Source of the DNA: Bryoerythrophyllum caledonicum
Lineage: Eukaryota; Streptophyta; Bryopsida; Pottiales; Pottiaceae
Length of the DNA stretch: 64,000 bases
NCBI GenBank assembly: GCA_963971425.1
Contig: OZ020516.1
Span: forward strand, 17,410,593-17,474,592
Direction of reading: 5' to 3'
Both the position numbers and the translations under genes were made by a program. Shown here one piece after another: positions 1 through 64,000 of this stretch. The stretch's first letter is position 1; the number at the start of each line of letters is the position of its first letter. The notes beneath the pieces were generated by a model. The model was not told the DNA's origin, ran no database searches, and was given only the letters and a program-made list of their open reading frames with translations.

Positions 1-304
1 GGATGATATTCGCGTGTAATAGGCTGCATGAAAATAAGTAGCAGTTCTCTAAACGCATACTATAATTGCTCAGATAAAAATGAAGCCCACACAGAACCAC
101 GCTTCAAAGACAGAGTAGATAAAGGCAGGTTTATCGCATACGTTTCACAGTGGTAAGAACCCGACCCCCACAAGAGTTCAAAAGGAAGCACTCTCACGAA
201 CGAGGAAGGACGTACAACATCCATTACTGACCATCCAAAACCAGCCCGACGACGCCCACAGAACTTGATTTAGACGCTCAAAGGTCAAGAAAAGGTAAAG
301 AAAC

Positions 305-569
305 GCACTTTCAGAACGCCAGCCTTGGAGGAGAGTCCGTACGGTAAATCCTCGAGCTCGGTCACTCGATGCGCTAGACGGATCGGAAGCTCCTTGTGCA
401 GAAATTGCGACGACAACAAAAGGTTCCGCTCCGACGGATAGGAACCGAAATCCAGCATGTACTTGAGGCTCACTCCGGTCTGTTTAATAAAGCTACACCT
501 GTAGATGTCGTCCACTACATTTCTAGAAACCGTATCCACGAGCCTCCGCGCAGCTGCTCGAGCCGCCAT
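305..569 (-). CDS. PDK: Pyruvate dehydrogenase kinase, first exon (gene leaves the window)
   Basis: PDKs are mitochondrial serine kinases with a GHKL-type ATPase fold. They inactivate the pyruvate dehydrogenase complex by phosphorylating E1-alpha. The frame starts at ATG 569 and gives about 88 residues matching the N-terminal helical part of plant PDKs: KQTGVSLKYMLDFGS, then SERNLLLSSQFLHKELP, then LPYGLS and VLKV. A GT donor (gtttct) just below 305 splits the codon after VLKV, where the family continues with RDWY. I do not see the next exon in 1-304, so it probably lies beyond the edge. The kinase core (N, G1 and G2 boxes) is outside the window. The leader before the conserved block is Ala/Arg-rich and could contribute to mitochondrial targeting. 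I am confident of the family and less so of the exact donor. Confidence 0.8.
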
Positions 570-1404
570 CGCTCCAAATTCTCAAAACTATCCACACAAA
601 ACGTCCAATCACAGCCCTCCTACCGCCCCTTCACCCTCCCTCCGCAAGGATAAGAGCCGCAATACTCTGAACTCCGCGTGTTCATGCTACACAAGCTAAG
701 TATCACCACAACGAACCTCAGACGCACGCCGCGAAGCAAGACCGCAAAAATGCCAGCCTAAAACTAACCGCTTCCTCAACCAAAAACCGGCTACGAAGCT
801 CGACAGCAAAAAGTCCGAAACGCCTCGGACACGAAACCGCCGCCTAGTTCCATCACCCTCCCTTCCGCACCTCCTGCAAACGCAAAGAAAAACGTCGTCA
901 CCTATCCCGCTCCTCCCTCCGTCGCTACTTCTCCAGGAGTGATTCTCCTCCACAGAAACAAAAGACGCTCCCGTCTGACACCACTTATAAAAGCCTGCCA
1001 CTGGAAAGACAGTAGTACACCACACGAAAACACCAACATGCACGAAAGAAGCGCACCTCACTTCCTCCTCGCCTCCGCCGCGCAATTGGAAGCTCCGCCC
1101 GCCGCCACGCCAGATGTCGCTAAAGACTTAACGACGAAGCGAAGTCTGCCACTGAAGTTAAGTCAGCCATAAGATATACCAATTCCGGAGCAAGCTCGCC
1201 CTCGCGATAGCAACATGCAGGGTCCGGGAGGCGGAGAACGAAGACCTCCTCCTCCGAGGGGACTCTGCGTCTACAACTGGAGGTGCGAGGTGACCCAAAG
1301 GCGTGGATGGTGTAGATTTGGGGCGGAGGGTGTTCGTCCTGGGGAGATTTAAGGGGGGGAGCGGGTTTAGGGGGGGATGGGGAGCGGACGTTCAGCGGAC
1401 GATA
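570..1404. promoter_or_regulatory. 5' flank of the PDK gene
   Basis: This stretch lies upstream of the PDK start. It has no conserved coding frame on either strand; the short frames are compositional. It is more GC- and CT-rich than the repeats to its right, as expected of a plant gene leader and promoter. I could not place a TATA box or transcription start. Confidence 0.4.
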
Positions 1405-1467
1405 CGGTGGTCCACGTCGACGGTTCGGTGATCCACGTCGGCGATTCGGTGGTCCACGTTGACGATT
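1405..1467 (+). repeat. 21 bp tandem repeat, three copies
   Basis: Three adjacent 21 bp units begin at 1405, 1426 and 1447. Each reads CGGTGGTCCACGTCGACGGTT or a 2-4 base variant. The unit length is a multiple of three, but no supported coding frame runs through it. Confidence 0.85.
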
Positions 1468-1559
1468 TGGTTTCGTTCGTTGCTTTTCGAGCTTTTGTCG
1501 TGGCGGGCTTCAATTTGCTTCGTCATGGAATCTCGGGCGTTGGATAGACTTCGGACCAG

Positions 1560-1665
1560 CGGAAAACGTTACTTTAAAAGTTGCTTTGTAAGTTACTTTG
1601 AATTAGCTTTAAAGTTACTTTTAACGAAGTTGCTTTAAACGTTGCTTTTTATTGTTGCTTGAATA
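1560..1665 (+). repeat. Degenerate GTTRCTTT simple repeat
   Basis: The 8-10 base words GTTACTTT and GTTGCTTT recur about ten times with short AA-rich spacers. The block ends directly at the Harbinger-type element that starts at 1670. Confidence 0.7.
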
Positions 1666-1669
1666 CTTA

Positions 1670-2621
1670 GGGTTGGTTTACATTAGGCCCAGGGTTGGAT
1701 GGAAGGCCGGCCAAATTTGCCTTCAATCCGGCCCCAAATGATGTAAAGCATTGAAGCCAGATTCTAGGGCCGGATTTCAAATTCATCATCTTGGCCCTAG
1801 TCAATGGAAAGTGTTGGGGCCATATTCTAGGGCCAAATTTCCAATTTTTAAGTGTCTTAGATTTTCATAAGGTTCAACTAAAAATTATAGAAGCACATAT
1901 GTCAAGCCTATGTCTTTGTTTCTTTCCTAGTTTAAAGAAAAATAGATTTCATATATTCACTTTATATGTTTACTTTCCTTATACTACATATAAAATTATA
2001 AAATAAATAAGAGTAATTTTTCTATTTTCATTAAAAAAAAACAACCCATTATTCTTATTTTTGATAGGTCTAAAATAAAAGAGAGTTTTTTTTCATATAT
2101 GTTTTTTTTCATTTTGCAACTTAAAATTCCTCTTCCTATTTTTACTATTGGAAACAAGAGTTTTATTTACATTATTAGACCAAATCCCTTTTTTGGGTGC
2201 ATATCCAAAAGCGACGAGTATTTTTACTTTTTCAAAATTAAAATTAAAAAGTAAAATTTTTTTTTTTTCAGAAATAAAATGAAAAATGAAAAATGTTAAA
2301 ATACTTTTTAAAATAAAAATAAAAATTCTATTTTTTTTAATAACTAACGGTAGAGATTTGAAGGATCCAACGGAGGAACCGAATCCGGCCCTAGATGGGA
2401 GTTTGGGTCATCCCAAAGCTCGTCCCGATTGCTCCTTTGGGGCCTGAAGGTTTGACGCCAAAACCATGCCACCTAAGGCGACACGTAGGATGAAATGTAG
2501 TTCCAGCCGGCTCCAAGTATAAAGCTCTTGGGTTGGATTTTGAGAGATTGAAAGACCCTATTGGTTGAAACTTGGAGAGTTTCGGCCGGCCCTCAATCCG
2601 GCCCCAAGTATAAACCGACCC
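1670..2621. mobile_element. Non-autonomous PIF/Harbinger-type element (952 bp)
   Basis: The left end starts GGGTTGGTTTACATTAGG and the right end, reverse complemented, starts GGGTCGGTTTATACTTGG. Both ends carry a GGCCGGCC/ATCCGGCCCCAA block further in. TTA flanks both sides (1667-1669 and 2622-2624), the 3 bp target duplication typical of PIF/Harbinger. The interior is AT-rich with homopolymer runs and no transposase frame. The GTTTACA word near the tip recurs in the other Harbinger-type elements at 15998 and 24191. Confidence 0.75.
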
Positions 2622-2851
2622 TTATATGTCAGTCGGAAACTGTATATATAGACACATATTTTTACTATGTAGGATACGAAAATTGTATTTGAAGCTTAAC
2701 CAAGCTTACTACCTTTGGGTTGAAGATTCTTTAACTAACATCTTTCATTTGGAGGTCATTTCAATAAATTTGAACCTTGTAATCATATTCAAACATGGTA
2801 CCATACCTGTGGAAATTGTGGTCACTAGTGGCACCTTTTGACGTGTTAGAG
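2619..2851 (+). repeat. 0.22 kb TTAA-flanked MITE-like family, copy 1
   Basis: This copy matches those at 9337, 23539 and 32270. Shared blocks are GTCAGTCGG near the start, AAGATTCTTYAACTAACATC, TTTCATTTGGAGGTCATTTC and CACTAGTGGCACCTT near the end. The right terminus TGACGTGTTAGAG is followed by TTAA. The left terminus is shared with the end of the neighbouring Harbinger-type element. Confidence 0.75.
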
Positions 2852-3339
2852 TTAAATATTGCTTTAAAAGTTATGCGACGCTTGATCATTTTGTGACCAC
2901 GTAGCCACTTTTTGGTCTTCAGATGTGTAAGAATTCAATTTGCATGAGATACGTTCTTAATTAGATTGTAAACTTACCAAGTTTAGATTTATAAACACGG
3001 TTTGCGAAAGTCTAATTATGATTTGGAGATTACAGAACTCCTGGAATACATTTCCATATACACCACATAATCTCAAATGCAATGAATGCTTGCAAACACA
3101 ATGGTACATATTATGTAGTATTTTGTAGATATGGAAAATGAATTTGGTCTTACATTATTGATGAAGTTTGTCTTTAGGAGACACTTTGTTGTGATGTGAT
3201 TGTTGATTTCTTCCTTCACATAATATGAAACTTCCGTTTGTGTTTGTATAAGTTTTGGAATACTTTTGTATGCAATCATGTGAACAAAAGTTGGAAATTC
3301 ATGATAAATCATCATGCATGCATATTTACTTTGTGCATT
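2852..3339. other. AT-rich spacer, nothing recognised
   Basis: No conserved frame, paired ends or RNA gene was found here. Short frames on both strands look random. Confidence 0.5.
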
Positions 3340-5830
3340 GTATATTAGGCAAAGCTATCAATATATATAAAGAGCTCCCGTCCCGAAAGGGGAGGCCGGA
3401 GTCAATAAAGTATCTGTTCATTCCACCACTAAACAAATACCCACCAGACATAGGTATAGTAGTATGGAACTACCCCCCCCCCTTTCGAGGATAGATGTTG
3501 TGTAACACATAACCAATACCAATACCAGTAACCAATAACCAAGAATCCAAGACCAATCACACCCACAGAGCTGAGTACGAGGAGATGGGGTGTAAGGTTA
3601 AAGATGTGCATTGAGAGGTTTTTAAGGGGAGATCATTTAGTTCTGAAAGATATTGGTTATTTTTAGTTTTTTGTTTGTGTAGGAGTATAGACATCGCATG
3701 TTGGATAGCAATGGTGTTGATTTTTGTAAATGTCTTTTTTATTGGATTGATATGGATATTGAATGTTTTTTCAAGACTTTTCATAGAGGGAATGAAGGTA
3801 GTAGCTCTAGCTCCAGCAGTGATGACAACAAGGGGATCAACTTTCCATCTAAAAGTTGCAATGTCATTAATAAGTGGTTGGTATTTGTAAATTTTGTTTT
3901 CGATTGATTCAGTGGAAAATTTATCATTACAATAATTGAATTCAATAAATTGGATAATAAGGTTTGTATTTATATGGCCCAGTGGAGGGTCTTTATATGG
4001 TAATCCTTTGATGCATAGTATGTCTGGCTTAATTCTGGCATTATAGTGACATCTATGGGTTCCACATGTGCAGGGAAGTAGCCATGAAGGGACCGTATTT
4101 TCTTGTGGTTTGTTGTTGAAGGTTCCGGCATTCATAAGTATAAAACATTGTGATTTATTAGAGGTATTATTGATTTATGGATTTCCCATAGCGCATTATT
4201 GTGCCTTTTGATAATTAGGGAATGTATATGATGATTTTGGCATTTGAGGAGTAGGTGGAACTATGTGTCCAGGTCTGCGGAGGTGCATATTGGGCATGTT
4301 ATGGATGGAAATTGTTCGATTCCAAAGAAGAGTTGTTTACGGGTATATCCCATACATTGTCCAACACGAAATTTGATAAGACACGTTTTTTGTGAATCTA
4401 TAATTGTGGGGGTTTTTCCAAAAATTTGTAGAGAGTTTGTTATCAATGTCGTTATTACCGGTCCGTTTGTCTATGTTTGGAAGGCTTTCCGAGATTAAGT
4501 CGAGGTTGTTGATTAAAGCTTGTTTTTTGAGGTATTTATCCAAAAATCTGATAGGGCCTTTGTCTGGGATGTTGACATGTGCACTGACTTTGTGGAGGGT
4601 TGTAGTTTGTGTTCATTTTTGTAGCATTTGAACCATAGATATTAGTATGGCTTGGTCGAGGTGACTATTGTGGAGGGTGGGATGTGTTATTTGTGTCTTT
4701 AATAGACATAGTACATTTATACAATTTGTAAAGATGTGTGTTGGTTCATTAGCATATTGTGTGGTGATAATTTGGAGGGTTTTGTGGAGGGCCATCATTT
4801 CTGCTCTGAGAATAATTTGAAGTCCAAGTAATCGTTTGGATATTTTATTGCTTTGGCTGAGTTGTATAGACCATATCCAACTTTTTCTCTTTGTCAATTT
4901 CCCGGGCTGATTTCTATTGGCTCTTTGAAGGAACCATTTGTGTAGTAACTATATGCCATGGCAAATTTTAAGGGGATGGTTATAATATGTGGGGAGGGGT
5001 GGTGGTGTGATGATATGGCTTTGTTTGGGTGGTAAGGTGGGTTCTTCATATGGTACCAAATCTGCTTCAAAGAGAGCTATGAGGTGGGAGTTTGGAAATG
5101 GGCCCAAGTGTGGGTTAAAGTTTTGATACCAATTATTGTCTGGAGTGATAATAATGGTGGAGGTAGAATTTGGATCATTTTTTGCCACGAGTCTTGCCCA
5201 ATGTATTGCTTGTTGTGTTCCTTTTTTATTGTGGAGGTGTGCAATACCGTTTCCAATCCATTTGTAGTCAAAGGCGTTTCATAGTCAGCCAAATTTTTGG
5301 TCTCTTTCAAAAGGTGAATGAACTTCATAAGTAATATAGAGCATGTGACGGGGAATGAAAAGTACGATTGTTGGATGTTGAAGGATGAGATTAGTGAGTC
5401 CAGAATGGGCATGGGTAGTGCGTAATGTCCGAGTTTGAGGGAGTCAATTTTTGGGATGCGGTATTTATATCTTTGGTAGAACCAGACTATTTCGGTTTCG
5501 AATGTATGAGTTATTGGTACAATATTTGTGGGAGTTTGTAATTTGTTATGGTATTGGTTCCATAGCAATTGTAATCTAGTGATGGAGATAGTGATTAGAT
5601 GTCTCCCGTTGTCTTCGTATATTTGTGCGTGGTCAACATTAATTTTAATTGTATTGTTTAATGTGAGAATGTCTTTTTTTGGGATTGCATTCCGTTGTTT
5701 AGGAGGGGCATGATTATGAGTGGGATAACGGATCTTGAATCACGGAGTTGTTCTTGGAGGTGGTGTGTTTGGATGATTTCTAAGTATGATTTATTTTGGG
5801 TGTTTTGGTAAGAAAGAAGGACTATGATAG
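3340..5830 (-). mobile_element. LINE copy A, 5'-truncated, reverse orientation
   Basis: Read on the minus strand, this is the 3' half of the same LINE family found from about 46 kb to the right edge. The reverse complement of about 5530-5770 aligns almost base for base with 63720-64000, for example TACTTAGAAATCATMCAA and GACAACGGGAGACATCTAAT. Similarity fades near 5815-5840, so the copy is 5'-truncated, as is usual for LINEs. The 3' end lies near 3340-3480, with a GAACAGATACTTTATTGACT tail and a CCCCTTTCGGGACGGG hairpin on the sense strand. It contains several nonsense and frameshift changes. Confidence 0.85.
3557..5790 (-). pseudogene. LINE ORF2 C-terminal half: RNase H, zinc knuckle, restriction-like endonuclease
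   Basis: This is the decayed C-terminal half of a LINE polyprotein. In order along the minus strand: (1) an RNase H-like block around 4613-4897, with RAEMMALHKTL followed by THIFTNCINVL, where the second acidic residue has become N; (2) a Cys/His knuckle around 4240-4300, ITCPICTSADLDT then a stop then FHLLLKC, the stop being TAG where a Trp codon is likely; (3) a C-terminal block at 3557-4135 with KPDILCIKG, IQFIEFNYCND, KIYKYQPL and VITAGARATTFIPSM. The PD, then I-E/D, then K..KY spacing resembles the restriction-like endonuclease of R2-type LINEs. Reverse transcriptase is missing from this copy because of truncation but is present in copy B. RNase H and the knuckle are fairly clear; the endonuclease call is a motif-level inference. 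Confidence 0.65.
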
Positions 5831-6510
5831 AGTGATTCGAACTCAATGATGAATGAAGCAAAAACTTTGTAGCATTCAAACTCAGGGTTGATCTCATCGA
5901 CTTTTTGGTTTTATAGCCCCCAATACATTGCAACTACTAAATATGATACATATAAAACCTTTAAACTGTTGTTTCGTTTATAACGTGTAAAACCAGTTTG
6001 CAATCCAAATTGCAAGTGGGCGTTATGTATTTGCACCAACTGAGTAAAAAATTGACCGATATGTGGAATAGCACGTCGATATATGTGAAGAGGCAGCCGT
6101 GCCCAAAAAGAACATGTTTCTATTGAGGTTTTATTACTTGCAACATAAATAATGCATAAAATGTTCTTCATTGAGCATTATGAGGCACTAGAATTTTACT
6201 AGCGTGATCAATAGAGGGATTGGAAAAGTCAAAATCTATCCAGAGTTGTGCTACGAGACCATGTCTGCATCATCCAAGGACAACATGGACATGATTAAAA
6301 GTATAAAAAATGAGTTATATCATGGACTTGATGGGATTCCTTTATTTACCCGTGGTCGAGCATTGCACCAAGCCTTAGCCTTGGGTGGGTCCATTTTTCT
6401 GGCCTTCTCATTTTTGGGGCTCTACAGAATTTTTTAGAGTTTTGTTAGAAAAATTTCAAGCCTACGGCCCCAAATTGCTGTAAGTACGACTACCAAAAGG
6501 TGCCTCGCTA
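5831..6510. other. Unassigned spacer
   Basis: Short frames on both strands do not resemble a known family. No paired termini were found. Confidence 0.45.
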
Positions 6511-6726
6511 CACTAATTTTGATGTTTAGTGTCATGGGCAGTAAATGACTTGTAAATGCTATAAGCTTTCACTCTTGATGAATATTTTTATTGACCATGT
6601 CACTATGACCCCCCTCTTTGAATAGTATAGATTGTTGTGCTCTTAGTAAAAATTCAAATCAAAAGTAAAAACGTACAACATTTACAAGTCATTTACTGCC
6701 CATGACACTAAACATCAAAATCAGTG
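6511..6726. mobile_element. Tc1/mariner-type MITE with 48 bp inverted repeats
   Basis: The two 48 bp ends (6511-6558 and 6679-6726) are inverted copies with one mismatch. They begin CACTAATTTTGATG on the left and CACTGATTTTGATG on the right. The element is 216 bp and TA dinucleotides flank both ends (6509-6510, 6727-6728), as expected of a TA target duplication. There is no coding capacity. The near-identical arms suggest fairly recent movement. Confidence 0.85.
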
Positions 6727-7091
6727 TATTTATTTATGTCAATTCTTCTTGTTGTTTTGAAATGATAAAGTAGTGAAGGATCTTACACTTTCTACCTTTG
6801 TATTAAAAATGTTTGTTGAAGAAGAGCTTTTAAGTAGCTCCTATTTTAGTACAAACACCTTTTAATTAATGGAAACTAGTATGGTGGAATGAAGATTGGA
6901 TATTACGGAATAATACTATCTTGTACAAATATGAATTAAGGAAATGCTGAGAAGCACACGATTGTGTATTCTATCTTTTAAAGATAAAGAAAGCACCACT
7001 TGGAGCGTTGAATGTTGATAAAAATTATAAAAATTCAAAATAATATGTAATTTGAAAGATGTAAATTTTACAAGTGGCAAACGGGATATTA
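6727..7091. other. AT-rich spacer
   Basis: Nothing recognised on either strand. Confidence 0.45.
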
Positions 7092-7583
7092 TCTACCTAT
7101 ATAAAAGGCGTCAATCTGTCTGTCCGCCGCTCCCGGTCACGTGACCTCTATGTCTTGATTTTGACCTCTTGATGTGAAGGTGAGGCACGGTGATGCACTC
7201 TTCTCGACTCTTGATATTAGGTAGTAACCTAATGACTCTTGATTTTGACCTCTTGATGTGATGGGTTTTCTCCTCCTATGTTAGGTAGTAACCTAATGAC
7301 TCTTGATTTTAACCTCTTGATGTGAAGGGTTTTCTCCTCCTATACTAGGCAAGTGATACTTATGACCACAAAGGGTCGATCAAAATGCAAATGTAAAGCA
7401 AAAATACTTTATTTTTGGAGTGGATTTAAACTAGGGTAATGTTTACATTCACTCCAACAGTATGAGTACTTTTCCATTTAGATTCGATTTGAGCTTATAG
7501 GTTTTAAAATACAAAACATAGAAACGTAAATTGAACACACCGCCCTCCGCTCTTCCCGTTGGGACGACGGGTACCAACCCTAG
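7092..7583 (+). mobile_element. Non-autonomous Helitron (492 bp)
   Basis: The 5' end is TCTACCTATATAAAAGG, preceded by host A. The 3' end has a short GC-rich hairpin (CCCGT, loop, ACGGG at about 7556-7571) followed after 8 bases by CTAG and then host T. The TC start, hairpin plus CTAG end and A/T insertion site are the standard Helitron signature. It has no inverted ends and no Rep/helicase frame. Internally, a segment with TTAGGTAGTAACCTAATG is repeated at 7217 and 7281 (period 64), together with a CTCTTGATTTTGACCTCTTG motif. Confidence 0.8.
7217..7340 (+). repeat. 64 bp direct repeat inside the Helitron
   Basis: Two units start TTAGGTAGTAACCTAATGAC at 7217 and 7281 and continue through GATGTGA and GGGTTTTCTCCTCC. 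The TTAGGT..ACCTAA core is itself a small palindrome. Confidence 0.8.
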
Positions 7584-7684
7584 TGCAATATATAATTAGA
7601 TTGGGATTTGATGCACACATAATACAATTTTAAAATTATGAATAGAAAATGTGATCTCTAGGAGGTGTGATACAAAAACTTCAA

Positions 7685-8623
7685 CCCCTAAATTTCTTTG
7701 ACCATTTCACACCAAATACACTTCAAATCTACTAATTGTAGGGCAATGAGTAAAGAAGAAAACATAAACTCTTGTTTCTAGTATTAACTGTAGAATCTCA
7801 ATTAAAACTTATCATGAAACACACTCACAAAATTTCATAAACTTTGACCACGAGGATTGAAAGATTATAGTGTTGAAGTAAAGAAAAGGGTTCATTTTCT
7901 TCCTTGCCTAGAGTGGATCCGCAAACTTTGACTTCAATTGGTATCAAATCTTTGCACTACACAAGGTCTAAACTCATGACCATCATGCCAAGCATAATAT
8001 AAGTTCCACGTACAATAATTTTTAGAGGTAGTGGAGTGGTGTAGCATATTCAAAACAATTGTGCAATGAGTGAAGGTTCAAAAATTTTCAACTAATTTTC
8101 TTTTTTGAATTAGATATGTTTTAGAATGAGAATCCAAATGGTCGATAAGAAGGTTTACACTTAATATTGTTGTAGAAAAAATAAAAAGTAAGAAGTAAAA
8201 AATATGAAGATCTCTAAGTTTTATGTGGAAACGAAGAAGTTTTTTTGGTATCTTCCTCGACAATGTGTAACAATGTGTGAAAATATTTGACTTGGGTTAT
8301 TGTGCTATTTTTCACTAAAGACAAGAAATGTTTTTATGACAACAGGAAAGGAAATAGTATTACATACTAGTATTGAAAATCTCATATTCAAAAGAATGTG
8401 CTAGCAAAAGTTTTTGAAGTCCCTTGCCTGCACTTGAGAAGTTTTTTTAAGATGGCACAATTTTGTTCCTTTAGGTCCAACGAGAATACAATGTATATTC
8501 CCATGTACCTCTTATCTTCTTGCTTTTTGAAAAAATAAATTGGGATTGTAATTATATATTGCCACCATGGGAACATACCCAAGATTTGCAAAAGCCTACC
8601 TTTGGGCTTTTATCATTTAGGGA
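7685..8623 (+). mobile_element. 0.94 kb TTAA-flanked family, copy a
   Basis: The sequence begins CCCCTAAATTTCTTTGAC and ends TTATCATTTAGGGA, with TTAA after the right end and TCAA before the left. Landmarks shared with the other copies are TTTCACACCAAA near the start, GATTGAAAGATTATAGTGT about 190 bp in, CACTACACAAGGTCTAAA, then TTGTGCAATGAGTG. No protein of the family is evident. It looks like a non-autonomous DNA transposon with short CCCCTAAA ends. Confidence 0.75.
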
Positions 8624-8627
8624 TTAA

Positions 8628-9336
8628 AAGGATCATGAGAGAAACTCTAAATAAAGTGTAGCCATGACCACTTCGCCATCAAATAGTATTGATTTTTAAA
8701 ACTAGTTTTTGAAATGAAATAAATAATAACATCTAGGGTGCTACAAATACCTCACCTTCAAATTCAAAAAATTTCCAAAGCTAGATTATTTATTCAATAT
8801 ATTGAATAAAAACATATACAGTACATGAAAATTTTAATCTTTTACATATTTAAATTTTAGTATGATGGACCTCTTATTGTTACTGAATGGAAACTTTACA
8901 TGCATTAAATATATGTTTATGTCAATCCTTTATTAACATTTTAAAACATTTCTACAATTTATAAACATTTTTGATCAATTGTCTTAGCTGAGTAGGAATT
9001 ATATGATGCAGAAGAAGGTGAATTATTTGATGTTTATGATTGCGGGAACAAATTCTGAAGTAATTGTTTACAATAAATAATTCCCAATACAAAAAATTAA
9101 ATAAAAACTAACAAATTTTCCACAAAGCTTATACAATTTCCTACCACCAAAAAAACCTTAAAAGAAGTTCAATATAAAATTGACATCTCACAAACTTACC
9201 AAAATTCTTTAATAAAGTCTATTTTTGGACAGCAATCATGTAGAGATCCACTTTTTTTAATTCCTATGTTAAGTTTTTTTTTAAATATTAATGCTACGAA
9301 TTCATGTGGAGGAGGACCTTTGGATTAGATTTCCCT
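8628..9336. other. AT-rich spacer, nothing recognised
   Basis: No supported frame or repeat boundary was seen. Composition matches surrounding repeat-derived DNA. Confidence 0.45.
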
Positions 9337-9564
9337 TTAATCTTTAGACATCATAAGGTGACACCAATGGCCACAATATTCTATATGTATATGTATGTTG
9401 TTGTGTTTGAACATAATATGGTTTAGATATTGAAATGACCTCCAAATGAAAGATGTTAGTTGAAGAATCTTCAATCCAAAGGTGTAAGTCTTGCTAAACT
9501 TTGATACAATTTTGTATGCTACAGAGTAAAATACATGCCTAAATATATGGTTCCCCATTGACAT
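9337..9564 (-). repeat. 0.22 kb TTAA-flanked family, copy 2
   Basis: Inverted relative to copy 1. It shares the CTTTGGATTGAAGATTCTTC and TTTCATTTGGAGGTCATTTC blocks on the minus strand. It abuts copy b of the 0.94 kb family through a shared TTAA at 9565-9568. Confidence 0.75.
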
Positions 9565-9568
9565 TTAA

Positions 9569-10492
9569 CCCCTAAGAGACCAAGTGTCAAAAAACGCCAC
9601 GTTGAAGGTTTTAGTTAGGTTCCTATACTGTCAATTTCTAACATTTTACAATTGAATGGCATTACTAAAATCCAAGTGGGAAAACAAATTTTCCTCTTAA
9701 ATCGGACATTTAATGAAAAGTTTTAGGGTTTTGAATTTCAAACGAGGAGAGTGGGCACATCAAGCACCTCCAAGAACTTTTCCTAGGACATTGTTTTAAA
9801 TGTGAGATTTTCAATATGAGCATGTTATATTATTTCCTTTCGTGTTGTTAAATTTTTTTTTGTCATAAGTGAAAAATTGCATATCAACCCAAGTCAAACA
9901 TTTTTGCACATTGTCATAAAATTTTTGGGCAAGATACCAAAAAAACTTCTTCCTTTCCACATGAAACTCAAAGATCTTCATAATTTTTACTTTTTATCTT
10001 TTCCACAACAATATCTAGTGTAAACCTTCTTATCAACCAATTGGATTATCAATCTAAAACATGTTAAGTTCACAAAAAAAAAAAACTTGAATTGGCAATT
10101 TTTGAACCTTCACTCCTAGTACAATTGTTTGAATATCCTACACCCCTCGACTACCTCTAAAAATTGGTGTACAAGGAACTTACATCATCCTTAACACAAT
10201 GGTAACGGATTTAGACCTTGTGTAGTGCCAAGATTTGACACCAAGTGAAGTCATATGATCCACTCAGCGTTGGGAAGAAGACAAACCATTTGATTCACTT
10301 CGAACACTATTATCTTTCAATCCGTGCGGTCAAAGTTTATCAAACTTTGCGAGTAAGTTTCTTGATAAGTCTTAATTGAGATCCTACAGTCAAATCTAAA
10401 AATCACAGTTTTTGTTTCCTTCTTTATCCATTGCACTAGAATCCAACAATTTTGAAGTGTTTTTGGTGTGAAACTGTCAAGGTACCTTATGG
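9569..10492 (-). mobile_element. 0.94 kb TTAA-flanked family, copy b
   Basis: Full-length, minus orientation. It begins (plus strand) CCCCTAAGAGACCAAGTG after TTAA and ends AAACTGTCAAGGTACCTTATGG before a degenerate TTGA. The landmark CTTTCAATCCGTGCGGTCAA lies at about 10315. There is no open frame of interest. Confidence 0.75.
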
Positions 10493-10930
10493 TTGAAGAG
10501 CTAAATCAACAAACCACGCCGTGAGACACTAACATTTACCTTAAACCTTGTGTGCAATCCTAAGCAGATAAAGTCCAACAAATCTGCTAACGGATATTAT
10601 AGTTTACACATTCCTCTTTGGCATCATTAAGATGCAAGTTACGTGTCATATTTTAAGGAGGCTTTAAACACTTGTAGATGACAACTTTCATTCATGTCCA
10701 CCTCCCGATTCGGAACTCTCTGGGTTATGGGCATCGAGATCTGGAGCATTCATCATCCAACGACAAACGTCCCGTGCAAGAGGAGTTAAAAAAAAAGTTG
10801 TGGCACTTTACATCATTGCAGATGAGGTTGTGATGGAGATGCTGTGTGAGTCATTAGGAGGGTTCTGGCTTTCTATTCGTTGGTTTAGTTCAAATGGTTT
10901 CCTCCGTAAGGCAGTTGGGAACCGTGTATA
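10493..10930. other. Spacer ending in a fragment of the 0.22 kb family
   Basis: The last bases before 10931 (GGGAACCGTGTA) and the first after 15913 (ACATGCACATATTTTTGG) join into a continuous 0.22 kb family sequence. The Tc1-like element therefore landed inside a copy of that family. The rest is unassigned. Confidence 0.5.
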
Positions 10931-11237
10931 CAGTGTCTTGCAAAACTGAGTCAAGTTTTGGTAATTCGAAATTCAATTACCAATGTAGGAAAACTGGCAA
11001 TAGATTTGCACAAATCATAAATTGCACAAGATAGCAATTTCAGTGGGCTACAATTTGATGCAAAAGAAATTTCTTCTTACATTCATATGTACAAGAAAAT
11101 TACATTCGAAGGAAACTGTGTCTCTTGACTCAGTTTTGCATGCCATTGAGGACTCATGAGCCAAGACATTTGTTTTGCATGCCACGAATGCATTGAGGGT
11201 GTATGAGCTCAAATTAGCTTGGGCATGTTAAACTACA

Positions 11238-12029
11238 ATGTTGCAATACTCCATGCACATTGTTAGTATACTTTTATTACTCAACATGGTGTACTTGAAG
11301 GAGCTTTCTGCAAGCGCTCGTACAGACCTTGATAACTCTATTTTGGTGAAGTTGCAAGCTGGTAGATCCACAAGGGATGTAGCAAGTGAGTTGCAGGTGT
11401 CTCAAAGTCATGTTGCAAGACTTAGAAGGAAGAGATTGTCTGATATTCCTATTGGTAGTGGTGGTAGACGACAAGTATTAACAGATGCTCAAAAGAGAGC
11501 ATGCATTAGAGCTGTCACAGCATGAGGATTTGAAACTACGACATATGCTACCCAACATGTACGTGAGGAATGCCAAGTTACTGTAAGTGTTGATATGGTG
11601 AGAAGGGTCTTATGTGCAGGAGGATTCGGATCAAATGTGAAGCAGAAGAAACCGAAATTGAACCAGAGACACATCAAGGACCGACTTGAATTTGCTAGGC
11701 ACCATGAACATTGGACCATTCATGATTGGGAGCACATCATCTTCTCTGATGAGACAAAGGTAAATCGATTTTGCTCCGATGGTCGCAGTTGGTGTTGGAT
11801 TTGCAATGAACGATCTTGAGATTTAAAAGAAGTGAAACAAACTGTAAAGTTTGGTGGTGGTTCTGTCATGTTGTGGGGTTGTATGACATTTCAAGGCCCA
11901 TGCATGTTTTGTAGAATTAAAGGAAGAATGGATCAACATCAGTACAAAGAAATTTTGCAAAGAGATTAAATGTACACGGTGATGGCATATGATCTTGATC
12001 CTTCGGAATTGATATTTCAGCATGACAAT
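11238..12029 (+). pseudogene. Tc1-like transposase, N-terminal two thirds (broken)
   Basis: This would be the DDE transposase of the 10931-15913 element. The N-terminal helix-turn-helix region reads KLQAGRSTRDVASELQVSQS, followed by a second DNA-binding part. The first catalytic Asp lies in HIIFSDETKVNRF near 11750. GGGSVMLWGCMTFQGP follows, and the second catalytic Asp is in FQHDN, right at the LTR-type insertion. In-frame stops are TGA at about 11523, TGA at about 11817 and TAA at about 11966, so it is inactive. The remainder continues at 15386. Confidence 0.85.
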
Positions 12030-12379
12030 TGTGGGAGTCTAAAACTCCCACTTGGTCGCCCCTACCAAAAAAATTAGTTAAAATATGATTTTTAGTATTA
12101 GTTAACTAGAAAAATAGTTAGTATTGTGTGAAATTAGATTAGATAGCGAATAGAGAAAATAGGGAAATGCTTAAGTAGTTAATTAGGTTTATAGTGGTGA
12201 TAAAACCAAGTCTTAAAATCACTAATTTAAGTCACGGGAAACAATTTCAAAAGAGTCCCGGGAGATATCCCGGGACGTAAGTCTAAAATCACCACTTAAA
12301 TCTAAATTAACTAGTTGAGTTTAGAAGGTAGTTAGAAGTCGTTGAGTTCTTCTAGATGCTAATTCTTGTTTGAATTAGT

Positions 12380-12495
12380 AGTAGTGGTAGAGAAAAGAAA
12401 AGAAAAGACAAAAAAGAAAAAGATAATAGAAAAAGAAAAAGAAAAGAAAAAAATTCCAAAAAAATTAAAAATTAAAAAAATAAATAAATAAAAAT
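12380..12495 (+). repeat. A/G-rich simple sequence
   Basis: AGAAAAGAAAAG-type purine tract running into AAATAAATAAAT. It lies inside the LTR-type insertion. Confidence 0.8.
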
Positions 12496-12498
12496 ACA

Positions 12499-12580
12499 TA
12501 CCCGGGTATCAACCTGGGTATGAACTAGCCCGGGTACCAACCCGGATATGGGCTGATACCCGGGCAGCAGCCCGGGTATC
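12499..12580. repeat. Clustered CCCGGGTAYC palindromic words
   Basis: About six SmaI-like CCCGGGTA or related words occur in 80 bp, in alternating orientation with CTGATA/TATGGG spacers. This could form several alternative hairpins. It lies just upstream of the CT-rich tract that precedes the telobox-rich leader. Confidence 0.6.
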
Positions 12581-12975
12581 TCCAGTCATCTTGGCCGACC
12601 CCCTCTCCCCGAAATTTTCTTCTTCTCTCCAGAAACTTTTCTTCCTTCCCTCCAGAACACTTCTCTCTCCCCCTCTTTCTCTAAAATCACCCCCCCTCAA
12701 ATTTTCTCCTCTATCTCCCTCTCTAGTTCTCTCTTTCATAGGTTCTTCCTCTCTCCCTATTTAGTCTTTATTTGGAGTTGGGATTTGAAGAAGTAGTTGA
12801 AGAAGTGCAAAGAAAGAGATGCAACTAGGGTTTCAAGAAGAGGACGTTTCAAGAGGAGGTAGCGCAAGAGGTTTGAAGAGGAGGTAGCGCGCGCTAGGTT
12901 TTGGCGGAAGAGGTGCGCAAGCTAGGGTTTGGTGGAAGAGGTGTGCGAGCTAGGGTTTGGTGGAGATTCTAGGGT
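12580..12975 (+). promoter_or_regulatory. Plant-promoter-like segment inside the insertion
   Basis: A strongly CT-rich tract (12595-12760) is followed by GAAGAAG-rich sequence and several AGGGTTT motifs (teloboxes) at about 12829, 12925 and 12953. Two are in a short tandem GCTAGGGTTTGGTGGAAGAGG unit. This order is typical of plant leader and promoter regions, and fits the R/U5 part of an LTR. No start site can be fixed. Confidence 0.4.
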
Positions 12976-14195
12976 TTGCGGAAGTGGAGGAGATTTGTGG
13001 CCGAAGCGAGAAGATAAAAGAGACAAAGGAAGGAGGTTGCGGGTGCAACAACAAAGGTGACTCTTGCCCATGTTGGATTTATTTTGTTTGTAAGAATTTC
13101 TTGTTTGTGAGTCTTTTCCTCTCTTGTCTACCGGGGTGACTCCCCGGTAATATCCTCCCCGGTCTAGAGAAAAAATCCCCCGGGGAACTTCATCTAGACT
13201 TTATTGTTTACATGTGTAGTTGTTGTCGATTGTCCTAGCCCTGTGGTAAGTTGTTATTGTCTCCCTCCTCCTATTATTTTAGATCTTGCCCCCAATTCCT
13301 ATTTTTTTCCCGGCCTTCCCAGTCAACCGGAAAAAATCTCTTTCTAAGTCCTTGTCTCCAAAGTCCTCTCCTCGTTATCATTATATGTGACCTTGTGTTG
13401 TTAGTATGTTGCTAGATGTGTGAGACACCCATATCCACATACTCTAGCAAAGTGTTCCGGAGTTGTCTAGCGGCTGACCGGTAGACTTGTATTTCCGGGC
13501 CGGACCGGAGTTTGTGACAAGTTAATAGGGAGATTGGTGGAAGTACAGGCATTTTGAGGAATTTTTCCGCCCGGGACTACATGGCTCTCCGGTGAGTCGG
13601 GTGGATTTCCCATCCTCCAAGGACTGGGACTTGAAGGTCTATGAGAGATAAAGAAGCCTCTCGGTAGCTTCTACCGGGAAGGAACCGGTAGACCTTCCTT
13701 CCTCAACCCCGGAGTCCTTGGTGGAGTCCTCTGCGGCTATACTAATCGAGCTTAAAGAGACTCCGCATGTATTTATAGATACACCCGACCTTCCGGTGGA
13801 TACTCCCAATCCACCGGTAGACCTCCCGGTTGCGACATCCGACCTCCCGGGGGATTCTCTTGACCATGTTGGTACTTCCAGACGTAGTGACAATCCCTAT
13901 ATGTCTCAATCGGAAGAGTCTTCCGGTTGAGTCTTCGTTATATGTTATGTGTTGGTTTACTTCACCGATTGGTGAGATGTTGTTTTAAGTTGCTAGAATT
14001 ACACACTAGGGTGAGAGTAGTGATGTCGATGGGGCCCCATTGCGCACCCGATCACTACCACTTGAGTGGTTTCTCCGGCTACTTATTTTTGTTAAGAAAA
14101 GATTCACCGGTCCCGGGACCGCCGGACCGGCTGTCTTCCAGATTACCCGTCTACCGGTAATCCGCCGGTGACTAGGCTACCCTAGATTTTAGGAT

Positions 14196-14392
14196 CTAGA
14201 TGCCGTTTTGTCCTGTAGTGGAGCTACTTTTGGAGGGTAGCTATTGACTTTAGTGCACCTCCTAGATGCCGTTTTATCCTTTTGCGGTCTAGTTTTGGAG
14301 CGTAGCTATTGACTTTAGTGCACTCTTTAGATGCCATTTCCACCTTTTGAGGATCTAGTTTTGGAGGGTAGCTAGTGGCCTTTGTGTACTTA
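14196..14392 (+). repeat. ~66 bp tandem repeat, three copies
   Basis: Units start at TAGATGCC (14197, 14263, 14328). Each contains TTTTGGAGSGTAGCTA and then CTTTAGTGCAC or a variant. The period is 65-66 bp, with divergence growing toward the third copy. Confidence 0.8.
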
Positions 14393-15385
14393 AGGGCCTT
14401 GGGCTCTTGTGTTATGTACTCTTCTCATTGTTGATCTCCTCGTGTCTTGCCTTCATTGCTTGTGTCTAGAGTTTTTTTTGAGCTTCTGTGAGTGGACTGG
14501 GAGAGAGTTGAGTCCTCCTAGTGTGTCTTTGCTAAGTGTGCAAGGTTGTGACTTGTTGTGTGTTAAGTGATTGAGTGTGAGTAGCGACATCCTGAGGGGC
14601 TAGGATATCCGGGTTAGATAGGTAGAGTGAGGTCCGGGACTTATGCTTTAGACTTTTTACCAGTGGGACCGGGAAGAGTTGCTTTATCGGATGGGATCCG
14701 GAAAGCCCACGGCTATTTATGATAGCCTCCCTTAAGTGAGAAGTGTTCGGATTGGTGGGGAGTAGGGGGTGACATCTCCCTTCTCTCGGTACACCGGGAG
14801 ACATCCCGGCTAAGCTTGAGTCCGGTGAATTCCGGGATTATTACCCTTGCAGTGGATGAGTTCCGACGATACCCATGGAAGGTTGTTTTGCTCATATGAT
14901 TTGCTTAGTACTAACTTGTTGTGAGTCTTGTATCTTCTTGCTTTGATTCATTGGGTATGGTTGTAGTTGGAACCCAAGCTTGCCTGTCCGGTTTACCGGG
15001 GCAAGTTCCCGGTAGATTGTGAAGACCGGTGAACCGGCTACGACCTTTTTAACTCTTTCAAGGTGTAGGGTTAGATTGTGGATATTGTGGCCTCTGGACT
15101 GCGAGAACGGAGGGCAGTGACTTTCCGGACACTGTAAAAACTTACCGGAAATCCACTCTGACGCTCAACAGAGTTTAACTGAAACACATGTGGTTACTTG
15201 TTACCGGTTACTAAGGTACCGGGGAAGCCATCTTCTGGAATGTGCCGAGGTATTATGTGTGAATTTTTGTAAGATTTAAAGAGTTTGATGCACGATAAAA
15301 ATCCTTGGAAACGATCTGGTAAGGTGGGCTTGCTTAAGGTTAATTTCGGTTAATTTTGAGAATAATGAACCACTAGACTACGACA

Positions 15386-15684
15386 ACAATGATCCCAAAC
15401 ATACAGCAAGAAGTGTTCGCCAATGGCTAAAATCACAAAACTTTGATGTTCTTAAGTAGCATGCACTATCTCCTGACCTAAATCCAATTGAACATCTTTG
15501 GATAAGGCTGAAACGTTGTCTTAACCAATATGAAAGTGCTTCAAAAGGAATTTTAGAGTTGTCAGAACGTATTGAGGAGTGTTGGGCTTCTATAAAACCA
15601 GAGGAGTGTAGGAGGTTGTACGAAAGCATGCCACGACGAATCCAAGCTGTTTTAGGTGCTAAAGGCAAGTGGACAAAATATTAA
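15386..15684 (+). pseudogene. Tc1-like transposase, C-terminal third
   Basis: This is the continuation of the transposase interrupted at 12029. It reads NDPKHTARSVRQWLKSQNF, then SPDLNPIEHLW with the catalytic Glu, and ends GAKGKWTKY before TAA at 15682. Joining the two parts across the insertion gives 34 residues between the second Asp and the Glu, the DD34E spacing of Tc1-like elements. One internal TAG (15457) sits where the family has Trp. Confidence 0.85.
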
Positions 15685-15913
15685 GTTGTTTTTTGGTTGA
15701 TGATGCAAAACTGAGTCAAGAGGCACAGTTTCCTTTGAATGTAATTTTCTTGTACATATGAATGTAAGAAGAACTTTCTTTTGCATCAAATTGTAGCCCA
15801 CCGAAATTGTTGTCTTGTACAATTTATGATTTGTGCAAATCTATTGTCAGTCTTCCTACATTGGTAATTGAATTTCAAATTACGAAAACTTGACTCAGTT
15901 TTGCTAGACAGTG

Positions 15914-15997
15914 TACATGCACATATTTTTGGTTTGTAGAATACCAAAAATGTATTAAAGTTTAGCAAGACTTACACCTTTTGACTGAAGGGGTTAA
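15914..15997 (+). repeat. 0.22 kb family fragment, copy 3
   Basis: It continues the fragment left of 10931: TTGTAGAATACCAAAAATG and AAAGTTTAGCAAGACTTACA match the other copies. It is cut by the Tc1-like element on the left and by the Harbinger element at 15998 on the right. Confidence 0.7.
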
Positions 15998-16356
15998 GGG
16001 GCTGTTTACACCCGAAGGTTTGGGTTGGAGCCCATGAACACAAGTGGTACCCCGCTTGAAGGATGAAACCATTGTAAGCGGGGTACCTTCCACCAAACAA
16101 CGGAGTTCTAAGTGGGTTGTGTCCCAAAGTTTAGGTGTAAACCCGAATGGAAGGGTTGTGGCCCATTGTGCACTTGGGCTGAATTTCTAAGTAGTTGAAT
16201 GAAAACGGGCTCTTTCTAGAAATACCCCGTAGTGAAAGAATTTCTTGTATTCTACATTTGCCTACATCTTTGTGTGCTGTTTTGTTCTATCTCTCACATT
16301 TTGGGCCATTTTTTTCACTTTTTGGCATCATGGATAGAAGAAAATGAGCCCTAGTA

Positions 16357-17736
16357 GTGCTAGCTATGTATTGGTCCTATTATATGTTGATTCAACATGT
16401 TTTGAGCATGCAAGCCCTCATGATGGGCTTTGAATTGCAAAATTCAGCATTGCTTATAGTTTTATGTGAATTGTGGAATACGAGGGAGAGAGGTGTGTGG
16501 AGCATTCAGAGGCAAGAGGGTTTTTTTGATAGGCATTTGATGGGTTCCTACACGAAATTAATGTTTAAACGGAGAACTAGAGTGTCCCACTGTACTTTCC
16601 AATTTCTTTGTGTAGAATTGGGTCCATTTCTAAAGAAAAATGATACAAAATTTAGAAATGCAATTTCTATTGAGAAAAGGATAGCAATCTCTCTAATCCG
16701 TCTTGGAAGTGGAAATGGATTGCAAATTGTAGGTGATTTATTTGGAGTAGCAAAATCTACCGTTTCAGGCATAGTGAGACAATTTTGTAGTACGGTGAGA
16801 TTACATCTTCAAAAAAAATTTGTGAAGTTTCCGAATGAATTTAAATTACAAAAATTAGCAAGGGACTTTGAGGCATTACATGGAATTCCTTATGTAGTAG
16901 GTGCCATAGACGGGTCTCATATACCGATTTTAGCACCAGTAGTTGGAGGTGAAGATTACTATTGTCGAAAATCTTTCCACTCCGCATTACTACAAGGTAT
17001 AGTTGACACAAATTGCATTTTCTGGGATTATGAATTTGGATGGGCATGAAGCATGCACGACTGTACGGTCTTCAAGCTTACAAAAGTAGGTAGAAAATGC
17101 ATTGAAGGAGGATTGTTACCATACAAGTTGATTGGAGATGCGGCATATCCAGTGAGGCCGTGGATATATTCACCTTTTAAGGGAGGGGTTGATGTTTGTC
17201 TTCCACCGTATAAAGCTCATTGGAATTTTATTCAAAGCTCTACCCGAATGTGTGTAGAACGTGCTTTCGGAATTCTAAAATGTAGGTGGCGGATAATTAT
17301 GAAACGTATGGAGTGTCCTCTGAAATTTGTGCCGGATGTAGTTGCTACTTGTAATGTTTTATACAATATTTGCATCCTTTCAACGGATAGGTTTGATCGG
17401 GAGTGGATCCAAATTGGTGAAGATGACTTAGACCAAAGAATTAATGAAGGAGAAGTAGCTACAGGGCAAGAGCTTAGAGGCGAATAGGTTGCAATTGTTG
17501 AAGTAAGAAGAAGGATAGGAATTGGAAGAGATGAGCCAATTAGAATTGTAGAAGAGGACGAAGGTGAAGCTGCGAAGGCGTTTTTAATCAAGGAAAATGA
17601 AGAAGAGTCTGTATTGCTTCGAGAGGCAACTGATTCACATATTTGCATAGCAAAAGCACTTTGGGAGTATCATATGCGAGAAGATGCTACAATTATGTTT
17701 GATGATTCATATAGTGAATCTGATATGAGCACCTAG
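16357..17736 (+). pseudogene. PIF/Harbinger transposase (two in-frame stops)
   Basis: This is a cut-and-paste DDE nuclease of the HARBI1/PIF type. The N-terminal half has the family HTH region (FRNAISIEKRIAISLIRLGS and LFGVAKSTVSGIVRQF). The catalytic motifs follow in order: first Asp in VVGAIDGSHIPI, second Asp in LIGDAAYPV, Glu in RMCVERAFGILKCRWRI. The frame breaks at TGA 17047-17049, inside GWA-stop-SMHDCTVF, where the family has Gly, and at TAG 17485-17487. Coding then resumes in the same frame (VAIVEVRRR ... SESDMST) to TAG 17734. There are no frameshifts. It could be reactivated only in trans, so it is most likely a recently dead copy. Confidence 0.88.
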
Positions 17737-18353
17737 TCCTAGATTTTTTGTACTAGTGCTGCCATATGGCTTTCCATCATATGCAACAATGAGGAAGTAG
17801 ACTTGAAGCTATCAATCATGTCTTTGCTGTTTTGAATTGAAGCTTCTAGATATCCTTCTAGCCTATCTGCCTTGCTTTTCTTCTGAATTGTTTGATGTTT
17901 CGATGCCTTGTCGGGTGTTGGTGACTCCATGACACTCTCTTGAGCACTTGCTGGAATTTGATTTCTTACACTTGCCCTTGTTCCATTCCACAAGTCCATG
18001 TGGTCAAACCACTTATTCTGTTGGTGGCGGTTGTTTCCTGAAATATCATATAGGCGCTTGTCATTCTTGTATTCGGTAAGTAAGCTTCTGTGCTTCTTTT
18101 TGCAAGATAAAGCAATTCTAGTACATCCTCGAATTGCTGCTGCCATACGCACCTGTACCTTCAACCAAGCATTTTGACCTTGACCAAAAAATATGTAAGT
18201 TGTTAGTATTGCTCATGTACAATCTCCATGCAATAGGAGTGCTCTAAAATGCTCAAAAACATCATTAAAGGCCTGAAAATGGACTTGAAAATGTTAGGAC
18301 AGCACACAATAAATCACAAAAATAGTAGTATAGGGAGCCTTTTTATCCAACAT

Positions 18354-18515
18354 TGGCACACCGGAAGCTAGTAGGCTTGGTCGCTAGAGTAGTGTAAGGC
18401 CCTTTGAAGGGAGGCTAGAGGTGACCGGTTCGATCCCCAGCGGTGCCATTTTGGTCACCGCACTCCGATTCCGGCCGGAATTTGGTGGGAAAGGAGGGCC
18501 TCAAGGGCCCAATAG
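18354..18515 (+). mobile_element. tRNA-derived SINE-like insertion in the Myb gene intron
   Basis: GGTTCGATCCC at about 18427-18437 is a near-perfect Pol III B box. The following AGCGGTGCC can pair with GGCACACCG near 18354 like a tRNA acceptor stem. A plausible A box lies near GGCTTGGTCGCTAGAG. The tail (18471-18512) contains GGAATTTGGTGGGAAAGGAG and GGCCTCAAGGGCC. The anticodon arm is not tRNA-like, so this is a SINE head rather than a tRNA gene. No clean target duplication was identified. Confidence 0.55.
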
Positions 18516-18763
18516 GCCCTTTACGGCACGAGGCTTTAAGACAAAGGCTCAAGAAGGCTCAAGCACTTTTGCTCCTCAAAATTCCTCTAAGTCCAAAAAT
18601 CTTGCAAATATGTAGATCCTGTAGAAAATTGATAGATTTCAGTACATACCTTGTTTTTTGGCCGGCTTGGAAAACTCTTCTTCCAACTCGCCACGGATAG
18701 CTATCAATGTGTCCACTTCGTCATCCTTCCACCTCAAATTCTCCGACCAAATTCCGGCCAAAT

Positions 18764-18803
18764 TCCGGCCCTTGAGGCCCTCCTTTCCCACCAAATTCGT
18801 CTT
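18764..18803 (-). repeat. Inverted copy of the SINE tail inside the Myb coding region
   Basis: The minus strand repeats GAATTTGGTGGGAAAGGAGG and GGCCTCAAGGGCC from 18475-18512. On the plus strand the two blocks form an inverted repeat about 250 bp apart. The coding frame shifts on either side of this segment. Confidence 0.7.
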
Positions 18804-19310
18804 CTTCGTCTTCTTCCTTGTCACCTTCTCCTTCTTCGTGGACTTCAGAACCTGGAATTGTTGCTTCGTCTTTCTTCTTACTGGCCTTTCATGTAGTCAC
18901 TTTGGTCTTCTTTGCACCTTTCGCCTTTGTTGGACCTCTGCCTCTCTTCTTTGGAACAAGCTTCGGCTCTCCTTCTTTCTTCACCTCCAACAATACATTC
19001 TTCTCCATGTCACTCAAAAAACTAGGTTGTGAATAATATGGAGGCTGAAAAAAATCTCGAGATTGTGAAAACATTTGAGGAGGAGGCTGATATCCAACTT
19101 CCTGCAGGTCATCGTCACTACACGGCAGCCTACGAAAGGAAGATTCCAACATATTTTTGCCCTTCTCTTGAAATGCATTTGTCCTCAAAGACAGACCATG
19201 GGTCTGAAATTGAGGAATAGAAGAAGATGACATCATCCAAGCTGAATTCTGACTAAAATTTTGAGCCTCTCTTCCTTCATCATTTTCAAAACACCCTCCT
19301 TCCATTGCCC

Positions 19311-19352
19311 CCAAAAAAAAAACACACACACACACACATACACACACAGACA
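19311..19352 (+). repeat. CA microsatellite
   Basis: A-run followed by (CA)n with single T and G interruptions, directly upstream of the minus-strand Myb start. Confidence 0.9.
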
Positions 19353-20002
19353 CTATTGCAAAACTTACAAGGCAAAAGAGCTTCAAAGAGCTTCAAAAAA
19401 ATGGAAAAATGAGACAATTGCTTCCCTATTTAACTCAAATATTTAGGGATCATTAACAAACTCAGATTCTAAAAACTATGGCTTTCAAAAAATAAAGACG
19501 TTGCATTCTCACACCATCAACAGTAAATGTAACTTCTTTCTTTGATGAACAGTACTAACGGGAAAGAAGTTGTCAAAAAACTTCAGTTATGAAATAGTCA
19601 AAATCCAGCATTAAAATATTATAAATGATTGGCTGAAATTCGTTTTGAAAAATACTCTCCCGGCCTTCCGGAAATACAACCTCCTAGAGGTTGTAGGAAA
19701 TAAGTCTCCTTAAGTTCCGTAAAACACTATTCAAATCTGCCATGTAGGATTCCAACTAGGTTTCTCATCTACGGAAAACACTTTGGGCCACAACCCGCAT
19801 TTTGCTTGATGTAAACCCATTTCCGGGGTACCAATTCTTTACTCCAATCAAAACTCGGGAATTCTTTGGGCTCCAACCCAAACCATCTAGATGTAAACAG
19901 CCCCTAAACTCAATTGAGTATCTTCTTCTTCAAAGATTCATGTAGTGAAAGGTGATCCTATCATTAGGTTTAGAATGTTATTTACATTCATCTACATCTT
20001 AA

Positions 20003-21290
20003 CCCCTAAATTTCCTTGACAATTTCACACCAAAAATACTTCAAACTGTTAATTCTAGTAAAATGAGAAAGGAAGGAAATAAAAAATCGTATTTCTAGTT
20101 TTAAATGTAGGATCTCTTTTAACACTTTGTCGTGTAAAGAAAGATCGATAACCACAACAGATTGAGAGTCCTAATCAACATCAAATAAACGAAAAACATA
20201 CACTAAAACAACTATATGTAATACACCCTCAAGGAAAGAGATGCAAATCACACGTAGTCAGGCGTTGTGATTCTCCACGAAGGGAGAATTAACGAGTGCG
20301 AGTGAAACTGGAGAATGTGGAGCCTTTACTAATGATTAACCATCACTTACAAGCAAACACTCACTAATCACTCTCTAAACACACTCACAAAGCTTGACTT
20401 GACAAAGACGTCAAGTCAAGGACATGTGCGGCGCTATATGCACAAGCATACAACCCTAAGTGGAAGAAAATCATCCACGGATGGAAGCGGTGCGCCGCCG
20501 TTCGTCCCTAAATACACGTAGATTAGTAACAAACTAATCTACGCTAAAAACTACGACTTCATAACGACATATTTACAGATTTTCATCAACATTGACTGCA
20601 CAAATTGAAAGATTATAGTGTTTAAAGTAGAAAAAATGGTTCATTTTCATCCATGTGTCGAGTGGGTCAACAAACTTTGACTTCAAGTCTTCACTTGTTG
20701 TCAAAGTTTTCTACTACACAAGATTAAAATTTTATATCATCATGTTGATCATGATATTTACTCCTTTTACACCAATTTTGACAGGTAGAGAAGGGGTGTA
20801 GCATATTCAAAAAAATTGTGCAAGGAGTGGAGGTTCACAAATTGCCAATTCACATTTAAAATTTTTAGGCACAAAATATGTTTTAGAATGATAATCTTGA
20901 CAGCCAATATATAGGTTTACACCACTGTTTGCGGCAAAAAAAAAGTGAAACATATGAAGATCTCATAGTTTTATGTGGAAAAGTAGAAGTGTTTTGGGTT
21001 CCTTGCCCAACTATGAATGGCAATGTGTGAAAATCTTTGACTTGAGAGAAAATGCATGTTTTCACTAAGGACAAGAGCTTTTTGACAATATGAAGGGAAA
21101 TAATATTACTTGCTAGTATTGAAAATCTCAAATTTACTGGAGTGTCCTAGCAAAAGTTTTTGGAGTTGCCCAATGTGCCCGCACTTGACAAATTTTTCTT
21201 TAAGATGGCATAACTTTTTTTTTCTATAAATCCAATAAGAATAAAAATTATACTCCCAGGTACGTCTTGTCTTCTTGCATCTCTATACAA
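20003..21290 (+). mobile_element. 0.94 kb TTAA-flanked family, copy c, interrupted
   Basis: It starts CCCCTAAATTTCCTTGAC after TTAA. It is interrupted at 20128-20569 by an LTR-like insert, resumes at TTCATCAACATTGACTGCAC, and is truncated where the next copy begins. A direct repeat of AAATTGTAGTATTGATCCTT at about 21295-21336 marks the junction. Confidence 0.65.
20128..20569. mobile_element. Possible solo LTR (442 bp)
   Basis: The segment has TGTCGT...ACGACA termini and interrupts an otherwise continuous repeat copy. It is more GC-balanced than its surroundings and includes a 12 bp CTTGACTTGACA-type inverted motif and ACTAATCTACG repeats. I see no clear target duplication, so the exact boundaries and class are uncertain. 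Confidence 0.4.
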
Positions 21291-21331
21291 AATTGTAGTA
21301 TTGATCCTTAAAATTGTAGTATTGATCCTTA

Positions 21332-22264
21332 AATTACTTTGAGGATTTCACACCAAAAACAATTCAAAAGTGCTTGTTTTAGTACAATGATTAAGGAAGA
21401 AAAACAAAACTCATATTCATAGTTTTAACCATAGGATCTTGATTAAGACTTATTAAGTGACATACTCACAAAATTTCATAAATTTTCACCATACGGATTG
21501 AAAGATTATAGTGTTTCAAGTAGAGAAGAAGGTTCATTTTTCTTCCTTTTGTTTAGTGGATCAACAAACTTTGACTTCATTTGGTGTCCAATTTTTGCAC
21601 TACACAAGGTCTTAATTCATAACAATCATGTTAAGCATGATATTAGTTCCCTGTACACCAATTTTAAGAGGTAAAGAAAGGATGTAGGATGTTCAAAAAA
21701 ATTGTGCAAGGAATGGAGTTTCATAAATTGTCTGTTCATGTAATATTTTTTTGTGAATTTAATATGTTTTAGAATGAGAATGAGAATGGTCAAGAAGAAG
21801 GTTTACACAACATCTTGAAGTAGGAAAAATAAAAAGTACAAAATATGAAGATTTCTAAGTTTTTTTGTGGAAAAGAAGAAGTTTTTTTGGTACCTTGCCC
21901 CACAATGTATGACAATGTTTGACTTGGATTATGTGCTATTTTTTTGCTAAAGACAAGAGTTTTTTTTGACAATATGAAAGGAAATAACATTGTTGCTAGT
22001 AATGAAAATCTCACATTCAATAGAGTGTCATAGCAAAGGTTTTTGGAGTTGCCTGAAGTGGCTATTCTCCCCATTTGAACTTCAAAATCCTATAATTTTT
22101 TAATATTAAATATTAGATTTAGGAATAATATTGGACACATGCAATTTTTTTTAGTAATATCCATCTACTGTAAAAGTTTCAAAAAAATAATGTTATAAAT
22201 AGATAGAATAGGAACCTACCCAAACCTTCAAAAGTCCCCCGAGGGGATTCTTGATAATTTAGGG
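21332..22264 (+). mobile_element. 0.94 kb TTAA-flanked family, copy d
   Basis: Complete copy ending GATAATTTAGGGG before TTAA. It shares CATACGGATTGAAAGATTAT, CACTACACAAGGTCTTAA and the GTTTTAGAATGAGAA block with the others. Confidence 0.75.
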
Positions 22265-22274
22265 GTTAAGATCT

Positions 22275-22512
22275 ATTAAATTCTACAGAAGTACTATTCA
22301 ACTCTAGAATATCATCCCCACCCTCCCTAAGGTACTACTTTGAGTAGCATAACTTTTTCATTCAATGTCAGATTTAGAAAAAAACTCTACCCCGAAAAAG
22401 CTTTTAATAACATTCATCTAGAGTAGAAATTCAAAGAGCATAAATTGACACCATAGGAACCTACCCGAACCTTCAATAGTTCCCCAAGGAACTCTCAGGG
22501 AATGTAGGGGAT
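22275..22512 (+). repeat. 0.94 kb family, isolated 3' part
   Basis: It matches the last ~200 bp of copy d (GGAACCTACCCGAACCTTCA, then CCCAAGGAACTCTCAGGGAA). It ends GTAGGGG before a degenerate ATAA. Confidence 0.65.
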
Positions 22513-23075
22513 AAAGATTAAACACCAATAAAAAAGAAATGAAATGAAAAAGTAAAGCTGCAGTTGAACTGCTTGGAAGTAAGCTGACACTCTTTTCACA
22601 CCAACAACTTGATGACCAAGGAATCTACAACTGTACTAGACTGGGAATAACATCATCTATACAGTTCATACATGTTGCTTCTTGCCCGTCACTGGTTCCA
22701 ACATGGATTATATTAATCCATCTACATCATCCGAGGATAAGACCGGTGCAAATTGTGCATGTTAGAGTACGGTGTAAGTTACACTCGGAAATTGACAATG
22801 ATGTGAAGGCTGCCTTGTTGTGTCAATTACTATGCCGAGAAGTGCATCACACGGAAGAAATGGAGTGATTTCAAGTGGTTGAACGATGTGCATGAGTTTC
22901 CACGTTTTTTTTGGTGAACTAAAAAGCACCTGTTGAATTGGGAAAGGTTCAATATTGTTGTACGGTACCATACAAAAATATACTTTAAAAAGGATAACTC
23001 TACTTCTCTCTCCAGGCCAGTAGAGTTTTTCTTGAAAGTCGCAAGGTAGTTACCCGAATGTGACCTGGGAATGAA
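22513..23075. other. Unassigned spacer
   Basis: The short minus-strand frame at 22762-22971 does not match a family I recognise. No paired ends were found. Confidence 0.4.
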
Positions 23076-23355
23076 GCCCAGGGTATATTGACCCCCTCAT
23101 TGGGAGTTACCCGAGGTGGGCTCGTCTTAATTCCATGGGGTCGTTTTTCTAGCCCTCTTATTTTGGGGGGTCCAGAGGCTTTTTTGGATTTTTTTGCGAT
23201 AAATTTGGGGCCGACTGTCATCATTAACCCCCTGTAGGACCCTCCCTTGCTATAATTAGGGCCCCATCCAAAAACTAAATAGGGGCCAAGTTTGGCCCCA
23301 CCACCTCGTGGCCCACTCGGGTGACTCCCAACGAGGGGGTCAATTTGCCCTAGGC
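23076..23355. mobile_element. Mutator-type MITE with 9 bp target duplication
   Basis: A perfect 9 bp direct repeat GGGAATGAA flanks the element (23067-23075 and 23356-23364). The ends are inverted repeats of about 45 bp: GCCCAGGGTATATTGACCCC on the left, GCCTAGGGCAAATTGACCCC on the right. They continue through TTGGGAGTYACCCGAG. The element is 280 bp and non-coding; the open frame across it is incidental. Nine-base duplication with long inverted ends is the Mutator/MULE signature. Confidence 0.88.
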
Positions 23356-23538
23356 GGGAATGAATGGTTGAACTGAAAGTCAAGTGCAAGAATAGAAGGA
23401 GGAAAAAAATAGGGGGAAAAAAACATGTTGGTCTAGGTTTAGGAGATGGAGGAGATGAACAAAAAGAAGCCCTACACCTATAGAGCGATTCGAGGCATCA
23501 TTTGTTAAAGGGAATAATATTGGTCATATGGACATTAA

Positions 23539-23764
23539 CCCTTCAACGTGAGTCCGGAATTGTATATACATGCATGTATTTTACTCTGTAGAATACATCA
23601 AATTGATTCAATTCTAGCAAGAATTTCAACTGTACATTGCAGATTCTTCAACTTACAACTTTCATTTGGAGGCCATTTCAATATCTCAATCTTATCATGT
23701 TCAAATACGAAATTATATTTGTAGAATATTGTGGCCACCAGTGGTACCTTCTGACATTTAAGGC
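23539..23764 (+). repeat. 0.22 kb TTAA-flanked family, copy 4
   Basis: The best-preserved termini of the family: TTAA then CCCTTCAACGTGAGTCCGG, and GACATTTAAGGC then TTAA. The direct TTAA on both sides (23535-23538, 23765-23768) supports a 4 bp target duplication. The ends are short inverted CCCTTAAACGTCA-like repeats. Confidence 0.8.
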
Positions 23765-23768
23765 TTAA

Positions 23769-24190
23769 TCCCTCATGGTGCCAAGGAATGTGTGACTTCC
23801 CCTCTCACTTTTGCATTGCATTTTCTTTATGTTTCGTTTATGATTTTTAAAATTTTGTTTTCGGGTGTAAAGCGTCGCAATGTAGATCTAATAGTCTTTT
23901 TTTTTTGAAAAATAATGTCACATCATCTACCAAGAAGGGACTAATTGAAATGCTCATCTTTGTGTAATCATCTTGTGAAACCGTAATTCCAAGAAATTAT
24001 ACACCATATTTGTACTTGATCTGCAACACGTGTGGAGTATAATTGTTGGTCTGCAGACTGACACATGACATGGACACATGATGCACCTTGGCCACAACTG
24101 GTTATTGACATGACAAATATGTTTGAAAAATTCCTCATGATTCATTGTGATGAATTTTGCATGAAGTGTTTTATTGGCTCTGTCCACTAA
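23769..24190. other. Unassigned spacer
   Basis: A frame on the minus strand (23954-24229) has no recognised motif. Nothing else was seen. Confidence 0.4.
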
Positions 24191-25691
24191 GGGCCAGTTT
24201 ACATTATGGTGGAGAAGTCCACCGGTCATGAAGACTAGGGGAGTTCTGAAATTTGATTGGCCAAGAGTGATGCTCTTCTCCGATGGGGGTTTACACTATG
24301 GCCAAGAGTCCTCCGGTGGAGAACTTTGTGCATGGATGAAAAATTGACATGGCTGCCAATGTGGCGACACTTTTTGGAGGGGAGGTTCTCCGGAGATCAA
24401 GTTTCTTGGGCGAGCTCAAAGCCGCGGACAAGAAACATGGCCTCCGGAGAACTCCAACTTGAATAAAATATTCATGCAATGCTTCTATTCTCATCCTACA
24501 CTACCTGCGCATGTGCTGTCCTAAACATTCCAAGGTAATTTTTGAAGGTTTAGGGCTTCTTTTTAGGCATTTTAACATGCTCCACTACATAGTATTGCAT
24601 GGTCCCCTAGAATGTAATCACGTTTTAGATTTTTTGCATTTTAACATGGAATTTCAAAAATGTTATGAACGTCAAATTTGTAATCAAGAGTTTCAAATCT
24701 ATTTTGGATAAGCACAAATTGCAACAGACAAATGCAAATTTCACACACCCACAAACTCAATTTGCAATTACAATCTCAAAACTTGCAATCTCACCTCAAA
24801 ACTTGTAATTTCAATCTCCACAACTCAAATATGCAATTTTGCAAGTCCAACTTTGTATGCCAACCGCCAAGATCACAACTCCAACTTCACAACTTTTTCA
24901 CTCCAAGTTTACAACTCATAATTTACAATTCGGTCTTTTAGTGCTTAACTCAAAAAATTATTTTGAACGTCAAATTTGTAATCAAGAGCACAAATTGCAA
25001 CACACAAATGCAAATTTGTCACACCCAAAAACTCAAGCTAATGCTTTGCAACGCATTAGTCCAACCATTTTAATGTAGTTTTTATATTACAAACTATATT
25101 TAAAAAAAAGGTAACTTGATTCACTCCGCGGTTGGCTGCACCGTTCCTATAGTTCACTGCATAGTTTACTGCGCGATTCATCGTTGCGTGGTTCACTGCG
25201 CGGATTATGATTTTAGTAGTATGATTAAGAAAATAATGCTAGCTACTTATTTACCTTAATTTGGATGTCTTATAGAGGTGGAACATTTTGAAAAATTCAT
25301 GTTATGAAAGAAGTTCCAAAACATTGCCAAATATATTTTATTTTCTAATCAAAACAATTTTTTTAAAATTTCAATACAATGGTCGTTTATTATCCGGTAA
25401 GGTTTCTACTACAGCCGGCTATGACCATTTTTGTAAAGTAGTCCGATGAAGATATCCGATACACTTCTCCTTTAGATGGTTACACTACGGCCGGTCAAGA
25501 CCTCTTCATGAAGTTGTCCGGTACACTTCTCCTCTAGGTGGTTACACTACGGCTGGTCAAGACCTCTTGACACATTTTTTTATTGTCTTTTCCTCTTCTC
25601 CGGCACATCGTCCCTTGCCTCAAAAAACCATCTCTTGGGCATGCCTTCTTGACCGACCGGTGCACTTCTTCACCTTAGTGTAAACAGGCCC
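24191..25691. mobile_element. Non-autonomous PIF/Harbinger-type element (1.5 kb), probably composite
   Basis: The left end is GGGCCAGTTTACATTATGGT and the right end, reverse complemented, is GGGCCTGTTTACACTAAGGT. Both continue AGAAGTSCACCGGTC. TAA flanks both sides (24188-24190 and 25692-25694). A second end-like block at about 24287 (GGGGGTTTACACTATGGCC) suggests a nested relative. The interior has CAAATTTGYAA-rich sequence and GTTCACTGCGCG repeats, and no transposase. Confidence 0.75.
24668..25035 (+). repeat. Direct repeat, ~300 bp apart
   Basis: GAACGTCAAATTTGTAATCA followed by GCACAAATTGCAACACACAA occurs at about 24668-24755 and again at 24965-25035, inside the non-autonomous Harbinger-type element. 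Confidence 0.7.
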
Positions 25692-25774
25692 TAAGGTAGA
25701 GCCTTTGTATCGACTTTTCCCATCAACAAGAGCCAGGTCCAAAGAGCTAACTACTTTTGCGTTCACACTTAGGG

Positions 25775-25930
25775 GGGGTTTTACACTATGGTGGAGAACT
25801 CCACCGCCGGTCAAGAAGTCTCGGCCAAGATATGGTTATTTGAGGCGAGCGGTGGATGTTGGACAAGACAAAAAAAGAATAAAGTAATGCATGAAGAAGT
25901 CTTGACCGGTTAGTAGTGTAAACACCCAAC
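25775..25930. mobile_element. Small Harbinger-like MITE
   Basis: GGGGTTTTACACTATGGTGG on the left and GGGTGTTTACACTACTAACC on the right (reverse complement) share the GTTTACACTA tip with the 24191 element. A GGTCAAGA motif follows in both arms. Flanking duplication is not clear. A further related end lies at 27900-27960 on the minus strand. Confidence 0.55.
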
Positions 25931-27380
25931 GGTGAAGTCCACCGGCCAACTTCATAAGGTGAAGACCACCGGTGAACTTCACCACCAAGAAAGTTTATGC
26001 TAGCCAATGGAAACCACAATATCTAATGGTCCCCATGGACATGTTATGTGACATTATGGGCTCCGTTGAACTACAAAAATTTATATCTTTTGCATCAAAT
26101 GTCCAAATGTAGTACAGAACATCTGTTGGGAAAAAAGCCCCTACTTGTCTAGTTTGTGTGGTAAAAATTTAACATGAATACAATATACGTGTTGTTAGCA
26201 CACACAACCATGTTATCATTGATTTGTTTCAGAGCTTTTAATTATTTGCTTGCCTTTTCTTCAATTACCACATAAGGCTCGTTGATGCTGACATTAGACT
26301 AGATAACAACACATCTATGTGCTTACTGTGGATTCTACTTTATAATTTTTATACTACAAAAATAAATCGATTTGGTTGTTCAAAATTTATTTACCAAAAG
26401 TACATCAGGAAAATAGAAGGCAATTTTGTTCATATGTAGAATATATTAGAGATATATGTTTCTTATGGTCATATTGATTCCATATGGGTCATAAATCGCA
26501 TTCCATATCAATATTGACATAAAATCAATATTGTTTCAATCCTTCTTGAGATCATATTGTAAAAAGACAATATGAAGTTGGTATAAAATATTTTCAATAC
26601 AATAATTCTAAATATGAAATATGAAAATACACATAATTTGAAAAAAATATTAGTATGAATCTTTAGGACATTGTTTTTTTGTCTGGACAATAATTGACCC
26701 AATTAATAGAAATGAAATGATTTTTGCATATTAGACGAATGTGTAAAAGAAATCTTAAAAGATGTCAATATAAAAATAAAAATAAAAATAAGATATTCCT
26801 TGACAACAATTGATGTCCAAATATAAGGTCAAACTCAAAAGCAACTATTTTAGATAAAACATGTACCATCAATGTAAGTTGTTTTTTTAATTTCCTTCCC
26901 GCTTTTTGCCAATGTCATCTTGTCTTTTCCTTTTAATTTCTTCAATGCGCCAACTCTTTGTAGATGAAAAATCATTTTCCTAATTAGCTTTTGATTTCTT
27001 TGAACATCTCCCATCTACTTATTGTTATAAGGTCCCCCATGCATTTTTGGCTATAATCACCTTTCAAAATCTATACATTTTACATCAAGTTTAAAAATGT
27101 AGTAAAACCTATTGGAAAAAATGGTCCTACTTGTCTAATTTGTGTAGTAAAAAGTTCACATGAACTCAACACACAATGCAATTTTGAGAGCCATTTATTA
27201 CACCTGGTTAACTCAACTTCTTGTTTAGAAAACATAATCTAGCATAGAGTTTTTGGGTTATAGTCAACTTTGAAAATCTAAGAAAAAGTAACAAGTAGTA
27301 AACTCCTACTTGAAACACAAGCCCCATAATTATGTCATTTACAAGAAAAGAACAGTTGAAAATCAATAGCAATAATAATT
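25931..27380. other. AT-rich repeat-derived DNA
   Basis: No gene. A diverged pair of blocks (about 26080-26200 and 27060-27190) share CCTACTTGTCTARTTTGTGT and neighbouring words, so they are an old duplication or two copies of an unknown repeat. Confidence 0.4.
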
Positions 27381-27675
27381 TGCAAATATGTAGAACCCCC
27401 TTCCACTAAAATGCACGTAACACACTCAATACTGATCTAACGGTCTTGAAATTTATACCACATAAACTAGACACAAGTGCGCATCTTTGAAGAAAACAAG
27501 TGTTGTAAAAGGATCTTCTACCAAGAAGTTACAGCACGCTGAAGTAGCAGTGTTTAAGACTGACCCTGAATTTTATGGCAGAACCCCTTTCCACTAAAAT
27601 GCACGTCACTCACTGAATACTTATTGAATGGACTTGAAATTCGTATCATATAAACTAGACAAAAATGCGCATCTT
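27380..27675 (+). repeat. Direct repeat pair of ~100 bp
   Basis: CCACTAAAATGCACGTMAC followed by GGWCTTGAAATT, CATATAAACTAGACA and TGCGCATCTT occurs at about 27388-27490 and 27580-27675. Confidence 0.7.
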
Positions 27676-28030
27676 ACCCAATAATTTTTTTTCAAAGTTG
27701 ACACTCATGGAAGGAGAAACAAGAACTTGAGCTGCAGTAAAATTCAACGAATTTGGAGGGGGAAAGAATTTTTTTAGTAAGTTCTTCTTCTCCACTGGTT
27801 TGATTTCTTGTCCAGGGGGTTGAGGTCGGACAAGAAACTAATCCAGAGGAGAGGACCTCTTCAAAAAAGTGTTGCCACATAGGCATCCATGTCATTTTTT
27901 TTTATCCATGCTTGAAGTTCTTCACCGGTTAAGTCTTGGCCATAGTGTAAACCCAATCCGGTGAAGAACAAATTGTTCTCCAATCATATTGCTCCATTTC
28001 CCTTGAATTCTTTACCGGTGAATTCTTCAC
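27676..28030. repeat. Degenerate Harbinger-like ends
   Basis: Blocks such as CTTGGCCATAGTGTAAACCC (27933) and TTCACCGGT words are inverted relatives of the 24191 element's ends. The outer limits cannot be set. Confidence 0.4.
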
Positions 28031-29289
28031 ATATTTTTGCACATTAACTTACAAATTCTTGTATTTTTTGAGGTGAGGAGTGACCATGAGCAGTTAAGGG
28101 TGTCATTTTCTTTCCTTATTAATGGCATGATCTGATAATGCTTTTGATGGGTGTGTTGTGATTTTCCTGTCTTTTTCAGCTGTCCCAATGATGATACTTT
28201 GTAATATGCAGACAAATCATGTTGAGTTGCTTGGCAAAAAATTGCTCGGGAGGGTTGTATCTCTGTCAAGGCACTGCAATGAGGCACCCTTGAAACTCTC
28301 ACAATTGTCTTTATTGCAAGGGAGCAACACTCCTTTGCACGGAGAATGCTATGGTTTCCTGGAGAGATAAGTCTTATGCGGACAAGGCATGCACAACATG
28401 ACAGAGTTATGACGACCTTGTTATCACAAGATCAAAACACCTACAAGTTTGATCTTTGATCAAGAGGTTTAGAGATCCATATTTTGAGCTTCAGGTTTAT
28501 ATTCTTCCTTTTTTTTCTGTCTTTTTATTTGTTTTCCTGAGATACACAATGTCGTTTTATGGCTAACGAGGCCCATGTTAGACACGACTACACTCAAGTT
28601 TGGGCTGGTGATAATATTTTTGTATTCTTATTTAACAATTTTTTTTTTTGAATTCAAATAAGAAACATTCACAAGTGTTGAAGGAATATAGACATTGTTG
28701 GAGGACTACAAATATTGTGATTGTTTTATGTATTTGCATGATGGTGTGATTTGTTATTGTGTAGGTTTACTTGATGATTTTGTGAGTAGAATTGAAAACT
28801 TATATGTAAGTGTTGAATAAATGTAGACATTGAGGTGGTTTTAGACTAAAGTAGTCGTGATCATTTATGTATCTAATTTGAGCTGATAGAGTTCATGTTA
28901 AGAACTAATTTTGTGTTCTGTTCTACCATGGAATAACTTCATACATAATTGATGAAGGATGTGTGACGATTTGGAATTGAGTTGCTCTTTTGTGGTGTGG
29001 TGTTGGTGCTCTGCTGGTTCGACTAGAGGGCTGGTTCGACTAGAGGGTTGTGTTGATGGTGATTGGTCAGGTGATCTTCTTGGTGATGCATTTCAGCGAC
29101 CTGTAGGTAGGACACTGTGCGAGTTATTTTATTGTAGTCCATATCAGTGTTGGTGCAGTACTAGGAGCATGTGATCGCAAGCGGAGACATGCAACATGAA
29201 GGGATGTGGGAGAGGCTAGAGTGCTCATCAGGCCTTGACCAGATGCTTATCAACCATGCTTAGTCTAGACCTCTGTAACGTCATGAAGT
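28031..29289. other. Unassigned spacer with an 18 bp duplication
   Basis: Frames at 28158-28370 and 28959-29174 match nothing I know. The unit GCTGGTTCGACTAGAGG is present twice in tandem (about 29010-29046). Confidence 0.4.
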
Positions 29290-29590
29290 TTATTTGAGCT
29301 TATCAATTTTTTAACTATTGACTTTATAAATTTTGAATTTCCAAATTTACGAGTTTATTAATTTTGAGTTTTATAAATTTTTAATCTTTAAAATCTTGAG
29401 TTTCTAAATATTGGGTTTCTAAATATTGAATTTCTAAATATTAAGTTTCTAAATTTTGAGTTTCTAGAATTTGAGTTTCCAGATTTTCTAAAATTTGAAT
29501 TTCTTAATTTTGTGTTTCTAAATATTGTGTTTTTATATTTTGAGTTTTTAAATTTATCAAGTTTTTAAATTTATCAGGTTTTAATGTTTT
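29290..29590 (+). repeat. ~15 bp AT-rich minisatellite
   Basis: About twenty degenerate units of the type TTTCTAAATATTGAG, some with TTTTTAAATTTATCA variants. It is highly AT-rich with strong strand asymmetry (few C). Confidence 0.8.
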
Positions 29591-30508
29591 GTCACGTTTT
29601 TTACAATTGGGTTGGGATTGTTGAAGTTGTGTATATCAAATTTTACAAAATACTACAATGTATGCATATATTTATTTGCTTATTAAGTCAACGGTATATA
29701 AAGCATAGTTATCATGTAGGTTTAAAGCATATGTTGAGAATTACTTTGTCGAGATATGAAAACTCGGATCTAAGTTAACTTCATGAATTAAACATTTAAA
29801 AAAAAGTTGTCCAAAGTACTTGGCCTAACAAATATCATTTAAGATAGTATAACTCCTTTCTATAGGTTCAATTAGAATGAAAATTACATTTCTATGTAGC
29901 TCGTCTCTTGTTACACCTTTGCATAGAAATTTAAGAACTAGGAACATAAATGCACATTACTCCAAGATGTGGAGAAGTTCACCTCACAATTATTTGGTCT
30001 CTCATGGTTAAGGTTGATGCAAAATATTCAGTTCTAAAGATTGGATTGAAAAATATTGCTTTAAACACATTGGAACAAATTGTACATGGAACTAAAATAT
30101 TGGATAAACAAAAGTGTGTATCAATAATAACAATCAAATTTTATCTAAAATATAATATATAACTTGAATTAATCAAAGGTCAATGTTGTATATAATATAC
30201 TTAAAAGGTTCAATTGAATCATATTCAATAAAATAACCAATCACTTTTTAAGTTTATTACATATTTCAAAGTTAGAATTACAATTATTTTTTAATCAAAT
30301 GAATTTGATTAATCCCTAAATTCCCAAGGATCCCTGTGGGAGATTACAAAAGTTTTCTTAGGGGGACTCTTAGAAATTAAATTAGGGGTTAATGAATTAT
30401 ATATTTTTTGGTGGTCAAATATAATATAGAGAAGTGTAGATCACCATTGTTCTTTACAAAACAAAGGCAATCTCTGGTGAAGTAAACATATATCCGGTTA
30501 TCGCTCAA
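29591..30508. repeat. Fragmented 3' parts of the 0.94 kb family
   Basis: The stretch around 29800-29950 matches the AAGATGGCACAA / CATGTACCTCTTATCTTC region of copy a. About 30320-30396 matches the 3' end, finishing AAATTAGGGG before TTAA. The rest is unassigned. Confidence 0.5.
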
Positions 30509-31444
30509 TTTCTAAAGGCCCATGGCATTTTCACACCAAAAACACTTCAAAATTGCTTGATCTAGTGCTATGAGTAAGGAGGTAATCAAAAGAATTTTAT
30601 TTCTTCATCTAATCATAGGATCTCAATTAAGACTCATTAAGTAACATCCTCACAAAATTTCATAAACATTGACTGCACGGATTGAAAGATTATAGTATCT
30701 GAAGTAGAGAAAATCGTTCAATTTCTTCCTTGCCTTGAATAAATCAGCAGAATTAAACTTCACTTGGTCTCAATTTTTGCACTACACAAGGTCTAAATCC
30801 ATTACCATCATATTAATCATGATGTTATTTCCTTGTACACCAATTTTTAAATGTAGGAAAGGGGTGTAGCATATTTAAAACAATTGTGCAAGGAGTGGAG
30901 GTTCAAAAATTGCCAATTTTCCTTTTTTTTTGTGTACTTAGTATGTTTTAGAATGATATTCCAAATAGTCAATAAGAAGGTATACACCACTTCTTGTAGT
31001 AGAAAATATAAAATTTACAATATATTAATATTCCTAAGTTTTATATGAAAAAAAATAAGTTTTTTTTGGTACCTTGCCAGACAATGTGTGACAAACGTGT
31101 GCAAATGTTTGACTTGAATTGATTTGCTATTTTACACTAACGACAATAAAAAAATTTTGGACAGTATAAAAGGAAATAATTTACTTGCTGCTATTGAAAA
31201 TCTCACATTTAATAGAGATTTCTAGCAATAGTTTTTGGTGTTGCCCAAAGTGCCGGCTATCCCCATTTGAAATTCAAAACACTATATATCTTTTTCATTA
31301 AATGTTGGATTTAGGAAAAAATTGTACTCACATTAAACTTTTAGTAATGTCCATCTACAATCTAAATTTCAAAAAGGAATGTTATAACTGACGCCAAAGG
31401 AACCTGCCCAAATCTCTCAAAGGGGACTCTTGGGCCTTTAGGGG
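30509..31444 (+). mobile_element. 0.94 kb TTAA-flanked family, copy e
   Basis: Near-complete copy from TTTCTAAAGGCCCATGG (preceded by TCAA) to GGGCCTTTAGGGG (followed by TTAA). It contains GACTGCACGGATTGAAAGAT. The inner GGCCC/GGGCC following the CTAAA tip is an inverted match, which defines the termini better here than in other copies. Confidence 0.75.
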
Positions 31445-31448
31445 TTAA

Positions 31449-32269
31449 CATGGAATCGTGTGGGACAAGGTATCATGCACATGTTCTGGCTTCACAGGGT
31501 GTGACCTTGTAAAAAGAGATCTTAATAATAAATATAGATGATTCAATTATTTTTCAACTTACAACTTCATACAATATTAATGATGTTTAAAACAATATTA
31601 TGTATCTTATGCAACCTATAGAGCCTCACGATCATACTGTTCTTGTTTTTATTTGTATTAGTATTCTAGCACTTTTGGACTTTGGAATTCATATGGTTTG
31701 TGCAATTTGGTCATGTTTTGCATCTCTTGTGGCTTGAGACGCTCATAGAAAAGTACATTTTCCAATGTCATCATGCCCATTTTAAAATTATTTTTTTCAT
31801 TTATAAAGGATTTTTTTTGACCCCCTATTTCTTCTTTTTTAACTTCTTTTTGTTGTTTTGTTTTAGTTTTAACCATCTTTTATTTTTATTTTTATTTTTG
31901 ATTTTGTTTTGTTTTGTTTCCCCTCAATTGAAGCCATACAAGCAATAATTGAATTTTATTGGTGCTATACTAGAAACAAAATTTCTGCTACAACATGCCA
32001 AATAGGAATTGAGTTTTGTTTGCGATGGACCTTCAAACTTGGAATACCCCACACGTCACACTCCAAATATAAACCAAAATGAGATGAGAAAGAATCAAAA
32101 GTCATTGAATAAATAGTGGAAAACCAAAAAAACCATATTTAAACAAAATATTACCCGTACATAGTTTTCACATGCTCTACCATTGCTCTTTGATTTAGTG
32201 CATCAACCTTATTATTTAGAGTGGCCACAAAACTTTTCATCTAAAGCTCAGGTCTTCATCCCTCTCTAA
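31449..32269. other. AT-rich spacer
   Basis: A Lys-rich minus-strand frame (31658-31876) is the complement of a T-rich tract and is not supported as a gene. Nothing else was recognised. Confidence 0.4.
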
Positions 32270-32487
32270 CCCTTAAACGTCAATCGGGAACCATATGTAT
32301 TCTACTCAATAGAATACAAAAAATGTATCAAAGTTTAGCGAGACTTACACCTTCGGATTGGAGATTCTTCAACTAACATATTTTATCTGGAGGTCATTTC
32401 AATCAATCTGAACCTTATCATGTTCAAATATGACACCATACATGTAGAATACTGTGGCCACTAGTGGCACCTTATGACGTTTAAGGG
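32270..32487 (+). repeat. 0.22 kb TTAA-flanked family, copy 5
   Basis: The termini CCCTTAAACGTCAATCGGG and CTTATGACGTTTAAGGG form a clean inverted pair (CCCTTAAACGTCA). Flanks are CTAA and TGAG, so the duplication has decayed. It ends only about 70 bp beyond the stop codon of the minus-strand gene and may contribute to its 3' untranslated region. Confidence 0.8.
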
Positions 32488-32559
32488 TGAGGGGGGCATT
32501 AATTTTGGTATTAGTATTGAGGAGTCCTAAATAGTGATCACCGAAAAGGATCATGTACG

Positions 32560-34794
32560 TCATGATACAACTCCAGACACCCATGGGACTATGGAAGGTG
32601 CTGTTGGATGTTGTTGCCGATATTCCTCGTCGTAGTGCCCTTTGAAATCGATCTCTGGTTCATCAGCCTGCCAACACGGCCGCACATTTATTTGCACACT
32701 AACAATACATCTAATAGGCTTGTATAAAGCTGATCTTCAAATGCTCTCTCTTGAGGAATATCAACATTAGCATACATAAAGAGTATGTTGATTCAACATC
32801 TCATACTGTATGTCCACATACACACAGCAATGAAGATGAATGCACTTGTACTTTGCGGTTATGGTTTTATATTTGATACGACTTCAATGAGCTACTGACA
32901 CATGAATTTAAAGCTTCCAAGTACACAAAAATGCCAAAAAAACAATAAGTATCTACTGTGACCACGGGACCCAATGCAGTAAGGAAGAACTGACCTGCTT
33001 GAGCCAGCACTCATGGTTTTCGTGTACGTATTTGTCTGGAGAGTGACATCCACCTTCTTGTGGACAGTACACCCACACATTACACTTCTTCTCTCCCAGC
33101 GTAACATTTCTGGCTTGATCAAGGCATGCTTGGCAACAATCGGCTGCGCTGCTCACATGATGAGTCAGCCCCCATCGCACCGCCACGCCGGAATAATCTG
33201 TGTGTGCCTCCGCACGACATTCTGAAGGTATGTCCCCCCACGAGATAATTTCATTCTCTACAAAAAAAAGAAAGAAAAAAAGACATTCAATTCTGCATCT
33301 TCAGTATGAAAAGTAGTACTACCTAAGACATTCAATTCCCATAGAAAGTGAGCAGAATGTGACCTAAATTGCTTAAATAAATATTCGATATGTTTAAGGA
33401 GGATCTTTTATGTTTTTGAGCTGAAGAATTTTTTCACATGACGGCATGCTATCTTAAAGGCCAAAAGTTCATAACCTAAGCAACCTAGGCCTTTAGAAAT
33501 CAATTTGCCCTAACTTCATTTATTTTTATTTTTATCAGTATTGGATTCACAACACTGGTCTCTCTGTAAATTTGTAAATTTGTAGTGTGACTTATATAAC
33601 AACTTCACATAGGTGTCACCTTTCCCCAACCTAACAAAACATCATCAGATCCCACATCATGGATAAATGCCAAGTTGACAAAAAGCAATAAGAAAAAGAC
33701 AGTTGTATTTTGAACAAACAACTTACCCATATCAATTTTCTCGGTTGATTTTCCATCTCCGAGAACTTCAACTCTTGTGTTTGCTAACTTCTCTCCACCA
33801 CCTGCCACCAATTACCTTACAAATTGATTGGCTTGAAAACTATTTCTTTCATCTTGAGAATTATGCTCAAATTTTTTTAGTTGGTATAACATTCAACCAC
33901 AATTGAATGCAATTCGTACCCCTAGATGCCGCAATTTCACTAGTCCTCTTCTCTAGCTTTCTCTTCTTCCATTCCTCAAGAGCTACAACGATAGAGATCC
34001 ATGACGTTTAGGACAGAAGCAAAAAAACGGGAGATATTATGAGAAAACATCAATGCAGAAAACAGAACCAGTTGAAATTACAGCTACCTTTGTGTGTTTC
34101 CTGAACGTTGGTGCGCTTGAGCTCACGCAGCCGGCTTGCAAGCTGTAAGGCGACCTTCTGCCTCGATGCATTCAACGCAGCAGTCCTGTTGATCTCCATC
34201 TCCGTCTCTTGTTGAATCTCCTTCACCTTCAAAAAACCGTCCCGGAGAAGTAAGAGTCCATAGTTTTCTCCTCCTTAGGGTTAGGTCATACCTGTTATTT
34301 GATTCAGTGAGCCTTGATGATGGAATTCGTGATCGATCGTCTACAAAAGATCGATCGAGGGAATTCGAATGCTGAAAAGAGTAATTGAAAACCTACTCGC
34401 TCAATCAGGTTGATCGGAAGTAACTGGCGGCGCAGCCGATTGGATTCCTCAATGCGCTCGCGCTCCTCCTCTGTTCGCAAAACGATTCCATCCAAACCTG
34501 CCGTCTCCACAAGAAGATCACGTTTTAGAAATACGATTAACATTCTTTTGGAGAATTGACACATGAAATATGAGAATGCTACGAAAAGGAAGAAAAGAAA
34601 AATCACGCACTGGTCAAGGACGCGCCATCGGCAGGCGGCGGGGACGAATCGTAATCCACATGCAACAGCGAGGCCTGCAGCAGAAAGAGCGCCACCAGAA
34701 TATTCGACGTGCACAAAAGAACCGTCGCTCTCTTGTACGAGCATCGCGTCCAATCTCCAAGTGTTGGATGCGCCATCTCTCCTCGCTCACTCAA
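32560..34794 (-). CDS. Membrane-anchored Cys-rich plant protein (PAN/Apple-like C-terminus), 7 exons
   Basis: Splicing gives a 310-residue protein. Exons: 34794-34611, 34497-34397, 34226-34088, 33982-33920, 33801-33727, 33257-32995, 32667-32560, with GT/AG sites and phases agreeing at every junction and a TGA stop. An alternative start is Met7 (34776). Residues about 20-45 hold a hydrophobic signal anchor (ATVLLCTSNILVALFLLQAS), so the rest probably faces the lumen or outside. The middle (70-150) is charged and helical (EEERERIEESNRLRRQLLP, then KEIQQETEMEINR). The C-terminal domain has a Cys pattern: C201, C228, C229, C232, C246, C252, C258, C271. It includes NVWVYCPQEGGCHSPD and ends PWVSGVVS. 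I recall this architecture as a conserved but uncharacterised plant family. A PAN/Apple-like fold and ligand binding are inference. It is divergent from the ATXR2-type gene. Confidence 0.82.
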
Positions 34795-35467
34795 CAGAAT
34801 TCAATTCCCGCTCCTCAAATACAGAACAGAAAAAAAAAACTAATCCTCAAAACTCGACAACTGCAGTCCTCGTCACGCCGCATTCCCTCCGCCTCCCTCC
34901 ATCACCACAAAAACCGCTCTCAACGCAACCAAAAAACTTCCTCCTCTTCAATGCCTCCGCCAATCCATCAAAATCACATCAAAAAAGAAGAAAAACTCCG
35001 CTGCTTCACACAACAAATCTCCTCCGGTTCAAACTAACAACAAAAGAATCAACGGTCCGCGCATCAAACTACGAAATGAAACTCCTCATCCGCCAATGCA
35101 TCAAACTACAACAAAAGAAAGAGAGAACTCGCGCGACCTCAAACTACAACAAAAAAAAACAAAGAGTCTCCTGAGTGCCGCTTCAGCAGAATACATTTCT
35201 GAAAGCTCCGTCTCGTCAGTGTGCATCAAACTACTACAACAACAACAACAACGAAGAAGAACTTTCGCCGATGCATCGAACTTCGTTGCGGCACACAAGT
35301 CAATGCTGTCTTCTGCGCCATGAAGAATTCTTCGACCGCGCCTATAAATACATCTCCACCGAAACTAGATCTTCCGCCGCGGAATCTCCCAACGGGAATG
35401 ATTTATCTGTAGCGTGTGCGTTTGTTTTTCGCAGTCGGTCGTCTCTCTTGTCGCTGTTTCTGTGGCT
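34795..35467. promoter_or_regulatory. Shared upstream region of two divergent genes
   Basis: This 673 bp lies between the start codons of the Cys-rich protein gene (minus) and the ATXR2-type gene (plus). The plus strand is rich in A and C. It has three CATCAAACTAC words (about 35064, 35100, 35224) and a CAA repeat at about 35233-35252. If these lie in the ATXR2 leader they would be unstructured CAA-rich 5' untranslated sequence. The long open frames here (34563-35174 and 35175-35627) arise from the low G and T content and are not genes. A TATA-like CTATAAATACA occurs at 35341, about 125 bp upstream of the ATXR2 start. Confidence 0.6.
35341..35351 (+). promoter_or_regulatory. TATA-like box for the ATXR2-type gene
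   Basis: CTATAAATACA, 117-127 bp upstream of the ATG at 35468. This is the only strong TATA-like match on the plus strand in the divergent region. If used, the upstream CAA-rich sequence is promoter rather than leader. Confidence 0.5.
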
Positions 35468-38400
35468 ATGGCGGTGGTCGACGGAGAGGTTGCGCGCCTC
35501 CTGGCGCAGCCTGCGCCTGCTGCAATGGAGGTTGTCCTCAGGGTTTTCTGTAGCTCAAGTCGATTTGTTTACGGATTTCGATAGTTTTCGTTTTGGTGTT
35601 TTTTGTGATTTCTTCGTAGTTTCTTAGAGCTTGGTGTCGGGAGAGGAGGTTTAGGTTTCTGGGAGTTTTTTTGCTAATTTTCTCTGAGTTTTTATGGTTC
35701 CTGTCATGAGATGAGGTTTTGCGGCAAACCTCTTGGTTTTCTGGAATGGCTTCGTTTTCTGGATCCATGTTCTTTTCTGAATGATGATGTTTGTGAATTG
35801 ATGAGTTCCGTCTATTTTTTAGGGAGCTGAGCCTGTGATGGTTGTGGTTACAGAAGTTCTATGGGGAGCTTTCAAAGGGAGGTGCAGGACCTGGTCTGCA
35901 AGTGCGCATGATTGACGGTGAAATTGGCAAAGGTGAGGATTATATCATCAACCTGTGTTTGAATTTACGCTCAGGTTTTGAGGGAGCCTTAGGGTTTAGA
36001 GTTTAAACCCCAAAACTATGAGGTGTTTGCAGGTGTTTTTGCGGAGAGGGATTTCAATGCCCAGGAGGTGGTGCTGCGAGAACCACATCTCGTAGCTGCT
36101 CAACACTCCCGCAACAAGGTTGTACCCTAAACCTAAACCTCTAAACCCTTAAACCCTAAAGCCTTCACCTTCCTGGTTCCTTTAGAACAAATTTGAAGTC
36201 AGCTTGGACTAAACAAAGTGTGGACAGAGAGAAGCTATGGTGTGCAGCCATTGCTTCCGGTATGTTGGCTCCATTGAGCTGCAACTAGCACGGCGTCTTC
36301 TTCCGAAAGATGGAGAAGGTGAGTAGGACTCCACCTCTAAACCCTGAACCCTAAACTTAGTTTTAGCTTCACAGATGAGCTCATCTGTTAAGCTCATGCA
36401 AGAAAATCTCTTGCAAGAAAATATCTCAACCTTATCATGTTCAAATACAATACTATGGCCACCAGTGGCACCTTATGACGTTTAAGGGTGAAAGTTTCAT
36501 GAGTGAATTTCATAATCTCAATAACATATTGAGCTTGTAATGCAGATGAGAATGCAAGTGATGATGAGATGGGCAACCCGACCACTTCCATGGATTACGA
36601 CGACAACGAAGGAGAAGACATGGGCGAAGAAGACGACGAAGATATGGACGAAGACAAGGATTGTGGATGCAACCAAAAGAAGAAGAAGAAGAAGGAGGCC
36701 CTTCCTGAAGATGCGAAAGCTGCGCTTGCAAGCGGAGCTCTTGTGTTGCCTCACAGCACCCGCTTCCCTCTTCCACCTGTGGTGCCTTGCAAGGGCGGCT
36801 GCTCAGACGACGTTTATTGCAGGTTGGTATATACAATTTGCATGTGTTGTGTGGTTTGGATAGGTTTTGGTGGTGACGAGTTTACATGCCACCCTCCCAA
36901 ATTAATTTTAGTGTGGATTCTGGAATTATTTGTAAAGTCTTTCTTCCCTCTTCAAGGCTTAAACTACTTTGACTTGAGTTTAGAGACCACTAAGCTCTAG
37001 ACTGAGTGATCAATGAGGAGTAAAAAAGAGGGGTGGCTTTACAGATGACTATTGAATGTGAAGGAGGAGTCATTGATGAAAATGTTGTGAGAGGAGATCT
37101 TTTGTTGTTTTCAATCTTCTGGGTGATTGGTTGATGTGAGCTTGTTGTGTGTACTAGTGATGTGTGTGCAGATGCAGCCTGGGCAACGCACCACAGTCTT
37201 CTGTGCTCGGGCCCTTCTTCACTTTGTAGGAATACTGGTGCTTTAATCAGCTTCAAGGAGTTTGCGGATGGTATGTTTTTTTCTCAAGTCAAATTTGTTT
37301 TTGTTGTCTCTAAGATCGAAGAAAGAGTTTGCAGAGATACCATGAATATTAGCTGCTGTTTCCTCCTTTCTTTGAGTTGAGAACTATTTAGAGGCGATTT
37401 TATATTACTCCAAGCGGGTGGCTTTACAAATAATTCTAGTTGCATAGAAACTCCTGATAAGACGTGGGTAAAGCTTCTTTTATGTATTTAGTAACGTCCT
37501 TTCAGGCATAGTGGATAGCAAATGTGTATCATTGGTCCACAATCAAGTGTTTATTGGTCTGAAACTAGTTTTTTCAATGGAGGAAGTCTCAACTGATGAT
37601 GGTGGACTGAACCGCAGAAACGAATGATATCTTTCACATTGCTGCTCAGGTACGTCTCTGTAGTTTTCTTGCCATCACAGAAGGATCTCAGTGTGTCAAT
37701 ACTCCAAAGTATGTCAGTAAAGGTTGTGCTTTGTGGAACAGGTCATTGCCACAAGTATGTTAAGAGCTCGGAAACTTGAGAGTACTGTCAAAAGCAAGCA
37801 CGAGTCAGCTCTGTCAAAGGCGTGGGAGCCTTTTGCCATGGGCTTCAAACTTTTGTAAGTAATGGCTGTAATGTATAATAGAAGTTGATGGTATTAAAAA
37901 TTAACAAAAAAATGGGAAAAATATTTACATGAAAGTTATTATTCTTTGTTTTTTATTTCAAAAATAATACTATTAATTCTATTATGGTTCTAGAGACCTG
38001 AATCTTTGGTGGTTTCATGAGCAGGTGGTGGGAAACAGTAGCCTTGCCATTTGACGTGGATCCATCTGATGAGCGCCAATTTCGAGATCAGATGAAGGAA
38101 ATTGCAGTTCAGGTATTATTATGAAAGGGCTATTCTTGACATGGAAATTCAATTCCTTCTTTCTTTTTCCGAGATTATTTGCTAGGAAACTTGATTGGGT
38201 TTACTAATTGGTAACTGGTTGCTGGTGCAGTCATTATCTTTACTGAGAAGCGCCATTTATGAGGATAATTATGCTCCTTGTATCCTTTTCATTGTCTTAT
38301 GGTATGTTGTTGTCCTCACAACTTTTAGCAAGTGTGAAGTGTGCTTTCAAAATTATCAAGTGAGAAATTGATAGCTTTCTCTTTAACTTGGCATGAGGAT

Positions 38401-39908
38401 AGTATTCTCTTTGGAGGTTTATGGACACATTATTGGGATGTTCGAGCTGAACAATTTGTAAGTTCCTTGCTCTACACCACGAGTCGCCTTTTATTGCTTC
38501 GTTGATGGCTTTGCTCTCTTTCTAAGCATTTCTAGATTCAAGTCATCTGGTGATTTTTTGTGCTGGAGTATTCAGTTCTTTACTTGAACTGAAGGTTTTT
38601 AATTTTACTCCAGAGAAATTGTTGTGGCGTCGCCTGTTGAAGATTATTTTTTGTACATCGATGACCTCCCTCCAGCGGCTAAGGTCTAGTACTCTTTCCT
38701 CACTCCAAATAGCTATTAAATCAATGGAAGAGCTTGGTAGTCTTTTAAACTCAAGTTAGAATTAGTTTATAGCCGCCTTTGAGAAGGTCCTCCTCCACCA
38801 TGAACCTTAGCCACCTTTTTCTTCTTTGTTGAGGCTTTTAATTGATTTTTTGAAAATAGCACTATTTAGGGTTGATTTAATGAATTTTAATGAGAAAAGA
38901 GGTCCAAACTCATGGTATCTTTGCTTCACTTTACAAATAACTGTAATGTGCTTGTTGATGTCTCACAGGCTGAGGCAGAAGTATATACGAAGCCATTCTT
39001 GGATGCTCTAGGTGATGATTATGCTGCCTATTGCCAAGGTATGTAGTCTTCTTTCCAAGCTTACATACCCACATGAATCAAGCGTTTATTGGGGATAGTG
39101 TAACGAAATATGTCTCTTTCCCATCTATTTTAAATTTTAAAATTGTTTTTTTTGTATCCATCATCAATTTAACTTTTCATGCACCAAGAATAATATGACT
39201 AGTCAATCCCTTTGAATGCTTTGTTGAATGTGTCATTATTTATTATTGTTATTATTATTATTTTAAATTTTCTTTTTCTTTTCTCCAAATTTGAGTTGGG
39301 CATGGGTAACATATTATTTGCAATAGTAATTGTTGAACTTCTCCATTGTACAGGATCAGGATTTTATACGTTGCAAAGCTGCATGAACCATTCTTGTCGG
39401 CCAAATGCCAAGGCATTCAAGCGAGATGAGGTAATGCTATTATCTTAATATCATTTATTTATCATCTAAGCATTGTTCATTGTCCATATAGTTATTTGTA
39501 AAGTCACCCAAAGTTAGAGTAAGATATCCCATTATAATCATCTTTAAGAGTAAATAAATAGTAGAATAACAAACAAAAAGGGGTATCTCATTAAGGATCT
39601 GAAGCTTCTTTAGTTGATGTAATGAAACTCATGATTTTGTGTAGGATCGAGATGGACATGCGGTGCTTCTCGCGACAAGACCCATCAAAAGAGGCGATGA
39701 GGTACGTCGTCACACATCAATCTTATCTATATGCACCTATCTATTTATTTATCTATCATACCTATTGGGTTTTTTTTCTCTTTAGGTGACAATCTCATAC
39801 ATTGATGAGGATTCTTCTTTAGAAGAGAGGAGGGCAGCGCTTGCAGACTACGCTTTCACGTGTCGTTGTCCTCTGTGCCTGGAGGAGGAGACCCAAAATG
39901 GTGTGTGA
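35468..39908 (+). CDS. ATXR2: ATXR2-type SET/MYND histone-lysine methyltransferase, 16 exons
   Basis: Splicing gives 480 residues, close to the Arabidopsis ATXR2 length (about 470). Exons: 35468-35530, 35854-35932, 36033-36118, 36228-36318, 36546-36822, 37158-37270, 37618-37649, 37742-37854, 38025-38112, 38231-38279, 38403-38457, 38614-38683, 38969-39038, 39354-39430, 39645-39701, 39786-39908; all GT/AG and phase-consistent. The SET domain is split by a MYND-type zinc module: C82/C85 (VCSHC), C188/C192, C198/C202, H211/C215. An Asp/Glu-rich insert (112-145) and a Lys run sit between its halves. The SET core has NHSCRPNA (407-414) and ISYIDED with Tyr445. The post-SET cysteines are C466, C468 and C471. 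Arabidopsis ATXR2 methylates H3K36 and acts in auxin-linked gene activation; the same chromatin role is inferred here. The last exon may be extended by a further splice at AATG|GTGTGT. Confidence 0.93.
36421..36488 (+). repeat. 0.22 kb family, truncated copy 6 inside ATXR2 intron 4
   Basis: It keeps only the right part of the family: CAACCTTATCATGTTCAAAT, then GGCCACCAGTGGCACCTTAT and GACGTTTAAGGG. The left half is missing. It lies about 60 bp before the exon 5 acceptor. Confidence 0.75.
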
Positions 39909-41155
39909 TTGTGGTTTTCTTCCAATATATTATACAAATAATGACTCTTTTATGTCTTACATGATGATGATTTTACAGTGGAACATTTCTTGTGAGAAAG
40001 ATAGTTCTTTATTATTCTTGTTGTCTTTTCTAAGTTTGATTTGTTTTGTTACTTATGATTGAGCCTTTGTTGTTTGTTCCTTCATTCACGCACATCTATT
40101 TCTTGCTTCGCTTTGATGATGACTTGCTTCATTTTCATTGACCCTTTAAAGATGAAGTGGACCACGAGGCCCTAGGAGAATCTATGAGTGTAATAGATCA
40201 TGCAAAATATCGTCTATAGAGTGGATATATTTCATCACGAACTCACAATCATTGTAGTTTGCCAATGCCTCAACCGATTGGAGATTAGGAAGGTTGGTTA
40301 GATCAAGGAAAGCAAAACGCATCATTGCTCTGACAAGTGCAACTCTATAACGTGTCTTAGCAAATACATAATACATAATACTCTGACAACGTGGCTCCTC
40401 AAAAATGTGTCTTAGCAATCGAAGTGGTTGCCTTGTCGTTAAAGGATTAACCTCTTTGGGTTTTGATCAAGAGGGTCTAAGCTGATTTATAAACATCTTC
40501 ACAAATTCATGTGTAGAAGGTTCCTTGGCATTGGTTCTAGAATGTTATGTAGGATCAAACTTGTTGGTCATCTAAATCCTTTAGTGCCTAAGTGGACCAT
40601 GAGGCCTTGGAAGAATCTACAAGCGTAGTAGATCATGCATAATATCATCTACACAACATATATAATTCATCGCAACCCCACTTTGCGGAAATCACTCTAG
40701 TTTGCCAATGCTTGCATTCATTGGAGATTAAGGAGATGCTTTGGAAAGTTGTAATGGAAACCAATGTGTACATGAAGATCGAGATGACGACAACCAACCA
40801 TGGGAAATGCTTTGAAAAGCTTATGTAGATACCCATGTGTGTTTTGAAGATTGTGACGACAACAACCAATCATGGGAAAGGTTACAACACCTAGAGCACC
40901 AAAATCGACCCTTCTCAGAGCCTCACAGGCCTTCTCAAGGCCTTATAGGCCTCATAGGTTAGCATTCCAATGTTTCAAATCGTTTTGTTTCTTGCCATGT
41001 GACTAAAGACTACAATTAAGGACAATATTTGTTTCTTTTGTCTTTTAACAGTACTGTCTTACCAATGGTCAAATTTGTCTTCCGACAATTGATGGTGGGC
41101 CCACTAAACAAAAAGTAAATTGAAGTGTAATTTGAAAGTATAAACTTATTCTGAG
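39909..41155. other. 3' flank of ATXR2 with duplicated segments, no gene
   Basis: Contains a diverged direct repeat of about 140 bp (about 40152-40290 and 40588-40735, sharing AGTGGACCAYGAGGCC and AGTTTGCCAATGC). It also holds a tandem pair of about 68 bp at about 40740-40878, sharing GAYGACGACAACMAACCATG-like words. The minus-strand frame at 40182-40418 is part of the first repeat and lacks recognisable motifs. Confidence 0.5.
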
Positions 41156-41345
41156 TGTCAACGCCTTGGGAACTGTACGGAAACGGGGGAATGCGTTGGG
41201 ACCAATGGGGAACGCTATAGAACGCTAGGGAACGCTTAGGAACACATGGGAACAACATCCAAATGCATTGGGGATGGGGGAAATCCATCATGAACATATT
41301 GGGAAGTTTACAGGAACGGGCTGGGAAGTCTATGGGAATGCAGTA
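41156..41345 (+). repeat. GGGAACGC-type minisatellite
   Basis: Short words GGGAACGC, GGAACGCT and GGGAACA recur every 10-20 bases in a degenerate array. The strand is G-rich. Confidence 0.6.
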
Positions 41346-41399
41346 GACTCTTTGGAATCTCAATGTGAACAATGGATCAAGGATCAACTACTATTATGG

Positions 41400-44360
41400 T
41401 TAAAAAGACAAGTTGCATAATTTAAATTGAGGGATGAGAGATAGGAATAGCTCTGCAAAACCTAGTGAGGAGGGTTTTTGATGTTAGGCGTAAATGCAAC
41501 GCACACAATAATGAGGGTTGTTGGGCTCATTGTGAGTCCTGGTGTGTACTTCTTTGCCACTAAATGGCATGCCTATGGTGTGTAGAATGTTGGGAGGGAT
41601 TGGAAATCTTTGATCTATTGTTACAAAGTTTGAATGGAGATGCAACAACCTAGTACTAGTTTGGAAGAGTAGATCTGTAGCGGGGCTTTGTGTTTGCTCA
41701 TATCTAGATCTAGACTTTGCATCTTCCATATCATCTCTCAATCAATCAAATCTAGATCCAGATACCACAACACCATAGAAACATCGCACACCAAATCCCT
41801 CCCCAACCAGGATACAAGTACCATCATGAAGAAAGTCTATTGCCTACATCAAACTCGAGTCACATGCCAAGACACAAGATTTGCTTACAAAGACCAACGA
41901 TCTTCAAAACCAGCTAAGTTATTAATTGATATTCCGCACTTTGCAATGCTTCATTGTAGTTTTTGTAACAATGGTACACACATATTAGTGAATGCTGAAA
42001 GAGTAGGATTCATGCCTAACCCCCCCCCCAACAAGAAGATGAATTGTAGCTACCAACGCAGAGCAACAATAACAACCAAACCTAAAGTGGCAATGCACAC
42101 TTCCAAGACACGTGCGTCAATTGCACCACACCAACATCAACAAACAAAGACCAACTCGTACATCACCGAATACTCAACATAGGGCCCAAAACACAACGCC
42201 CCATCAACCAAGGTAAACACTCCAACCTTTCTTTCAATCCTTACACCCTCTCAATTTCTTTTCAGTAGAACAGACTTCAATTTCCATAGCTGGACAATAG
42301 CAATTACCAAAGAAGATCAACGATGCAGCAAACATCAACTAATAAAGAGCACATCAAAAGTGCACAAGGACCTCCATGTTATACACATTAAAAGACTCTA
42401 TTAATCAACCACCACAAAGCCACCACTGCCTCCAGTTCCAAGCACACCAATATTAGCATGAAGTCAAGACCTCAAGACATTATACAAAGTCCACGTACGT
42501 GCATATCCAAGTAAGCACCTTCAATATTCCATCATCTTCTTCCTTTCCTTTCCGCAAGCCACTACTAAATAACGACAGGAGCAACACGCAACTTACAAAA
42601 AAACACTGCCAACCGCTACTGTAATGTAACCCTAGCCGCCACAACAGCCCTAAAAACGACCAATCTATGGGAGGACAAGATGTAAATGTCTACTCCAATC
42701 ATCACAACCGCCAAGCTGCAATTGAACGGCACTCTGAAGAAGCCAACCCTAAACGCCGACAAGTTCAAAAACAAAGACGTTCATCAAACACAACGACATC
42801 CACCAAATATCAACATATCACAAGGTATATATTACGCTTCTGCCTTATTCCCAAACCGTGTCACTTTGCTCTACTGCGCACACACCTACTCTCTGCCTTG
42901 TGGAAACAAAGCTCCACTTGTAGAGCCAGTGAGAAGGAAGTATATATGCAAGGAGACAAGCGGGAGAGAGAGCCGCCGCTCTGACAGCCATTGAGAACAT
43001 CCCATACTCGTGAAGAACCTCCTATCCCTCTCTCTCAAACTTTGCTTTTGTACTTTCTTTGCTCACATATTAGTTGACTCTAACTTGTTGATGGTGCTCG
43101 TTCCACAGATTGCACAACACTTGCACAAAACAGACAAATTGTTTGGGTCAAAAAATTCTTTAGCACGGTACATACGAACAAGGGAGAGACAACGCTGAGA
43201 GAACAACACAAGTAGTTGCATGCACGAGTCACGCAGCACATGCACACAAAGGACGAGAACGGAATCCTTACCCGCGTGTTGGTACTCTTCGTCTCCCACA
43301 ACTGTAAATCAAAGATTTGCCTGCTCACGCCCCAAATCCAGCACTTGGTTGCAACCCGGAGCCACCAACGGAGCACGGAGTAATGACTGTCGCCACCGGA
43401 ATCTAAGTCGACACCCTGCAAGGAGCATTGGTTGTCCACGAAGAGATGCCTACCGGAGGAGCCTGCAGTGGATATCAACGAGAGCGAGAGCTTGTGGATG
43501 AGTACCTACAAACCTAACAAGAAATTACAACACACAAGAGGTACAATCAGTGGTCCGCCCAAACACCTCCAAGTTGAAACCCTACCAGCAATCTATAAGA
43601 ATATTATCCCACCTCCGCCTGGTGCAACCGCAAGTCGCAGCCACAGATCTTGCACGCTACAACAGTCCAAAGTCACCACTATCCTGCATACAAAACCAAC
43701 GTGTTTAAAAGCCTTAGTAGTAGTACTTGCAATTATCACCAGCGAAAGTCCTAGCAGCGATAGTCCGTAGAGATCGCCTCGCAGTTAGAGCAAAAATTCA
43801 AACAAAGCACGAGGGACCTGCCAGAGGAGTCTAGTAACCGAAAGAGGAACGAGCCCGAGCAGAAGAGTAACTAGCCCGACCAGGAGAGGGACGAGCCCAA
43901 GAAGGAGGTGGATCAGCCCAAGCGGGAGCCTTGCTCATGAAACTTAATTCAAACCAACGGGTAACTCCGCAACCATACTTGTTGGCTCAACTTTGAAGCC
44001 AATTTCACACACCGTCAATCCCTCCCTTTCAATGCAGCAGGCAGCCGAGTCACGATCCTCAAAGTCTAAAGAAGAAGTAAACAATAGAAGGAGCAGGTCC
44101 TTAGTGCGAGTTGTATCCACGGAGAATATCAAGCCCTAGTACATCATCACAGTAAGGTAGAGCTACCAAGTTAAGAATCAGTAGTACCACCGCAGCCAAG
44201 TGGGGACCATTCACTTAGGTTACAACTCTCTCTCACGCCCTCCACAATTTGTTATTTTTTGCTATCACCACGTTTATTATGCAAACCTTATGGACATGCA
44301 CACAAGCCTTAATATTAAACTTATTTATGTAAGGAATTGACCTCTTTATGGCACTTCTCA
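41400..44360. other. G-poor, A/C-rich DNA upstream of the LINE, no gene recognised
   Basis: From about 41.7 to 43.9 kb the plus strand is strikingly rich in A and C, as is the LINE coding strand further on. It may be the LINE's long 5' leader or an adjacent retroelement. Open frames (such as 41688-42182 and 43080-43478) have no family motifs. Confidence 0.35.
43848..43932 (+). repeat. ~22 bp degenerate tandem repeat (GAGCCC/AGCCC)
   Basis: Four units of the form AACGAGCCCGAGCAGAAGAG with ARGAGS spacers, with period drifting from 20 to 24 bp. Confidence 0.65.
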
Positions 44361-44361
44361 T

Positions 44362-46050
44362 GTGTGTGTATGTGTAAAAGTCACTATGTGTCACAACACC
44401 AATTTCTCTTACCTCAAATTTTTAGAAAATAGTAGTCAAGTCAATTGCTTGCATGACATCCACATTCATACTTTCTACTCCTTAGTTATTTTAGCTTCAC
44501 CAAGCCCTCAATGCATGTTGAGGAGAAAAGTTAAAGTCAAGGTGATAAGGGTTATTACTAAAGTATTACTCCATACTTCTCCTAGTGACATTCTTGCTCT
44601 TGATATGTACAATATGCCTCAGCTCCAAGCTACGACCAACCCCTCCAAGCGATCGTTTGTTGATGTACTGGAGAAAAATCTGTGTGCTGTGAATGTAACC
44701 CAAAATGCTTTACTTGTTGTAAGTGCGACCAAGAAAAGGGTGATGGCAATAAGTTTGCCTCACACCGAATATTGATGAGGCTTTCACACAATGAATGTAT
44801 TTGCAAAGAAAAGAGGTAGTCCAAAAGTATCCATTGTTTCCTTAGAAGTATTGGTCAAGTGTGATTTAAACACAAAAGAGGCAGCTGAGAGCATGCCTTC
44901 TTTTCCATTTGTTCCCCAAGAGGAATGTTCCTCAAAAAGGGCTCATGGAAAAGTGGGCAATCACTTCAGTCTCATCCAACTTCCAAGTGAAGTTGAGGTA
45001 GGTGACGATGGCTTTGCCCTAGATTACCAAGTATCAATCCATTTTGAACTTGGTGATCCAATATGGATGAAAGACGTTGTGTTAGAGATGATAAAATCAA
45101 GGGTTGAGGCCCTTCATTCTCATTTTGATTGAAGGAATCCCACATAAAGGTAAAGTATCTAAATCATACGACGCCTTGGTCTTTTCACATCTCTTGTCAA
45201 TAAAAATATCTGGTCCTAATCTACTTAATAGAGAATCATATGACTTGCATGCCAAAATTGTGAGTGATAGCTTTGCAAAAGGATATGATTTTGAAGTGGC
45301 AAGGGTAGAAAAGATTGGGTTTTCGAGTTTGTGGGGTCAAAATCCCTTCTCCGGTGCAAGCGGCCTAAGATAAGGACTACAAAGTCTCATTTGATAATGA
45401 GATCTTTGTGCCGGTCTTTGCAACCCGGAAGATCGATGAAGATGAGATTGCAAAAAAGAATTGTCTAATTCTCATTGCAAAGAATCTCAATAAAACAAAA
45501 AGTGAAAAGAAACTAGTGGATGGAATCAAATGTATACCAAGGGCTCAGAATGTAATTAATTCATTCTTCAAATTTGAGCATGGGCGTCATGTAGGGACAT
45601 GCAACATTGGGTGTTTAAATGCAGCGGTGTATAAATTTTTTGTCAAATAGAGTAAAAAACTCCATGGCAAATACATCATGTTTATTCCTCTACCCAAAGA
45701 GTCTGGACGGTAGTAAGAAACCAAGTGCGAATTAATTAATAAGATTAGGGTTCACGGATGTAAACTTGGCTGTTACAAAATTTGCAGTAATAGCCATGGA
45801 TAATGGCCCAAACTAAGGCAATGGTTCACCCTACAACAACTCCGGAGAGAAATGAAGACCATGGAAGGAGAAATCGTAGAAGAAGCAAGACAATATGTTG
45901 ATATGGTACAAGCGAACACAATCAAGTCCATAAGAGGATAAATGTTGACTCTTTGATCCAAGCTCATCGCAACCATCATGGCGGCGGAAACACAAGCATT
46001 GGAAGGAGAGCAACGTGTCATTGAGAGCAAGATGGACACGTCAAACTAAT
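44362..46050 (+). pseudogene. Probable LINE ORF1 (RRM-like), decayed
   Basis: Several overlapping plus-strand frames read as one broken protein. Segments are QATTNPSKRSFVDVLEK near 44630, a frame at 44791-45132 (PSEVEVGDDGFALDYQVSIH), one at 45104-45373, and 45408-45650. The last (NCLILIAKNLNKTKSEKKLV, then KCIPRAQNVINSFFKFEHG and HVGTCNIGCLNAAVYKFF) has an RRM-like strand-helix-strand rhythm. It continues past a TAG into SKKLHGKYIMFIPLPKESG. Position and strand, directly before APE-RT, suggest ORF1 of LINE copy B. Its base composition is more balanced than ORF2, so a separate element is possible. Confidence 0.5.
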
Positions 46051-46084
46051 AGCATCAAACAACGCTACAACCAAACACAATAGA

Positions 46085-46260
46085 GTATTAATATATATAT
46101 ATATATATACTGAAATACATATTTAAAAAATCCAATAAAATTGTAACAATACATATTAAATGAAAGAAAAGCATATAAAAATATACATATACACGTTAAA
46201 ACAAAACAAAAACAAAAACAACAAAAATAAAAATAAAAACAACCAAAACAACAACAACAC
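46085..46260 (+). repeat. (TA)n and A-rich tract
   Basis: A TA microsatellite at about 46090-46111 is followed by AAAACAAAAACAAC-type simple sequence between the ORF1-like and ORF2-like regions. Confidence 0.8.
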
Positions 46261-46269
46261 ACTCAGAGG

Positions 46270-48119
46270 TAACACAATGGACTAACACTCTTCTAAATAA
46301 ACTAGCCACCCTTCATTTATCGACCCGAACGCCCATAAACACAAAACACCCTTACACAAAATTCATTGAAGAAAATCAAGATTTATACATCATAAAGAAT
46401 CAATACAAAAAAAACTATACAAATTCATCCATAATTGAAACCCACGGCTAACACAATTATAGACAATACAACAGACAATACAACAATATTTTCCATTCCT
46501 CTACAATGAATTAATTAAAAAATCACTAAAATGCTTCAAACCTATACCAGAATACTCACATCCACCTCCACCACCTCCATACATCCCCCCTCTAATTTTG
46601 AACACAAACACAATAGACAATGTCTCATATATTCTAACATGGAACGCTTCATCCCTCAACACTAGCCTTCCATGCATCCAAAACCTCACCACAAATAACA
46701 ACACCCCTCATGCCATGATCACCATCTAAGAAACTAAACTCACATCCACAAAGTCTACTAAATATATACAATGCATTTTTCCTAACTATAAACTCATCTT
46801 TAATAATACCCATGCACTCACACATTGTATCCAACAACACCACCCATACACACCTTGCAAATGAGGCCTTCTCACACTAGTACATAAATCCTACGCATTC
46901 CCTGGCAACATTACCAAAATCTCCACCCCAATGCACATAACTCCATATCTACAAATTCTAAAATAAAAAACCAATTGCTTCAACCATGGCTAATACTTCA
47001 CATTTACATGCCATCCCACTCAGTAGACATTAGATTAATCACAAATATCAAAAATAACATTACTACTCAAATTAACAATCATCCAAACCATACATACTTA
47101 CTATGTGGTAATTTTAATAGAGACGTAGCATTAATCAAGAGACAACACAGAAATCGCTATTCCCACCACAACCCATTGACCAACAATGGCGTAACTTCAT
47201 TGACAACCTAAATTTTAAATATATACCTACAGACACTAGACACTCCAGACAAAGTGGATATGACTATAAAGTCCTAAGTTTAATAGTTAGTTGGGGACTT
47301 GAGTTCTTCTTCCTAAGTTTAATAGACTGCTTTTACATACTCAATTCCAATCATCCACATTACATTTGCACAATGCAAACAAAAATCATTCTAAACTCAT
47401 ACCACTCACCAATCCAATTAAATATCCCTCAAAACACACTCATTAGTAGAGCACCCGTAACTCCAAACAACAATAATGTTCAAATACTTAATCTCATCCA
47501 AGAACCAATGCACAAGATTTCAACACAATGTTTTTTGAAAACAATTCTATTCAAATTGATTCCCTTATTAACTATCTAAAAAACAATGATCAACTCTTTC
47601 AAACTCATTGGCTGGAAACTTGCAACATCCTAAACACAATAATAAATAACATCTCTAACACCCTGGAGAAAACATGTAAAGCCCCACCCATTTGAACATC
47701 CAAACAAGGAGGCTACTTACCACAAAAACTCTCCCTAAAATGGAAATAACACTTAAACACCTATTATACTATTTGGAAAACAATTAGAAATGTAAATATA
47801 ACCCACTATGGTTTACCCACCCCATTTGCCACGAAGTACAATCCTTCCATTATTCCACCCCCACCACCCCCCCCCCACACAAGAGCACATGAATTGCTAC
47901 ATGATATTGCATTAATTGCAGAAGAGTCTAACAAACAAGCCAGGAAAATAACTACCAAGTATACCAAAGAAAATATTATCAGAAAAGCCACCTCTAAATA
48001 CAAACAATTATATGAAACTAGCCCAACAAAAATCAATAGAAGAGTCTTCAAAAACAGTGAATCTTCACCAGTAGACTTTATCACTAACCAGTATAAGAAC
48101 ATCTTAAACACGCAATTAA
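46270..48119 (+). pseudogene. LINE copy B ORF2, N-terminal APE endonuclease part
   Basis: The APE-type endonuclease motifs appear in order on the plus strand. ILTWNASSLNTSLP lies near 46637. The catalytic-Glu motif near 46727 reads I-stop-ETKL, with TAA where Gln is expected. IYMPSHSVDIR (about 47000) and CGNFNRDVAL (about 47103) follow, where the family has GDFN. LNSYHSPIQLNI (about 47395) corresponds to the SDH region. A linker follows to DFITNQYKNILNTQ at 48110, where the 13.6 kb element interrupts. There are many stops and frameshifts, so it is a dead copy. The sense strand is A/C-rich and very G-poor. It continues at 61744. Confidence 0.75.
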
Positions 48120-48145
48120 GCAATTATGCACTTAGCCAAGTGCAC
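48120..48145. repeat. Left terminal inverted repeat of the 13.6 kb element
   Basis: The tip includes TGCACTT-AGCC-AAGTGCA, a perfect 7 bp stem with a 4-base loop. The terminus can therefore fold on itself as well as pair with the other end. Confidence 0.8.
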
Positions 48146-48827
48146 TGGTTGGTGGTAGAAAGCCGCAAGTTATTTGCTCATAACTTTTTTTTAAATCAAA
48201 ATTTGGCAAAATTTTAGTATGTTTTTTGTCAAATTTTTTTGGTGTTTGTCGTATCATACATTGGCATCTTTATGTTCATATCAGTAATATATTTTTTACA
48301 TTCGCTACCTTTTTTTAGAAAATATATGATTTCTACTCTAGTTTGCAAATCCTGCTACAAAATTATGATCATGTGCCCAAAGAGATTATAAATGTGTTAT
48401 GAGTTATTATAGGATTTTAGAGTACTGCACTACAAATACAATGTGTAAGAGATACAAAAATATATATGCAAATTCCTAAGACAGTGTAAAGTTCCTCACT
48501 ATATTTTATAATGCAAAAACATACATAATCAAGCAATTCCACACTATTGTTGAGGAATTCTAAAATCAAACATATCATATGGACCACCCAATATATAAAT
48601 ATATACCACCAACCGAACGATAGACACATCTCAAACTGCATTATACTAACGTACTTGCCACCTAAACTGCGTGCATGCTCTACTAAGTATATAGCTCCAC
48701 GGCTCACAGCTCATCTGCTGGCGGAACGACTCCCTCCACGTGTCCAATGGCACTACCTACCATAGCGGATAGTTCATGATCCTCCACTGGACGATCTCCC
48801 ACATCTTCGATACCAATGGACGCACAC
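48146..48827. other. Subterminal non-coding region of the 13.6 kb element
   Basis: AT-rich, with no supported frame. It lies downstream of module C and would hold its terminator or polyadenylation signal. Confidence 0.5.
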
Positions 48828-50783
48828 TCAACAAATCGGTAATTGCCAGGAACACCCTCCCGCGTATGCCTTACCCTTGTCATCATTATAGAGAAAGCCA
48901 TCCTTTGCATTGAAGGACATCTCTCGCTCTGATGAGAAGGCCCTCTGAAATGCAATGATGTCCTCAGATACGCTAGATCTTGGAATGGGAGGCAAACCTG
49001 GTCCGGTATCACTCTGAGTACCTCCGAACGTCTCTTGTGTCTCCGATACAGGCTCTGATTGAGGAGGCATCGAAGGCTGTCGAATCCTCCTCTGCACCGA
49101 AAAAAATTCACATGAATCCAATCCTTCTTCCTCCATCTCCAACCTAGGACCATCAAATGTACGCCCCCGTCCTGCCCCTGCCGCCAAACTAACATCTACT
49201 ACACTTGTATCTTGCATCCTCTCTGTAGGTGTTGCAGACGTCGCCCTTGAAGTATCTCCCACCGTCCGCTGTGTTGATGGAATTCTCTCTCCATCCTCAT
49301 CGGCGTCTGAATCACTGCCAGATGAAAAATCTTCAGTGGTACCTGAACGTGGCAATCTCTCATGTAAACCACCTCCATCCTCATTGTCCTCTTCATTCCT
49401 CACTCCACCAACCGCATCTTCGGTCTCAGGTACGATGTTGCAACCAGTACTTGTTCCACCAGTCCTGACCAACAGTTGTCCTTGGAAATTGTCGGACAAC
49501 TCATTGTACAGAAATGAAACTCTGTGTGTACAATCGTCAATGATGAAAACTTCAGATCCCTGGAAATCTCCTTCAAGGATCGTGGGAATGGCCGTAGATA
49601 TGTTACACGCCACTAAACCCCAACCACGGGGCAAGTATGAGCCCACTAGTCTTGCGAGCTCTGATGGAGATCTCTCAAGTGAATCAACTTCAGAAGGTTG
49701 GCGTGCCTCACTCCAGTGATCCAAGAATATAAGTGGAAGTGGAACGTCTCCAGAAACATAGTTTGGGCCAGGAGATGTACCCACAGGGTGCTGCATACAA
49801 ATCACAACATCGCCAATCGGTTGTACTACTTGCTCCAGACGCTCATTCTCTGTAAAATCAAGAGCATAGGGATTAACCGAGTTGGGATCAAAAGCCCAGC
49901 ATCCACGTCGCATAGTACATCCCTCTGGAAGCTTCACCTTCGTGAAAAACTCCTCATTGGCATACACAGCCGTTGGTAACAAGAAGATGACGTTCCATCG
50001 TTCAATATTTGCCATCCATAATGTCAGCTGTGCAAAAGCTGCGGATAATTGGGCGTCTCCCCAATGACCATCTCCATGCCTCCCACCGCCACGTCGACAA
50101 TCAATCACCCACAAACATGGTTTCCCCAACTCTATGTAGTCGGTGCGGAATAATCCTCTTCTACACCGAACCGGAAGAAGATTCTCTGTGTCGCTCTGCC
50201 CTGGCCTCTTGACTTCCATCTGCCATTCCCAATTAGCAGTAGCCAATTCTCCCACATCCACGGACAATCCAATGTATCCACGCCCCCCTGCTGCAATGTC
50301 ACCATAATGAAACCTGATGGAAGGGGGGATGAGGTAGCCTATGTCTTCCAATTTAGACACCTTCCCCCGCATAGGAGCACTCCAAGCCTTTTTTGTGGCA
50401 GCATTCAAAAGCTTCCCAAAGGTATCAAGTTGTGCACTACTCCTCGGAAAATACTTCGCTACACGGATACGAAAGAACTCTTCCATGGAATCAGGTGTAC
50501 TTTCCTTGTTCTCCACCATCAACCAACGGATCGAATTCATCACAGCTTCTGGTCTCTGATATCGGTCAACCACACCGGCAATCGTACGAGGATGTGGATT
50601 CTTGTCTTTTACACCGTCGAAGTAATATGCTTGAGAAGGTCTTACTCCATCATCCCTCACCGGCTTCGCTGCAGCAGACTTTGCCAACTGAAGATAATAT
50701 GGATTCGGAACCCTACCTAGAGGCCTCAACCAATTCTGCGTCATCTCCTTTTTTGTTGGTCGTACGTCCACATTTGGATCCAG
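48828..50783 (-). CDS. Module C of the leftward frame: possible PD-(D/E)XK nuclease with disordered tail
   Basis: Positions count from 50771. This is 647 residues of open frame ending at TGA (48828-48830). Up to about residue 150 it is of unknown type. A possible nuclease core follows: Asp172 in LSVDVGELA, then ANWEWQMEVKRPG with Glu186-x-Lys188, LWVIDCRR, and a Gln-rich helix DAQLSAAFAQLTLWM. Spacing and order suit PD-(D/E)XK enzymes. Residues about 440-600 are Ser/Thr/Glu/Asp-rich and likely disordered. No good ATG exists at the left edge; the frame begins directly after TAG 50784-50786 with LDPNVDV and is in phase with module B. I do not recognise the family by name. The nuclease idea is a motif-level inference. 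It is certainly a real coding region, given 1.9 kb without a stop. Confidence 0.6.
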   Translation of the reverse strand: MDPNVDVRPTKKEMTQNWLRPLGRVPNPYYLQLAKSAAAKPVRDDGVRPSQAYYFDGVKDKNPHPRTIAGVVDRYQRPEAVMNSIRWLMVENKESTPDSMEEFFRIRVAKYFPRSSAQLDTFGKLLNAATKKAWSAPMRGKVSKLEDIGYLIPPSIRFHYGDIAAGGRGYIGLSVDVGELATANWEWQMEVKRPGQSDTENLLPVRCRRGLFRTDYIELGKPCLWVIDCRRGGGRHGDGHWGDAQLSAAFAQLTLWMANIERWNVIFLLPTAVYANEEFFTKVKLPEGCTMRRGCWAFDPNSVNPYALDFTENERLEQVVQPIGDVVICMQHPVGTSPGPNYVSGDVPLPLIFLDHWSEARQPSEVDSLERSPSELARLVGSYLPRGWGLVACNISTAIPTILEGDFQGSEVFIIDDCTHRVSFLYNELSDNFQGQLLVRTGGTSTGCNIVPETEDAVGGVRNEEDNEDGGGLHERLPRSGTTEDFSSGSDSDADEDGERIPSTQRTVGDTSRATSATPTERMQDTSVVDVSLAAGAGRGRTFDGPRLEMEEEGLDSCEFFSVQRRIRQPSMPPQSEPVSETQETFGGTQSDTGPGLPPIPRSSVSEDIIAFQRAFSSEREMSFNAKDGFLYNDDKGKAYAGGCSWQLPIC

Positions 50784-51953
50784 CTATTTCTTCCTCGCCA
50801 TGTCCTTCCACTTGTCCTCTTCCTCCTTGCTGTAAAAGAGAATGCCGTCTTCGTAGTCCTTGCATACTTGAATGATAGCTTCGAAGCAGTCATTGCTCGG
50901 ATTCCATACATGATTGGTCAGATCCTCCATGTTTTTGGCCAACCTCTTCACCGTGACAACTCCATCCCCCTTGGGCAACTTATGCACTGCACTTGCCGCA
51001 CTCACCAAAGCAACTGCCCTGCGTGCATCGTCCGCACGTAGTGTGCTATCAGGCCTTCCGTATAGATCCCAAATCTGACGGATCTTCCTCAAATCCTCCT
51101 CCATGGTAGAATATGAATGTCTCTGGAACTCCGCCACGTTGATCCGCGCAGACTTCTCAATGTAAAAGCGACGATCATCATACACCACAAAAGAGGCCTC
51201 CCGCCGCTCAAACGTGTCTAGATACTCGTTTAAAGGCATAGTACCATCTCTCCACTGCTGCTGTGCAAACTTACAAGCTGCTACTATATGTTGCCCATCC
51301 ACCGGTTCCCAAATGATATGATCTTGAAGCCAAGAATACTGGGATCCCATGGCACCTTGTGCAGAAGCACTCCCGTGTGCAATGAACATGCGCTCAAACT
51401 CTCGTGCGGTACCTACCAACGAAAATGACAGCTCTTCCTTCTCAACGACACCATCATCGGTGGTAGTATGCACGATGTATCTGATCGGTCGAAGTACCAA
51501 TCTACTCACCCGAGTCGCGGATTCTGGGTCTCGTAAGCGGTTGAATACTTCTCTGACCCTCTTCTGTGATAAAACCCGGTGGTTAATTTCCGGATTCTCT
51601 ACAGAGACAATGCGTTCCATGTGTGCCATAAACACAAAATTCCCCCACACTGATCCTTTCGCAATCTCCTCTGTTGTAAGCACTGGTGCTTTTAAATTCA
51701 TAGGAGTTGGAACATCCTGTGGTATCTCTGCATTGTCTTCAAAATCCTCTGGTATATTGTGTGGAAGGTTGTGAAAATCTTCTTCCTCCGGCGCCATGGC
51801 TGACAAATCAGCTGAATCTCCCGGTGTAGATGTAGGGGCCCTATCATGACCATCAGACGTCCTGAGCCCCGACCTAGGAATCCTGCCACCAGATCTTGCA
51901 CTTCTCCCAATCAACCTCCTCCCACTTGGATCCAAACTTGATGGGCCTTCTCT
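50784..51953 (-). CDS. Module B of the leftward frame: unknown protein (383 residues)
   Basis: The frame follows TAA 51954-51956 in phase, begins REGPSSLDPSGRRLIGR and ends DKWKDMARKK before TAG 50784-50786. There is no ATG near the left edge. The first internal Met candidate is in LSAMAPEEEDFHNLP (about residue 47), so it may be expressed as part of a larger product. The N-terminal 45 residues are Arg/Gly/Ser-rich. The remainder is mixed alpha/beta with few cysteines: VWGNFVFMAHMERIVSVENP, DHIIWEPVDGQHIVAACKFA, FYIEKSARINVAEFQ. I recognise no domain. Coding is supported by length and normal amino-acid usage in a region where random frames are short. Confidence 0.55.
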   Translation of the reverse strand, partial: REGPSSLDPSGRRLIGRSARSGGRIPRSGLRTSDGHDRAPTSTPGDSADLSAMAPEEEDFHNLPHNIPEDFEDNAEIPQDVPTPMNLKAPVLTTEEIAKGSVWGNFVFMAHMERIVSVENPEINHRVLSQKRVREVFNRLRDPESATRVSRLVLRPIRYIVHTTTDDGVVEKEELSFSLVGTAREFERMFIAHGSASAQGAMGSQYSWLQDHIIWEPVDGQHIVAACKFAQQQWRDGTMPLNEYLDTFERREASFVVYDDRRFYIEKSARINVAEFQRHSYSTMEEDLRKIRQIWDLYGRPDSTLRADDARRAVALVSAASAVHKLPKGDGVVTVKRLAKNMEDLTNHVWNPSNDCFEAIIQVCKDYEDGILFYSKEEEDKWKDMARKK

Positions 51954-52646
51954 TTAACCAGAAGCTACATCACTGTCAACACGTCGTGGCCTCTTCGTAG
52001 GACGTCTAGTGGTTAATGGAGGATTCGGTAATGTCTGTACCTCAGAAGTTGTGGTGGGATGTTGGCCTCCACTTCCTCTCCCCCCCTCCAGTGGTCGCCA
52101 ATCCAGTTGCAACGGCTCAGCAAGAATTCGATAAACTTCTGTTTCTTCTGGTTCCGCTGGTGGGGCTTGAGTCCTCGCACGTGATGGGTCCCTCTCCCGA
52201 AATGCTTCATATCTAATATGTTCCTCCATAATCTTCTTAGCCTTCAGCACCATCTCCGGTGATAACGCTAAACAGGCTAAGACGTTGTTGTGTCTAGCTG
52301 TACGTACCGCAAGAGAGATGTTCAACCAAAACGTCTGCAATGATTTGAGGAATTTCACCTGACCTGGATTTTGAAGAAGATTCAAAGGGACAGGTGCAAG
52401 AAGCAACTTCTTCGAAAGGGAAGTCTTCACCTCCGATTGACCTGGACCCACTGCGCAAGTAACGTATACCATATCATCACGTCGAAGAGTGATTGCCTGG
52501 ATTTTGCCAAAACTCTTCCCCAACGCCGATTTACGCTTCCCCAGCTCAAAGGGATAATCCGTCACCCATAAGAAGGGGCTCAACTCATCCACTTCCGCGA
52601 TCCACCAGCCGTGGCTCTCCCAGATTCTATCAATATTTGGTGGTGC
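51954..52646 (-). CDS. Module A of the leftward frame: unknown protein (~230 residues)
   Basis: The most natural start is Met at 52646 (MAPPNIDRIWESHGWWIAEV); the frame is open a little further up to 52679. It contains SPFLWVTDYPFELGKRKSAL and MVYVTCAVGPGQSEVKTSLS, then a helical part (FWLNISLAVRTARHNNVLAC). The C-terminus is basic, proline-rich and likely disordered (RRPTKRPRRVDSDVASG), with a nuclear-signal-like KRPRR. It ends at TAA 51954-51956, but the same frame continues into module B. The family is unknown. It sits at the head of the leftward transcript, about 5.3 kb from the divergent transposase-like gene. Confidence 0.55.
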   Translation of the reverse strand, partial: APPNIDRIWESHGWWIAEVDELSPFLWVTDYPFELGKRKSALGKSFGKIQAITLRRDDMVYVTCAVGPGQSEVKTSLSKKLLLAPVPLNLLQNPGQVKFLKSLQTFWLNISLAVRTARHNNVLACLALSPEMVLKAKKIMEEHIRYEAFRERDPSRARTQAPPAEPEETEVYRILAEPLQLDWRPLEGGRGSGGQHPTTTSEVQTLPNPPLTTRRPTKRPRRVDSDVASG

Positions 52647-52679
52647 CATAACGCAACACTCAAAAAACCTGTATACCAT

Positions 52680-53117
52680 TACAAAACGATAGTCACTGTT
52701 AGTATGGAATAAGATTCTTCTTTCATATATAGATTTTTTTCACAAAGGCATGACAATTACATTAATAGATGATCATTTCACACGAATAGAAAATGTGTAT
52801 TGATTTAGGGTAAGACCTTGATTTTAGGGACAATTGTTTTAATATATTACACTTTTTTCCTATTTGCAAAAATTTGTGTACGTAGAACCAATACTATGGA
52901 TAATTTGAAAGTTTAATATGTTAAGCAACAAAATGCATTATCTAAATCCTTCTAGAAACACTTCAAAGTTGTTCATTTTAATTGAAGATCAACTATTGAA
53001 AAATTAATCCACTTCCATCTCCAACCCTAAATTCCCATTCAGTACTACTTCTCTTCCATTAAACACCCTTCATGTACTTGAAAAAATGTATGAACAAATA
53101 ACGAACATCATGATTAA
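52680..53117. other. Upstream region of the leftward frame
   Basis: AT-rich and non-coding. It should hold the module A promoter or the proximal part of it. No motif is certain. Confidence 0.4.
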
Positions 53118-54046
53118 CCCCAAAGGTACCGTGACGATTTCAAAAATAAACTTCAAAATCCTTGGTTCTAGTGCAATGTATAAAAGAAAAAAACATCAAC
53201 TTTTATCTCTACTTTTGACCGTAGGATCTAAATTAAAACTTGTTAAATAACCCATTCACAAAATTCCATCAACTTTGACTGCCCGGATCGAAAGATTATA
53301 GTGTTTGAAACAAAACAAATGGTTCATTTTATTCCCTATGTTTACTGGATCAAAAGACTTTGACTTCACTTCGTGTCAAATTTTTGCACTCCACAAGATC
53401 TAAATCCAATATCAATGTGTTAAGCATGATCCTTTAAGTTTTGGTGAAATAGCATATTAATCCAAGTCAATCATTTTCACACATTGTCACACATTTTCGG
53501 CCAAGGTACCAAAAAAACTTCCACATTTCCACATAAAACTTTGAGATCTTCATATCATTTACTTTTGATTTTTCCTATGGCATTATGTGTTGTAACCCAC
53601 CGTATTGACCATTTGGATTCTCATTTAAAACAATATCAAGTGCACAAAAATATATAACGCGAATTGAGATTTTTTAAACCTCCACTCATTGCGCGATTTT
53701 TTTGAATATGCTACACTCCTTATCTACCTCTAAAATTTGGTATGTAAGGAACTAACATCATGCCTAACATTATGGTAATTTACTGAGACCTTTTTTAGTG
53801 CAAAAATTCGACACAAATTGAAGTCAAAGTCTGCTGATCCAATAAACGCAGGGAAGAAAATGAACATTTTATCTACTTCAAACATTATAATCTTTCAATC
53901 CGTGCGGTGAAACTTTATGAAATTTGTTATGCATATTACTTAATAAGTCGTTAATGAGATCCTACGGTTAAAACTACCAAAAAAATCTTTATTTTTTCTT
54001 CCTTGCTAATTGCACAAAAACAAGCAATTTTAACGATTTTTGGTTG
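53118..54046. mobile_element. 0.94 kb family, two partial copies head to head (f1 plus, f2 minus)
   Basis: 53118-53435 is the first third of a plus-strand copy (TTAA then CCCCAAAGGTACCGTGACG, GCCCGGATCGAAAGATTATA). 53436-54046 is a minus-strand copy containing CTTTCAATCCGTGCGGTGAA. Together they form a long imperfect inverted repeat that could fold back. Neither outer end of f2 is preserved. Confidence 0.65.
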
Positions 54047-54242
54047 AGATATTCTCCACATCATTTATTGACCAAGGTACTGTGGGTATCAATAGTGAGG
54101 GTATCACCACCAGGGTATGACTTCCTTAGTACCAACACCCGGTTATCATCAAGGTATCAACTTAGGGTTTCGGATGTGGGTATTGTATTTTCGGGTATCA
54201 ATGACGGATATCAATGCATTGCACCTTTTGGTAGTCGTATGA

Positions 54243-54264
54243 GGGGTGTGCGCGCGCACACCCC
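54243..54264. repeat. GGTGTGCGCGCGCACACC palindrome, left copy
   Basis: Perfect 18 bp alternating purine-pyrimidine palindrome. The second copy lies at 54825-54842, so the pair brackets the telobox-rich segment and the assembly gap. Confidence 0.85.
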
Positions 54265-54563
54265 AGGCAGTAGTTGTGAGGGAGGCTGAGTGTGAGAGCG
54301 TAGGGTTTGGAGAGAGACAATGAAGGTATGGGAGAGAGGGGAATGGAGGGGGAGTGTGAGAGAATATGAGGGTGGGAGGGAGCCGCCGCGGCTAGGGTTT
54401 GGGTGGGAGGAGAATGGAAGGCGAATGTGAGGACAATGTGAGGACAATGTGGGTGAGTTTAGGTGTAAGAAATGAGGGTTTGGGTGTGAGAAAGCAGGTC
54501 ATGTGTGTATGGTGAGGGAGGCCAGCCTGCGCGGCAGGCCGCCTTCACTGCCATAGAGCCTCC

Positions 54564-54763
54564 NNNNNNNNNNNNNNNNNNNNNNNNNNNNNNNNNNNNN
54601 NNNNNNNNNNNNNNNNNNNNNNNNNNNNNNNNNNNNNNNNNNNNNNNNNNNNNNNNNNNNNNNNNNNNNNNNNNNNNNNNNNNNNNNNNNNNNNNNNNNN
54701 NNNNNNNNNNNNNNNNNNNNNNNNNNNNNNNNNNNNNNNNNNNNNNNNNNNNNNNNNNNNNNN
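54564..54763. other. Assembly gap (200 N)
   Basis: Exactly 200 N, so a placeholder of unknown true size. Open frames spanning it are artefacts. The gap lies in G-rich repeat sequence that is hard to assemble. Confidence 1.
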
Positions 54764-54824
54764 GTGAAGATGAAGGATGTCTTGGAGGACGTTTTTGGAG
54801 ATGAAGGATGGAGCTACAGGTGGA

Positions 54825-54842
54825 GGGTGTGCGCGCGCACAC
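54825..54842. repeat. GGTGTGCGCGCGCACACC palindrome, right copy
   Basis: Identical 18 bp core to 54243-54264. The context GAGG on one side and CCTC on the other also mirrors the left copy. Confidence 0.85.
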
Positions 54843-55020
54843 CTCTGGTCTACGAGCTTCACGGGATCATCTAGGACTCTACGGGAAAGCGGCCACTAGG
54901 GTTTGACTTTTTAGGGTTTGGGTTATTGGTTGCGGCGGCTAGGGTTTGGGTTGTTGGTTGCGGCGGCTAGGGTTTGAGTTAGGTTGGCGATTTTTTCTAC
55001 ATGGCTGCTAGGGTTTAGCT

Positions 55021-55984
55021 TTGTGGGCCGGTGTGCATAGTTGCAGTCACAGATTAATTGTCACACTATGGACTACCTCACCGTTTCAGTTCTCAGTGGT
55101 TTTGAAGCCAACATTTCAGTACTATGTTGTGGGCTGCACTCAGTAGTTAATGGCTATTATCATGTGTAAATACTGGACTTCTAATGGATTTGAAATTTTA
55201 GAGATATTGAAGTTGGTGTATTTGTTTCTGTGATCAATGATTGATATTGCCTCACCTCATTCTGACCTATACTTTGAGTTTCCTAGTTTTGATTCTACAA
55301 TGAGTCAGAGTTAGAGAAGCTTACCAAGCTCGTGTGATTTGCCTTGAAGCTCCACTTGCCTCCTCCAATCTACACACCACACAAAGCTAACTGTAATTAG
55401 TAAATAAACTAATGAAGACACTTGGTTTTGATGTTGCGATTCCAGGAGAGCTCACCTTTGAAAGTGGGAAGAGAAGTGAGCAATTAGGTTTGTACGGAAC
55501 CTTATATGCATGTTGAAACCTTGTGCCTCAGGTTGAATAGTCCAATTTTTACTTTTGGACTTTGGAAATTTTACTTTGTTTTCTATTTGTTTAAACTTTT
55601 AACTTATTATATTAAATTATTCTGGTATATAAAATATATAGATACTTGGGAGTTTTCATCACATAGTTTCAACAAAGCACTGAATAAAATTTATGCAGGT
55701 TCCACAAGTAGGAAAGAGTGGAAGAGCATGTCTACCAACAGTGGGGGAATGGTGATTTAATGTTAAGCGCCATCAAATATCGGTGTTTGTATCGCAAATA
55801 CTTGCAACGTATCTTGAGGTGAGAAATTATACTTGCAACTTATTTTGAGGTGAGAAATTACTTTGTTATTCATTTTTGAAATTTTTCCCGATCAATCTTT
55901 TGTTTTGTGTTGTTAGAATGAACTACATTTGGAATTAGAAATCCTTTCTTGTATTAGCGGTTGTAACCCTTTCAATGGTGTCAA
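55021..55984. other. Unassigned DNA within the 13.6 kb element
   Basis: No recognised domain. The frame at 55506-55760 is hydrophobic and unsupported. A 14 bp word GAGGTGAGAAATTA is duplicated at about 55815 and 55847. Confidence 0.4.
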
Positions 55985-56607
55985 TAATAACAAGTAATAT
56001 TATTTCTACATTAACCCAAGTCAATCATTTGCCCACACGATCACGCATTGTAAGGCAAAGAACCAAAAAAACTTCTTCTTTTCCACATAAAACTTAGAGA
56101 CCTTTATATTAATTTAATTTTATTTTCTCTCTCAAATGATGTGGTATAAACCTTCTCTTTCACCATAATACATACGGATTCTCATTCTAAGACATGGTTA
56201 CGTCACAAAAAAATAAAGCGCAACTTGGTAAGTTTTGAATCTCTACCCCTTCTACAATGGTTTTGAATATGCTACACCCCTTTTAAACCTCTAAAAATTC
56301 ATGTACAAGAATACAACATCATCATTAATATAATGGTAATGAACTTAAACATTTTGTAGTGCAAAGACTCGACACCAAGTAAAGTCAAAGAAAATTTCCC
56401 TCAACCTAGGAAAGAAAGTTAACCGTGTTGTCTACTTAAAACTTTCATCTTTTAATTCGTGTGGTTAATCTTTGTACTTAATAAGTATGAACTAAGGTCG
56501 TATGCTTAGACGTATCCATAAAACCTTTTTGTTTCCAACTTTACTCATGGCACTAGAATGAGCGGTTTTGAAGAGATTTTGTTGTGAAAATGCCTGTCCT
56601 TTAGGGA
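55985..56607 (-). mobile_element. 0.94 kb family, copy g1 (truncated)
   Basis: Minus orientation. It ends (plus strand) CCTGTCCTTTAGGGA before TTAA 56608-56611. It lacks the part beyond the AACCCAAGTCAATCATTTG region. Confidence 0.7.
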
Positions 56608-56611
56608 TTAA

Positions 56612-57531
56612 TCCTTAAGAGCCCAAGTGTACGTGGGGGGTACGTTTTAGATTTTGGGTAGGTTATTAAAAGTCTAAACTAAATATTTAAATAAAAAATA
56701 TCTTATTCTAGATTGTCCCGGATAAGATCTCCATGGAGATATTTTTAATTTGATTTTTGGATTCATGGTGTGAAAGTTAGTACCACTGAAAGTTAGAAAT
56801 GGGGACTCCGGGGAGCTCTAAAATTTTGCTGAGAGTCTCTATTGACATTGAGATTTTCCATACAAGTAGATAATATTACCTTCTTTGAAAATTAAAAAAA
56901 ATCTTGTCTATAGTGTAAAAAATAATTTTAATTGAAGTCTAACATTTTTACACATTTCGGGCAAGCGGGGAAAAAAACTTATTATTTTCTACATAAAACC
57001 TAGAGATCTTCAAATTTTTCACTTTTTATTTTTTCAACAAGAATATGTGACGTAAACCTTCTTATTGACCGTTTGGAATATCATTCTAAAGTACATTAAA
57101 TTCTCAAAAGAATATATTGTGAATTGACAATTTTTGAACATCCACTCCTTGCACACTTGTTTTGAATATGCTACACCCCTTCTCTACTTCTGAAAATTGG
57201 TGTAATAGGAACTAACATCATGCTTACCACAATGGTAAAAGATTTAGACCTTTTGTAGTGCAAATATTTAATACAAAGTGAAATCAAAGTCTGCTCATCC
57301 ACTCAACGCAGGGAACATAATCAACCATTTTCTTGACTTGAAACACTATAATCTTTCAATCCGTGTGGTCAAAATATATGAATTTTTATGAGTATGTTAC
57401 TTAGTAAGTCTTGATGGAGATCCTATGATCAAAAGGATAAATTTAAGGTTTTATTTCCTTCCTTATCCATTGCACTAGAATGAATAATGTTGAAGTGTTT
57501 TTGGTGTGAAATTGTCACGGGCTTTTAGGGG
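56612..57531 (-). mobile_element. 0.94 kb family, copy g2 (full length)
   Basis: Starts TCCTTAAGAGCCCAAGTG after TTAA 56608-56611 and ends GGGCTTTTAGGGG before TTAA 57532-57535. TTAA on both sides supports the 4 bp duplication. The GAGCCC/GGGCT inner motif pairs the two ends. It is back to back with g1, sharing one TTAA. Confidence 0.78.
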
Positions 57532-57535
57532 TTAA

Positions 57536-57840
57536 GTAACATACTCACAAAGTTTCATAAAATTAACCGCACGGATTGATTTATTTTTAATTTTATAGTA
57601 GACAAAACTGGTTCATTTTTTCCCTAGATTGAGTCGATTACCGGAATTATACTTTACTTGGTTTCAAAAGTTTGCGATACATAGGGTCTAGATTCATTAC
57701 CATCATGTCAAGAATGATATTAGTTCCTTGTACACCAACGTTTAGGGATAGAGAAGAAGTATAGCATATTGGAAGACACTTTGCAAGGAGTTGACGCTCT
57801 TCAAATATTAAATTTTCTCATTTCAAAGAAGTTGATCAAA
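57536..57840 (+). mobile_element. 0.94 kb family, copy g3 (partial)
   Basis: Plus orientation, starting inside the family at GTAACATACTCACAAAGTTT and including CCGCACGGATTGATTTAT. It ends about 125 bp upstream of the transposase-like start codon, so this family now forms the proximal upstream region of that gene. Confidence 0.65.
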
Positions 57841-57964
57841 AGGTTTAGTATCATCATCATATGATGAACACTAAATATGTGATCAGAAACATATCTTCTA
57901 TCAGATGAATGGTGCTTTAGAGGTTAACAATTAGTATATGTATTTTGACTAATGTGCAACTATA

Positions 57965-60265
57965 ATGTTTTTTTTCTTCTCAATAGTGATAATGGAGAGC
58001 CGCACGATTCAGACTCCTTTGATACGGCCACACATCGAAAGGAACAATATGCCTTCTAATAGCTCTGTGGGGGCCCGATTAGTACGAGCAGCACGTGCAA
58101 GGCAAATTCAACAAAGATCTGTTGGGATGATGACTTCTGAATTGGAAAGGGCAGTAGAATTGCTTTCAGAAAGAGGAGATGTGGTGGGCTTAGCAACCAG
58201 GGAGCATGCATTCGAAAGTCGCATGGAATTGAATGGGTCGAAGTTGTTCCCATTCGAGGTGGCGGTGCGTATCACTAGGGTAGATGATACGTTGCATTGG
58301 ACCGGAGAGATTGTAGGAGAACGCCTTGGCATGTGTGTGGGCTTGATCATTCGTTGGCATCGATCTTTGCTACGTGTAGTGGCAGTAGAACCTGATATCA
58401 CAGGTGTCCATGGTGACATTGGATCACAGATAGCGCCTACAGAAGTGATGGCCCCAGAATTTGATTTTCCTGAGTTCATCAACACACTAGGATCCACCCA
58501 GAGGTCTCGACGTAGTAGTCATGCTTCAAACACCATAGATGAAAATTCGCCATTTTCCCAATCTACTCCCTCAAATATCCGAGATTTGTCCCATGTAGAT
58601 GGATTTGCTTGTGTTAGACCAACACGTCGTCCATATTCTATGCAAAATAGGAGAAGGAGAGATTCAAGGGAGCCATCATTGACAGAAGCTGCACCATCTA
58701 AGGTATCGCTTAGAAGCGTGCAAATTGCAATGGCACAAGGAGGATGCAAACGCAATTGTTTGAGGGACGTTCCAGCAAGGTATCTATTGGACATGCGATA
58801 TAATGCATGGGGTAATGAGTTTTCAGTTCGAAGTACGTGGATGAGACAGATGCTGGTTTCTTTTTACACTAGGACGGAAGGAACTCGTCGAGACAAGTTT
58901 GTAACAAAGTTAGATGGGAAAGAAGTTTGCAATGCTTGCTACGCTCTTGGGGTTGGATATTCACAAAGGCGCTTTAAGCAATTGAAGAAGGATTGTCTAA
59001 TATATGGAAGAGTGACATCGATTCACGGCAATACCCTTTCAGATCCGATAAGAGAGACTACTAGAATGTCTGTAGCAGAGGCTTGCTTTAAATCGTTTGT
59101 CGATGAAGCTGGTTGTCCTCAACCTCATCGTTGTATTCGCTGTAAGAGTGACAACGAAGTGGTGACTCTTATTCTCCTTCCTATGAATACAGCCAAATTT
59201 GATGTATTCAATTACGTGAACGAGGAGGTCAAGAGAATTTGTAATGGGGAAACCATTTCTATGAGTTCGTTCCGGAGGATGTGGCGCATGAAGTATCCCC
59301 ACGTTCAGGTACCTCCATTCTCGAGATTCTCAAAGTGTTATCATTATTGGGAGTATAAATGTGCCATGGAAGGAACCACCAATGCGGATGCAAGGATAAA
59401 GATAAAGGAGTTGTTTATGTTGCATCTGCGCAACCAGATGGAAGAACGTAGGCATTATTGGATATTTAAGAGGTCGTGTTATATTAGCCCTGAGTTGTAC
59501 ATGTGCATCATAGTGGATGGCATGGACCAAAACACGACCATGGTACCGAGGATGCGTCAGACTGTGAAGAACATTGAGCACCGGTTTGTGAAGACCCATC
59601 TGTGTGGTGCTCTTGTACATGGGATTGGTTTATATTGCGACGTGTGGTTTGGGGCTCACCACAAACACGATAGCAATCAAGTCGTGAGTACATTGTTGTA
59701 CGTGATTGGAGATGTGCTGCGGAGGAGGGGCTTTTTGCCACCAACATTGCGAATTCAGGCCGACAACTGCACGCATGAGAACAAAAATATTTATATGTTT
59801 GCTCTATGTGCTACATTGGTGGGATTGGGGTTTTTCCAGGAGGTGGAACTATCTTTTCTTATAGTGGGCCATACCCACGAAGATATTGATCAACGCTTCA
59901 GTTGTATATCAAATACGTTGAAGAGGTCGGACGTCGACTCGTTGAAGGAAATGATTAGTCTTATAGAACGAGGAACATCCCCTACGGAGGCATTTGTTAA
60001 CGCCCGGCTGCTAGAGAATGTATGGGATTGGAAATTGTTCATAACTCCTCACTTACTGACAGGTCAGGATTCATTGGTGGGCATAACATTTCCGCACCAC
60101 ATGCGATTCTACATGGACAATCGGGAAGGGACTCGTGAGGTTCGAGTACAACACAAGCATTATTGCAAGGATCCATGGGGACCGGAGGCAGGGACGAAAA
60201 CTTTGAGGTCGTTGCCAAATAGGGATGAGCGACCATCGTTTGCGGAAGTATTTGCAGCGGACTAA
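57965..60265 (+). CDS. Transposase-like protein, DUF7869-type, module D
   Basis: This is a 766-residue frame. ATG 57965 opens it, but MESRTIQTPL at 57992 is an equally good start because the first nine residues are hydrophobic. The N-terminal third is Arg-rich with a Ser/Thr-rich linker (about 170-240). A Cys-containing block follows (GKEVCNACYALGVGYSQRRF near 318, RCIRCKSDNEVV near 392), probably for DNA or zinc binding. The core has MCIIVDGMDQ (Asp518), LRIQADNCTHENKN (Asp600) and VGHTHEDIDQRF (Glu639/Asp640/Asp642). The D...D...E/D order suggests an RNase H-fold transposase. I recall this family as DUF7869 (name from memory), common as orphan proteins in algae, oomycetes and animals. It is the best candidate for moving the 13.6 kb element. 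TAA 60263-60265 stops it, but the frame continues in module E. Confidence 0.75.
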   Translation: MFFFFSIVIMESRTIQTPLIRPHIERNNMPSNSSVGARLVRAARARQIQQRSVGMMTSELERAVELLSERGDVVGLATREHAFESRMELNGSKLFPFEVAVRITRVDDTLHWTGEIVGERLGMCVGLIIRWHRSLLRVVAVEPDITGVHGDIGSQIAPTEVMAPEFDFPEFINTLGSTQRSRRSSHASNTIDENSPFSQSTPSNIRDLSHVDGFACVRPTRRPYSMQNRRRRDSREPSLTEAAPSKVSLRSVQIAMAQGGCKRNCLRDVPARYLLDMRYNAWGNEFSVRSTWMRQMLVSFYTRTEGTRRDKFVTKLDGKEVCNACYALGVGYSQRRFKQLKKDCLIYGRVTSIHGNTLSDPIRETTRMSVAEACFKSFVDEAGCPQPHRCIRCKSDNEVVTLILLPMNTAKFDVFNYVNEEVKRICNGETISMSSFRRMWRMKYPHVQVPPFSRFSKCYHYWEYKCAMEGTTNADARIKIKELFMLHLRNQMEERRHYWIFKRSCYISPELYMCIIVDGMDQNTTMVPRMRQTVKNIEHRFVKTHLCGALVHGIGLYCDVWFGAHHKHDSNQVVSTLLYVIGDVLRRRGFLPPTLRIQADNCTHENKNIYMFALCATLVGLGFFQEVELSFLIVGHTHEDIDQRFSCISNTLKRSDVDSLKEMISLIERGTSPTEAFVNARLLENVWDWKLFITPHLLTGQDSLVGITFPHHMRFYMDNREGTREVRVQHKHYCKDPWGPEAGTKTLRSLPNRDERPSFAEVFAAD

Positions 60266-61183
60266 CGGGAGTTGAAGGCGTTGGATGACTTCATTGCATA
60301 TAAACAAAGATGCATTCAAAGGTTGCAGCATGAGGACAAGAATCGTGAGGCAAAAGTAGAGGCTGAAAGATTGAAACTCTATTTAGCTCAATCTCCACAC
60401 AAAGATCGTAGCAATGAGCATCGTACCTCACCGTTTTGGCCTTTAGAGTTCTCGAACACCGGACCTATAGGGAGTGCATCTTTGGATGTAATGGATGGTG
60501 CAAGTGAAGAAAATCGCGAGGTAAATGTCGTAGAGCAGGTAGTGGCTATGCTTCCAAATGCCGAGGCTCGAGGATACTTTGGTTCTCGTAGAGGAAGACC
60601 CTCTAATCAAGCATTACGTAGGGCACAACGAACAGAGCGCAACTATGTTGAGGAAAGAGCCGAAGAAGGAGCAATGTATGAAGGTAATCACGATCCATTT
60701 CCACCATTTAATCCACAATCTGATATCTGTTGTGGACAATTTGTAGCCTTGAGTGTTGATAGAGCAGAGATAGAAGGCGGTGTACCATTCTATGTAGGGA
60801 AAGTGATTGAGGAAGGAAAAAATCGATGGAGACTTAAGATTAAGGTTTGTTGGTATTGGCCCAGCATCCAAAGGGTGGTTGTTGATGGACATGGGTCTTC
60901 TGCACAGCGGTATGCTAATTGCATGGACTCAATCTGGGAGCCATCTAGGGAGAGCCATAGTTGGGTAGAGAAAGATGCATGCATTTTTTCATGGGCAGAC
61001 TCTCCGGAAAGAACCATGTCAGGGGCCGGCGGGTGGAGAAAGCGCAATGTATTTGGAGTGTAGGTTGAAAGCAGGATTCGCATTCTTCAATCGGCAAAGG
61101 CTCACATCCTGCAATATATTGCAATGCAAACCGAAGCTATCGATGACGACCGTTTGCAAGCAGCCCTAAATTCTATGGAGTAG
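60266..61183 (+). CDS. Module E: in-phase continuation of the transposase-like frame
   Basis: The reading frame runs straight on from TAA 60263 as RELKALDDFIAYKQRCIQRL, a coiled-coil-like helix. An AT-hook-like RRGRPSNQALRRAQ lies near 60590. A C-terminal SH3/chromo-like domain follows (CCGQFVALSVDRAEIEG, PFYVGKVIEEGKNRWRLKIK, VCWYWPSIQR). TAG at 61061-61063 interrupts, then a well-formed helix continues in the same frame (VESRIRILQSAKAHILQYIA to LQAALNSME) to TAG 61181-61183. Sense-looking protein on both sides of each stop means either two nonsense mutations or codons that are read through. The first Met is not near the left edge, so independent translation is unlikely. Confidence 0.6.
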
Positions 61184-61739
61184 ATAGTGTGCCTTTTTGA
61201 GAGTATACTAGTTGTGTATGGTAATTGATATATAGTGTATGTGTAAGAGTAGTATATTCTAAGGGTGATGTAAGACGTTATGTCATTAATCCTTTAGAGT
61301 AAAGTTGTGTTTACTATTGGTGCTAAGTCCAATTGTTGAAGCATCTATATTTAGTTGCACCATTGTATGCATTATGTACTACGTAGAATATATTTTAATC
61401 AACTGCCAACCCTTGCATAAAGTATGTTTTTTTGTAATTACGCCTGTTTATATACTACAATCCTTCAAATCTATCTTTGAAATATTGTGTAACTATATTA
61501 AATACATATTTATCTAGTATTAACGAGGGGCCACCACAAATTAGTTGAAAATGCCAAAAAATTGCTTCCAATATGAACATCCATGATTGTACGTAATATT
61601 GTTGCAGAAGCTCAATTTTTTTTCCTTTGAAAACATTTTTTTTCTTTGATTTTTTTTTTTTTTTCAATTTTGCCACTTTTGTTCGCAATGGCCGCCGTTG
61701 TACCCAAGTGCACTTTTAAATGGCCAAGTGCATAATTGC
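61184..61739. other. Right subterminal region and terminal inverted repeat of the 13.6 kb element
   Basis: AT-rich, with long T runs at about 61616-61665. The inverted repeat occupies about 61706-61739, including CCAAGTGCACTTTTAAATGG and GGCCAAGTGCATAATTGC. Confidence 0.6.
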
Positions 61740-61743
61740 TTAA

Positions 61744-64000
61744 TTGCATGTTCTTAACTAGCCCCAAAGACATCGCAAATGAAATTTACAATCAACAAAC
61801 GAAAAACATTAGACCTCATGTACCTAAATGTAACTATTTACTAGACCACCCAGTTACATGTACATATGTAGGAAGACAATATCCATGGCATGACCTTGAC
61901 GGCTTCATTATAGATAAATGTGGTGACCCACAAATATCACTACACACCTACTTCGATCGTGCTACATACAACACATGCCTCAAAAATCTAGGAAACAATA
62001 AAGCCCAAGGACTAGACCACATCCCAACTCCATATTAAAACTAATGCCACTAACATTTCATGAACTTCTCTCCCTATTCTTTTCTCACTGCTACAAACAA
62101 AAACAAATTCCCGCATCATGGAAAACTAGTTCTACAGTACTACTATATAAAAAAGGTGACCCCTCAAAACTTCCCAACTATAGACCAATTGCTTTAGCCA
62201 ACACTATCTATAAACTTTTCACAATTACATTCACATCCATATTATCCTCATATGGTTTAAAACACCAAATCTTTCATGATAGCCAAGCATGCTTTTTTGC
62301 GGAAAAAAGTACCGCTAGACCATAATAGCCGCACTTGAAGATGCACAATTGACAAACCAAGATATATATATTTTATATATTGATTTCAAAAATGCATTTG
62401 GATCAATTGACCACACAAGATTACTAGCAATTACCCCACCGACTAGTTGGAAACATCTACTCTAACTCCTCCACCTCGTTGGAGAACAATTTGGAACAAC
62501 CCGCCCCATCCCCATCCAACGAGGAACCATACAAGGTGGTACCCTAAGCCCATATCTATTCATCATTATCTTAGAACTACTACTAAGATGGATGCAAAGG
62601 AAAAATAACGGCTACACCTATGGAACATCACAAGTAACCATAAATTGGCCGCTTATGCTGATGACCTTGCTGCCATTGCCGGTAAAATTAAATTATTACA
62701 AATCCAACTACATAAAATAAACAAATTTTGTAATTGGTCCGGTATGGACGTTGGAACCCAAAAATGTGCCACCACAGGATGTCCAAACAAATCCAAAATG
62801 AACCCTACCGCATTCAAAGCACTTATGCAAACAACCAACATAAACTACCTTAACCAACCCATCTCCATACTACACCAAAACAAACCATATGTATATCTAG
62901 GCTTAAATCTTGTTCCCTCACTAAAATGGAAGATACAAATTCTTATTACTACAACTAAACTTACCAAACAATGCAAAGAACTAATAACATGCCCAACCAC
63001 AATGAAACAAAAATTAAAAATGGTAGACACAATACTTAGACCCGGAGTAGCATATAGTTTCTATGCAGTTCCATATTTTATGCCTGCTATTAAAAAAACT
63101 AGACGAAAAAATCATAGCCATAAAAAAGTCCATTTGTAGCTTCCCTAAGTGCATGTCAAATATCATTGCCCAACTCCTAAAAAATTTATTTGGACTAGAA
63201 GCTTTTCCTTTAAAAATGCCTATCTCCAATGTTTAGGAGAACAAGTCCAAAATGCACTCAAAAGCACATTCACAGACTTCATATTAGAACCCTCACTTTT
63301 GGAACAAATGTGGCTACAAGAAACCCAAAATAACACAAGAATTAACCAACACCTCTCCCAAAAACTTTTACAATTATTTTTTCAATTAACATTACCACCT
63401 TAAAACAAACTACACTATCAAATGGAACACACATTATGAACCATAATGACTTCAAGACATTCCATTCTACACCCTCTAAACTAATAAAAATTGCTCTTAA
63501 TATTGCCCAACAACTATTTTCCTACCCCCATGGCCCAATACATGCGCCTCATCATGCCTTGTACACCCAAATTCCTACACCCTAAAAGACGCATGTGTTA
63601 CGACCAACAATAACACCCATTTAAAAAACAACACCTCACCAATTCATCCCCCCCAACTTTGCCGCACCCATCCTGTCCTCCTCCCCTACACATATTAAAC
63701 AAACCCATCCACATACCCCATACAAATACCCAATACAAATCCTACTTAGAAATCATACAAGCACACTACCCTGAAGAGCAATTTTGTGACTCAAGATCTC
63801 TTACTCCAACCATAATCATTCCCCTCTTCAACATCCACAAAACCATATGTAATCCCAAAAAAGATATTTACACATTAAAAAACACCATCCAAATTAATGA
63901 AGATCATGGACTGTATATATATGAAGACAATGGGAGACATCTAATCACTATTTCCATCACTAGACTCCAATGGCTAAGGAACCAATACCATGATAAACTA
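61744..64000 (+). pseudogene. LINE copy B ORF2, reverse transcriptase to right edge (partial)
   Basis: This continues the LINE interrupted at 48119. RT motifs are clear though spread over several frames: NNKAQGLDHIPTPY (about 62000), QIPASWKTSSTVLLYKKGDP and NYRPIALANTIYKLF (62110-62220), LYIDFKNAFGSIDH (62375), RGTIQGGTLSPYLF (62523), and the catalytic AYADDLAAIAG (62650). A thumb and connection region follows (KPYVYLGLNLVPSLKWKIQI, 62880). The last 280 bp align with copy A (about 5530-5770 reversed), so RNase H and the C-terminal endonuclease should follow beyond the window. It contains many frameshifts. The coding strand is A/C-rich and G-poor. Confidence 0.88.

Follow-up and report, generated by a model that had tools for sequence, protein, structure and literature searches.

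The locus described here raises the question of what kind of mobile element carries a gene for a DUF7869 protein, and whether that protein could be the enzyme that moves it. In the window, by which we mean the whole 64,000-nucleotide stretch of Bryoerythrophyllum caledonicum DNA that was analysed, a repeat search delimits an element of 13,646 bp at 48107-61752, with the outer ends AACACGCAATTAAGCAATTATGCACTT. The original prediction had placed a 13.6 kb element at 48120..61739, with 19 bp inverted ends beside TTAA. The near-perfect inverted ends stand, but the terminal inverted repeat (TIR) of the window copy is 32 nt long with 94% identity between its arms and begins about 13 bp farther out on each side, and the bounds have been moved to match. 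TIRs span 27-32 bp and the element termini are AACACG. The features of the window copy are collected in Table 1.

Table 1. Features of the DUF7869-encoding element and its target-site duplications (TSDs) in the window
Feature	Coordinates	Strand	Basis
Left TSD, CTTA	48103..48106	.	Same letters as 61753-61756; joined flanks give an open LINE frame
Left TIR, AACACGCAATTAAGCAATTATGCACTTAGCCA	48107..48138	+	Inverted-repeat search, 94% over 32 nt
Gene B, protein of no known family	48704..52679	-	Long ORFs; conserved copies, dN/dS
Central region between divergent genes B and D	52740..57952	.	ORF and repeat searches
Gene D, DUF7869 protein, putative DDD transposase	57965..61183	+	PF25273 match; comparison with copy C6a
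Right TIR	61721..61752	-	Partner arm of the same 32-nt, 94% inverted repeat
Right TSD, CTTA	61753..61756	.	4-bp TSD comparison across elements

The element sits within LINE-like sequence, and the earlier claim that it splits a LINE is borne out: LINE-like sequence lies on either flank, and joining the flanks with a single CTTA kept restores one open LINE frame. The RVT_1 match in the LINE flank, at 62609-63139, is weak and below the cut-off. When the joined LINE flank was used as a query, 38 of 42 matches crossed the junction, at 80-87% identity, the empty sites here being paralogous LINE copies. Among the 20 elements for which both ends were read, 15 have an exact 4-bp TSD, compared with a mean of 1.2 and a maximum of 6 in 2,000 shuffles. 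The letters of the 4-bp TSD vary from insertion to insertion, and the TSDs are 77% A+T versus 61% in the window. A point against the reading preferred below is that the TSD is not an exact 4-mer in the other five elements, one of which has 5 bp. With TIRs, a TSD, dispersed copies and empty sites all found, this is a real TIR DNA transposon.

It is also a high-copy one. The first 27 nt of the left TIR, with at most two mismatches allowed, occur 1,911 times in the genome (941 + 970), and the reversed control does not occur at all. In the list of 100 exact ends, neighbouring ends less than 30 kb apart comprise 27 inward-facing, two outward-facing and two same-strand pairs; 11 of the 27 inward pairs are spaced at 12.4-14.4 kb. 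The left ends are 97-100% identical among the best-scoring 40 of 746 candidates, so the family looks young, and such high identity among copies points to recent activity. At 10 of 14 DUF7869 places checked, an exact TIR lies 1.55-1.62 kb past the domain; the four at which it is absent speak against the reading preferred below. A D place was found in divergent order, 3.8-7.7 kb off, for 24 of the 35 B places scored, and six of these 24 linked pairs combine stop-free matches to both proteins with a D frame of at least 1,071 aa. The element exists as many dispersed copies, some with both frames open, and the proposed link between a DUF7869 protein and a mobile element with defined ends is upheld.

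The two long divergent frames, one of them DUF7869, were correctly recognized at the outset, and both are interrupted in the window copy. PF25273 (DUF7869) is listed in Pfam as a family of unknown function. Protein D matches it with an E value of 6.8e-50 over amino acids 540-722 (169.8 bits against a cut-off of 26). Intact D is 1,072 aa long in copy C6a, by comparison with which the 3' end of the gene was placed in the window, where two in-frame stops (60263-60265 and 61061-61063) interrupt the frame. Of the 59 D places scored in the genome, 30 have a stop-free match and a frame that stays open for 1,071 aa or more. The motifs DGMDQ, HHxHDSNQ, QADN..ENKN and VGHTH.DIDQRFS are strongly conserved. 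Numbered on the 770-aa stop-to-stop frame, D522, D604, D644 and D646 are invariant in 11 sequences that are 36-91% identical to the window copy. The transposase motifs originally proposed, D518, D600 and E639/D640/D642, thus hold for the aspartates but not for the glutamate: E643 (E639 in the earlier numbering) is a serine in the sequence L083, which makes D640 or D642 of that numbering the likelier third residue. Gene D is under purifying selection, with dN/dS of 0.145-0.28 in the seven most diverged of 11 pairs; the higher values in the four closest pairs (0.46-0.69) count against this.

The fold of D was approached in several ways. AlphaFold2 models from the single window sequence were unusable, with a mean pLDDT of 35.8 for residues 240-770 and 37.4 for residues 508-721. 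Chou-Fasman propensities gave a weak and mixed picture on the D alignment: predicted strands end at D522 and D604 and another precedes HTHED, but strands are also predicted at about 576-587 and 612-627, where an RNase H fold needs helices. A PDB sequence search with D gave no match, and a D profile run against PDB sequences gave only weak matches outside the core, to ribosomal L38e, ATP synthase subunit d and a cytochrome. One contig scan of a bacterial/archaeal collection and two of a viral collection found no relatives.

Gene B is the second conserved component. Its intact form in copy C6a encodes 1,324 aa; the window copy has lost its open frame to two in-frame stops, at 51954-51956 and 50784-50786, and to a frame change near 48.9 kb. 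A genome scan scored 35 of 2,005 candidate places, and inner stops are absent in 19 of the 35. Gene B is under purifying selection, with dN/dS of 0.19-0.37 in seven of eight pairs; the remaining pair, at 0.89 on 12 differences, counts against this. Searches of Pfam, NCBIfam and PDB sequences gave no match for protein B. The suggestion of extra cargo including a nuclease-like protein survives insofar as B is a second conserved protein, but the nuclease is unsupported: a D..ExK-like stretch was spotted by eye, and that reading was not adopted. The central region between the two genes is without long frames and carries imperfect inverted repeats. A GC-rich part of this region holds an assembly gap of 200 N (54564-54763), and the sequence of copy C8a spans the place of this gap.

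The most likely role of D is that of a DDD transposase inserting the element with a 4-bp stagger. Under such a mechanism, D would be an RNase-H-fold transposase with D522, D604 and either D644 or D646 as catalytic residues; it would bind the TIRs, excise the element and insert it into target DNA across a 4-bp stagger, which host repair would fill to give the TSD. B may be an accessory transposition protein acting in end binding, complex assembly or the countering of host silencing, and would then help transposition rather than travel as neutral cargo.

Judged by published descriptions, Sola elements (Sola1 and Sola2) come closest. In the portions of the sources consulted, Sola is given a DDD transposase, a 4-bp TSD, a length of mostly 2-9 kb with some elements above 15 kb, and TIRs of 11-1124 bp, and is present in the moss Physcomitrella (PMC10741241); Physcomitrella Sola1 is tabulated (PMC9033089), and Sola2 has short TIRs and 4-bp AT-rich TSDs (PMC3627910). 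The portions of PMC11071193 and PMC8230255 consulted give no Sola motif. As far as these partial sources go, the likeness comprises the 4-bp AT-rich TSD (exact in 15/20 elements here), short TIRs and the large size allowed, and probably also the Asp-Asp-Asp pattern and a green-plant host. A second conserved divergent gene of about 1.3 kaa is a feature of the present element that does not appear in the parts of the Sola descriptions compared. The CACTA (En/Spm) elements of plants encode two proteins. They are usually longer than 10 kb and have short TIRs, but their CACTA/CACTG termini and 3-bp TSD (PMC10741241, in the part consulted) differ from the AACACG termini and 4-bp TSD found here, and D matches only DUF7869 in Pfam.

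We consider it probable that this is a high-copy streptophyte DNA transposon with D as an RNase-H-fold transposase and B as an accessory protein, and that by description it would most likely be filed under the non-TTAA kind of Sola. The streptophyte host is indicated by a match to the LEAFY SAM domain (E 1.3e-27), LEAFY being a marker of streptophytes. A lesser but real chance attaches to an undescribed superfamily with 4-bp TSDs, defined by DUF7869 transposases and lying outside Sola. The strongly conserved D motifs, the presence of gene B with no known family and a length greater than that of curated bivalve Sola1 (mean 5,445 bp; PMC10294476, consulted in part) speak for it, as does the failure to find the term DUF7869 in the literature searched; Repbase entries lie outside that search, and a Pfam name missing from papers says nothing about them. 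Against it, Sola as described in the portions consulted agrees with the present element in TSD length, in the candidate Asp triad, in the size it can reach and in having a green-plant host. Somewhat more doubtful still is the fuller proposal of an undescribed eukaryotic transposase superfamily, making 4-bp TSDs, in which DUF7869 would be the catalytic domain and the plant members would carry an obligate, divergently encoded partner of about 1.3 kaa with a new fold.

Targeting of TTAA, as in piggyBac, Kolobok or Sola3, was the original expectation, and we regard it as very improbable. The TSD of Sola3 is TTAA. Kolobok is TTAA-specific and has a C/DxxH motif (PMC9587614, in the part consulted). 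The present element resembles Kolobok and piggyBac in being a TIR DNA transposon with TTAA near its ends (20/20 left ends and 19/20 right ends), but that TTAA lies inside the conserved TIR, the 4-mers outside the full TIR differ between copies, and the LINE frame is open with a single CTTA retained. The TTAA-type superfamilies are contradicted because none of the 20 elements has TTAA as its TSD. It is also improbable, if less so, that D is not the mobilising enzyme and that another transposase moves the element in trans, with D and B as cargo. Shorter inward TIR pairs exist (8 of the 27 among the 100 exact ends listed span 4.4-6.0 kb), and a transposase acting in trans may therefore be able to move such ends; however, the near-fixed distance of the DUF7869 domain from the TIR, the purifying selection on D and the fact that D alone matches any Pfam family among the five long frames searched all argue against cargo status.

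PF25273, a family without an assigned function, is here tied to a defined transposon with exact ends, a TSD and copies, which suggests that the job of DUF7869 is that of a transposase. Genes that carry the DUF7869 name in other genomes thus become candidates for transposases or for domesticated derivatives of them. As the family looks young and six of the 24 linked B-D pairs have stop-free matches to both proteins, both its activity and any need for protein B are directly testable.

The element is a DNA transposon with terminal inverted repeats (TIRs), established by its ends, its target-site duplications (TSDs), its copies elsewhere and its empty sites. It spans window positions 48107-61752 (13,646 bp; the window lies at C3:17410593-17474592 of the 437-Mb assembly) and is flanked by the TSD CTTA. 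The original prediction placed its ends at TTAA. The element it recognized is real and well defined but the ends were misread: a repeat search of the window found longer TIR arms, at 48107-48138 and 61721-61752, which match at 94% over 32 nt. We delimit the element with CTTA because variable 4-mers flank the full TIR, and TTAA lies inside it.

The ends were surveyed in a nonrandom sample of 22 elements, comprising the window copy and 21 from the best-scoring places. Both ends were found in 20, the exceptions being L063 and L065, whose retrieved sequence showed no left end. Directly outside AACACGC...GCGTGTT, an identical 4-mer was present in 15 of the 20, and it varied among copies (for example, CTTA, CTAT, GTAT, TACA, TGGT, AATG, CATC and TTTT). 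When right flanks were shuffled among elements in 2,000 runs, exact 4-bp TSDs averaged 1.2, with a maximum of 6, compared with the 15/20 observed. One further element has a 5-bp repeat; an exact 4-bp repeat is absent from four, and in three of these the left or right end is altered. TTAA was found within the TIR at all 20 left ends and at 19/20 right ends, and as the TSD in none of the 20 elements with both ends read. Joining the flanking LINE halves through a single CTTA produces a frame that is open through the junction. A 400-nt query of the joined flanks gave 42 genome matches (40 of 1,854 candidates scored), of which 38 cross the junction with 80-87% identity and are paralogous empty sites; the other four are the two window halves and two fragments.

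The 201 bp beginning at the originally predicted left end (48120-48320) had 746 candidates in the genome, the 40 scored being 97-100% identical, and a 27-nt TIR query with at most two mismatches occurred 941 and 970 times, with none for the reversed control. Eight whole copies besides that of the window are 12,755-13,923 bp long, and one of them, C6a (loci L041 and L042), has both gene frames open. Among 100 places listed from the TIR matches, all exact, neighboring ends less than 30 kb apart were inward-facing in 27 cases, outward in 2 and on the same strand in 2. Eleven of the 27 inward pairs span 12.4-14.4 kb. Another eight span 4.4-6.0 kb, are perhaps deletion derivatives, and suggest at least one shorter, possibly non-autonomous family sharing these ends. 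Two of the listed exact matches fall within about 12.8-53.6 Mb (41 Mb) of contig C1, the remaining listed C1 matches being at both contig ends; this stretch is either avoided by the element or different in nature (centromeric or sex-linked). By eye, the copy at L006 sits in sequence that, on its left flank, resembles the central region of an element of the same type, and the elements seem to nest.

Gene D of the window matches DUF7869 (PF25273) over residues 540-722 with an E value of 6.8e-50 and contains two in-frame stops. From 3,748 candidates, 59 D places were scored, and in 30 of these a frame of at least 1,071 aa is open and the match is stop-free. DUF7869 places above the cut-off number at least 150 (the 150 scored, from 3,606 candidates). 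Nineteen DUF7869 places on C1 and C2 were compared with the exact TIR ends, on the assumption that these are fully listed as far as C2:15.3 Mb. A TIR lies 1.55-1.62 kb past the domain in 10 of the 14 places within range; four places, those of L079 and L084 among them, have no exact TIR there, so their ends are other, diverged or lost. DUF7869 was detected in none of 14 control genomes. LEAFY, a streptophyte marker, was likewise detected in none of them, and therefore the 14 probably include no streptophyte plant. In the host genome there are seven matches to the LEAFY SAM domain (PF01698; best E value 1.3e-27), which suggest that the host is a streptophyte green plant.

The window protein was aligned with 10 of 12 further relatives (36-91% identity to the window), L077 and L086 being excluded. 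Among the invariant acidic residues are D522, D525, D573, D604, E609, D644 and D646. E643, originally proposed as a motif residue, is serine in L083 and so is not invariant. By eye, one hydrophobic strand ends at D522 and another at D604, followed by a strand and helix at HTHEDID, a layout that would match the expected RNase H transposase core with DDD instead of DDE. A simple propensity prediction agreed at these points and disagreed in two stretches where helices were expected.

Gene B is a single minus-strand gene that encodes 1,324 aa in C6a; in the window copy, two in-frame stops and a frame change interrupt it. Its protein has no match in Pfam, NCBIfam or PDB sequences. Inner stops are absent from 19 of 35 places scored (2,005 candidates), and 24 of the 35 have a divergent D place 3.8-7.7 kb away, judged against the 59 scored D places plus 11 of the 150 DUF7869 places, so that the 11 unpaired B places may still have a partner. 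Relative to C6a, dN/dS for B is 0.19-0.37 in seven of eight pairs; the eighth (C15a) gives 0.89, based on 12 differences. The D values come from 11 pairs, of which the seven most diverged give 0.145-0.28 and the four closest 0.46-0.69. The B values show a protein under selection, and we infer that B is probably an accessory factor.

A 200-N gap occurs in the interior of eight of the nine whole copies, including that of the window; C8a has no such gap and contains CCGCAGGCC-type repeats. The interior looks like hard-to-assemble sequence. Elsewhere in the window, 16348-18212 is possibly a broken PIF/Harbinger-type element, judging from its domain matches.

Interior gap and other features of the window
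Feature	Position	Strand	Context
200-N run	54564-54763		GC-rich stretch between 22-nt inverted repeats 54242-54263 and 54825-54846
Two adjacent frames, resembling by eye a broken Tc1/mariner-type transposase	11232-11816	+	
Frame with below-cut-off matches to HTH_Tnp_4 and DDE_Tnp_4	16348-17049	+	
Frame with below-cut-off match to Myb_DNA-bind_4	17739-18212	-	

We infer that the element moves by cut-and-paste, with D as its putative transposase. Among described superfamilies, Sola would fit best by its published descriptions. One account gives Sola a DDD transposase, a 4-bp TSD and a length mostly of 2-9 kb, with some above 15 kb, and includes Physcomitrella among its hosts (PMC10741241), as does a table in PMC9033089; the 4-bp TSDs of Sola2 are described as AT-rich (PMC3627910). 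The element shares the 4-bp TSD with Sola, and at 13,646 bp is longer than the curated Sola1 of bivalves, reported with a mean of 5,445 bp (PMC10294476). Because the comparison was with published descriptions of Sola, we treat the element as a candidate member. A new superfamily is a possible but less likely reading than Sola. DUF7869 was absent from the open-licence PubMed Central papers searched, and the present element ties it to a specific transposon that looks young and carries a conserved partner gene.
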